Assembly (NCBI GenBank): GCA_949152475.1
Contig: OX424558.1
Coordinates: 35,536,651 to 35,600,650 of the forward strand
Reading direction: 5' to 3'
DNA length: 64,000 nucleotides
DNA from: Terebella lapidaria
Taxonomy: Eukaryota; Annelida; Polychaeta; Terebellida; Terebellidae
Position numbers and translations under genes: made by a program. Below are positions 1 to 64,000 of the stretch, piece by piece; the first letter of the stretch is position 1, and each line of letters opens with the position of its first letter. Under the pieces are notes generated by a model. It had not been told where the DNA came from. It searched no databases and saw only the letters and a list, made by a program, of their open reading frames with translations.

Positions 1-3000
1 GACTGCGATGGCGCCTGCTGCGTCACGTCAGAGTTCTGTGGCTACATGGACCATGGTAAAGTATCGAATTTAGAGATAGCATCACGTACTTTAGTGTTTG
101 AAGGTGGTAGTTTTAATACTTTACAAAGATCAGTTGGTGACTTTCAGTAATACCTAGAAAATCAGAGGAGTTTTATGTGTAGTAAAGTCCTTATCTGATT
201 TTTCACCAGTTTCTGAAAAACTGTTTCACGGAACTACATTTGCTATGTCACACCTTCTTCTAAGGTATTGCAAGCAATCTAGGTGTTTGCTGTGGCTGCG
301 ACAATTCTATTAACCGACATGTCAGCGGTATTCTGCACATATCTGCACGGTGTCTAATATACAACCAGAAAACTAGATTATACCGTGATCTATGTAAATA
401 ACGTCGTAGTCACGCACGCAAACACTAACTGAAAAATTGTGAAATGAACATTGGTCCACTTTTCCGCCAGTGCAGATTATCGAGTTTATTATGTTGACAC
501 ATATTTCCTATGTAATTAAAATTTTAAGAATCCATTTGTCAACCAAACACCATTACAAAGCATTTTATTGATGGCCTATGATAATAACTGTTGCTACGAG
601 CGGATAGGAAGCCGCACTAGAATGTTTTGGATAAAATTTCCGACCACATCTTTTGGCTATTCAAAACACGAATTACGAAAAACACGTCATGTAGGTATAT
701 CAAATATTAATCTTACGAGGTAAGATATAATCCTAGATCATTGTTACGATGCTAGGTGCAACATATGAAAATTTATTTTATGACTGCTGCAATCATGAAC
801 AGCTACGCCTGATAAAGTATCTCATGTACTACTCAAAATAACTATTCTAAATCCACAGGAAGTTACACGTGGTTCATGCAGATAATAGTGTTCCAATCCT
901 AGAGTTCAGTATTTAGTGTGTGTGGTGTACCCATTAACTTCCACTGCAAAATCGCATAAATATTTACACCTGTAGCACAAGAGCGCAGTCACCTGATAAA
1001 GTGCCCTTTTCGAGCATGTAATCATGTAACCGTGTACTCTTTCATACCCACTCATCACTAAATGGATATTCTTTTCTTTGCTCCAGCTTTAAGCGCACAC
1101 ACGACAATTGTCAAGTTTACAATTGTCAACAAAACGATCATGTAACTAGTGTGTACGAGTTTCTCCACAAGGACACCATATTGATCTGTCAACAACATTG
1201 CTGACACCCACGTGCATGCCATGACAACTATGTTGTCATCAACAGTTGACAAATATATCATAGACAATTGGGAAAGCGAACAAACAGCAACGATACATCA
1301 CATCAAATAGGGTTGGAAAACCATAACCGAGACCTCATAATTATAAAATATATATTCCCAAAATCATAGTGTATATATAATTAATAACAATGTAAATTGT
1401 CAGTAGCAACAACATGTCCAGGGTGTTTCAAGGGATTTGGGTGAGGATGATCGCCATGTGGCTCCATGTGATAAAGTCGACCTGTACATTTTAGTGGTCA
1501 TTTGTGTGACCTGAATCCCAACGCCAATCTCCACAAAGGCAATGCCAGTCAATGGCAGGGCCTTGAGAAAACAGAATCATCTGCCTTGAAAACGAAATCC
1601 GGTTGGAGACATGTTTCGATGAGAGGTGTCATTTGTATGCTGGGAAAAAAATTGCCTCAATTGTCAATGATAATAGACAATGGTACACCTACTAGACTCA
1701 TAAAGTGTCATCCCTAGTCGTTTTCACAAAGTAGCTAAATAATGGAACATAATTACTAAACATTGCAGAATATCTTCAGTGCTAATCAATTTTTCTCAGC
1801 AGCAATAGCAGATATTGTTCTATCAACACCAATAGAGAAATATTTATTTTATATATTTTTTTAATACCTAAATATAAAACAGTACGTGGGTTTTCCATAT
1901 AATGCAGAGGATGACACTTCTTATGTTCGGTGTGTGTACAACGTATTCCAGGTTAAGTAGAAGTGCCAGATCTAGAAAAAGCCTTCGAGTTGTCGAGATG
2001 AACATCTTGCGTCGAACAAAGTGCTACAAAGATAACATTTTTTGAGTAATAGATGAGCATCGCGACATATTCTTGTCCTATCACCCTAAAAGTTAAACGT
2101 GGTCCTAAATGAGATGCTGTATTCTGTGTTGAGTTACCTTCAAACATGTATACGTATGATACAACTATCTAAACGAACAAGAGTAAAACCTACACCATCA
2201 CTTCCTTGTCTTGTTTTACACACACGACTCGTGGATATCAAAAAGATTATCATATTTATATTCTTGGCAAAAGTGTGTCAACATTATCGTCTTCCTAGAC
2301 TCATGCTGTTATTCCTAAGTCTTGTATGTACATGTACATGATGTACCTAATAACCACCACTGGATGTCAGATGATATTACTGTTTCATCGGTAGTATCTA
2401 AATAAAATCTTCTCACAAATTATTTATAGTCACCTGCATTATATATTTATAACGAACGATTGGCATTGACCTTCATCTTACACATATGATCAAATGTCAA
2501 GCTAGTGTACAAATGTCCCTTCACAAGGACAACGGTGTTATGTTTTTTGCATTGCTAAAACCCACTTAGGACAGATGATACATATAGGCATCCCTTTTGC
2601 ATGAAGGCTGACACATTTGCAACTACCTCGACACAGGCAAAACATATTTTATCAATCACCAGCTGCCCTACTGGTGTAAACGGCATGAGGTCAACTCCCA
2701 CACGAAAAAACAAGCATAACTTTTGGGTACAATAAGAGCAACGGCACAGGCGAAAATAAAACAGGAAACATACACAATATATGTAATTTCCATGCTTACT
2801 AGAAGTTCCCATTTAGGGAAATTCAGCTGACATTTATATAAATCAAAAACAAATAAGTATTGTACACTACTTACACTCGTAAACTTCACATTTCGAAGCT
2901 GAATCCATGACCGAATTTATGAAAAATATAAAAGCTTATAAAAGCTTGAATATATCTGTAGACAAGTTATTTCAGGACATATTGCTGTAAATGTTTCATA

Positions 3001-5640
3001 TTTTGTTTGGTTCATGTATTTTCTACCATTTTAGGACAAGGGCGAAATTCATTTCGAAGCATTATTCCTACTAATTACAACACTTCAATTAGACACATTT
3101 TTAGGTTGTTGTAAATGTCTGCATTTGAGCGGAGGTGTTAGTAAAGTAAACGTCAACAAGCAGAAATGAGCAAATGGTTCAGTGAGCAAATGACCAACGC
3201 CAATCGGGACAATACACTCATGTCGGCAGTATGACACGATATGCTAATCCTAACTGGAGGAAGATCACTCAGAAACTGGCAAAAACGTTGTCGACTTACC
3301 TTTCCACTTACAATGGGTGTACGTAGACGTCACTCAAATTAAGGTAGTCCGCCCCAAACAGTGAGGGGAGGGGGTCAAAGAGTTTTTTAAATAAAAAACT
3401 ATATCAGCATATTCTAGAGTTTCAAAACGACATATTTCATGAAGTAACTGATCAGCATCCTAAAACTGAAAAGAAAATAGGGGGTCACCGTATCCGTTCG
3501 CATGGAAAACACGATGCAAGATGTGAATATGGACAAAAAATGTGCAAAAATGCCATAATTTATGTCATTTTTATGTCATGTTTGTGATTTTGATCGAATA
3601 TGTCGAAGAAACCAGCACGATGACCCCTTATTTTCTTTTCAGTATTAGGATGCTGATCAGTTACTCTATACAATCGGTCATCTATAGTTTCTTTTAATGG
3701 TCATTCTGATGACAAACATGTATATACATTGTTGTGAATTGTTGGGATCTTTTATTTCAAAATCTTGCAAAAAATTTCAATACATGATATCTGAAGAATA
3801 ATCTGTGATCCGAATTGTTTCTAAACATGAATGAAGAGCAACTAATCACAAGCCTAACGCCACTGAGTTGATGATATCCTCTAAACAGTGACGCCAGCTA
3901 CTATATGTACCCATTAACTTTCACACCAGTCACGCATGGCACCTATCAGAGGACAATCAACTGACAAATTCACCTGATGATCGCCTTAATTAGGTATTTA
4001 TGTGGTCTTGCATATCCCACCTGATGGGCGCTAAGTGCACTGGCCTTGATTTTGCACATACGTGTATCTGTCAACATACCACTCATATTACTGGTGCAAA
4101 ACATTTCTTTTCCAAGTTCACGATATCGAAATGTTCTCTACAGATGTCAAGACATATTTATTGCGTGAAACGACACACATGACTTGCCAGTTGCCTTTTT
4201 GTGCAATGAAAATAACCAAAATAAGGCACAAGAAGATATATATATCAGTGAAACTTGACCTGTAAAACAACTCCAACTCATTTATTGGCCATCTCTCACA
4301 GTATTATTTTCAGACTGTTATATCTGTTGAACATCCGTGGGAACCTGTTGAACCTCCGTTGGAGGTGTTGATGACTAAAGGTGTAGATCAGACATGCTGA
4401 AACAGGATTCGATTAGAAGTGTAATATATTGTCTGCCTCAGAAAAATCAATTGTAACTACTATCTTTTCGATTTATGTATCTTCAATAGAAATGAAAGTC
4501 AAAGATTTCAATTAGCATATATAGATTGTTGATTTGTTGACGGGTATATCTATAATCATCATATGTGTTTATGGTTATGTATGTCTCTTCCAACTGGACA
4601 ATTCCGGTGTTTTGTTACAGTTTCAAATGTCCTTTCTTTATCCAATTGCTTTGTCAATCATAACACTCAAATTAGGATATTTCACTAGAGAAATGCACCA
4701 TACAAGCTAGGTGCTATTTAGCGAGAGGAAATTGGCATGTAGCTCAGTGTGGCGTGTTTTGCCAAGCATTGTTAATTTTGTCATTTGAAGTCAAATGTCA
4801 ATCTCCACAAAGGGACATGAGGAAAGTTAATGTCAGTCCTTGAGAGGTGAACACCCGCCTTCTGAAATGACATCTGCTTTGGAGCTATGGACCCAAACCA
4901 TGCACATAACAGACTGAGGAGACACTATATGTTGGTAGCTCTAGTGTGGTACGTGCATGCTGAGAAAAAATACTCTCGGATTGTCCATGATAATAGACAA
5001 TGGCACAATACTTTTTTTACTACGGTGACATATAAAAAAAAATATGGGTTATGAAAACAACTGCTGCCCAAATAAATACAAAAAGATTAGACATGTGTGA
5101 ACAAAAAACTGATATATTTTCAATCAGATATTTGGTATCCAACATATTCATAATTATAGCATATACACTTTCATAAGTAAAATATATTTTTACAAAATGT
5201 ATTTTTATGTTTTATTACACGACTGACTAACGCTATGTAACTTGTCAGCCAGAAGATTTCATCCAAAACATTTCAAGAGAGAGTACTTTACTAGATGATG
5301 ATATTACAGCATATCCAAAATATTAGCAGGTGGCCGTTATCTTTAGCCCAACGTGATGTTCTTGACGTGAACATTTTAGTGGTCGACTGTGTGACCTGAA
5401 GCCAAATGTCAATCTCTACAGAACGACACAAGTCAGGTTAATGTCATCCAGCGGTATGACCTTGGGAGTGATAATCTGATTGAAAGTGGAATCCGTTTAG
5501 AGTCATGTTTCTGTGATAGCTTTCGGTGAGTCACGTCCGTGTAGATGTGTCACTTGCATGCTGAGAAGGAAATTGCCCCAATTGTCTATGATAATCGACA
5601 ATGACACAACGCTTTCTTGTTGAAGTGAGAGTGGCAGATC
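1..5640. repeat. Older unit of array A, no gene seen
   Basis: No convincing coding region, only short unsupported frames. Blocks here recur in the same order further on. The block at ~475 is related to those at ~6105 and ~18240. The block at ~925 and ~3900 (TGTACCCATTAACTT) recurs at ~8218. Blocks with a 'CACAAGGACACCA' core at ~1165 and ~2520 recur at ~6715, ~8410 and ~18745. Blocks with 'AAATGTCAATCTCCACA' at ~1520, ~4790 and ~5400 recur at ~9080 and ~19710. Similarity is moderate and broken by indels, so this looks like an older, rearranged member of the series. A truncated TTAA-type MITE sits at 3343-3683. The function of the shared blocks is unknown. Confidence 0.6.
3343..3683 (+). mobile_element. 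Truncated TTAA-flanked MITE (same family as 32045 and 59286)
   Basis: TTAA at 3339-3342 is followed by GGTAGTCCGCC, the left end of the family seen whole at 32045-32464. Inside are the family's two inverted arms. The left arm reads ...CTGATCAGCATCCTAAAAC..., and the matching right arm is at ~3635-3668. Similarity stops near 3683, so the last ~100 bp with the right terminal repeat is missing. It has no coding capacity. Confidence 0.85.
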
Positions 5641-8600
5641 TAGAAGTAGGCTTGGACACCTGATACGTCACATCAGTTTTTCATATTCGACGTTTCAGGA
5701 TAGTAGCTTCCACACCAACTCACAATATTTGGCGAATTTCACAACGGTTGGCGACCGTATTTTTTCCGAAATACCCTTTTCAACAGGATTGCCTTGAGGA
5801 GTGTTATGATTAGTATATAGCAACTAGTCTTCACACCAAAATTATAACTCAGACCTAAGAGTATCAATTCAGGAATTTTCATTAAATCTACCAATCGTTT
5901 TATGCGTTGTAGAGACGAAAAGAAACACATCTTCATAAAACTGTGTTTACAAATCATATATCAACTTGATGCAAGAATCCCCCTCACAAAAAAAAGAAAG
6001 AAAAGAAAAGAGACATTGGAATAGATGGTAATTTATTCTGTGATTAATGTTGCAATCATGCATCGTCTGGATAGTGCATTCAAAAGCAATGGGAAAACTG
6101 TGTATATTATTTCGAGTTTATTATGCCAACACATATTTTCTATGCAATTCAAATGACCAGTTTCTAATAACATGAAACTTGATTTTATTGAAACAACCAT
6201 AGCTATCTACAAAGATGCTTTTTAAGCTTTCAAGAGGTATGCAGCCGCCATCTGATGTTTGATGAGTTGGTTGGAAAACTTTTTTCTATATATTCGGTAC
6301 AATCCCTAATTCTTTTGGAGTCAGAACATATTCATTTCATTCTCTTTTCACAAATATATTCCCAATATGCTCTAGACATTATGAGTGTGAATTCGATCTG
6401 AAGCCAGCCAGCATCTTCTCATATTCATATTCCTAGAAACAATGCATCAAAGAACAAAATATATACTATTCTGATCCTAGACAGATAACACGCATGGCGT
6501 GGTTTCCAATGAGTTTGAAGTCTCGTACATATATGATATACAGGACAGAAGTCAGAATGTTTTACCTGCAGCCTTAAGGAAAATCACCCCACAAATTATC
6601 TACGAGCACCTGCATGATATATTTGTACCTATAAAAAACAAACTCCTAGCCTTGATCTCACATACGTGTGCAATTTTCAGTAAATGCTCCTGAAGTAAGT
6701 GCACAAAGATACCCTCACAAGGACACCATTGCTCCGATAAATTCACTGCTAACACCCAACACTATAGATGACACGAGCATCCTTGTTGCACGGGATTTGA
6801 CCAACATGCCAAACATGGTATTGTGCCACCAGGTGTCTTTCTGGTTCGAACGGCATGAGGTCAACTGTCACACAAAAACGAATATGGGGTTTGGGTGCAA
6901 GCTAACAAGAGCAAGGACGCTGGTGATGGAATAGTGAACACCTGTCATTTTCTTGCTTACTGGAAATGAGTTTCCAAATGGGGCAAAAAAATATTAGAGA
7001 AAGGAAATTGAAGAAAGGTGTCGTTTATATAAATTGAAAATATGTTTACATCTGGCCAAATTCACGTTTCAATGTCATCCATGGACTAATGGATAAAATT
7101 GATGTAAGTCTGAAAATGTACAGAATCGATGGCTAAGTTATTGGGGAGGGGGGGGGGAACTTTGGGGAGAACGACTATATCAAACGTCTATATTCCATTT
7201 TGAGTTTATGTCTTTTAAGTATGAGTTTAAGTATTTTCTATACTGAGAATTAGGTCGGGAAAATGACATATAAAAATGATGATTTTAACCAATTTAATAT
7301 TGTTTAGTAAGCAAACGGAGTCTCGGTTGGTAATCCTTGATGGCTAACAATCACAAAGGCAAAGTTCCACGTTGATTCGAAGTGTTTAAATTCATGAATT
7401 TGTTACCTTTATATTTACATTATAAGTGAATGGACAGTTGGTCAATTCCTGGTACATGATCATTTCATGCAATCGAACCTTAAAGCCTAATTTCCAGGTA
7501 TAACACTTCATTTAGACACCACCTGGAGTTGTTTCAACCTTGTGAGCGGAGGCGGTAGTCAAGAAAACGCCAACAAAGCAAGTGGTTTGAGGTTGACATG
7601 ACCAGCTCTAATCCGGACAATTGCACTAAATGTCGGCAGGATGACACTACATCAAAATGATCAAAATCCGCTATCGAAAGACCTAACATGTTCTGCAACT
7701 ATAACTGCGAGTAGACGTTTCCCATATTAGCATATGAAAGAGCAACCATGAAATTGAAGCACTCACCAGCTAATGTAACCACAAATGGCAGACAAATAAA
7801 TCTCAACCAGGTTAAATATTGACACCTTTAGGGATGGATGAGCGACATAAAAAAGAGGTGATTGTCCTAGATATTACTTACGATATGATGGGAATATTTG
7901 TATACCATCTTGCCATGTGTACCGAATGTTTGGCATTTAGAAACATTTTTGGCATGTGAAAATTCATTCACACATTCTGGTGATGGTCAGTCTGATATGT
8001 CATCGTAAACTATGATTTTTGGATATTGCATGAATTACAGTGTGCACGGACATTTGAATACGATATAAAATGAAAAATTCAGAATACAAAATGTAAATTG
8101 CTTCTAAGCAATTGTATGACAAGATCATAAGTACCCAATCACGAGCTAGAAGGCTGTCGAGTTAATGGTATCCTCGAAGTCAGATTTACCGTCCACCAGG
8201 AGTGACTCTGACAACTATATGTACCCATTAACTTTCACTGCAGTCACGCATGGCACCTATAAGAGGACAATCAACTGACAAATTACACTGATGATCGCCT
8301 TAATTAAGTATTTATGTCGTCTTGAATATCCCACCTAATGGGCGCTAAGTGCACTGGCCTTGATCTTGCACACACGTGTAACTGTCTCATATTAGTGCAG
8401 AATAACAGTTCTTTCACGAGGTCACCATATCAACTGTCTATATATATGTTGTCTACATGTGACGTATAAACATGTATAAACATTAATATACTTTATACAC
8501 GATTATTTCAATGTTGTAAAGCAAAGTTACGTTATCTTGTATCGTTTGTGCAAACAAAATGAAAGATTATCAATTTGGCATAAGAATATACATATATCCA

Positions 8601-8839
8601 AGTATTATTTGAACGGTTAAACATTTGCAATTGAATTAATGACCGTCTTCGCATTATTACTTTCTTAAGAGTGACACTCAAGCGATTTCAACCTGTATTC
8701 GCAGAAACACGAATGTCAAGAACTTATTGACATACATATCATCATATGTGTTTTTTTTTTGTAAGGTATGATTATCTTCTAATTAGATTGTTGTATGTAA
8801 TGTTCTCAAGTATATTTTCTCACTCAAGAGTATGTGCAT

Positions 8840-8930
8840 GTAAGTATCAATCTATTACCATCAATACAGTGAGATTTTAATGATGGCAATAACAAACGAA
8901 AAATACAATATTTTGCAATAGAAACATGCA
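8840..8930 (+). repeat. Short interspersed block, copy 1 of 3
   Basis: About 90-105 bp beginning GTAAGTATCAATCTATTACC and carrying a 'TTTTGCAATAGAAACA' core. Related copies lie at 35647-35749 and 55199-55301, in three different arrays. This copy is the most diverged. No terminal inverted repeat, poly-A tail or Pol III box was recognised, so the class is unknown. Confidence 0.65.
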
Positions 8931-9455
8931 ATTTGTTGAGAAAAAAATATCTGTTTGTCAATCATAACATTCTATTCAGGATATTTCAAGAGAGTTGTGT
9001 ATTATATGATGTATGTTGTATTTAGCGACAGGAAATTAGCATGTGTCCCCTGTGGAGTAGTTGACGTGAACATTTAAAGCCAAATGTCAATCTGCACAAA
9101 ACAACTAGATTAAAATTAATGCCAGTCAGCAGCTTGACCTTGAGATGTGAGCATCCGCCTCGAGAATTGAAAGCCGCTTCTGAGCTTTTAACGAAAGCTT
9201 GCATGATGAGACCCGTCCATGCAGGTGATTTTTAGCGTGTCATTCAAATGTTCTGAAAAAAATGTAACAATTGTCCATGATAGGTTGATAATTACACAAA
9301 ACCGTCCTCGGTATTTGGAAGTGACAGATCCAGAAATAGACTGGGTAACGAAACTGGTTTGTACCAAGTGTGATATGAGTTATGCTAGCTTCAGATACTT
9401 ATTCTTGCCACATGCAAGAGTAAATTGATGATTTTATGACAAAAGAAGAAACGTG

Positions 9456-9549
9456 TTTATCCAGAAATGGGTGCATTCACTTCTTCACGCCATGAAATAT
9501 GAAACTCGTTCTATGGGTGGAGAAGTGAGTGTAACCATCTCTGGATAAA
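9456..9549 (+). repeat. Imperfect inverted repeat (about 35-bp arms)
   Basis: The arm at 9456-9491 (TTTATCCAGAAATGGG...) pairs with 9515-9549 (...CATCTCTGGATAAA) around a ~24-nt loop, with roughly six mismatches. In the A2 counterpart (~20040-20125) the right arm is kept but the left arm is largely gone. The RNA could fold like a microRNA precursor, but a foldback relic is equally possible. No expression evidence can be read from the sequence. Confidence 0.6.
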
Positions 9550-9837
9550 ATTATATCTCTTCATTCAATGAAATGTTTATGGTAGTTGCCAACACATCCA
9601 TATCTCAGTTAGACCTACATAAAGACACCCAAATATTTACCAATTATAATGAAACAATTATTTCAAGCTCAAACACATGGATAAAGTTTGAAAATTGAAA
9701 AATCAACTGATACTTGGGGCCCACATTAGGAGAACAATGGTAGAAGTGCACTTATCCAACATCCATAGTATCGGTTTATTCCTACATCCAATTTGGATAT
9801 TTTATTTTTTTTACGAACACAAAATAAACCTGCAATA

Positions 9838-10329
9838 GGACTGGAAAGCGGGAGTATGATCGGTGATAATTCCAATGAAATATTCGTGAATAAGGCGTCG
9901 CCGGGGATAAACCTAATTATCGCCCATTTCTAACAACGTCAATAACTGCTGAAATAACATGTCTTGTGTCAAATAACTTTAGCGAAAGTACAAAGCAGGT
10001 ATACTTGTGTCAAAATTCATTAGAATAACAGGCCGTCTGCCGGCAATTTTGCTAGAGCAAGGCTCTATTCGAAGTGCCGTTTTTTTCAGTGCCTCTTCGA
10101 AGCTTGGATATGTTGTGGAATTGGACAATTTTCATCTTTTACAACAGTTTTTGTATATCTTCATCGTGTATGGATACTATAATACACTAAAGACATCGTT
10201 TATATACTTAAAAATCACCATATTAAATGCACCCCTATGTTAAAAGATAGGGAGGCGTCAGGTGCTTATCCCCAGTCCGAATAAATTCATTGGGATTTGT
10301 CATCGATCAGTACTTCCGCTTTCCAACCC
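9838..10329. mobile_element. 492-bp MITE with long terminal inverted repeats
   Basis: The left end (GGACTGGAAAGCGGGAGTAT) and the inverted right end (GGGTTGGAAAGCGGAAGTAC) match imperfectly over about 60 bp and are flanked by TA. The paralogous position in A2 (~20393, GGCAATAGGGATAATCC) runs straight through without it, so this is an insertion in A1 or a precise loss from A2. The interior has no transposase; a 78-aa frame at 10007-10243 shows nothing recognisable. TA flanks would fit several superfamilies, so I leave it unassigned. Confidence 0.85.
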
Positions 10330-10577
10330 TATAGGGATAATCCACCACACTTCTACATTCACTTGGTGACGTCACAACGTGACACAAATTTCAACGAGAG
10401 GAAGTGTGCAGGTGGGGCTGTTCACGTGTTCATTTCTCTTTGGGTCACTTGACACTAAATGTCAGCACACTTACACGACACGTCGTTAATTCCAGTCGTG
10501 CGCGGCCTTGACAAATAATGGAAATCCGCTTTGGATAGATTGGCTTGTTGGCAATCCTACAATAAAGACTGCCAACA

Positions 10578-11892
10578 GCCACTGCAATAAGAGGTCTTTA
10601 ACAACGGCAGATGCGGTCGAAGAAAAAGTTCAAGATTACGGCAGACATGCAACCTGAAGCACTCTGCCAAGGTAACTGGAGGTGGCAGACAAACAGCTCT
10701 CGGATGTCTTTACGATTTCAGGTTGGATACGCACAGTGACGTCAATGGATGATTTCAAGTGGCTGTCTAAGATGTTTTCATATAACATAATAAACGTTAA
10801 CGGGTCTCTAATATCAGGTTTTTTTTATCATGACATATTCCTTGGTATTGACCACAAAGATATATACAGTCTTATGAGACTGTCAAATGTGTATTATTGT
10901 GATTATCTCATCATTCAATTACATTTGTAATAACGGTTGTTACACTGAATAGTGCGCGCTTTGCTTGATGAGACATTCATTTGAGTATTCAACTTTCACC
11001 ACTAGATTTGGCAATTACATTATTGTCAAATAATTGGCATTATTTCTTCCTAACTACAACATGACATGAAAAAAAAACCTCTGGAAATGGGAAATATATA
11101 TATATTTCAATGTAGTTGGTTGTATATAACTTGATGCAAGTTTCCATCAACTTATTGATCAGATTCCCTCAAGTGGCATTTGTTAGAGCTAAATTGGCAA
11201 TAAAATAATCAATGATTTGGAATTCATCCATTCTCGGAGATACGCCCTGATGTGAACAAAGGTTGAACATGCAGGTGGATCTATTACACTATGAATATAC
11301 AAAACATGTATGACGCTCCATCGAAAAATATCCTCTGAAGTAAACCAGAAAACTGAATAGATTTCCATTGGGAATACACCTATATACTTGGCATTGTCAT
11401 AATATACAGCTGCGCATTGAAATAACACAAATGAAACGCCTCAGGTCAGATTCCATATGCAAACATGTACGACCAATCATACTGTACATTTCTCTAAAAT
11501 CATTGCTCCATGCCGTAAAATTGTGTAGTTCCCATACGAATAGGAGAAAGATTATGAGATTTGAGAAACCAAGGAAGAATGCTATAAAGAATAATATTGC
11601 ATCAGATACCAGTGTACAACAGATATCGATCAATCATCAATCTCTAAGAAAATAATAAAAATGATCTGCACATACCGCAAGAACACAAACAGCACAAGCA
11701 TCAAAACGCCAGCCCAATGTGCAAATTAGCGCTAAGTGAAAATAACGATCCATCCCCTCTTTCAAAGTAAATATATCGTGAAATATTTGTTCAGGTGACG
11801 CAAGCATGTCGCCAATATCCTAACCTTTTGTTTGTTTTACCCAGACTGATGTTTATATCCAAATTACTCCAGTAAATTAGCTGGATATCATG
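10578..11892 (+). repeat. Triplicated 1.3-kb block, copy in A1
   Basis: The block runs from CCACTGCAATAAGAGGTC to GGATATCATGCT. Further copies are at 16540-17825 and 20636-21853. Frames on both strands (for example 11368-11655 + and 11397-11633 -) are also open in the 16.5-kb copy. Most nucleotide differences change the amino acid and the third copy is frameshifted, so I do not call a gene. Confidence 0.8.
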
Positions 11893-12086
11893 CTTGACGC
11901 TAAGAATGAAAAAGGTAATTGATCTATGCATAGTGGAACCAGTACAGACTGATGTCTTTCAACAATGACATAATGACATGGGCTATTGTCCATGAGATAT
12001 TCCGACTGACATGGCAGATAAAGTGCAGACAATAGAGGAAGTAATATGACATGTAATTTTAGTGCGATTATAAATTTGATGCACAT
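11877..12086 (-). CDS. Candidate short secreted peptide ORF (unrecognised)
   Basis: A 69-codon frame starts with ATG at 12086. Its N-terminus looks like a signal peptide: a short basic start (MCIKFIIALK) followed by a leucine-rich hydrophobic stretch (ILLPLLSALYL) and then a polar, cysteine-containing tail. No family was recognised. Most of the frame (to about residue 44) and 176 bp upstream lie in the 308-bp block that is perfectly identical to the A2 copy. In A2 the frame stops after 44 residues (21911-22045). No splice sites, poly-A signal or strong start context support it. ORFs of this size are common by chance in AT-rich DNA, so this is a flag and not a confident gene. Confidence 0.2.
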   Translation of the reverse strand: MCIKFIIALKLHVILLPLLSALYLPCQSEYLMDNSPCHYVIVERHQSVLVPLCIDQLPFSFLASSMISS

Positions 12087-12262
12087 CGATAGACTGGCTG
12101 CAAAGAAATCATGGAATCAGAGCCAGAAAATTATATATATTGATAAACAGATGTTTTTTGTCGCAGAATACAGGCATAAAATGTAAATGTTTGAAAATGG
12201 AAATTTACTGTATCATAAAATTGAACAGCTAAATATATTTTCCCCTTCTTGTTATTAATACT
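11955..12262. repeat. 308-bp block identical between A1 and A2 (A1 copy)
   Basis: It matches 21914-22221 base for base. The flanking 78 bp upstream differ at ~14% and the 200 bp downstream at ~8%. That contrast is not expected from uniform decay of one duplication. Recent gene conversion or strong constraint would explain it. Confidence 0.9.
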
Positions 12263-13610
12263 GTTAATAAGTAGATATCGATCTGGATATGCACTAATGT
12301 TTTTGTGATGGAACCCCGCGGAATGGCGGGAAGTAATTTGTAGCTATTCAAAGCCGAGGAACTGCGTGCTAGTTTGTGATCGAAATTTGCATACACTTGT
12401 AGATGTATTAAGTAGCAGCTCCCACGGGAGTTTCGCAGTGGTAACATTTCATTACACGTGAGATACCTTCTTGGTTGTGTTGTTTACGTCAATATCTCTA
12501 CATAGTGATTCGAATGGTCAACACTAACTAACACCATTGGTATGTAGTTACGGATGTAGTAGCATGGATGCCCTGTGTTTTTCGCATGTTGTTTTCTGAT
12601 AGAAAACATGTCAGACTGTCATGGAACTGAAACAGGTAATTGAATTAAGAAATCAATGGCTTTAATAAAATCCAAACAACTAGCAGGAAAACGTAGTGAT
12701 CTCTTGGATGCATGCCAAGCACCTATCTGGAAACAATATTTTAAAAACCAGTTAATAAATTGCACTGCGCCCAAGAGAACTTATTGTGAAGCATGCACGG
12801 GTTGTGCGTGCGAATGTCCCCCCTGGTTGAGAAAATGATGTATTCCCCGTTCATAAATATTAGCTACGTGTGGCAAACTCTTCACCTCGTTCGAAAAAAC
12901 TTTTGCTCCATGGAGGGTATACTTGAATTGCTTTGTGACAAAAGTATTTTGCTTCCGAGTAGGAATATAGTACTTCACACAGAATTACACATAATATATG
13001 TCTGATCAAATCGATTATAAATGTTTCATTACCATTAGCCACTACTTTATTCATATTGGCGCCTAATATCATTAATCAGACTGGCAATGTACACCTAGTC
13101 AACTGATCGCAACACGCGAGAGCGCACGTGCAGACAGTAAATATCAAGAAGACGTGATGAAATATTACGTGCTTGGAGTATGAATGTGAATGTGGAAAAA
13201 GACTGTATGAGGAAAGAGACAGACTGTACGATAATTTATAGAAAACTGGGGAGTCTCACTTTTAATGTACAATGAGAATAAGATTCCCCTGGTGACGCTA
13301 GTGTGGATTCGGAATTACATGGTTCCTCGGGCTTTCTTTGTAATGCTAAAGTGTTAGATTTATTCGCTTGCATTGATCGAAATCTTGTCATGTGCTAATG
13401 GTGAAATATTGACATAATAAAAAAAATACCATTGAAATTTAACCATCTTCAACCATCACTCAGAGTGATGTGGAAAGGTAGATGCTCACACTTTACAGCT
13501 TCATCTTGGGTGATAGAATTTTGACTTTGGAAAGTACCATAATGTACCATTAAAAAGAAAACCTTAATATAATGGGGGTACCTGCTAATGCCATGTGCTT
13601 TTGGGGCTCT

Positions 13611-13741
13611 AAAACAGTCTATTTTGCCCAAGAAGTACAGAAAATGTCATGTCCATTGTCTGCATTATGCAAAAACAAACATGACAAAATTTAATTTACC
13701 TTTTTGACGTTTCTGTACGTCTTTGGCACAGTAGACTGTTT
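13611..13741. mobile_element. 131-bp MITE-like foldback
   Basis: The arm from 13611 (AAAACAGTCTATTTTGCC...AAGTACAGAAA) pairs with the inverted arm ending at 13741 (TTTCTGTACG...TAGACTGTTT), about 31 bp with roughly five mismatches. CTCT occurs directly on both sides (13607-13610 and 13742-13745), consistent with a 4-bp target duplication. The A2 counterpart carries a larger deletion here, so it does not give a clean empty site. Confidence 0.6.
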
Positions 13742-13767
13742 CTCTGATTTATCTATACCCGAATTAC

Positions 13768-13975
13768 ATGGTGGCGATCCTGGTGACAAACAGGAACCCC
13801 ATTGTTTGGGTGGGAATCCAAACCTCCTGCACTGTGATGGTTATTGCTTCAAGAGCCACCCATCCTATCCACTCGGCCACACAGGCAGTTGTGATGTTGA
13901 TATTGACGAGTAATGTGTTTCCCGTCACCTTCTATCTTGCGTGGTCCACAAACAAAAGTTGTTTCGTAGACAAGA
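13768..13975 (+). pseudogene. Possible decayed exon with transmembrane-like frame
   Basis: The frame from 13768 reads as two hydrophobic segments with a polar linker (...VWVGIQTSCTVMVIASRA..., ...AVVMLILTSNVFPVTFYLAW). It is richer in G+C than its surroundings. The hydrophobic part is kept in A2 (about 23408-23545) and partly in A3 (~33795-33850, ...VIPVTFYL...), but A2 has a stop upstream of it. No family could be named; a multi-pass membrane protein such as a receptor is only a guess. It is not an intact gene. Confidence 0.2.
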
Positions 13976-14084
13976 AATTTCCCCTCCCCGCAAAAAAAAA
14001 AACAAAAAAAAAAACAGGCAACATTGTTCTATCCACGAACGCTCGTATCTTTAGCAGGCAGGAAATCTGGACAGTTCTGTTGAC

Positions 14085-14135
14085 AGTTCCACGATCTGTT
14101 TACGACCGCTTAATTGATACAGATTGACTGTGAAG
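14085..14135 (+). repeat. Recurrent ~50-bp motif shared by all arrays
   Basis: The core 'GATCTGTTTACGRCYGYNTAATTGATACARATTGA' style block occurs here and at ~23655, ~34045, ~35935, ~39445 and ~41605, with weaker versions at ~63650 and ~63950. It is the clearest single element tying arrays A, B and C together. Its role is unknown. Confidence 0.65.
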
Positions 14136-15097
14136 AGTTGTGTTTATGTGGTGCCTCTCCTCAGAGTAAACGCATAGATTGGACTAATTGATTGAAAACA
14201 GGAAGCGTATGTCTCTGGCTTACCGAGGCCATTGAGCAAGCCCGAGACACTTCAGCTGCAAGACTAGCTTCGGCCCCTTTCCCCAATATTTGTATCCACA
14301 AATATATTTGTATTTCTAAAGCATAGACATAGAGAAAGGTACACACATAAGACTGGTACTGGAACTTATCATACAAAAGACCCAAGAACAAAAACGATTC
14401 ATCACCGAGTCACTCGACTTATGTGTTACTAATTACAAACTAGTGAAATGTTGATACTTGCATCCAACACTAGTAAAGTCCACAAGCAAACTAACGAAAG
14501 GTAAACTCTTATTCTATTCTGAACGCAAATGTCATGTTTCAGATAAATAGCAATGATGTGCATTACTGACGAAATCCTGTGATCCAGGTGCAAAATGGGT
14601 TCTTGCTCATCCAACAAGTCAGTTCATGAAGTTAATTTAAGTACACTGCAGTCATAGTGAGAAACTGAACGGTACTCTCTGACATGGCACATGACCGCAA
14701 ATTTAAATGATATCACTTTTGGAGTTCAACGGGATTTTTGCTTGTATTGGCAAATTCTCTTGTAGAATGAACGAAAATAACACTCCGTTTCAGAAATGCT
14801 ACATCGGGTTGCTTCCGCCAGATTATTACAAATTATATGGATTTATGTAAAAAACATACCCAACTTATGACCAAACAACATGGAGTGATATTACTAGAGA
14901 ACGACCAGCCATTTATGTTGTTTGTATATGAGATCCAGGAATGAGTTCCTAACGATGTGTATGTTGCAAGTAGAAAATAGAGAGATCGATACTGGGAAAG
15001 TCGTCCGCATTGCACGTGTACGAGCGGTTCATAACCAGACAGCAAGGCACGTTCCGATGTGACAAAACCAATCACTAAAAGCAAACTTTTAATTTTT

Positions 15098-15960
15098 GAC
15101 ATTAGAGCGTTGGGGGCGAAGCCCCCAACTCTCTACATGTCTATGTGCTGACTTTTTCATGGAGGTTTCATACCAACCTATCGACGCCCGTTTTGGCATG
15201 TAAACCTTTGTACACCTACTTCAAATAAGGATTTTCTTCGTCCTTGACATAAAATCTCTCAATTTGATGGCAAGCTTTGAATATTCCACAGATATATAAT
15301 GCATTAATCGATGTGATAGGTTTGAGAAAATTACGCAAAATGGTCAGCTCGTCTGAAAAACGTCAAAATGGCGGAGCCGATGGAAATTCACGTTCCCAGA
15401 ATGCAAAGCAAATTTTACCGCAATGAAGCGTACTTTGGAACGCACAATTTTCCGTGCAGCATTTTGTGCATGCATGTACATGTAACTTTGCATGTGGCCT
15501 TTTTTTGACGTTATGAAGTAAACACAACGATTCGTCTGCGGTACCACGACTACATTTACCGTAATTTGACATTTTTTTATTACATGAGCAGGTGTTCCTT
15601 GCTGGGTTGCGAAACCTTTTTATTTTAAACTGGTCTTTCAATTTGCTCAGTATGCATGTGTTATCTATATCATGATATCGGATACAGATATTCCTCATAG
15701 TTCCCAATATTTTAAGGAAATTTTATTGAGCTTCAATATCATTCAATCAGGCGTATCTGTTTTATTGAGTTCAAAATAAATGGAATATGATTGAAGTACG
15801 ATTATGTGTTTCATCATAATATAGGGAATGAATTGGAATCATGTGGGGCATGATATGGTTCAGTTTTCATTTTTTTGCAAGTGGGGGGGGGGGGGGGGAG
15901 ACGTTGTGTAAGATACAGTCAGCTGTCGTGGTGCTGATGATGTGCTCGAGCTCTAATGTC
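15098..15960. mobile_element. 863-bp MITE-like insertion with 11-bp TIRs
   Basis: GACATTAGAGC at 15098-15108 is repeated inverted at 15950-15960. The A2 counterpart (~24675-24683) lacks the whole segment, along with ~15 bp of neighbouring sequence. Just inside the left end is a perfect hairpin: GTTGGGGGC at 15109-15117, a GAA loop, and GCCCCCAAC at 15121-15129. The interior holds a G18 run at ~15882-15899. It also has promoter-like motifs at 15364-15376 (CAAAATGGCGGAG, YY1-like) and 15393-15404 (TTCCCAGAATGC, ZNF143/THAP11-like). A 46-codon frame starts at the ATG inside the YY1-like site (15368-15508). No transposase was found. Confidence 0.75.
15364..15404 (+). promoter_or_regulatory. YY1-like and ZNF143/THAP11-like motifs
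   Basis: CAAAATGGCGGAG (15364-15376) resembles the YY1 site, which in animals often overlaps a start codon just downstream of a promoter. TTCCCAGAATGC (15393-15404) is the core of the ZNF143/THAP11 motif. Having both within 41 bp suggests a captured promoter and first-exon start, but no transcript can be inferred. Confidence 0.4.
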
Positions 15961-16052
15961 ATCTCCCGCAGTTAGCTGCATTTTCTTGTTGCTAACATTC
16001 CAATCCTCTGTTTACGCAATCTGTAGTTCCCGTAATATGTAGATAAACTGTA

Positions 16053-16054
16053 AT
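16053..16054. other. Paralogous empty site for the ISL2EU element
   Basis: The A1 sequence TAGATAAACTGTAATTTGTC continues without interruption. In A2 the same sequence is split after TAAACTATAAT (24735) and resumes at 31436 with ATTTGTATCC. The single AT here is duplicated around the element there. Confidence 0.95.
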
Positions 16055-16539
16055 TTGTCTCCTTGTGTTTTCGAAGATGTTAAATGTGAACAGCAAGACT
16101 TCATGCTATGCAGAGTAAATATTCATCACATGTATTGTTAAGTATTTTTATTATGTAAAATTAATCACATTGTGACACCTGCAACTATGTCAGCATCAGA
16201 AAGTGAATTTGTAACTGACCCAGGTTGTAAATGAAAAGGATAGCTAAAATAATTATCATGCTGGTTCAAATTCACCAGTCGGCATTGCGGAATTGTGAAA
16301 TCTCAGTTGGACGAATGTAATCAGAATCATTCAGATGTGTTGAAGGAGCTGAATATAGATATAAACAAATCTATGATTTCAATCGCTCATATCAAATATC
16401 TATGTTGCACAGCACGTATATATAAAATTAAGTGCAATATTAATCTAGTCCTGATGGTAATGAATGGTCTAGAAAATGGCTTCTGTTCACCCAATCATAT
16501 CACTTTATGAATCTAATTTCCGTACAATTTCGCGATTTC

Positions 16540-17825
16540 ACTGCAATAAGAGGTCTTTAACAACGACAGATGCGTTCCAAGAAATCATTTCAAGATTACG
16601 ACAGACATGCAACCTGAAGCACTCTGCCAAGGTAACAGGAAGTGTCAGACAAATAGCTCTCGGATGTCTTTACGATTTCAGGTTGGATATGCAAATAGAT
16701 GATTTTAAGTGGCTGTCTAAGATGTTTTCTTATAACATAATAACCCTTAACCAGTCTCCGATATCAGTTTTTTTATCATGACATATTCCTTGGTATTGAC
16801 CACAAAGATATATACAGTGTTATGAGACTGTCAAATGTGTATTATTGTGATTATCTTATCATTAAATTACTTACTCGTTCAACATTTGTAATAACGGTTG
16901 TTACACTGAAAAGTACACGCTTTGCTCGATGAGACATACATTTGATTATTAAACTTTCACCAGTAGACTTGACAATTACATTATTGTCGAATAATTGGCA
17001 TTATTTCTTCCTAACTGCAACATGAAATGAAAAGATATACCTCTGGTAATGGGAAATATATATATATTTCAATGTAATTGGTTGCATATAACTCAGAACA
17101 TTGATGCAAGTTTCCATCAACTTATTGACCAGATTTCCTCAAGTGACATTTGTTAGAGCTCAATTGGCCATAAAATAATCAATGATTTGTAATTCATCCA
17201 TCCTCGGAGATACGCCCTGATGTGAACAAAGGTTGAACATGCAGGTGGATCCATCGAAAAATATCCTCTGAAGTCAACCAGAAAACTGAATAGCGTTCCA
17301 TTGGGAATACACCGTATATACTTGGCATTGTCATAATATACAGTTGCGCATTGAAATAACACAAATGAAACGCCTCTGGTTAGATTCCATATGCATACGT
17401 TTACGACCAATCATACTGTACATTTCTCTAAAATCATTGCTTAATGCCGTAAAATTGTGTAGTTCCCATACAAAAAGGAGAAAGATTATGCGACTTGAAA
17501 AACCAACGAGAAATGCTAGAAAGAATAACATTGCACCAGATACCAGTGTACAACTGATATCGATCAATCATCAATCTTTAAGAAAATCATCAAAAAAAAT
17601 CTGCACATTCCGCAAGAAAACATACAGCACAGGCATAAATATGCCACGCCAATGAGCAAATCACATTATGTGAAACTAATGAGCCTTTCAAAGTAAATTT
17701 ATGGTAAAGCATTTGTTCAGGTGATACAAGCATGTCGCTGGTATCCCAATCTTTTGTTTGTTTTACCCATGCTGATGTTTATATCCAAATTACTCCAGTA
17801 AATTAGCTGGATATCATGCTTTTGT
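16540..17825 (+). repeat. Triplicated 1.3-kb block at the A1/A2 junction
   Basis: This third copy of the block at 10578-11892 and 20636-21853 has different flanks. To its left is the sequence ending A1-type units (compare ~35430). To its right is the sequence beginning A-type units (compare ~5640). It therefore marks the join between two large tandem units. No gene called; open frames on both strands drift neutrally. Confidence 0.75.
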
Positions 17826-20635
17826 CATGCCAGTCCTGCTTCAACATGTCAGTTTTATGGTTATATCTACCACACAAAGAATGGAAAGAGATATATGTGG
17901 CGTTTCTGGGCAGTAGCTTCCTCATGAGCCCACAACATTCAGTTCGTGACTGTATTGTTTTGGAAATACATTTTTTAACACCTTAGACTCGAGGAGTGTT
18001 ATGATTAGTATATAAAACAATATCTGGGTTTTTTTCACACTAAAAATATAGCTCACATTTACGAATATAAATTCAGGAATTTTTCACGAAATCTATAAAT
18101 TGTATTATGCATTGTAAAGACAAAAAGACACACACTTCCATAAAACTGTCTGCACTTCGTACATCGGTTTGGTGCAAGAATTACTACTAGATTTCTACTG
18201 CAACTACTGTTGCAGCCATGCAACGTCAAAATTAAAAAAATATATATATTTCGAGTTTATTATGCCAACATATATTTACAATGCAATTCAAATGACCAGT
18301 TCGCTAATTAGATGAAACTTAATTTTATTGAGAAGACATTAAATACCTAAACATATGCTTATTAACTTTCAAGATGTATGCAGTCGTCACCTGTTGTTTG
18401 ATGTGTCACGTGGAAAACTTTGTTCCATATATGTAGTAGATTGCCTAATTGTTTTGGAGTCAGAACATGTATATTTCATTATATTTTCACAAATATGTTT
18501 CCAATATGCTCAAGACATTATGAGTGAGAATTGACCCGAAATTGACTTGAAGCCAGCCAGCATTTTCTCCTATTCATAATCCAGGAGACAACGCAATAAT
18601 GAACAAAATACATACCATTTTTCATCCTAGACGAATAAGACTCATGACGTGGTTTTCAATAAATATGTCTGAAGAATATCATACATACATTGTGTACATG
18701 CACAGGAAGTCAGAATGCTCTTTGAGTCCGTGCACAAGGGTTCCTTCACCAGGACACCATTGCTCTGATAGCTGGGCTTTCAACACCCACGAAACACTTC
18801 AGATGACACGGGCATATTGTTGCACGGGATTTGACCAACTTGGCAAACATGGTATTGCGCCAATCACCAGGTGCCTTTTTGCTTACAACAGTCACACAAA
18901 AACAAATATAAGGTTTGGGTGCAAACTAACAATAAGAAGGACACTGATGATAGAACAGTGGACACCTGTCATTTCCTTGTTCCTGGGAATGAAGTTCCCA
19001 AATGGAGAAAGAAAAAGATTAGAGAAAGAATATTGAAGAAAGGTGTCATTTATATAAATCGAAATAATGTATGTTTACATCTGACAACTGGAGAAATTCC
19101 CGTTTCAAGGTTAAATGCGTGTACCAAATGAATACGTTTGAAAATGTACAAAATCGGCAGATAAGTCATTGTGGGGGCCCTCATGGGAGAATGCATCTAT
19201 CGAACATCCATGAAAATTGGACACAAATAATTCCATTTTCAGTTTATGTCTTTCACCTCGATAGACTTTCATTTTAGAGCCTAATTCCTAGTTATGACAC
19301 TTCATTCAGATACAACACAGGGTGGTTTCAACCTTGTGGACTTGAGCCAACAAAGGGAAATGAGCAAGTGTTTTAAGGTTGACATCACTAGCTACAATCC
19401 GGACAATTGCCCTAAATGTCGGCATTTACAATAAATGTAACAAGTCAAGAACTTATTGACATACATATATGTATTTTTGTAATGTCTGATTATCTTCTAA
19501 TTAGATTGTTGTAGATCTATGTGATGTTCTCAAGAATACTATCTTACCCAAGAGTATGTACATGTACTTTGTAGGACAAAATATATGTCAATCATAACAT
19601 TCTATTCAGGATATTTCAGGAGAGCTGTGTATTATATGATGTATGTTGTATTTAGAGACAGGAAATTAGCATGTGCCCCTGTGGCGTAGTTGACGCGAAC
19701 ATTTAAAGCCAAATGTCAATCTTCACAGAACAACTAGATTAAAAAGTAATGTCATTCACTAGCTAGACCTTGAGTTGTGAGCATCTGCCTCGAGAAATGA
19801 AAGCTTGCACGAAAGACACTGAGGAGGCCCGTCCATGCAGATGGCTTAGCGTGTCATTCAAATGCTACAATTGTCCCTGATAGGTTGATAATTACACAAA
19901 ACCGTCCTGGAAGTGACAAATCCGGAAATAATCTGGGTAACAAAACCGGTTTGTGCCAAGTGTGGTATGTGTAGAATGACGCATTATGCTAGTTTCAGAT
20001 ACTTCTTCTAGCCACATGCAAGAGTGAATTGAGGATTTTATAGAAAAAAAGACAGATGTTTTTTACTTTCATAATTCATGGGGTGAAGAAGTGAATGTAC
20101 CTATCTCTGGATTAAATTATATCTCTTTATTCAATGAAATGTTCATTGTACAACACATCCAGAGCTCAGTTAGACCTGAATAAAGACACCATAATATTTA
20201 CCTATTATAATGAGAATTTTATTTCAAGCCCAAACACATGGACAAAGTTTGAAAATTGGAAAATCAACTTGGGGCCCACATTAGGAGAACAATGGTAGAA
20301 GTGCATTTATCCAACATCCATAGTACCGGAACTTTCCTACATCCAATTTGGATATTTTATGTTTTCTACGAACACAAACTAAACCGGCAATAGGGATAAT
20401 CCACACTTCTACATTCACTTGGTGACATCACAACATGGGAAAAATTTTCAACGAACGGAAGTGTGCAGGTGGGTCTGTTCACGTGGTCATTTCTCTTTGG
20501 GTCACTTGACACTAAATGTCAGCACACTTACACGATATGTTGTTGATTTAAGTCGTTTGCGGCCTTGGCAAATAATTGAAATCCGCTTTGGCCAAATGGA
20601 CATGTTGGCAACCCTACAATAAATACTGCCAACAG

Positions 20636-21853
20636 CCACTGCAATAAGAGGTCTTTAACAACGACAGATGCCTTCCAAGAAAAAAATTCAAGATTACGGC
20701 AGACATGCAACCTCAAGCACTCTGTCAAGGTAACTGGAGGTGGCAGACAAACAGCTCTGGATGTCTTTACGATTTCAGGTTGGATACGCACCGTGACGTC
20801 AAATAGATGATTTTAAGTCACTGTCTAAGGTGTTTTCATATAACATAATAGACGTTAACGAGTCTCCGATATAAGTTTCCTATCATGACATACTCCTTGG
20901 TATTGACCACAAAGATATATACAGTGTTATGAGACTGTCAAATGTGTATTAATGTGATTATCTTATCATTAAATTACTTACTCGTTCAACATTTGTAATA
21001 ACAACGGTTGTTACACTGAATAGTACACGCTTTGCTTGATGAGACATACATTTGAGTATTAAACTTCCAACAGTCGACTTGACAATTACATTATTGTCAA
21101 ATAATTGGCATTATTTCTTCCTAACTACAACATGAAATGAAAAAAGATAAACCTCTGGAAATGGGAAAAATATATATATTTCAATGTAATTGGTTGCATA
21201 TAACTCAGAACATTGATGCAAGTTTCCATCAACTTATTGACCAGATTAATTCCCTCAAGTGACATTTGTTAGAGCTCAATTGGCCATAAAATAATCAATG
21301 ATTTGGAATTCAGCCATCCTCGGAGATACGCCCTGATGTGAGCAAAGGTTGAACATGCAGGTGAATCTATCTACGCACTGAAAAAACGAATGAAACGCCC
21401 AGGTTAGATTACATATGCATACGTTTACGACTAATTATACTGTATATTTCTCTAAAATCACTGTTTCATGTTGTAAAAGTGTGTAGTTCCCCTACAAAAA
21501 AGGAGAAAGATGATAAGACTTGAGAACCCAACGAGGAGTGCTATAAAGAATAATACTGCATCAGATACCAGTGTACAACAAATATCGATCAATCATCAAT
21601 CTTTAAGAAATTAATAAAATGATCTGCACATTCCGCAAGAAAACAAACAGCACAGGCATCAAAACGCCACCCCAATGTGCAAATCAGCGCTATGTGAAAA
21701 TAATGATCCATCCCCTCTTTCAAAGTAAATATATCGTGAAATATTTGTTCAGGTGACGCAAGCATGTCGCTAATACCCTAACATTTTGTTTGTTTTACCC
21801 AGGATGACGTTTATATCCAAATTACTCCAGTAAATTAGCTGCATATCATGCTT
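20636..21853 (+). repeat. Triplicated 1.3-kb block, copy in A2
   Basis: Counterpart of 10578-11892 and 16540-17825. It has several indels, including one that shifts the frame open in the other two copies. No gene called. Confidence 0.8.
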
Positions 21854-21910
21854 CACACTAAGAATAAAAAAGGTAATTAATCTATTCATACTGGAACCCG
21901 TACTGTACTG

Positions 21911-22045
21911 TTATCTTTCAACAATGACATAATGACATGGGCTATTGTCCATGAGATATTCCGACTGACATGGCAGATAAAGTGCAGACAATAGAGGAAG
22001 TAATATGACATGTAATTTTAGTGCGATTATAAATTTGATGCACAT
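21911..22045 (-). CDS. Candidate 44-aa secreted peptide ORF, A2 copy
   Basis: Same ATG, same leucine-rich signal-like start and same residues as the frame at 11877-12086, because it lies almost wholly in the identical 308-bp block. It ends after 44 codons at the block's edge. The tail after the hydrophobic segment is about 18 residues with one cysteine. Unrecognised; could be chance. Confidence 0.2.
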   Translation of the reverse strand: MCIKFIIALKLHVILLPLLSALYLPCQSEYLMDNSPCHYVIVER

Positions 22046-22221
22046 CGATAGACTGGCTGCAAAGAAATCATGGAATCAGAGCCAGAAAATTATATATATT
22101 GATAAACAGATGTTTTTTGTCGCAGAATACAGGCATAAAATGTAAATGTTTGAAAATGGAAATTTACTGTATCATAAAATTGAACAGCTAAATATATTTT
22201 CCCCTTCTTGTTATTAATACT
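21914..22221. repeat. 308-bp block identical between A1 and A2 (A2 copy)
   Basis: Perfect match to 11955-12262, with much more diverged flanks on both sides. Confidence 0.9.
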
Positions 22222-24735
22222 CTTAATATGTAGATATCGATGTGGATATGCACTGATGTTTTTGTGATGGAACCCCGCGGAATGGCGGGAATTAATTTGT
22301 AGCTATTCAAAGCCGAGGAATTGCGTGCTAGTTTGTGATTAAAATTTGCATACACTTGCAAATGTATTAAGTAACAGCTCCCACGGGAGTTTCGCAGTGG
22401 CAGCATTCCATTACACGTCTCATAGTACTGAACTACCTTCTGGGATGTGTTGTTTACGTCACTGGTCAACACTAACTTACACCACTGGTATCGTAGTTAC
22501 GCAAGTAGTAGCATGGATGACCGGTGTTTCTCGCATGTTGTTTCCTGATAGCAAACATGTCAGAATGTCATGGAACTGAAACAGGTAATCGAATTAAGAA
22601 ACGATAATCAATGGCTTTAATAAAATACAAACAACTAGCAGGAAAACGTAGTGATCTCTCGGATGCATGCCAAGCACCTATCTGGAAAAAACTCTTCGCC
22701 TCGTTCAAAAAAACTTTTGCTCCATGTAGGGTATACTTGAATTGCTATGTGACAGAAATATTTTGCTTCCGAGTAGAAATATAGTACTTCACACAGAACT
22801 ACACATAATATATGTATGATTAAATCGATTATAAATGTAGCATTACCATTAGCCACTACTTTAATCATATTGGCGCCTAATATCATTAATCAGACTGGCA
22901 ATGTACACCTAGCCAACTGATCTCAACACGCGAGAGCGCACGCGCAGACAGTAAATATCAAGGAGACGTGATGAAATATTACGTGCTTGGAGTATGAATG
23001 TGAATGTGGAAAAAGACTGTATTTGGAAAGAGACAGACTGTACGTAAATTTATAGGAAACTGGGGAGTCTCACTTTTAATGTACAATGAGAACAAGATTC
23101 CCCTGGTGACGCTAGTGTGGATTTGGAATTACATGGTTCCTCGGGCTTTCTTTGTAATGCTAAAGTGTTAGATTTATTCTCTTGCATTGATCGAAATCTT
23201 GTCATGTGCTAATGGTGAAATATTGACATAATAAAAACATACCATTGAAATTTAACCATCTTCAACCATCACTCAGAGTGATGTGGAAAGGTAGATGCTC
23301 ATACTTTACAGCTTCATCTTGGGTGATAGAATTTTGACTTTGGAAAGTACCATTAAAAAGAAAACCTTAATACAGCTGTTTGGGTGGAAATCTAAACCTC
23401 ATGCACTGTGATGGGTATTGCTTCAAGAGCCACCAATTCTACCCACTCAGCCTCACAGGCAGTTGTGATGTTGATATTGATGAGTATTGTGTTTTCCGTC
23501 ACCTTCTATCTTGCGTGGCCCACCAACAATAGTTGTTTTGCAGACAAGACACCCCCCCCCCCCCTCCCCACAAAAATACAAATCAGGCAACATTGTTTTA
23601 TCCACGAACACTCGTATCATTAGAAGGCAGGAAATCTGGACAGTTTTGTTGACAGTTTCGCGGTCTGTTTCCATCCGCCTAATTGATACTGATTGACTGT
23701 GAAGAGTTGTTTTTATGTGGTGCCTCTCCTCAGAGTAAACGCATAGATTGCACTAATTGATTGAAGACAGGAAGCGTATGTCTCTGGCTTATGGAGGCCA
23801 TTAGGCAAGCCCGAGACACTTCAACAGCAAGAATAGCTTCGGCCCCTTTCCCCCACTTTCATTCACTATTTCTAAAGCACAGACATAGAGAAAGGTACAC
23901 ACATACGACATAAGGTACTGGAATGTATCATACAAAAGACACAAGAACAAGAACGATTTATCATCGAGTCACTCGACTTGTGTGTTACTAATTACAAACT
24001 AGTGAAATGTTGATACTTGCATCCCACACTAGTAAAGTCCACAAGCGAAGTAACGAAAGGTAAACTCTTACCCTATTCAGAACATGAAGGTTATATTTCA
24101 TGATCAGATGGATAGAAACGATGTGCATTATTGACGAAGTCCTGTGATCCAGGTACAAAATGGGTTCTTGCTCATCCAACAAGTCAGTTCATGAAGCTAA
24201 TTTAAGTACACTGCAGTCATAGTGAGAAACTGAACGGTACTCTCTGACATGGTACATAACCACAGAATGATATCACTCTTGGAGTTCAACGGGATTTTTG
24301 CTTGCATTGGCAAACTCTCTTGTAGAATGAACGAAAATAACACTCCGTTTCAGAAATGCTACATCGGGTTGCTTCTGCTAGATTATAACAAATTATATGG
24401 ATTTATGTAAAAAAATATTTATCATTCACATACCCAACTTATGACCAAACAACATGGAGTGATATTACTAGAGAACGACCAGCCATGTTATCATTTATGG
24501 TGTTTGTATATGAATTCCAGGAATGAGTACCCGACGATGTGCATGTTGCAAGTAGAAAACAGAAAGACTGATACTGGGAAAGTCATCCGCATTGCACGTG
24601 TACGAGCGGTTCATAACCAGACAGCAAGGCACGTTCCGACGTGCCAAAATCCATAACTAAATGCAAACTTTTAATTTTTGCTACATTCCAATTCTCTGTT
24701 TAAAAAGTTCCTGCAATCTGTAGATAAACTATAAT

Positions 24736-24750
24736 GCCTCATTTTCATAA
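24736..24750 (+). repeat. Left terminal inverted repeat of the ISL2EU element
   Basis: GCCTCATTTTCATAA; pairs with 31421-31435. Preceded by the AT target duplicate at 24734-24735. Confidence 0.92.
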
Positions 24751-24768
24751 CCCGATTGCGCAATCGAC

Positions 24769-24782
24769 TCGCGCATGCGCAG
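24769..24782. promoter_or_regulatory. NRF1-type palindrome near the left end
   Basis: The 10-mer GCGCATGCGC at 24771-24780, followed by AG, is the palindromic NRF1 consensus, a common promoter site in animal CpG-type promoters. It lies 35 bp inside the element and ~635 bp before the YqaJ gene's ATG, so it is a candidate promoter for that gene. This is inferred from motif identity only. Confidence 0.5.
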
Positions 24783-25006
24783 AAACTACTACGAGCGTAT
24801 CCGGTCGGTACAATGTGACAGCTGGAAATGTCAAAAATCGGACAAGTGCGTTGACAAAATATTGATCGAATCCCTGTTCAGCAAATTCGCTGCAGTTGTA
24901 TGAACAACTGAAAAAGCCGTAGAAACATAAAACAGGTTTGTTTATGACACCTACGAACGTTTTAACAGAATTGTGATGCCTGCAGTCAACCAAAAACGGT
25001 GATGAA

Positions 25007-25111
25007 CACGATAGTATCACCGATTATCGCTCACGCATCAGACCCCCCCCCCTCGTGCACGATAGTATCACCGATTATTGCTCACGCATCAGACCCCCCC
25101 CCCCCCTCGTG
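25007..25111 (+). repeat. 51-bp tandem duplication with C-runs
   Basis: CACGATAGTATCACCGATTA... at 25007-25057 is repeated from 25058 to 25111. Each copy ends in a run of C (about 11 and 14) before TCGTG. It lies in the leader region of the YqaJ gene. Length differences are confined to the C-run. Confidence 0.9.
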
Positions 25112-25414
25112 CATGCAAGGTACTGATACCAGATACAAACCGTACTATAAAAAATGGTGAATAGTAATGAAATAGATCTGGACTGTTACCGTATGTAGCC
25201 TACATCTAATAAAACATTTGTATGAATGTACAAGATAATGCAGTTGCTGTTTAATGGATGAGCACGATAAGCACTTCATTAGTTCATTTAAAGTGATATT
25301 GGCAGGAAAACCATTTTGTTTTAATCAATTACACACTGTATTTATCAAATATTGTATTGCTTCAGTAGCCTAGCACTGTAGTACAAACTGTAGTTCTGAC
25401 TGTTATGAAACCTG

Positions 25415-27952
25415 ATGAGTCAAAATTTTCAATCTTTAAAGGACGTGGCACAGATGTTGAGTGCCGAAGAGTCTGGTGAAGAACTGCAAACTGTTGAAGA
25501 CATATTGAGGTGGCCGAAAAATGAGATGTATCAGTGGTTGCAGAAAAATCATCTTCCAAAGAGCGGGCGCAACAAAGACATCCTGGCCAAGCGAATATTC
25601 CGTCACATGATGGGCGATGACACTTCAGATGAAGACGAAGAGACACAGGATGCAGAGCAAGCTTGTCACCCAACTCTCCCTGTGTGTCCTGGTGAGATTT
25701 TGAAACAATCATTACAACATCCTTTTTTGCAATTAATTACAAATGTAGCATTTGTATCGTTATTTTATCAACATTCCAACAAATACTTCTTTCATTTTTG
25801 TACTTGAGTGTAGGAAAGGATGATGAACAGTGGAAAGAATTGACACAACCAGAGCAACTGCCAAATGTCAGAGAAGATGTCATGAATTACTACCTCCATG
25901 GCAAAAACCCCATCACTGGTGGACAGAAGAACTGTCGCCGTTATTTGGATAAAGCACGGAGATACAGCAAAGAACCCAAGTACATTGGTGAACTTGGTGT
26001 ATGTGACATAGACGATTTCACTATTGTCAAGAGTCATGTAAGGCCGTCAATGCGGAAAGGACTCTATTATTGTACTGTGACACTGTACAAAGACACTGGC
26101 TTAGTGGCAACTGGATCCTGTGAGTGTAAAGTTGGAGCAACAGGCCTCTGTGCACACATCGGTGGAGTCCTTCTACGCTTGGTGAGGCTGCGTAATCCAT
26201 GCACTTACCAGCTTTGTGGATGGGGAATGCCAGGTACCAGTATCCGAAAGGCTGTCAACCCTCAGAAGCTTTTCGATATCAATTGGTGGCCAGGGAAATC
26301 AGACCCCAAAAAACCATGGCCTTATCAGTACAAAGCTGGACCCTGTGGAGATGATTGCCATGAAAGTTTCCTCCGGGAGGTTTTGGATGGTTTGGAAACC
26401 GCTAACCCATCCTGTACTCTGTATGTGCACAAGCGCAAAACACAGTTTGACATAAGTCCATTTGTTGATTCCTTCATGGCGCCCTGTGTGATTGATGATT
26501 CTGTTGACCTTCATGAAGCATGGGTGCAAGACTTGCTCAAGGACTATGCCGCTGACCTGAACATGCCTGTTGACCTGGCGGTCATGTTGGAGAAAGCGAC
26601 CAGAGGACAGGGCTGCAACCCACTTTGGCTCCAAGCTCGTCATCTGATTCTCACCGCATCCAACTTCAGAACCATCGTTAATCGGCGAGAAGACACTGCT
26701 CCAGAGAACCTGCTTAGGTATCTCTGTGGATACAAACAGATTCCCAAGACAAAAGCCATGCAGTATGGCACCAGATGTGAGAATAAAGCCCGGAGAAAAT
26801 ATATGAAGCATCATCAACAGTCTTGCAGCCATGGAGAACAGGTTGTGAAGGTTCAGTCGGTCGGTCTGGTTGTGTCAACACAGCATCCCTACCTTGGAGC
26901 GAGTTTGGACGGTTATGTCAACTGCCCAAAATGTGGGAAAGGTGGCCTGGAAATCAAGTGCCCTTGGAAATTCAGGTTTGTTTTTTGTCAATTTAGCCTC
27001 AGTTCACAATTGCCTACATACATGTATACAAAAGGCTTGTTTGCATATAGAATGGTGTTTGTATTTGTCCACTAATTGGTGTATGTATTTGTAATTGAGT
27101 AATACTCTCCTGAATGAATTTACAGATCTTAGTTCTGTAGCCTACATTGGCTAACACAAATTTTCAAAACAAATATGCCGGCAGAGGCTATTACTGGTGG
27201 AAATCCTACAGACTCGTCTAATAATTTCGTGTGGCCTACTTAAGTTTGTTGGTCATGTTTGGTTAAATGTTGTTTTGTTTTGGTTTGTTGATACTATAGT
27301 GCAAGTACAGATGATCTCGCAGCATGTCCAGTGACAAAGGTTTGTTATTTCCTCACACAACTGTCCCTTATTTTTTAGGACTCTGTTAATAAGTTTTTAC
27401 TTTCTCAATTAATATAAGATATTTCTACTTGAGAAAATAATAGGTCATTTGCAATGGATTTGTTTAGGTCTCTTTATTTATTGGATTCAGGAGACTGAGA
27501 CCCTGTGAGATAGGGCAAGAACCAGACGCCTTCTGCACAACCAATGACCAGCAAGCCTTGGAGCTCAAGCCTCACCACAAGTACTGGTTTCAAGTCCAAG
27601 GACAAATGGCGGTGACGGGCCTACAGTGGACTGATTTTGTTGTCTTCACTTATAGGTAGACTTTAAGCATAAATAAATGTACAGTTTTTGATTTTTTTCA
27701 TGGATGTGTAGGTCATATCGGAAAAGTACACAACATTGTAGGCTTTTCGTATTTTAGTATCGAATATCCTTTTAAGTATTCTTGAGTGTCAGTTAATTGT
27801 CTTTCAGAGGAATTTCTGTGCAGAGGATCGAGTTTAATGCCAAGGTGTGGGAGGAGAATATGCTGCCGAAGCTGAGAACATTCTTCACAAAGTTCAGAGT
27901 GGCTGAATTTTTCACTGGCAGAATCAAGAAAAATTTGAATCTGTACAAATAG
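25415..27952 (+). CDS. SAP/SWIM/YqaJ nuclease-like protein of ISL2EU element
   Basis: Second protein of ISL2EU elements; its exact role in transposition is not settled. Exons: 25415-25691, 25814-26975, 27300-27339, ~27492-27655 and 27808-27952; most junctions keep frame across GT-AG introns. The join between segments 3 and 4 is unresolved, since simple joining meets a stop, so a boundary or small indel is uncertain. Residues ~30-65 resemble a SAP DNA-binding motif. A SWIM zinc site has C195, C197, C205 and H207. The YqaJ exonuclease-type core has E415, D458 and E472-x-K474 (GLEIKCPW), then a QVQGQ motif in segment 4. The last exon ends ...NLNLYK, stop. AATAAA lies at 28276. The ATG at 25415 is the first in frame; the nearby upstream ATG runs into a stop. 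Expected length is ~590 aa. Confidence 0.85.
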
Positions 27953-28275
27953 GTGCGCTGTTATATTTGGTAAAGTAAAGTATATGGTTTGAGATAGTAT
28001 TTGGACATATTATCTAGAATGTTTGTATGAAGTTGATCAACGAAGAATATTAAGTGTACATATACATAATGTATTTCACAATGACTTGAAGAAACATTCA
28101 GGCAATGTGTATGATGCTAGAATGTGAATATTAAAATTTATATCCATAAACATGATAAATGGCAAAGTAAACACGAGTAAAAAACAAGTATTGACATTGT
28201 TGTACCAATGTTATGGTGTCAGTATTGTTGCAAGTCTAGAAAATTCAGTGACCATTAAATAACTTCAACTGGCAG

Positions 28276-28281
28276 AATAAA
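28276..28281 (+). terminator. Possible poly-A signal of the YqaJ gene
   Basis: AATAAA, 324 bp after the stop codon at 27952 and before the convergent transposase gene. Chance occurrence is possible in AT-rich DNA. Confidence 0.35.
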
Positions 28282-28845
28282 TCTTGCTTGAATTTCTATT
28301 CTTGCAAATGTTGTAATTTGTGAGATTTTTTTCAAAGCATGCACCAAAAAAATGTATGTGTAGGTCAGCGTAGTTGAGAAAATTATAAGGTCTGCATACT
28401 TGTGGAAATTGCAAGATCATACATAATTTGTGTATCTGAAGTGGAAAACATAACCTCTATCTAGTGAACCGCTTGTTGATCTATTATTAACAAAATTATA
28501 TAGATTCAAATCAATATCAATGGGTTGGTCCAGACAGAAACATTACATTCCAAAGCAAAACTTCCCACTCTCATTGACTTGCATATATTACACATAACAT
28601 TTGTGAGAATTTAATTACAATCACTCCAAAATTTAGTTAAATATGAAATGAAGTGGACTAGGTTGGAAATATGGCAAAATATTGGGACACTCAGATGCTG
28701 CTATTATGACCAATGATTCTGTCAGGACCAGTCTGGTTCAGGGAAATGGGACACAATTAGTATTACGAATGTTTTACTTTGCACTACAAATATACATACA
28801 TGTACACAAATCATGAAAAACATGTATGACAACAATGAATACTGA

Positions 28846-31377
28846 TTAGACTGCATTGTTACAAAAAGCAGGCAAGTCAAGTGGATTATCTGCACTTGTG
28901 CCTGGCATGAAAAGTGGAGGTAACAGATTAGTGAAAGCAAAACAGTTTGTTATGATCTGCTGTGCAGTAGGTATTCTGGAGATGGGGAAAGTGGTTTGAA
29001 GTAAGCGGTAGTTCTTAGCCTGCTCCATTTTCATTTCAACCACTATACGGGGTTCTGCTATGTCTGTAGTTTTAAAGAAATGATAGTCTGACATCTGTGA
29101 TTTGGACGGAACCTTTGGTGGGAGAATGATGTCAACATCAGATGGAGCTAGATCTTGCACTTCGAAACCTTTGTCAGCCATGATAGACATGCCAGATGGC
29201 GTCAAGTCCAGGACTCGTTCATCCTCCACAATGTGGCGGTCTGATGCTCTCCCTCCCCATGCTGAACTGATATGCATGACATGGCCATCTGGTGTTACAC
29301 CAATCAGCACTTTGATAGTATTGTGATGCTTGTACTCCGACCATGTCACAGCCTGCGCCTCCAGACCGGACGGTTTTTCTGTGAAGAACTCAGTGCAATC
29401 ATACACTGCATAACAATTAGCATGATTTATAAAATGATTTGGCATGTTCATCAGCACTTCTTCTTTTGTTGGCAAGTAAACAAATGAAACGGAATGCTGA
29501 TAAATGAACTGAGTCCAAGTAGTAACGATCCGTGACACTGCAGAAACAGAAACTTTGAACATGTATGACAAATGTTCTTGAAGCAGTCCCAAACGATACC
29601 ACACCATGGTCATCAGGAATTCTGAAGCCATATCCAGCTGGCGACTCGGACCCGGTCTTGACCCATCTCCTCGGCCCTGTGTGCTGGCACCACCCCAGTA
29701 CTTTAGCTCGCCGCTTCCGTGTTTCCTCAGCGAGCTCAGAATCACCAAGAAGGTCGTGAATTTTGTGAAGCCAGTGAGGAATCTGGTTTTTTTTGTCGCT
29801 GATAGACAAATCCTGCACATTTATATCAGGCATCAGAGTTTGGCATGCAAAATCCTTGGTTTCCGGTTTGGGACAGCGACATGTTCCACATCCAGAGGTT
29901 TGGATGCTACTGTCCACCAGGAATGTTGGCTGCTCCAACGTTGAGTCAACCACAACAGAACTGGTCTCTGGTAACTCTGAAGGCGACTGCTCTGGAACAT
30001 CAGTGTCTGATCCCACTTGACGCTCACGGATAGCCTCACATGGATTGCGCCTTGCTGTTCGCTGTTCTGCAACAGGCTTACTGGGAAAAACTGTGGGGAA
30101 AGCCTTTGGATCACTTTTGATAATGTGACAGACAGTGACTATGGCATCATTAAATTAGAAATAAATTGACATTTCAATGACTGAGCAGAGCCGAGAGAAT
30201 GCAAAATGAATTTAAAAAAAAGCATGAAACCGGTGTACCATATACATGATATATTAATTTCCTACCTGTGGAGGCTCACACCGGTGGTTTGAGAATTGTT
30301 GGTACACAAAGGGACACAGCAGTAGGTTCTGTTCTGCGTCACCTTCTTAACTAATGATCTGCAAAGTATATGAAAACAATCGGGTTAGTGCAGTACACAG
30401 AGTATGCCTTAGCCACTACTTGGCACATATTGCATAATATATTGCTACTAAGCACATATAATTGTTGCAAGCAATGCCAATTAAGAATACAATACTACAT
30501 CTGTATGTACAGCGATGTAGCAGGTCAGCAATATTATAAATGATATGTCTATGACAATACAGAGAGTCTTCCATTTTGTATATGTTGATACATACATTTG
30601 TAAATTAGTGTAATATAAAACATGTCATTCTAGTGACATACACTTGAGCAAACCACTTGTCATGAAGCCGATTGACAAGGGAATCCTTCCTTCCTGTGCA
30701 AGACAAGCCTCTCGCTTTCAGTAACGCATATAGGTCTTCCTTTTTCATTTGGCGCAACTTCTCCTTGCTAGGTTTCTCTAGGTCCTGGACGCAGACCTGT
30801 AAAAATAGAAGATGTGTGCTAAATTAAAATATCTATGTCTAGCATTGAATATCTAATAGACATCCATATGAACAGATGCACAATACAATGGCAGCGCCAT
30901 TCACATTGCTTCTGAACCTCATCGAACCCAATGCATGTAATGCATCAATCAATCATAACAATATATCATCAATATGTATGTCGCAGTGAATTGGCCAAAA
31001 GGTAATCTATGATAATTATGGCGAATATGTGATGGTCTTTTATCCGATTTATAACAAGGGAAATTCATTGAAAAACCAGAGGGTCGCGCCTGTAAACGTA
31101 TTTATGGCTGAATGGTGGGCCGGTAACCTACAGCTCTATTGGTTGCTGCCCGCTTCGAAGTGGGCGATAAAAGGAGTTTCAGGTGATATCCCTGCCCAAA
31201 AGCATCATTAAGTTGGCAATTGTTGAGTTATACTATAATATTTTAACAAAAAGTCCTATTTTCTCTCATTTTCACAAGTTTTCGACAAATATATCACACA
31301 ATTTGTCGTTTACAAACCTGCGAAGCGTATGCGTGATCACTTTCCAAAGTTGTCATGTTGTCATCACTACTGTACAT
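28846..31377 (-). CDS. SAP-THAP-DDE transposase of ISL2EU element (damaged)
   Basis: DNA transposase, DDE_Tnp_4/ISL2EU type. Exons read downwards: 31377-31318 (starts MYSSDDN), 30796-30652, 30358-30266 and 30113-28846; joins keep frame with GT-AG borders. Exon 2 encodes a SAP motif (...MKKEDLYALLKARGL...). Exon 3 encodes the start of a THAP zinc finger (YCCVPLCTNN). Exon 4 opens with the finger's closing motif (AFPTVF). The intervening ~40 residues with the last Cys and His have no room in the 152-bp gap, so that exon is deleted. Then comes the helix-turn-helix-like stretch (VSAVSRI) and the catalytic acids D at 29398-29400 (YDCTEF), D at 29173-29175 (MADKGF) and E at 29035-29037 (IVVEMK). 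One frameshift lies at the A8 run 29787-29794. The ATG sits only 59 bp inside the right end. Confidence 0.88.
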
Positions 31378-31399
31378 GCCGGATACGGGAAAACGCAGT

Positions 31400-31411
31400 G
31401 GCGCCATCTGG
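31400..31411 (-). promoter_or_regulatory. YY1-like site in the right end
   Basis: On the minus strand CCAGATGGCGCC lies 25-36 bp inside the right terminus and just before the transposase ATG. The core ATGGCG matches YY1-type sites and could position transcription so close to the element end. Motif evidence only. Confidence 0.35.
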
Positions 31412-31420
31412 CGAATGCCA

Positions 31421-31435
31421 TTATGAAAATGTGGC
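31421..31435 (-). repeat. Right terminal inverted repeat of the ISL2EU element
   Basis: Reads GCCACATTTTCATAA on the minus strand; one mismatch to the left end. Followed by the AT target duplicate at 31436-31437. Confidence 0.92.
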
Positions 31436-32040
31436 ATTTGTATCCTTGTCTTTTCGAAGATATTAAATGTGAACAGCAAGACTTCATACTATGCAGAGTA
31501 TATATTCATCACATGTATTGTTGGTATTTTAATTATGTAAAATTAATCACATTGTGATTCTGCTATATTTTTGCACATCTGCAACTATGTCCCCATCAGA
31601 AAACTGAATTTGTAACTGACCCAGGCTGTCAATGAAAAGGATAGCTAAATGAATTATCAGGCTGGTTTATATAATAAATTTAGCAATCAGCATTGTGAAA
31701 CTGTGAAATCCAGTTGGACAAATGTAATCAAAAGCATCCAGATGTGTTGAATGTGTTTGTACTTCAGATGTGTTGAATGAGTTTGTACTTTGCCATACGA
31801 AACAACTGGCCGAAAATCGTTATCAAATATAATATCTAGATAAAAAGCAATCTATGATATCAATCGTCCATATCAACTTTGTATTTTGAAAAAGCACGTC
31901 CATATAAAATGAAGTGCAATATTGATCTAGTCGTGCGATCCAGGTGAAACATAGCTGTTGGCCAACCATGCATCGCTTCACGAAGCTAATTTCAGTAGAT
32001 TGCATCCACAATGTTAAGTTGTACTCATATCTCGTGACAC
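31436..32040 (+). repeat. Unit A2, part after the transposon
   Basis: Resumes the A2 sequence interrupted at 24735 and aligns with 16053-16460, with indels including a small local repeat of 'GTGTTGAATG(A/T)GTTTGTACTT' at ~31745-31790. No gene seen. Confidence 0.85.
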
Positions 32041-32044
32041 TTAA

Positions 32045-32464
32045 GGTAGTCCGCTCCAAAAACTGAGGGGAGGGGGTCAACGAGTTTTTTAAAATAAATA
32101 ACTGTATCAACATAATCTAGAGCTTAAAAATGATGACATATTTTATAGAGTAACTGTTCAGCATCCTAAAACTGAAAAGAAAATAGGGGGTCACCGTATC
32201 CGTTCGCGAGGAAAACACGATGCAAGATGTGAATATGGACTAAAAGTGTGCAAAAAAATGTCATTTTAGGTAAATGTGTGTGATTTTGATCGAATATATA
32301 GAAGAAACGAGCACGGTGACCTACTATTTTCTTTTCAGTATTGGAATGCTGACTCTATAAACTAGGGCTTACTCTATAAACTAGGGCATTTTGAAGGGAT
32401 AATATTCAAGAAATGACTTTAAAATTGTGACTCTTCGTTACCTCAATGTTCGTAGCGGACTACG
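32045..32464 (+). mobile_element. 420-bp TTAA-flanked MITE, complete copy
   Basis: Flanked by TTAA at 32041-32044 and 32465-32468. The left end is GGTAGTCCGCT and the inverted right end is CGTAGTCCGCT. Inside are long inverted arms (AGCATCCTAAAACTGAAAAG against CTTTTCAGTATTGGAATGCT), so the whole element can fold back. TTAA duplications are typical of piggyBac-type transposases, but the ends do not show a recognised piggyBac signature. No coding capacity. Other copies are at 3343 (truncated) and 59286. Confidence 0.88.
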
Positions 32465-32567
32465 TTAAACACACTGTCGATTGACAAAGTGGGTCGATAT
32501 TGGGGAACATCCTGGAAGCGAATTTAAGAGAGGTAACCCCAGTTCAGAACATCTGGAATTTACCGTA

Positions 32568-32855
32568 TCATATTATTTTACTGGTAAATGACTCACTTTT
32601 CAAATTGAACGAATTAACCATGGTATGACCACAAACAACAAAACAGGTCTCAAACAGCAAATTGTGGCATGACTTGAGTGGTGATATCCACATGTGAGAT
32701 TCGTGAAATGGGTACATGACATTGCACGCGTATGCACAATCAAGTGCACTAATTGAATGATAGTCGGTGCAAACTTGATTGAAGAAAAACAAAGAAACCA
32801 CTGCAGATGATATATCTACAGCCAACGTGAACACTGATACTAACACTAAACACAT
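32568..32855 (-). CDS. Candidate 95-aa secreted ORF (unrecognised)
   Basis: ATG at 32855, stop at 32568. The N-terminus is hydrophobic (MCLVLVSVFTLAVDISSAVV) like a signal peptide. A cysteine-bearing region follows (VCTDY, LDCAYACNV, KSCHNLL, ETCFVVCG). The LDCAYAC part is faintly like the helix of PAN/Apple domains, but the rest does not support this. It lies in one of the few parts of array A without a second copy in the window. No splice or poly-A evidence. May be chance. Confidence 0.2.
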   Translation of the reverse strand: MCLVLVSVFTLAVDISSAVVSLFFFNQVCTDYHSISALDCAYACNVMYPFHESHMWISPLKSCHNLLFETCFVVCGHTMVNSFNLKSESFTSKII

Positions 32856-33349
32856 GCGAGACTAATTAAAGGAAGACGAAGAAATTAGTGCCGAAAATTA
32901 ATTCTATCGACTAATGCAATCACGTCTAGCCAGCAATTTTTGCAACTATTGCCACCATACGCTAACGTATCTAGCAAGTTGGCGGGTTGGAGCCAAAGCC
33001 AAACCTGCATCATACTAAACACGTGATGTCGTCAAAACCAACGCGTGGTCATTTTCGTCGAACTCACTTTTAAAAAATCAGAAGTCAAAATCTATTGCCT
33101 GTACAACATATGGTCTGGAATAATTCATGTGACAAATGTAAAAGATGTAACATATGAATGTATGGACTGATGACACATTCTTCTTGCTGACATTCCCTTA
33201 AAAAGTGACGTTGGTTTCATTATATTCTTTACTCTATTAGAAGCAATTGATATCGAACTGATTTTGAGTAACGATATACTAGTTCCATTGACTTTTTTCT
33301 TGGCAAATGAGTGAGTTTACAATTATATATCATAGTAAATAGATTTTAC

Positions 33350-35550
33350 ATCTATCGTTACCAAAATCCATTACTTTAATCACATTGACGTCTAATATCA
33401 TTAGACTGACTGGGAATGTATACATAGTCAACTAAACACAACATGTGAGAGCGCCCGTGAGCCAATGTATAACAGAGAGTGGTAATAAACTATGACGTGC
33501 TTGGAGTCATTTATAATGCCTATTATAAATGTGGAAAGAGGTGATTGAAGACAGACTGTACGATAATTTAAACACAATTGGTTTAAGTCTCATTTATTAC
33601 GAGTGTAATGAAAACAACATCGTATCCACATGGTGAAGTCAGTCTGGTGGCTTTGGAAATACATGTTTTTTTCTGGCTTTCTTTTCGTTCGATTGCTAGG
33701 TATTATGTTGCACTAACCAAAATCTTGTCAATAACTGATGGTACGATGTTCTTATACAACATAGTATAATATAATCCACCACACATACATTTGGGATGTT
33801 GATATTGATACTTCTGGTGATCCCCGTCACCTTCTATCTATGTCTGTCAGCCATAAAATTTCAGCCAAAAAATGATTATTTCAATAGTTCGTACAATGCG
33901 TACATGAACAATTCATTATATTTCACGTAGACCCAATGCCATTGTCCATTGTCCACCAATTATAGTCGAAGATTTATCGAGAAGAAATTTTATTCACGAA
34001 GATTCGTATCATTAGAAGGCAGGAAGTCTGAGCAATTTTGCTGACAGTTTCATGATCTGTTTACGGCTGCGTAATTGATATTGACTGTGAGGATTTGTTT
34101 TATGTGGTGCACTCCTCAGAGTGAGACCATGGATTGAACGGATTAATTGAAAACGAGAAAAAAAACATATTGGCCTACGCGAACAACGGGTAAGGAAAGT
34201 CTTTCTTTATGGGCGAAACCAGATATAAAATGTGTTTTTCTTAAATGCACAACAAAGGCAAGGCCCCTGATAAAGCAATAGACACATTGGGGAATAGGTT
34301 TTTCTTGAGACTGGCACTGGAGATTGCAAGAGACAAACGTGCAACCGGTGTCGTACAAAAGAGAAGCTCTGAGAAAAACCTTCGGATCTATCATATAGAC
34401 GATACCTGATACCTGGTTTGTGCATTAAAATTGTGTTAGTTGATATCTCAAGATTACCTAATGAAAGTAGAGTAAGATAAACTGTAATCTTATCCAGGAT
34501 ATTATTCAGAATGCCCAGGTCGTATTGCATGATTAGATGCAATTGATGTGAATAATTGATGAAGTCCTGATGATCTAGGTACTGAACTAGGTGATCTAAT
34601 TGATTATCTCGGCACAACTTGGGTTCTTGCTCATCCAGCAAATCAGTTCATGAGGCTAATTTAAGTACACTGCAGTCATAGTAGAAAAGTGCCGTACTCT
34701 ATAATATGGGACATGAACAAATAGATATATCACGCTGGATTCTTCAACGGGGTTCAGGATTGTAGGAATGTACTAGGATTGTATGGGTTATGTAAATATA
34801 TTTATCAATATCACCTACAAAACTTATGTCCAATCAACATGGGGTGATATCAGAATTGGAAACGAATCTGCCATGTCATCAGTTGTGTTGCTTGTATGTG
34901 AGTTTCAAGAACCAGTATATGGCGATGTGCCCGCTGCAGGGAGATAATTGAAAGATTGATACTTGGAATGTCATCCGCATTTGAACCAGACTGGTTCGAA
35001 TTTGCCAATCGGCTTTGTGAAATCCCAGTTGGACAAATGTCATCAAAATCATCCTGATGTGTTGAATAGGGCAGGGAGGTCATAGGAGGCCGTCATGGTG
35101 TGATTTTCGGTGACAAACAAACATACACCTATTGTTATTTTGAGTAGAACTCCTTTCAAAACTCACATTCACCAGGTAACACAAAAGGTGTGTTAAAAAC
35201 ATGACGTCACGTAACTTGACAGCTCTATGAACGTATACTGTGAATAATAGTTCATTAGCGAAATGTCATCCAACACAACTGACCGAAAATAAGAAAAATA
35301 AAGAATAATAAACATAATCCAATTAACGATATCAATCGTTCATATCAACTGTGTATGCCAAACAGTCCGTACAGATAAAAATGACGCTCAATATTGATCT
35401 AGTCTTGCGATCCAGGTAGAAAATGGCTTCTGCTCACCCAATCATATCAATTCATGAAGCTAATTTCAGTACTATGCAGTCACGGTGGGAAGTTTGTACT
35501 CCAATCATGTGGCATATTAGCACAAGAAATAATCTTCAATGAGATGGAAA
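33350..35550 (+). repeat. Diverged unit A3
   Basis: Blocks follow A1/A2 order. About 33360-33480 matches 13040-13140. About 34020-34140 matches 14040-14170. About 34440-34690 matches 14470-14680. About 34850-35080 matches 14880-15060 and 16290-16340. Identity is clearly lower than between A1 and A2. No gene seen. Confidence 0.7.
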
Positions 35551-35646
35551 GAATTTAGATCGGCAATGTGAGTCGATATTGGGAAACATTCTGAAGGTCA
35601 GAGTATGTTTTTTACTTGCTGTAAATTGATTGAATTAGTATTCAAT

Positions 35647-35749
35647 GTAAGTATCAATCTATTACCACCAATATAGCCAAATTTTGATGATTCCGATAGG
35701 AAACGTAAAATACAACAATTTGCAATAGAAACAAAGCCCGGCCAAATAC
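35647..35749 (+). repeat. Short interspersed block, copy 2 of 3
   Basis: Begins GTAAGTATCAATCTATTACC and ends near AAAGCCCGGCCAAATAC. It matches 55199-55301 at over 90% and 8840-8930 more weakly. Unclassified. Confidence 0.75.
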
Positions 35750-37640
35750 CACGAAATAAAGTTGGTGTATTATGGAATATTGCCACTCTGTGGCGTTATA
35801 TCCCACAAGCGTAGTATACAATCGTATGTTACAAAATTTAGTTGGGTACTGGCGAGTCGCCCCAGTTCTAATGCCCACAAACACGAAACAGATCACTGAC
35901 CTATATCTCAAGGCAGGAAATCTGGACAGTTCCGTTGACGTGTTCACGATCTGTTTACGGCTGTGTAATTGATACAAATTGACCGTGAAAAGCGGTGGTT
36001 TTCTCCCAACATCGCCCAGGAACAAACCACATTGATTGAAAATCTAACAACAGCATGTGTCAGATACAGAAACGATTATAGGGTACGAGAGCAAAGAACG
36101 AAGTAAAACTTTCACAAAAGTAGGTAGACACAAATGATTAATCTGTAGGATCAGTAAGATATCACAGCCCTATAGAGAATAATATTCACTCTGTACAGCC
36201 ATGCCATATTGATGTTTAAATACATGACCATGATGGGAAATGTTGGTTTAGTCGTGTGCTCTAGGTATTGATTCGATCTGTGCTATTTCACAATTAAGTA
36301 GTTACCAAATCAAAGTTAAGTAGGGAATCTACGGAGCGTGCATCCGTACATTAATCTTGCCGGTTGCTTATTTGCACGCTCATGGATATGGACGAGGTTA
36401 ATTTTCTGGATTGAGTGGGAATGGGAGTTGGATTGGCAGCGTTGGTATGGTAAGAACGTTTGGTGAGTAAATGAAACTAATTTGGAAGATTTGGATATGC
36501 CACGAAGATGCTTACAGATGATCCACAATGATTAGTCCTTCTTGAAATTTGTCACTATTATACTCTGACAATTTAATGAGATGCCAAGGTCGTACCACTG
36601 GATGAACTGACAGTGATGCACAGTTTGAAGTACGATCTCACATATATATCTGAGTCTGATCTGTTAATCAATTATTGATTAGACTGGGATGTCAATGTTT
36701 GTGGAATTGTGACATATGCCACACATCGGGCAGAAAAAAATCTTGTCGGGAGAATTTGTTTCACTCCTAGTTTGTATGTGGTCTGTGATGTGGACTTCGG
36801 TGTTTCAAATGTCTAATGGTCTTTGCTGTCATGACTGAAATTGTAACCACAAGCGGAGTGCAGTTAGAGGCAAATCTGGAGTATAAAGGTAGAAAAAGAA
36901 ATACGGTGGAGGGTTATCCGTTCCGAGTCCTCGAGCACCAGACGAACACGCCATATTTAGCACTAGCAATGTTGAATTTTCGCAAAACCAACACTTTGTA
37001 AAACTAACGATTGAATCACTACACACTGCCGTTTTACCAGTATTCCAATGTCCCGTTCATGTCTGCCCGAATCTTGCAAAATGGCTTCTGTTATGTTTAA
37101 GGAGGAGTAAGATTAGAAGCAAAATTATCGCTGACTGAAGTGTTCTTTCCAGCACTGCAGTGTTGTCTACAAGTACCGTCACAGGCGAGATGAACTGTTT
37201 GCAATGGCAATATCTGATACATGGAATGTTATCTATCACTCCTTTGATGATGTATCATTCTGGATTTGACACATAAGGACGTGCCATATCTGCAGAGGCA
37301 GAGTGCTTATGGACTGAACAGTTTAACTTTGTTGTCGGTCATGTTAATTTTCCGTTTTGTGGATGGCGTGATGTGTTACATCAGTTTGGCGGGCATTTAT
37401 TTTCATGAAATGTGTGATGTTTCCATGCGATTTAGAGAAAGAAAACTTAATTGAATTTGCATGGAAAAATATCCAGTTCTCGAACGGGAAGGCAGCCATG
37501 GCCGTCTTCTCGTTGTATTCTTCCCTATAGACAATCGCATCTCAGAGGGATTGGTATCGATTGGTGAGGAATTATACTATTAAACCAACGCAGTCATTAT
37601 ATTGAGGTGAATCACATCTTTTATTAATATTACGCCTTCC

Positions 37641-37713
37641 TAATGACAACAACATAATCGAAAGAACTATGTTGTTGTCATTAATGTGATGCTAACATTA
37701 ATTGTTAGCATCA
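37641..37713. repeat. Two adjacent perfect hairpins
   Basis: TAATGACAACAACATA (37641-37656) is inverted exactly at 37668-37683, an 11-nt loop apart. Four bases on, TGATGCTAACA (37687-37697) is inverted exactly at 37703-37713 around a 5-nt loop. Neither is seen in the matching part of array B unit c. Function unknown; they could be foldback or excision relics. Confidence 0.8.
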
Positions 37714-38952
37714 ATGGCGACTACATGTAAGTTGATAAGTAAAACCAGAATTGTCATCGCAAAAACAGGAAGACTTTCTTAGGTTTATTGAGACAATAAT
37801 TGCGGGAGTTCAGTGTTTAAGTTCGAATTGTTTGGCGATATTTTGTAGCAAAAAAGCGCCCGTGTTTCCTAATTAAGTTAAGGAAATTCCAACCAGTGTT
37901 TGTTTTATTATTTTACTCTATCAATTGTCACACACCAAATAATCACTTCTATTGGATGTAGGAAAGCCGTTTCAAAGTAATTGTCATTTGCTCTAAACAT
38001 GCTAAAGTGATATATGAATACTGTCGCTCAAGTAATAGTACAAATTCATATGAATCATACTATTGTTTGCCTTCAGATACACTTTACATTGAATGGCTAC
38101 TCCCTTTTAGCTCTCAATTAGGACAATTATCCAAATAGGACATCGTTCTACTGTCAATTTGCATTCACATTCATGCAATTTACCCTAGTCGTGTTTCATG
38201 AAATGCCTTTGTTAGGTGAATATTATCCATACCAGTAATGATATTACTAAATACAAATTCGAAGTTTTTTCTATGGCAGCACAAATTTGCTTACACTGAG
38301 TATAACTGTAGTATGAATTCATTCTATGTCTGAATTTCGTTACCAGGCAATGATCATTTAAGACTTTGTTAATACAGCTACATTATTTTCGTTACTGAGG
38401 AATGTTCAAGGGAACTGCACATTGGACAATTTACAAGCATATGCAAATTTTGTTAATTAGAACCTGGGATGCCTTTTCAAGCTTGATGAATTTTGTTCGT
38501 TCATCAAAATTATAATATGGATATGCGAACAGCATATGTGCTGATCGGGATCATGCTTATTTGATATTAGGTATTATCTTTTCCATGAACCAATTAAGCT
38601 CCAAATACAAGAATATATTCAAAATGTCGTCCATTTGGTTCATGTACTAATATGCACATGATGTTATATTTTGTCACTGCAATTATTGCTGTGGCTATAT
38701 TTGCCAGTCTGGTTTTACGACATCAGTCGACAATGTGACCATATACCAAGACTTTTGATGATAATGCTCATTATCTGATTTCCCATTAACCATTCTGCGT
38801 CATATTCACGCTTGATATCATAAATATTCACTGGCAAAAATAACCTAATGCAATACCACAGTATACAATAGCTACAGTAGAAAATGACAATAACATGAAT
38901 GTTTTATGACGTCCTTGATGACAGTTAGCATGGCAGACAGACTCTATATAAT

Positions 38953-39171
38953 TCAAACATAGCTGGAAGGTCGTACCTTTGATAGCCCCACTGAACAACG
39001 CGATGTAAGCCTGCGATCTGCCAGCCAGGTGCTGATTATCATAGCAATGCCGAAAGTCGTCGACCTCTCACTAATACCGCAGAGGAATATGATAAAAAAT
39101 GTAAATGTACATAGGCCAAACCCACATCCTATCCACGGCCAAACTGGCGTCAGAGTCAGACAATGTGTCAA
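38953..39171 (-). pseudogene. Hydrophobic frame conserved in part of array B
   Basis: A 72-codon frame (alternative start; no ATG tested) with a strongly hydrophobic stretch (FGLCTFTFFIIFLCGI) followed by AMIISTWLADRRLTS and a C-terminus ending SSYV. Unit c (~44345-44455) keeps the second half and the same terminal residues and stop; unit b (~41110-41265) is interrupted. The 'LADRR' part recalls the loop between helices 2 and 3 of MFS transporters, but too little remains to assign it. Low confidence. Confidence 0.2.
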
Positions 39172-39234
39172 CTGTAGTTTTCAAGTCTGTGGCCCATTCT
39201 AATTAGTTTTCAACTGCGCCAAATGGAGCTTGTA

Positions 39235-41410
39235 ACATATAATATATTAACGTTTTGACATTCAATACTCCAGGAATTTAGTCCTCATCATGTGGCGACA
39301 GTGGCTTTATATTCCACAAAGATAACTTGTATGAATATTACAAAATATTGAATCTAGCGCTGATTAGTAACCACACTCATTTTGTCCACAAACACGAGCT
39401 AATATTTCTGGCTCATATCTCAAGGCATGAAACTGGGTTGATATTTTCACAATCTATTTACGGCTGGGTAATTGATACAAATTGAGCGTGAAAAGCTGAT
39501 ATTTTGTCTGGAGTTTTCCTCCCAACATCGCCTGGTAACAAACTCCATTGATCGAAACATTCAAAAACAGCATGTGCCAGGTACAAAAACTGTTATCAGG
39601 TACGAGAGCAAAGCATGAACGAAACGTTTCAATATAAAAAAGCAGGTTTTGTATAAATTATTCCGTGGAATCAGTAAAATCAGCAACAACAACGGATCAC
39701 AGCCTTATGGAGAACAGTTTTCACTTTGTGTAGTAATGATATATATTGATGGTAAAATGCATGAACATGATGTGAAATATTGGATTATTCGCGTGTGCCG
39801 AGTATGGGCTCGATCTTCCCTCCTTCCCAATTAAGGAGTCAACAAATCAAAGTTCAGTTTACCGAGCGTGTATCCATGCATCAATCTTGTCGATTGCTTG
39901 AATGTACAGTAATGTACATGGACGAGGTTAATTGTTTTGATTGAGATTGATAAGCAACGCTGTTACGCTCAAAACATCTGGTGAGTGACTGAAACCAGTC
40001 CGAAAGATCTGGATATGCCACGAAGTTGCTTATAGACGATTCACAATGTTTAGCCCCATGTCTTTCTTGATATTTGTGACTATTACTTTGACTTCTTAAG
40101 TCATCAACGAAAAACTTAGCGTCCTGGAATGTGGACACATGTCAAATAATCACTTAATTTAGATATAGAAAGGCTGTTTCAAAGTTGTTTTTCAATGTCT
40201 TTTGCTCAAAATCTCTTATGATTACGCACATTTTATGCACATTTATTGATACTGATTCATGGTAGTATTTAATACTATAATTTTCCTTAAGATACTCATT
40301 TCATGGAAAAACTGTTCCCTTTTAGCTCTCAATTAGGACAATTATCCACGCCTCATGTGCACGGCTGTGGGATAAAACACTACAGCATTTCACTGTCAAT
40401 TTGCATTCGCATTCTTGCAGTTTACTCCAGTCGTACCAATAATAGTATTACTAAAATGAAACCATAAAACAACTCATGTTTTATTGCTAAGCAATGATAA
40501 ATAAAACCTTGTTAATACGGCTACATTATGTTTTGAGTGACGAATGCTCAAGGGAAAGGCATGTTGGACGATTTACAACATATGCAAATTTAGTCCATTA
40601 GATCCTGGGATGTGTTTGCAAGTTGATTTTTGTTCATGTATCAAAATTATGATATGGTAATGCGAACAGCATAGCTTTTTTTTGCGGATTGGGATTATTC
40701 TCATTCAATAATAGGTGGTTGTCCTTGTCATGGATGAATCAAGCTCCAATTACAAGAATATTCAATGTCGTCCATTTTGTTCACTAATATGTACATTATA
40801 TATTATGCCACTGCAATTATTGCTTATGCTCGACCTTTTGCATACTGTGGCTGTATTTATCAGTCTGGGTTTACGACATCAGGCGACAATGTGACCATAT
40901 GCCATGCCTTTTGGTGATGCTCGTTATCTGATTCGCAGTTAATCAGTCTGCGTCATATTAATGCTTGATATCATAAATCTTCACTGGCAAATATAACCCA
41001 ATGCAATACACCATATACACTAGCTACAGTGGAAAATGACAATAACATTAAATTTTTATGACGTCCTTGGTGACAGTTAGGGGTGCAAACACACCCTATA
41101 TAATTCAAGCATAGCTGGAAGGTCGTACTTTTCATAGCCCCATTGAACAAAGCAATGTAAGCCATATCATATTCTTATTATTATTCTATTTTATTCTATT
41201 CTATGTAGGCCTGCGATTTTCCAGCCATGTGCTGCTTATCATAGCAATGCTACCGTAACTTTTCGAAATGTATAGCTCAAACCCACATCATATCTGAGGC
41301 GAAACTGGCGTCAGAGTCAGACAATGCATCAACTGTACTTCTCAAGACTGTAGCCTATTCTAATTAGTTTTCAACTGCCCCATATGAAGCTTGTGACAAC
41401 GATTCAACAT
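39235..41410 (+). repeat. Array B unit b (2.2 kb)
   Basis: Direct repeat of units a and c, without their ~1 kb middle section. About 41170-41205 is a short ATT-rich insertion (TATTCTATTTTATTCTATTC). No gene seen. Confidence 0.8.
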
Positions 41411-41414
41411 TTAG

Positions 41415-44400
41415 TAGTGGAGGATAGGAAAGTTTCTATGATCGTCATTATGTAGCGACATTGGCGTTATATTCCACAAAGGTAACATGTAATAATATTA
41501 CAAAATATTGAATCTAGCACTGACTACACTGCTTTTGTCCACGAACACGAGCTAATGTTTCTGGCTCATATCTCAAGGCATGGAACTGGTTTGATATTTC
41601 CACGATATATTTACGGCTGGGTAATTGATACAAATTTAGTGTGAAAAGCTGATATTTCGTCTGGCGTTTCTTTTCCCAACATCGCCTAGTGATAAACTCC
41701 ATTGATCGAAATATTTAAAAACAGCATGTGTCAGGTCAAAAACCGTTATTGGGTACGAGAGTAACTTACTTAGAATGAAGTAAACCTTTCAACATACAAA
41801 AGCAGGTTTTGTATGAATTAGTCAGTAAAATCAGTAGGATCAGTAGCGACAACGGATCACAGCCTTATGAAGAACTGTATTCACTCTGTGTAGTAATGAC
41901 ATATATCGATGTTCAAATACATGAACATGATGTGAAATATTGGCTTATTCGCGTGCGCCGAGTATGGGTTCGATCTTCGCTCCTCCCCAATTAAAAAGTC
42001 AACAAATCAAAGTTCAGTATACCGAGCGTGTAGCCGTGCATCAATCTTGTCGATTGCTTGATTGTACACTAATGCACATAGGTTAATTGATTTGATTGAG
42101 ATTGATTGGCAACGCTGGTACAGTGGGAACATCTGGTAAGTGAATGAAACTAGTCCGAAAGATCTGGATATGCCACGAAGATGCTTACAGATGATTCACA
42201 ATGTTTAGCCCCACTGTCCTGCTTGATATTTTTCACTATTACTGTGACTATTTAATGAGCTGCCAAGGTCATACCACTGGATGAATTGACAGTGATGTAC
42301 CGTTTGAAGTACGATCAAATATATATATCAGGGCTCAATCTCAACTGATTAGACTGGGATGCTTGCACAGTAACGTAGTGTGAGAAGTTCGCAAATTCGC
42401 TCAAATCATCATAACCCGTGTGTTTACTTGAGAACAATCTTACAATAATGGTTATAGTCAATGGCAACCAAGTGTGGATACACTAAAACGAGTACTTTCA
42501 TTGCTCCACAAACATTTGATGAAGAAATAGTGGTGAGTGCCACATATCGGGCAGAGAAAGCGAACTCGTTTTGGAAATATGTTTCACTCCTGGCTTGTAT
42601 GTGGTCCGTATTGTCTTTGTTGTTGTAATAACTTAGGACTAGTGAAATTCCGTGTTTTAAATGTAATTTTTTGTTTTATTTTTTGTGCCATGTTCAAGTT
42701 GTAACCACGAACCGAGTGCAGCTACAACAAACCTCGAGTGAAATAAACATGTTGTGCTATTGTAGTCCTCCGGCACTACTTGAACATACCAAATGTAACA
42801 CTGGCAATGTTGCCCTTTGTAAAACAATCTTTTTGTGAAAATAACGATGCACTTGCTACAAGCAGCCCATTTTCGTTAACATTCCAAGAGGTAGTTCATG
42901 TCTGCCTAATTTTTGCAAATTCTCTACTCGAGGTGTTTTGTTCAAAACGAAATAAAATTAGAAGCACAAACTTCGCTGCTTGAAGAGTTTTTTTCTAGCA
43001 CTGTCAGAAATTCTACCAGTACTGATATGAGAAATGCAAGTACTGACCTCGCACAGGTGAAATAATTATCGCTGAGACAAAAACTGCAATAATGTGTTTT
43101 TTTCATATTGAGCGAGTGTGTGAACAACATTCGGTACAAACCACATGAAAAATATTCATAATCATGATGTTGGGTGTGTGCCTGGGGTTGAAAATACCAG
43201 CACGTCCAGTGTCCACCATACACCCGTTCTAGTTTTTATTCCATGATGAATTGCCATATTGATTTGATGCTGTATTCATAAACGAATAGTTAACGTGCTG
43301 GGATGTGGACAAATGTCAAATAATCACTTCTTTTGGATATAAGAAAGCCATTTCAAAGTACTGTCATTTGCTCAAAACTCACACATGAATACGTTCATAT
43401 AATATTGGCTCATATGAATCATACTATTATTTGCCTTCAAAAACCCATTACATTGAATGACTACTCCTTTTTAGCTGTCAATTAGGACAATTATCCACAC
43501 CTTAAGCACACAGCTGTGCGAAAAAAAACCCCAGCATTTCGCATTCAATTTGTATTCACATTCAGACAATCTACTCCTGTTGTGTTTCATGAGATAGTTT
43601 TGGTGGGTGAAGAATATTTTTACCAGTAACAGACAAAATGAAATCGCAGTTTATTTTACGAAAACACAAATTTGTCATGTAATGAGTATAGGTGAAGCGT
43701 GAATTCATCCTGTCGGTTCCATGCAATGATAATATCAAAAGACTTAAGTCTTGTTAATACAGTAACATTTTTGTCGTCAGTGACAAATGCTCAAGGGAAA
43801 AATGTTTAGACGATTTACAAGCATATGCAAATTTGGTCATTACAACCTGGGGTGCGTTTCCAAGCTTGATTTTTGTTGTTGTATTTATCAAAATCAACAG
43901 TGATATGTTTATGCGAACAGCACCGGATGTGCTAATTGGGGATATTCTTATTCACTGTCTTTGCCATGAATCAATCAAGCTCCAAACACCAGGATATTCA
44001 AACATTGTCTATTTCGTTGATATAGTTTCATTAATAATAGTTCCAACAATATATGCAGTGTATACATATACTACCACTGCATTAATGTTCAAGCTTGACC
44101 TTTCGCATGTTGTGGCTACTTCTAATATCAGTAGTTTGGGTTTATGCTACCAGGCAACAATATGACAAATGCCATGACTTTTGATGATGATACACTCATA
44201 TCTGATTTCCCATTTATCATGATCATGAAACCACACATCGCAAATCATTCTGAGTCATATAACAACTATATAGTTACAGTAGCAAACAGGAATAACATAA
44301 CATTTTTGTGAGTCTCTGTTTGGGAGTGCAGACAGACTGTATATGCTTCAAACATAACTGGAAGTTCGTACTGCAGATAATCCCACTGAACAAAGCAATG

Positions 44401-44480
44401 TGGACCTACGATCTCCCAGTCGGTTGCTAATCACCATAGCAATGCTAAATGTTAAATCGATTTTCCTAACACATCATTGA
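41415..44480 (+). repeat. Array B unit c (3.1 kb)
   Basis: Third direct unit; the segment 41420-42330 matches 39240-40110 closely. The middle section (42340-43300) is shared with unit a. No gene seen. Confidence 0.8.
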
Positions 44481-44499
44481 TCGTGAAAGGTTAAAACAG

Positions 44500-46860
44500 C
44501 CATTTCCTCCAAAAACAATTCCTGAAATCTGTTCATTATTCTTATTTCTACTGGATGCATAGGACTTCCTATATGTACTCTTGTGATGTATACAAATTGT
44601 ATAGCTCCTGAATTAATGGCGGCCATTTCGATTTCTTGATGGGTCGGCATAATTTTATTTCGGTCCATAAAACACATTGAAAAAGTTTCCTGTAACCTGT
44701 AACCAATCTTAGCCCTTTTGAAACACATTAACTTAACTTCCACATTAACTTTCGATATTTGAAAGCTTGTCACATTAGCATAATATCCTGCAGATGTTAT
44801 TCCACTAAAGGTTTATTTGAAAGACAATAACCATTAGATGTCTCCAATACAAAAGCATCATAAACGAAAGCGAAAAGCATAATAAAATTGAGTATTGTGT
44901 TTGATGTGCAAAATAGGATGTTATTTAGACTTCAGCATGTTTTTGGAGAATTGCATATTCGAACGTGAAGTAGCATGCATTCAAAGCCTTCTGAATTCTC
45001 CAGTTGTTCCTTTTCACAGTATCAGTTGAGGTATCTAATTCCTCACACGGGTCCAATTTAACTGAGTAATGGTATTTCGTACTATTTATGTATGTATATA
45101 AAATATAAAAATATTTTATGAAATTTGTTGGATGAATGGATGGATATCAACAATGACACTGAGGTGTTTGGAACGCTGGAATGCATAATATTCTGTTTCT
45201 CGGTCAATATTTGTGTTACTGCTGCCAATGTATTTGGTGGGTTTATTCGATCACGTCTGTTGAAGAATTTCTAAGTGCACTGAGTGATACAACAAGTGAA
45301 ACGTGTGAGGCACACATAGTTAAAAATCACCTTGAAAACACTATTCACTAATCCTATCTCAGTATAAAATATCACTAAATGTTCAGTTCATGCACCCTTT
45401 GGGTTTGGTATTTTGTTTAACCAATGTGCCTGCCTCGTAGCGTTTTACATATGTGGCTCTGTGTGTGGTAAATCGTTTGTATTGAAAGCGTATTTTCAGT
45501 AGTGGAGAGCTTAGGGAGCGATTATTATTATTAATATTATCTCTCAACAACCCTCCGTTATCGCTCATATCTGTATTGTCTGGAAAACTAAACAATGTGG
45601 GATCAGAACTGAGCAACTTCAGAACCATTAGCAGAGAGGGTAGGATCATTATACACACTCAGCCATTAGCTAAGACAATTATTTACCAGCTACCTTCTCA
45701 CAATAACATAACCAGTATCTTTGCACAATTACGTTCCATGTACATAGTGGTAGGACTAGCATTATTTATTCCGATTTGAAAAGCATCGTAAATATGATCA
45801 GATAGTAGTGGGCTCAATATGATTCATAGTGATATATTAAGTCCCAAGAGGCAATTGACATAGATTGATTACTCCCATGATACCATTCAGTTTCTCGTCA
45901 AAATATAAGCAGCATGACTATAATAATTAGAGATATGTAATATTGAATAAAGATGCAAATGTGATGTCTGACTTCATGGTATAATTTCATTTTTCTCTCA
46001 GAAATGACTTACGTAGCTAAAACCCACGATCTCTCTCTCAGAATTGACTTACGTAGCTAAAACAGACGACAGTGAAAAGTAATCGCTTGATGAGGCAGAT
46101 TATGAATTTGGAAAATGAATATGCTCATTTTATATGAGGTTCGGAGAGTGGATTCCATCACTGGTTCAGTGAACTTTGTTCGGGGGATACAATTATCCAC
46201 AACTTAATCTCATGGGTTGAATCCTGTAGACGGAATTATTTTTTATGCTAATCGAAATAAACTCGCTTGCACTTCCGGTTACGTATAAATCATCCACAGC
46301 CTATCTGCACTCAGCCCTTGTCACATCTATTAGTGGCTATCATGAACCCTAGTACGGCATACATGACATCCTATAGCGCCAATGCGGAACGCTGTCTGTA
46401 ACTCGTTTGCATGTATCAATGTTGCATGGTTGTGTTTGGGAGTCTGGATTTATGATGCTACTAACACAAAGAGTCGGTCTGATTCAAAGAAGCTGCTTTC
46501 AACAGGGTATACGAAATTCATTCCATCAGTTACAAATTGGTCATTAGCTACACTGAATACTATTAATATTTGAAGAAAAAGTCCTAGACAAAATTGAGAT
46601 TGTTACCTATGTGGTATTATTGCCTCATGGTTTCTCAGCATAATGTGCTATATTATGCCGGATCATATTTTGTGCTTTATTATGCCAGATAATTATGACA
46701 TGGTGGAAACCCAGTCTTCCGGATATTTCATTCCCCCCAAATAAAAAAAAAATTGGAATGACATTTCTTTAGCAAGATGTACTTCCAGATGAACAATATT
46801 ACAGATCTACAATATGTACAATTGTACATCTTAAATGAATTACACAAAGATGTGTAAAGT
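44500..46860 (+). repeat. Partial older unit of array C; mostly no feature
   Basis: About 46320-46570 resembles 51930-52150 and 58800-59000, including CAACAGGG.ATACGAA. Much of 44500-45980 has no second copy that I can see, and no gene. A 40-bp direct tandem repeat with core TGACTTACGTAGCTAAAAC lies at 45994-46063. Confidence 0.55.
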
Positions 46861-46869
46861 GAACTCGAT

Positions 46870-49800
46870 GCAACTTATAACAACTGATCACGAATCACAA
46901 GTGCCATGTATAATTTACTATCCTCAAAATAATGCTATCATTTTTTTAATTGAATATATCTAATTTGAAGTCATACGAAACATCGATGAACTGTGACTGT
47001 TCATCCATGTGATGGTCTGAGTAAAGAATACACAAAGTCATCTCAACTTTCTGTAGTTAATTTGCTTCACGTACAAGATACAGTGTGAGGATATCAATAA
47101 CTTTGTCCACATTTCCGGTTCACTCGTGATAGAAGTTGGTGGTCAAATATAAAATAACGATGTTTGGCAGATGGTGTTCTGATATATTTCCCACATATTC
47201 GTTTGGTGCTATATTGATGACAAAATTATGACATATATATGAGTTGGCGACGATAGTGTACAAGTTATGTTCTCGACCCGTACCTGCTGTTGGAAAATTT
47301 AAGTTTATATAATTTAACGTGATTCACATAATCATTCTGTACACAATCAAATGAATTACTTATTATTCCTGCGACACATTATATTTATACATAAATCATC
47401 AGCCACGTATTGTCCATTAATGTTTAGAGTATTGATATTATCTAACTGTACATTGGCCAGTCTCAATAATTGCTAATTGTCACCTATATGATATGAATAA
47501 TTCTATTTAACTTGTATTGTTCGATGACAAGTCTGTTTTTATGACAAATAGTCCCAGTGTAATCACTGCAATAGATTGACAATAATACTGTAATGCATGA
47601 TTATACAAGCTTGATTTCATTTTTTATTGACAAAAAGTGTAAGCCGGAGCCCACGGTAGATCCTTTGTCACGCAGTATTAGCTCATTCACTATCACATTC
47701 ATGTTCAGGTCCAGGCATCTGTGTGCTGCAATATCGTACAAAAACATCAAGGCAAATCAATGTTTTATATTTCTATTTCATTATTCCTTTAGCGATCATA
47801 AACAAATGTTACTCACATATTGTAGAATGCATATATAACTTAGGAATATTTCACGAGTTATCAATATTTATTCAGTCACAGCTGATGTTTCCTCACAAAA
47901 ATTAGTAAATTCATTAACTCACAAAAACCTCATATTCAGTATTATTTGATTCTTTAATTCATTGACATGTCGTCATGAAATGAACATGCCATCGTCTTCG
48001 TATTAGGGAACACATCCACAATGTATCGGGTTCAAGTTGATTTTAGTATATTTTCAACTAGATCTTCAAAGTGAGAAATTCAAAGTAATCCAAACTTATG
48101 AACTAATCAGAGAAACATGAATCTTCATTACAACACACAGATATGAATATTTTTCTAACTTTATCATTAGAAAAGTTAGATTTTGCCCATAAAATGATTA
48201 GATCATTAGATTTTGCCCATAAAAACATACCACTTCTGAATGAATACAAACGAGTAACAGAAGAACTACTCAACTCTGTTCAACTCATGAACAGAAGAAG
48301 AACGAGCATGATTTGAAAAAAAATATAGAAACTGAAACATACAGTGAATTGACCTTCATAATTATCGCAAATAATTATGATGCTCACTAAGGCGTTTGTT
48401 CACATCATTCCAAATGCGAGCATTATTCTGCAAGGTGAAAATAAACAAAATGAACATAACATGTGCTTCCGATTACTCATTCTAATGTAGTTGATTCGAA
48501 ATTGGTTGATTCACTGCTGACCTTGGGTTAGTGTGTTGCCATTATTTGCATAGACCAGAAGTGTTTCTGGTTTTTTTCACACAAAAGAACAATACAGAAG
48601 AGTGAACCAGAAATGAATCATTGATGGACTTTTGTCCAGGAGGGAAATTAATCCCCACGAGAACCCACGCATGTTTTGATATCAATTTCTCCTGAGTGCA
48701 ATCCAAATAATATAATATTAATGTACGGTATCAAAGATACGGCCTTGGAATATCAGGTGTGATGTTATTGTTCGATAACAAGTCTTTTTTATGACAAATA
48801 GTCCTAGTGTAATCACTCCAATAGATTGACAATAATACTGTAATGCATGATAATAGAAGATTGATTTCATTTTTTTTGACAAATAGTGTGACTGCGTAAC
48901 TGTTTGTCATGACAAACGATGATATGTTTTATGTGTTCATCGTGGACTTCGTGAATATCGAAGCAATAACACATAATCGGGATTAATCAGTGCATGTTTC
49001 ATGTGGTTTTCATTAATTGTTTTAATAGTTTGGGTTGCTACAAGGTTTCTAGATGTGGATCGTTCGTCTTATTAATAATGTTTTGGCAAGCGAAATCCAG
49101 CAGGAACTTCCAGCAGGAATACTTCGTCAATTCCTAGTTTTATTTATAGATGTCAGTATGAAAGAAAAAAAGTATCGAACAATTGAAATAACATGGTTCT
49201 CTTCGTTGTCTTGTTTGCAGACTTTGTGTAAATTTGTATTATGATCAAATACTCTTTTGTTCGAAATTGAATGATTCGATGATGGAACCTGGTCTGTGTT
49301 TGTTCAAATTACCCCCAGAGAGTCTGGAGTCTGGAGCGATGAGTTGTGAAAATAACTGTTGGAACTTTTTTATGCATGCAAGGCTTCACACACATCATTG
49401 TGTTGGGTGCATCAATTTCGCTCGTAGAATGTAGTAATGAAAGCAATGCCCAAGAAATGCGTTTTGAACAGTCGAAATGGTCGTGGCCTTGACAAAAATG
49501 TCTTGGGCAGAATAGGCGAACATGGTGATTTTCGGCCTCAGTTTGGGAACGGTGCATCGTTGAGGGATATGGACGTTATTTAGGGACTTGCCGCGCTACG
49601 CCCCCCCCCCCCCCCAAAAAAAACAACCCTAAATTAATAGCTTTCCACATCGTTAGCGTACTCAACTGCATATCAGAAACAGAGAGTTTTGATGTCACAG
49701 TTGTCAGAGGTATAGTTTTCAGGCGGAATGCCCCATGGCATCTTTAGTCCTCTATGCCTATTTTTTAGACTGGCATGAGTATATGTCTTGTGCATATTAT

Positions 49801-52800
49801 TTGCAAGCTTCGTTATCATCCATTTGAACCATCCATTTTTTTTCAACAATGGTGATGCTGTACATTACCACGAAGTGCAAAACCAACTTTTATATAAAAT
49901 TAATTAAAGCTGCTGCCTTCGAATGTATGCAATAGTTTTTCAAAACCAATTTTTTGTTAAACACATCTAATGCAATATAACAAAAGGTGTGCTCAATGAT
50001 TTTGATGATAACAGTCCGTCCGAGTTGTCTTTTCATCCGTTTTAGTGCCCATTTTGTACCGGTTTTGTAAATAAACAAACGAAGTGTATCCATCAAACCC
50101 GAATGTAAACAAATGCTCAAATCGCGCTTAAAATCCACATCGAGTACATTTTCCAGTTCGTATGTGCATATATAGTGTAGTTGTGAGGAAATAATCAGTG
50201 ATATACCATGATGTGCGTGGAATTGTCAGTCTATCTTGCACTTCTATGCTTTGTTTACATCTGCGTGGGATGGATATAGTTCCTGTATTTAAGCGAGAAC
50301 CGTCTGTTCAAATGAGCAAAATTTCCCTGAGGACTGGTTATTTCCATTACATTTGATGTATGTTTCATTCAGTTAGTTTAGCATGTTTAGTATAAAATGT
50401 AGTTTTCCAAAAATATTGACTGGTTTCGAAGGCAGCCGCTTTAAAACTGAAACAAAACAGTGCAAAATGTAATCATGTTCAGCATGTAAACACGTCTCGC
50501 CGGTATTCAAACAATCTGCCTATTTTTGCTAACATTGCAGCCATCTGATCTTCCCTGTCTAACTCTCGTAAATTGGTTGCCTGAGAAGTTTCACTTAATG
50601 TAGTACTTGGAAGCACAAACTTTGCTGAATGATATATTCATTGCACAGCCATGAATTCTGCCCGCACTAACATGGTGGGTGCAAATGATGATGCTAAATG
50701 GAGCAAAGTACAGACGTTTGCCAATATGAATGTTACATAACGATGGAATGAAAAGTGATTTTATGAGCAGAGTCTTTGTTCCGTAATGGAAATACGTCGT
50801 GTTTAGAATATTTTTTCATCAAAGTGGAGATAACATGATTGAACTAACCACAACGGTCGCTGTCCCCTCTGCCCATACAATGTGACATCTCTTACTGGGA
50901 TGTAAGAATCAATGGGAGGGAAGATTGCTGGTACGCAGTGGCTTATTTCAGGATGGTGATGAATCGCTGTATACTACCCCTTATCACGTGAATTTGTTTT
51001 GGTAACTTGTGTATCATTCGATTTCGCATCATCATTATTCTTGAGCTAAATAATGACTATGTTGTTTGTCCAAGTGATGCTGAGAAGTGGATACACAACG
51101 ACACCAACAAATCAATTATGCTCATGATTGAAAAAAAAATGGAACAAAGTATTGTGATAATCACATTGGCCACCCATATCATAATTAGAAATGATATGCA
51201 AAGATCACAGTTATAGAAATGTAATACTGTATTTTTTTTTTATAATGCATCCATTCTTTATATGGATAGCATTGTTGTATTGATGGTAATTGATCCATAA
51301 TACATCATTACCCTCGCCCCGATAGGGCGAGAGAATATTGATTCCACGTCTATTGTATAGAATAGAATCGAAATCATTTTATAAAACAAATCGTTTTCAT
51401 GATGGATCCAATGTGATATCATAGGAAAGAACATCGAGATTGCCATGCTTATTCGATAGTTCTGGTTTCAGTATGACACCCTGGTCATGGGTTGTCTTGT
51501 ATCAGGCAGCCCCTATGATATCATAGAAATGGCACACACTCCATTCCAGACACAAACATGTGTCTTGCATGTAAACATATCAGTTGTTTGTAAGGTTCAC
51601 CATCTTCAAAATAACTTATGTTCATGAAATTAAGTGAAATAAATTAGTGTACTTCACACGAAATAAAGTTAGTTTTGGGCATAATTCAGGAAATGTGTTG
51701 GGTATCATGTAAGTCACAAATTCTGAATAGGAAACCAGTAGGATTATTGTGAATAATGTCATGTTGGAGTTGGAGCTCATAGAGCCAGCTATCAGACATA
51801 AGAAAAATTTTAATGGTCAAGGGTTGAATGTCTGCAGACAAAATATCACTGCTCTCCTGTGCGGGAAGGTAAACAAGCCTAATACTTCCGGTTTCCTAAA
51901 AAACACCCACAAGCCCTCTCCACTCATTCCTCGCCACATGTATCAGTCGCTGTCACTTCTACTACCGCATCGTATATTACCAATGTGGAATATTTTTTTG
52001 TCACTCGGTCACATATATTAACATTTGCTTGGTGGCTTTGATAGTCTCGACACATGATATGACTCACGCTAGGAGTCACTCTGATGTGGAGAAATTGCTT
52101 CCAACAGGGCATACGAATTTTCTAATACAGAATGGTCAATAGCCAAGATTGCATACCACAAATATCATTGGAAAAATTCCCCAACGAAATGGGAATAACT
52201 CTGGTGATATCCACTTTGCAGTATTACCTCATGAGGTTGTTTCCAAGCAGAATTATGATACTCGTGCTTCAAGACGTCAGGACTGATAACTGCCCCATAC
52301 AGTATTTTATCACATCTACAATGTAAGAATTCTTAATTCTGAGAGACCTGTGAAACATGAATGAACTCATGAAGTTCTTCAGTTATTTTAGTTACCTCGT
52401 GCCAGATCTGCTGGTGCATTAAAAACTTTTTCGTTGGAACTGCCACACACACTGGTCTTTGATGTTTCAATCAATGGAGTTTGTGATTTCTGGGCATTGC
52501 TCCCGAGCATGAACAATATACGAAAGCATCTCAATTTTTTATTGAAAGATTAATGAAGGACAAAGAAAACACAAATTTGCAGATAATTATAGCTCAACCA
52601 GAATGTAAGTAGTATGCAATCAGCAAAAGTGAAGCTTTCTGTCCGTAGAAGAGGTGTTCCGGGAAAATCGAGCAGTGTGTGAAAATTACATCATAATGGT
52701 TATGCCACCTGCTTGAAGATTGCCGTGGGGTAACCTTTTGGCACCTCACGGACCTTAGCTTTCTGACATCATCGGATATACTCCCTGTTGGTTTTTCTTT

Positions 52801-53380
52801 GGTATGACATCTTGTCTGACCTTCACAGCTGATATCATTCAATATCATAATTTCAGTTTCTCCTGGCAGAATGATTACGCAACTGAGTGTTAGCATGTGA
52901 ATAGTTACCCTCGCCCCCATGGGGTGGGGGGCGAGGTATTGCATTTGTGCATTGGGTCTGTCTGTCTGTTTGTCTGTCTGCACGCATAACTCGGGTGTGA
53001 TCGATGTGTAATTTATCGGGATGCATCGGTATGGCAGTGGCTCGGTCCTCAATTTTTTTCGAAATCGCATGAAAACGGTTGCCATGACAACGGAGGAAGT
53101 GAATAATCACATAATTGGCTTCAACTCCGGGTCTACTTGATAATAATTTCCGACTATTTTTGTATTTTTCTTTGGCCAATTCCCGATGGTACGGTTTACA
53201 ACAGAGGTCATATGACGAAAACTCTCGATTATCGCCCGATATGGAAACATTGGGGGACCATGATTTCCGTTATTTTTGGCCTGCGACTTTCCAGTGCAAA
53301 ATTCTGCGTTTATAACTCGAAGACAAACGGTCCAATGGATGTGAAATTTATTGGGCTGAAAGCACTATGGCCAATCATGA
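46870..53380 (+). repeat. Array C unit D1 (about 6.5 kb)
   Basis: Direct repeat with D2 at a spacing of ~6.6-6.8 kb: 46870-48900 aligns with 53390-56200 and 49030-52540 with 56310-59760. It holds a D1-only MITE at 49908-50440. A minus-strand segment at ~47630-47670 (TGACAAAGGATCTACCGTGG...) is perfectly kept in D2 (~54545-54580) and may be an old exon, but no gene can be built. The end (52906-53380) is a different repeat family. Confidence 0.8.
49908..50440. mobile_element. 533-bp TTAA-flanked foldback MITE
   Basis: TTAA at 49904-49907 and 50441-50444. The ends AGCTGCTGCCTTCGAA and, inverted, AGCGGCTGCCTTCGAA differ at one of 16 bases. Inverted similarity continues inside (TATCCATC...TGTAAACAAA). 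Both D2 (~57225) and D3 (~62577) run through the site as AATTACAC without it. No coding capacity; unrelated in sequence to the 32045 family. Confidence 0.85.
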
Positions 53381-53470
53381 ATCACGAGTGCCATTGCCCA
53401 TGTAAATTTTGCTATCCCAAAAAATATTTTTATCGTTTGTTGTATTGGATATATTTAATTTGAACCGTGA
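52906..53470 (+). repeat. Repeat starting with a G/C hairpin and GTCTGTCT run
   Basis: Begins with CCCTCGCCCCC, inverted as GGGGGGCGAGG after a short loop. A GTCTGTCTGTCTGTTTGTCT run follows, and then ~400 bp of denser G+C than its surroundings. A hairpin of the same kind is at 51308-51330. The final ~100 bp (ATCACGAGTGCCATTG...) recurs at ~46880. Open frames here cross between frames and lack any recognised domain. Likely a non-coding interspersed repeat. Confidence 0.6.
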
Positions 53471-55198
53471 CTGTAAGTTTGTGCGTTTCACAGTAGTTGC
53501 TTTACCAAAACTTCTTCCTGGATACTGCCTAACACTCGTCTTGAACATTTCAGTCCTTGAAGTTTTTGTTTAACTGGGCGTTGTTCTGAACAGAAAAAAT
53601 ACACGAAAACATCTCACGTGTCTCAACTCGCAGTTAATTTGCTTCACTCACACCATGGTTTACGCACTGTGAGGATATCACGACACTTGTCCAGATTTCC
53701 GGTTCGCTGGTGATATAATTTTGTGGTCGAAGATGAAATAATGATGTATGTCAGATGGTATTTGGTTTATTTAATACCTATTCGTTTGGTGTTATATCGA
53801 TGACAAATTTATATATATAAATACGAGTGGTAGACGACGTAGAAGTTGTGTTTTTGACCTGTACCTGTTGTTGGGACAATTAACCTTTTCACTGCTAAAT
53901 GCTATTTCAGATCTCTTCCATTGCCCATTTATTTGAAAAATTATAAAGTATATTTTCAAATCGCATATTTTCAGTGAATTATTTTCAGGTATGCTAAAAT
54001 ATCAACTGGCTTTGTTCCAAGTACAATATATGCAATTTAAGTTTCAAAATTTCAGTCGTGATACATAAATTTGATAATAATTTCCAGTGTTCCAGTTTGC
54101 CTTGACTTCCCCTATTTTCGGTCGACTAAAGTCGTCTCCGGCAGTGAGAGGATTGAGTTTATGTAACGGGATTACCAGGATTCACACAGCCATTCTGCAC
54201 ACAATCTGGTGTGAATGTGGCGTGCGTCATTTATTAATTTTGTGACTTATTATATTTATACATAAATCATCAGCCACTTATGACCCATTTATATTTGCCA
54301 AATTGAGATTGTGTATCATCTCTCTGCACATTGGCCGGTCTCAATAATTGGCACACAAAGGATAGTTTTTAGAATGACGTCGCTCTTTGCAAATTATTAT
54401 GAATAATTCTATTTAGCATTTACTGTTCGATACCAAGTCTGTTTTTATGATAAATGGTCATAGTGTAATCACAGCCATAGCTTTGACAACAATACTATAA
54501 TGCATGATAATACAAGCTTGATTTCATTTTTTAATGAGAAAAAGTGTAAGCCGGAGCCCACGGTAGATCCTTTGTCATGCAGAGTTAAATCATTCAGTGT
54601 CACAATAATTTTCAGGTCCAGGCGTCTTTGTGCATGATAAAAATCCAGATAAATCAATGTTTCATATTTCTAATTCATTATTGCTCTAGCAGTCATACAA
54701 AATGATAGTTACACATTGTAGAATGCATATATACGAGACTTATGAATATTTCGAGATATTTATTTAGTCATAGTGATGTTTCCGCACATAAATTTAGTGT
54801 ATGTTAGTAACCCACAATACTGAATATTCAGTCGTATTTAGTATTATTAGATTAAATAATTTATTAATGTAATAAGCATGAAATGAACACGCCATCATAT
54901 TCATATTAGGGAACACATCCACAAAATGTCGGATTTCAGTTCATTATTATATATTTCCTCAACTTTTCTACCTAATAATCCAAATCTATCAACGAGTCAT
55001 TGAAACAAAAATCTTCATTACAAACACGGATTTTGACTATTTTTCTAACTTTACGAAAATATTCCGATTTAGCCCATATTTTGTGTAACAACATATAACT
55101 ATGCAATATGAATGAGTGACATTCAACTCGTGAACACAAGATAAACGAGCATGGTTTCAATAAATATATAAAGTGAAACATAGACGAAACTTCATAAT

Positions 55199-55301
55199 GT
55201 AAGTATCAATCTATTACCACCGATACAGCCAAATTTTGATGATTCCAATAACAAACGTAAAATACAACATTTTGCAATAGAAACAAAGCCCGGCCAAATA
55301 C
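55199..55301 (+). repeat. Short interspersed block, copy 3 of 3
   Basis: Matches 35647-35749 closely. It lies in a ~360-bp segment absent from D1, whose remainder resembles blocks of array A (~3850, ~8130). This points to exchange of pieces between arrays. Confidence 0.75.
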
Positions 55302-56879
55302 TTTATTAAAAGACACACTGGCGTCACCAGGGGCAGACAGTGTGGTAAATGTAGTTGTTTCTACTGTACAACTGGTGGAATTAGTATACAACTGCCCAAC
55401 AACTTATGAAAATGATTCAGAAATCCGGAACAAACCACTATGGAATAGATATATGACAAGTAAATATTATGTAAGTACCTAATCACAAGCCAAAACGCTA
55501 CTGAGTTTTTATAATGATAGTTTTTATAATGATTATAATGTAGTTTTTATAATGATTATAATAACAATTATAATGCTCACTCAGGCCTTTGTTCAAATCA
55601 CCTCCAATGTGAGCAGTTCCTTGTTACTTTTCTCATTTTTTGCAGACTTTGCTTCACAGTCCCCATGACGTATTCTAAGAGGTGTATCCCACCGCCCCTT
55701 ACATAAAATTACATAAAAATAACATATACTTCCGATTATTTTTTCCACTGACATTGACTTACAATTGGTTGATTCACTACAGACCTCGCGTTTGTGTGTT
55801 GCCATTGTGTGTACATACCAGAAGTGTTTGTGTTTTTCAAACAACAGAAAAATGGAGAACAGTGAACCAGGAATGAATCATTGATGGACTTTTGTCGGGG
55901 AGGGAAATATATCCTTACATAACCCACGCATGTTTTGATATCAATTTTGAGTGCAATCCAAATGATATAATATTAATGTACTGAATATAGTGCCAAAGAA
56001 ACGGCCTTGAAACATCAGGTGATAATCAAAAGTTCTAGTGACTGCTTAGCTATTGGATTTCCCCTCTCGGCTGCCAGTATTACAGTTTTTCTCATGACTA
56101 GACAAGGATAAGTATTATGTGCTGATCTTGAGCTATTGTGAATGACCAAAAAAACACACATAATCGGAATATAACAGTGCATGTTTTTTGTGTGTTTTCA
56201 TTGATTGTTTTAGAGGTTTATTTCGCCTCAAGGTTTGTAACTGTGGGTCATGATCTATTGTGAATGACAAAAGAAAAACACATAATCGTATTTTTACAAT
56301 GTGTGTTTTATGTGTTCAGTTCGATTGTTCTAATGGATTGGGTCGCAACAAGGTTTCTAACTGTGAATGAAATAATGTTTCGGCAAGTGAGTTCCAAGAA
56401 CCTGTTCTTTCATGATCCTGTTCCTATCCCTATTACTGGAACCTAGTTCTAGTCAAAGACATTAGTGCGAATAAAAAAAAACACTATCCAACAATTGATA
56501 TAACATAGTGTTGTTTTCATTTTATTTTATGTAGATTTTGTTTGAATAGCATATTATGATTACATATTCTTGTGATCGGAATGGATTGATTCGCTGACGA
56601 ACCCTAGCCTGTGTTTGTTCGGAATACCCCTTAAGGGATTCAGTTTGGAACAATCAATCATTTTGAACGGTCGTTATTTTCGTGGTCCTTGACAAAGATG
56701 TCTTGGGGGCAGATTGGGTTTTATCTTGGTGATTTTCGGCCTCAATGGTGCATCTTTGAAATGGTTATTTAGAGACTGGTCGCCCAAGGCAAACGAGTTG
56801 CGAAGACAATAAACCCCTGAGTTACATATAGTTATCATACTCAATTGTATATCAGAAACAGAGTTAGGGTGTTGAAATT

Positions 56880-57012
56880 GACCTATCACCAAACCAGTTT
56901 GTCCGATTCTTTTTACGCCATTTACGGCGCATTCTGGGAAACGTCATTCTTGGGAGTTTGCCGACGTAATTTGTGAATCTCGGACAAATTTTGGGGGCTT
57001 TGTCGATAGGTC
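56880..57012. mobile_element. 133-bp MITE with AATT flanks
   Basis: GACCTATC at 56880-56887 is inverted at 57005-57012, and TTTGTCCGA is inverted further in. AATT lies directly on both sides (56876-56879, 57013-57016). D1 (~49700) lacks it. It carries GCATTCTGGGAA at 56929-56940, the reverse complement of the 12-mer at 15393-15404. No coding capacity. Confidence 0.75.
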
Positions 57013-59285
57013 AATTGTCAGAGGTATAGTTCTCAGGCGTGTATTCAAACCTGTACGCGTAGTTATTAGACTGCTATGAGTATATGCTATGTGCATATTA
57101 CTCGCAAGCTTCATGATTGGACCAACCATTCTTGGAATCAAACCATATGTACATGCGAAATGCAACAAAGGGGATCCTGCACATTACCACGAAGTGCAAA
57201 ACCAACATTTGTATAAAACTAATTACACTGAAACAACAAATAGACTGCAAAAGATGTTCAGCATGTAACGCAAACACGTCTTGCCGGTATCTGCATATTT
57301 TTGCTAACATTACAACCATCTGTTCTTGCCTCTCTGACTCTCGTAAATTGGCGTCCTGAGACGTTTCACTCAAAGTAGTGCTCGGAGGCACAAACTTTGC
57401 TGAATGATATGTGCATTCCACAGCCATGAATTCTGCCCGCACTGACATGGTGGGTGCAAATGACGATGCTAAATGGAACAAAGTATAGACGTTAGGCAAT
57501 ATGGATGTTACATAACGATGGCATAAAAATGTGCTTTTATGTGAGTTTCTGTTGCCTAATGGAAATACGTCGTGTTCAGAATATTTTGATCAAAGTGGAA
57601 ATGACAGGGTTTAACCAACCACAACGGTCGCTGTCCCCCTGCGATACAATGCGGCATTCCTGACTGAGAGGAAGAAATGCTGGTACAGAGTGGCTAATTC
57701 CAGTAATATTGGTCTCTTGGTTGTAAAAATGGTGATGGATTGCTGTATGCTACACCTCATCACATGAATTTGTTCTGGTATTTTTTTTTGTATCATTTAA
57801 TTCGCATCATCATTATTCTTGAGCTTTTTACGAATATGTTGTTCGCTAAAGTGTGATGCTAAAAAGTGGATACACAACGACACCAACAAATCAATTATGG
57901 TAATGATTGAAAAGAAAAAAGGAACAAATTATTGTATTAATCACATTGGCCACTAATATCACAAATGAGAAATGATATTCAAAGATCACAGTTATAGAAA
58001 TGTAATACTAATGGTGATTGACTGTATTTTTTACAATGTATCGAATTTTTATATGGAAGATATTGTGGTATTTATGGTAAATGGTCCATAATACATCGTT
58101 ACCCACAAGTCCAGGGCGAGAGAATATTGTAGAGAATTAAAAGAAATCGTTTTCGTGACGGATCCAATGTGAAATCATAGGGAATAACATTAGGATAGCC
58201 ATGCTTATTCGATAGTTTTGGTTTCAGTATAACACCCTGTATGACATGTACAGCTGCAATTCGATTAGAATCTTCCTTCTAATAGCTTGATCCGACAGCT
58301 GGTTGTCAGCATGTGATAATATGTTTTTGGGTCATGGTTTGTCTCTATCAGACATCACGTAGGATATGCATGGAAAATGGCATGCGCTCCATTCCAGACA
58401 CAAACAGGTGTCTTCCATGTAAACACATCAGTTGCTTGTTAGGTTCACCATCTCCAAAATAACTCATATTCATGAAATTAAGTGAATTAAATTAGTGTAA
58501 TTCATACAAAATAAAGTCAGTTTTGCAGCAAAATTAAGGAAATGTGTTGGGTACCATTTATAAGTCACAAATACTGAATAGGAAACCAGTAGGATTATTG
58601 TGAATAATGACATGTTGGAGTTAAGGCTCATAGAGCCAGCTATCAGACATAGGAAAAATTTTAATGGTCAGGGGTTGAAGGGCTGCAGACAAAATATGAC
58701 TATTCTCTTGTGCGGAAAGATAAACAAGCTTAACACTTCCGGTTTCGTAAAAAAACACCCACAAGCCCACTGCACTCATTTCTCGCCACATGTATCAGTC
58801 GCTATCACTTCTACTACCGCATTGTATTTTACCAATGTGGAACTTTTTTTTTTCACTCGTTTACATGTATTAGCATTGGCTTTGTGGTTTTGATAGTCTC
58901 AATACATGATGTGACTCACGCTAGGAGTCACTCTGATGTGGAGAAATCGCTTCCAACAGGGCATACGAATTATCTGATCACCAGCAGCTACAGAATGGTC
59001 AATAGACAAATACCACGATTATCAGCAGGAAAATCCCCAACAAAATGTGAATAACTCTCCTGATATCCACTTTGCCGTATATTCAACTTTCCAAAGAGAT
59101 TTTTTCCAAGTAGAAATATGACGCTTGTGCTTCACGATGTCACACGACCAATTACTGCCCCGTACAGTATTTTATCACATCTGCAATATAAGTTCTCTTC
59201 ATTTTGAGACATGTGAAACATGAATGAATTCATGAGGTTCTTCAGTTATTTTAGGTACCTCGTGCTAGATCTGCTCGTGCATTAA

Positions 59286-59656
59286 CGTAGTCCACTACAG
59301 ATAGTGAGGTAACGAAGAGTCAAAATTAAAGTTATTTCTTGAATATTATCTCTTCGAAATGACCTATTTTATAGAGTTAATGATCAGCATCCTAATACTG
59401 AAATAACATAGGGGGTCACCGTGCTGGTGACATATTCGATCAAAATCACAAACATTTACCTAAAATGACATAAATTATGGCATTTTTGCACATTTTGTTG
59501 TCCATATTCACATCTTGCATCGTGTTTTCCAGTTTTAGGATGCTTATCAGTTACTCTATAAAAGATGTCATTTTGAAGCTCTAAATTACGTTGATACAGT
59601 TATTCATATTTAAAAAAATCTTTGACCCCTCGCCTCCTTGTTTGTAGTGGACTACC
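59286..59656 (-). mobile_element. 371-bp TTAA-flanked MITE with empty site
   Basis: TTAA at 59282-59285 and 59657-59660. The ends are CGTAGTCCACT and, inverted, GGTAGTCCACT. Same family as 32045-32464 in the opposite orientation, with a ~45-bp internal deletion. The D1 paralogue near 52420 reads GTGCATTAAAAACTTTT with a single TTAA, so insertion site and duplication are both proven. Confidence 0.93.
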
Positions 59657-59899
59657 TTAAAAACTTTTCCGTTGCGTGTGCCACACACTGCTTTTTGATG
59701 TTTCAGTCAATGGAGGTTTTGGATTTCTGGGCATTGCTCCCGAGCATGAACAGTACACGAAAACATCTCAAGTTTTCACAGTAAATTTACATCAATCACA
59801 GGGTCGTAAACACGCTGCACAATATCAACACAGCTTTCCAGTTTCAATGTTTACTGGTGAGAGAAGTTTGTGGTCGTGGATAAATTAATTATATCGGAC

Positions 59900-62800
59900 A
59901 GACGCGTGCCATTGTTCAGTTTTGGAACACAATGGAGTTAATATAGTGTACGTGATTTACTTGTCACATATTATATCTTCGTCATATATCAATCTTTACA
60001 TAAACCATCAACCACAGATGGTATATTCCTGTTTACAAGAGTATGATCCTTTACTCCATTATCTATACATCGTCGCGCATCATCATTTTACACAATTATG
60101 GTAATTTTTCAGCATAGCATCGCATATTGCAAAGTATCATTCATTGATGTCATTTCATACTGTTTTCAGCTTAGTCTTTGTTGGTGAAATATTTTTTATA
60201 ACAATACTATAATTTATAATCATATAAGACGTATGGATGATATGTCAATAGTAGATTTACAGCAGTGACGGATGTACTAATGTTTCAGGCCGAGGGCACT
60301 GGTTGTCCTTGAGGGTCCTTGAGGGCACTGGTTGTCCTTGAGAGTGACCTTGAGGGTTGATTCTTGGTTGGTATGTCAGCTTTCACTCGATTAACAACTT
60401 GTAGTTTACGCTGTCACAGAACGTCACGTGATTTTGGCCAAGATTGGGTGTTGGTTGGTCGGTTGGTACGATTCCATTTTCTGGTAACCTGGGATTATCA
60501 ATTTGCTTGTGCTGGTCATAGTTAGTGAATCGAAAGTGTATCTGTACTAGATCGGGGGGGGGGGGGGGCATCATTTTCTTCTCTGGGTTTGCCGATCTCA
60601 AATTTCAACTCATGCATTTGATCAGACATGAGTAGCTGTATGATGTCATGTAGCACTTCGCTTATGGATGGGTCACCGAGGGTTGAGTTGGAAAGATCAG
60701 AGAATTTGTGAGCAACATGGCCACGAAGAAAGTGTGAAAACGATTGGTGACATAATTGGTTTCTGTCTTTTCAAAAAAAAATATTGCAAGTATATCTCTA
60801 TATATTTATACTTATTTTCCATGTGTATTGTAACTATAGAAACATATAGTTGTTTTTGTACTGAAGGCTGGTTGCTTCAACTATATTGTGCTAAAACCTA
60901 TCAAATAAGTCGGAAAACACACCAACCTTCATCACAAGCACAGACATAAAAAGCACGACTCCACCTTAATATTTCGATCTACACAAATTGTCTGATAATG
61001 TTTTTCATGGCATGATTGAGGAACGCGCTTGTATTTGACAATGCCAGTTATATTAAACTTACCTACAACGGGTGAGTATAGTTTCAACGAAGAGGTCGAG
61101 TGAATCACAAACAAACCTATAAAACGATCGGGAACAATACTCAGGCTATTCAGGTCATACATTTGGCAAAATGTGAACAGATCGTACACACTACAGAACG
61201 CTGTCCAATTAATATACAAAACACCACATCAACAAATGATGCCGATCTAATATTGAGGTATTCAACAAAATTGCTATTGAATGTTGGATATACAGATTTG
61301 TTCATTTGGTATCGTAACATAAAAACAAGACAGCAACCCTTCTGCTATGATCTTACACGTGCTCCTCACAACTCATGAATAATGTTTATTTTGAATTGAT
61401 TGATTCGCTTCTGACCTTGCGTGCATTATTTGCACTGACCAACGATTTTCTTTTCTCCACTCGAGGACACAATTCTCATCTACTGAAAGGAAATCATTGG
61501 TGGACTTTCGTTGACGAGGGAAATGTATTCTGAGATTACCCATGCACGCTTTGGTATTAATTTCTTGTGGGTGCAATGTGAATACTATCGATGTACTACT
61601 GCAAAGACAATAGTGAAATAGCAAGTGCTTTAATTATTCATTGTTCCAGTGATTGCTCATACATTGATTTTCATTTGATGGCTTGTGTTTCTTTCGTTGG
61701 CATTTCGATGTTATTTTAGTGTTACAGTCTTTGGCCTGACAAAAGGACGAGACACGAATATGCTCTATATGTTCATCGTGAATGTACGAAAGCGCATCAG
61801 AGCCACAAGGCAAAGCAAGAAATAAAGTTGCCATCTGAAATTATTTCCTCTCAAGTTTTAAAATCTTTATCATAGGGATAATAGAATAGTTAGCATTTTA
61901 GAATAGGGATCTGGAATCTAAAACCATCATTATGATTGTGAAAGTTCGTGATAAGGGAATTGAATGAATAATTTTGAAGTACAAGTTCACACGAACTATA
62001 TTGTTCATTCACGGAACCTGGTTTATGTTTCTTGTGAAGAATGTGTCTTTTGTTGATTTTTCGAACATTCCCATATTTCCAAGTGGATGAAAAGATTTCG
62101 TTCAGCAGCATTATAGTTGGCTTAGATCTCAAATAAAGTATTCCTGAGGTATTTTGTCCAGTGCTATCACTCCGAAGATAATAGATTGACCCCGAATAAA
62201 AAATGCTATATTCCCTGGTGGTACTCAATCATCAACAAAACGTTTTGCATCTACTGTCTGAATACATTCTGATTTATGACCTGGAAACGAAACGACATTC
62301 AACTTGGATTGCATAGTCGACGTGCATACTTTAGTAATTTCCCACCTGATATTTCTGATCATTGATGAAAATGTGCAATGGTACAGGAAACTCATCCTGC
62401 ATCATTGGACGTTGGCACCTAGTTATTAGACAGGAATGAGTATATGACATGCGCATGTTACTTAGAAGTTTCATAATAAGACCATCCATTCTGACCGTCT
62501 CTAGGTGCAAACAAAATGCACCACTGTGTGCGGAAGGTGCAAAACGAACATTGTGCAACTTTTTTTGTAAAACTAATTACACCCAAACAACGTAACGTTG
62601 TTGAAACAAATCATTTCAACGTAAACGTAACTGTTTAACGCAAACACGTCTCGCCAGTATTCAAACAATCTGCCTATTTTTGCTAACATTGCAAACATTT
62701 GTTTTTGTCTCTCTAGTTCTTGTAAAATGACGTAAACTGTTTGGCAGATGTTTTACTCGAAAGAGCAATGCATAGAAACACAAACTTTGCTGCTTGAATT

Positions 62801-64000
62801 CCCCACGAAATGAAAGGGTATTTTTTTCCACATGATGAGGGCATGGAAACTCTCGGCGATGTGGTTGACATCAACGAAAAATGAAGGAATACTGTTGTTT
62901 ATATCAAATATGTTGTTTGTTAAGTGTTCAATATCACGTATCAATATCAAGAAGTCAGTTTTGATTTTAGCAGTTTTACCAAAAACAATGACGTTAATCA
63001 CCTTGGTGCCAAAATTCATAAAGAGGCAGTTGTAACCAAACAGTTACTTTTCGAATATTAGGTATCAGTAAATAATGCCGTGAATCAAGTTACCATATAT
63101 GTGGTGAGTGATGAGTCCATGTAGTCAGCCATCGTTCTATAACATCCGGCTAATGGTTGTTGATGATTCATATCGTTTTTTTTTGCATTTATTCTGATTT
63201 ATTCTACAATAGTGTATATATGATAATAAGTTGATACCGATTGGGAAGAGCTTTGGATGAAATTATAGAGGGGAGGGGGGGGGGGGGGGGTTACGTCAGA
63301 TATATTCATCATGGGGATTTTCAGACCGGTTTCACTGAATAGTTCATCGAAGAGTGTATATAATATAGGACTAATATAGGACTAGTTCATTGAAAGGTGT
63401 ATATAATATAGGAATATCTTTGATCTGACAGTATTTTCAACTCCTTTATATGACTTTGTCCTTCTGAACAGAGTCATACATCTGATTATTCCGACGTCAG
63501 CCAAAAGCTGTGGAAATTCTGCAGGATGGCTGGTAGTCTGTGGTATGTATTCGCATACACTAATTCTATTTATCTTGTTCACGAAGGCAACTTTATCTCC
63601 CTAGCAAACATGAAAAACAAGACAGTTGTAATGATATCTTCACAGTATGCTTACGACTGCGTAGCTGATGTAAATTGACTTAGAAGTTGAGATGTTTTCC
63701 TGTAGGATCATTTTTCCAATCGGAGCAACGCCCGAAAATAAAAAAAATCCATTGATTGAGGACCAGTGATTGATTCAAGACCCGTGGTTGGCAGGTGCAA
63801 GCTAAAACGTGACACACAAAACTGTGGTAACTAAATCCTCATCTGCAATCACAGTTCATCATTTTGCAACTATTTTGAATTAAAGACCATGTAACGTCGC
63901 AAAAGTTTTATCTCCATTCCCTTTTGGAATTGACTAGTATTTTGGCAGTATGTTACGACTCCGTAAAAACTACGTTTCTAACTGATGCAAATTGACTGAC
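59900..64000 (+). repeat. Array C unit D3, partial and shortened
   Basis: About 61370-61560 resembles 48500-48680 and 55750-55930. About 62400-62480 resembles 57050-57130. About 62560-62720 resembles 57215-57330. The unit is more diverged and shorter than D1/D2 and runs off the window. A local tandem of GAGGGCACTGGTTGTCCTT lies at 60293-60345, and a repeat of GTGTATATAATATAGGA at 63354-63414. No gene seen. Confidence 0.65.
63273..63290 (+). repeat. Poly-G tract, one of several
   Basis: Long G or C runs also lie at ~7145-7157, 15882-15899, 23552-23566, 25042-25053, 25094-25107, 49600-49614 and 60557-60568. In otherwise AT-rich DNA these stand out. Their lengths may be unreliable in the assembly. 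Confidence 0.8.

Follow-up and report, generated by a model that had tools for sequence, protein, structure and literature searches.

An ISL2EU-type transposon in one arm of a local duplication in Terebella lapidaria, with putative SAP-type modules on both of its proteins

The 64,000-nucleotide window analysed here, from contig OX424558.1 of the annelid Terebella lapidaria, holds the two arms of a local duplication, A1 (9397–16453) and A2 (20001–31935), which in blocks longer than 300 bp are 82–95% identical, and it raises the question of what interrupts the A2 arm, how it came to lie there and what the two genes inside it may do. The interrupting sequence very probably represents a member of the ISL2EU group, inserted in the A2 arm after the duplication, with a 2-bp AT duplication at the target and a transposase gene that is now damaged, and it may have moved by a two-protein mechanism. 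ISL2EU was defined as a group of the PHIS superfamily by Han et al. (2015; PMC4482050), and the hosts given for it there are animals.

The element spans 6700 bp (24736–31435), an extent given by its ends, by an empty site and by a second copy on C5. Comparison of the ends identified a left terminal repeat, GCCTCATTTTCATAA (24736–24750, plus strand), and a right terminal repeat that on the minus strand reads GCCACATTTTCATAA (31421–31435); the two agree at 14 of 15 positions and are flanked by AT at 24734–24735 and 31436–31437, in line with the matching repeats and outer AT described in a first-pass annotation of this DNA. The same annotation had pointed to an uninterrupted copy of the locus at 16053–16054, and this was borne out. 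The joined flanks of the element align with 15986–16326, with gaps elsewhere and none at the insertion point, and 478 of 512 aligned columns on the left and 262 of 290 on the right are identical to A1 (gaps uncounted). The empty target in A1 reads A|AT|T (16052–16055, the AT being 16053–16054), and the element with its two matching ends accounts for one AT more than this site. The element is thus proven by the empty A1 site, and the window copy is the only one that proves the 2-bp duplication.

As stand-alone proof of an element, the terminal repeats were rejected, since such pairs also arise near this level in Markov controls. Three inverted 15-bp pairs (no more than one mismatch, an AT flanking each end, 3–10 kb apart) occur in the window, and the same search of 40 first-order Markov controls gave a mean of 0.65 and a maximum of 4, with at least one pair in 20 of the 40. 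The two further pairs, at 1259–5590 and 55451–59969, are at chance level.

The 761.6 Mb genome contains 43 matches to ATGCCWCATTTTCATAA with at most one mismatch (four for a control pattern), and in this list, read by eye, the window element is the only inverted pair closer than 20 kb, so the search for paired ends that the annotation had proposed returned this element alone. The sole other exact end match, on C14, has no partner end among the 43. Twelve matches reading ATGCCTCATTTTCAGAA were considered as a small non-autonomous family and rejected as another repeat, because their flanks continue alike past the end sequence (5 of 12 read). Separately, five matches to ATCCCACATTTTCATAA at G000:C2:61086686–61128146, with three intervals of 11.4 kb and a fourth of 7.2 kb, look like a large tandem array.

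The right border is further supported by the C5 copy (C5:41283909–41284304), which is 94% identical to window 31050–31438 before the similarity stops; beyond the right end it has only AT and one T in common with the window. A probe covering 31050–31600 matched itself, the C5 copy, the A1 arm (from window position 31436) and 48 bp on C13 that correspond to window 31358–31405, within the element. The genome search gave nothing else for the leftmost 275 bp (24736–25010), so the left border depends on the terminal repeat together with the empty site. The exact borders originally claimed thus stand, and the search for sequence shared past 31435 returned nothing beyond the three bases of the C5 copy, with no other copy found that has the left end. 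Similarity between the C5 copy and the window extends on the transposase side over three blocks totalling 2048 alignment columns (92–94%), and on the left side over only short stretches of window 25007–25333 (79–96%). The left part of the window element also contains a tandem repeat with a C run (25007–25103; 51 bp, 1.9 copies) and, at 25285–25333, about 48 bp of a dispersed repeat found at 87–92% in at least 38 other places of the genome, a count based on 40 scored candidates out of 467.

The transposase gene lies on the minus strand. Its predicted exon 1 (31318–31356) holds the start codon, exon 2 (30642–30796) a SAP domain and exon 3 (30266–30358) the first part of a THAP domain (CCVPLC...H), named from its similarity to sister genes. 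Compared with the C5 copy, a deletion joined at 30112–30113 has cost the gene about 240 bp, bounded on either side by GATC, and with them a putative splice acceptor and the larger part of the second THAP half. An A run at 29787–29794 shifts the reading frame relative to the C5 copy, a change that could be an assembly error, and the part with DDE_Tnp_4 and HTH_Tnp_4 (28846–29790) is open. Pfam E-values are 4.5e-38 for DDE_Tnp_4, 8.2e-12 for HTH_Tnp_4 and 8.3e-7 for SAP; the THAP piece of the window, of which only the first part remains, has no Pfam match alone. THAP was recognized by Pfam in all three sister transposase ORFs scanned (of nine), and since the sisters keep this part its loss is on the side of the window. 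The C5 copy is itself damaged, with a stop inside the second part of THAP. The description of the transposon as complete thus holds for its ends and fails for its transposase gene. Because the THAP deletion and the frame change both hit this gene, the window element, as assembled, is predicted to be non-autonomous with complete ends.

Residues D131, D206 and E252 of the transposase fragment are invariant in 16 of 16 rows, a set that includes near-identical copies, and we take them to be the DDE triad. E57, E134, E138, D184 and D213 are likewise invariant in these rows, so the triad was picked by position. The fragment gave no match to solved structures at E-values up to 0.1.

The partner gene, on the plus strand, is open over 582 residues under a predicted four-exon model; a five-exon model was rejected as it breaks the frame. 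Exon 1 (25415–25691) would encode an N-terminal SAP-type module, exon 2 (25814–26975) a SWIM-like CxC..CxH motif and the first part of a YqaJ nuclease, exon 3 (27491–27655) the end of the YqaJ core, and exon 4 (27808–27952) ends in the stop codon. Pfam recognizes YqaJ (6.1e-20; 72.5 bits against a cut-off of 22) and Viral_alk_exo (1.1e-13), together with a SWIM match below its cut-off (12.2 against 19.6 bits); these are the only matches at E-values up to 1, and no Myb/SANT domain is among them. The sole solved relative at E-values up to 0.1 is 3syy (1.6e-4 with the whole sequence, 0.0035 with the stretch), presumably LHK-Exo, of the lambda/YqaJ type, which aligns with the partner at the E, D and ExK positions. 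Among the 12 nuclease rows retained from the 15 with any match (three had too little coverage), E415, D458 and E472 are invariant and K474 of ExK is replaced in one. Cysteines 463, 466, 475 and 495, around the ExK strand, are also invariant in 12 of 12 rows, and these four residues may form a metal site. In the SWIM-like motif, all 11 rows that have letters there keep C197, C205 and H207, and a single row has another residue in place of the first cysteine. None of six other ORFs in the window has a Pfam match above the cut-off.

Both predicted proteins appear to carry similar SAP-type modules, which would go beyond what the first-pass annotation had noted. In a single profile comparison between alignments of five transposase and seven partner stretches, hand-chosen from the window and the sister matches, the two modules matched with 96.6% probability (E 6.2e-10), and the transposase SAP query also picks up sister partner genes in a direct search, among them L047 (E 2e-4). 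Pfam SAP was found in five of the seven partner stretches at E-values up to 1, the best at 2.4e-9; the stretch of the window partner has no Pfam SAP match, only SAP_new25 at 0.016, and in whole-ORF scans of two sister partners SAP was lacking in one and below the cut-off in the other. The transposase SAP profile matches the SAP-bearing THO1 (E 0.005), and the partner profile matches no solved structure. An unaligned AlphaFold model of partner exon 1 shows, at low confidence (pLDDT 57.6), a helix–loop–helix with helices at 35–44 and 52–66, which had no match in the PDB at E ≤ 0.001; the corresponding model of exon 2 is poor (pLDDT 37.3). Given these Pfam, profile and structure-match outcomes, we rate the SAP assignment as good in the transposase, fair in the partner and weak in the window's own partner. 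In the literature searched, to which subscription papers and Repbase did not belong, 'SAP domain' was not found jointly with ISL2EU or YqaJ.

The pairing of the two genes recurs across the genome. With fragments of one element counted apart, there are at least 126 matches to the transposase and at least 111 to YqaJ, and at least 59 of the former have a YqaJ match within 10 kb, the mean for random placement of the 124 matches on large contigs being 0.385. Among the matches listed, the nearest YqaJ within 10 kb is convergent in 56 cases, divergent in three and on the same strand in none, and 17 of the best 19 transposase matches pair with YqaJ, the exceptions being the C5 copy and C1:80700804. 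Across 12 copies, the distances of the two proteins are correlated (r 0.88 over 64 pairs, with the near-identical C1_15 and C16_29 left out and two pairs without a value), and none of 2000 permutations reached this correlation. The coefficient was 0.85 when three more near-duplicates were dropped (nine copies) and 0.91 when the most distant copy was dropped as well (eight copies), with one of 5000 permutations as high in each case.

The borders of the sister copies point to the same target. In one group, whose two copies are 99.7% alike, the ends read TGTACATTTTCAT and TGCTCATTTTCGT, and each of the two copies has AAT at either end; two groups, of three and four copies, have AAT at one end, and in a further group the three copies read have AT at one end, the next base being T in two of them and A in the third. 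Overall, all 14 shared borders read (12 copies, four groups) have AT, and the outer base agrees with A|AT|T in 13 of 14, the L030 border having A in place of the expected T; in copies read without empty sites, this AT might itself be element sequence. Four sister ISL2EU copies (G000:C3:19874295 and 19884948, which are 10.65 kb apart, C2:27839211 and C7:39133387) are 99.9–100% identical over 3.9 kb around the transposase and therefore represent a recently spreading family. No relatives were found in viral contigs.

A scheme of movement may be drawn from these features. The element very probably inserted into the A|AT|T of the A2 arm, with the A1/A2 duplication already present, and the empty A1 arm shows that it left a 2-bp AT duplication. 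The SAP, THAP and HTH parts of the transposase would probably hold it to the ends, and its DDE site would cut and join with a 2-bp stagger, as the AT duplication suggests, before the host fills the gaps. The convergent gene is predicted to encode a YqaJ nuclease of the lambda-exonuclease type that has a SAP-type module at its N terminus, together with a SWIM-like zinc motif. This nuclease may work on the DNA that the transposase handles and trim its ends or the donor break. As its own transposase is stopped in the assembly, the window copy would be movable only with a transposase from elsewhere that recognises its ends.

On sequence grounds, a putative two-protein link between the transposase and the YqaJ nuclease is attractive. 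We tentatively extend it to the possibility that in this lineage of ISL2EU the same kind of N-terminal SAP module brings both proteins to the same AT-rich DNA as one two-protein machine, in which the lambda-type exonuclease would process the ends or the donor break; a cluster of cysteines at the active-site strand of the exonuclease may bind metal. The YqaJ gene might instead be a passenger with no role in movement, as could be read from its being open in the window though the transposase is broken and from the C5 copy, in the 18.1 kb around which no match to the partner gene was found. Convergent pairing in at least 56 of at least 126 transposase matches, catalytic residues kept throughout the 12 rows, agreeing distances and a similar SAP-type module on both proteins argue against a passenger, which we consider unlikely. 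For the joint action of the two proteins, the SAP-type modules, the conserved catalytic residues and the agreeing distances make a nuclease role in transposition a testable proposal.

The relative age of insertion and duplication is read from the arms: the element lies in one arm and A1 is empty, which supports the earlier claim that insertion followed the A1/A2 duplication. If insertion predated the duplication, both arms would once have carried the element and A1 would have lost its copy by precise excision, of which cut-and-paste elements are capable; this course is very improbable, as the empty A1 site shows no footprint and a duplication followed by the insertion is the simpler account. 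A diverged third copy near 34.7 kb gives an alignment that beats shuffled controls overall and is heavily gapped at the insertion site. Other repeats mark the window as well: a third partial copy of A1/A2 at 16539–17821 and more diverged stretches at 33.3–36 kb, a separate local duplication (50514–52126 and 57289–58978, spaced by 6.8 kb, 88–91% identical) and direct repeats at 39612–40058 and 41772–42213 with blocks of 300 and 134 nt (88–89% identical, about 2160 bp apart). The locus offers a clean empty-site proof of a 2-bp duplication.

The ISL2EU type and the 2-bp duplication proposed at the outset agree with what was found: an AT duplication in A|AT|T, a transposase with DDE_Tnp_4 and HTH parts and a convergent YqaJ gene as second gene. 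That the element belongs instead to PIF/Harbinger or Spy is scarcely credible: the PHIS groups have a similar DDE domain in common (PMC4482050), against which stand the AT duplication in A|AT|T, rather than TWA or none, the YqaJ partner with no Myb/SANT match and the THAP domain in all three of the sister transposase ORFs scanned.

Compared with known systems, the element resembles Spy in its related DDE transposase and AT-rich target, but it has a target duplication, whereas Spy elements make none (PMC4482050) and mostly have one ORF (PMC9179366). With PIF/Harbinger it has a similar DDE transposase and a two-gene layout in common, without the 3-bp TWA duplication and the Myb/SANT partner described for that group (PMC4482050). 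The exonuclease 3syy and the partner align at the E, D and ExK positions; the partner differs in having a SAP-type and a SWIM-like part towards its N terminus and cysteines that surround the ExK strand. The closest likeness is to ISL2EU, in the AT duplication within A|AT|T, the DDE and HTH transposase, with THAP in sister copies, and the YqaJ partner. ISL2EU elements are reported with a mean length of about 4840 bp and ends that usually, not necessarily, start with GG, the role of their second gene is stated as unknown and the term 'SAP' has no occurrence in the main text of that report (PMC4482050); the window element differs in its 6.7 kb length, in ends that begin with GCC and in the SAP-type module predicted on both of its proteins.
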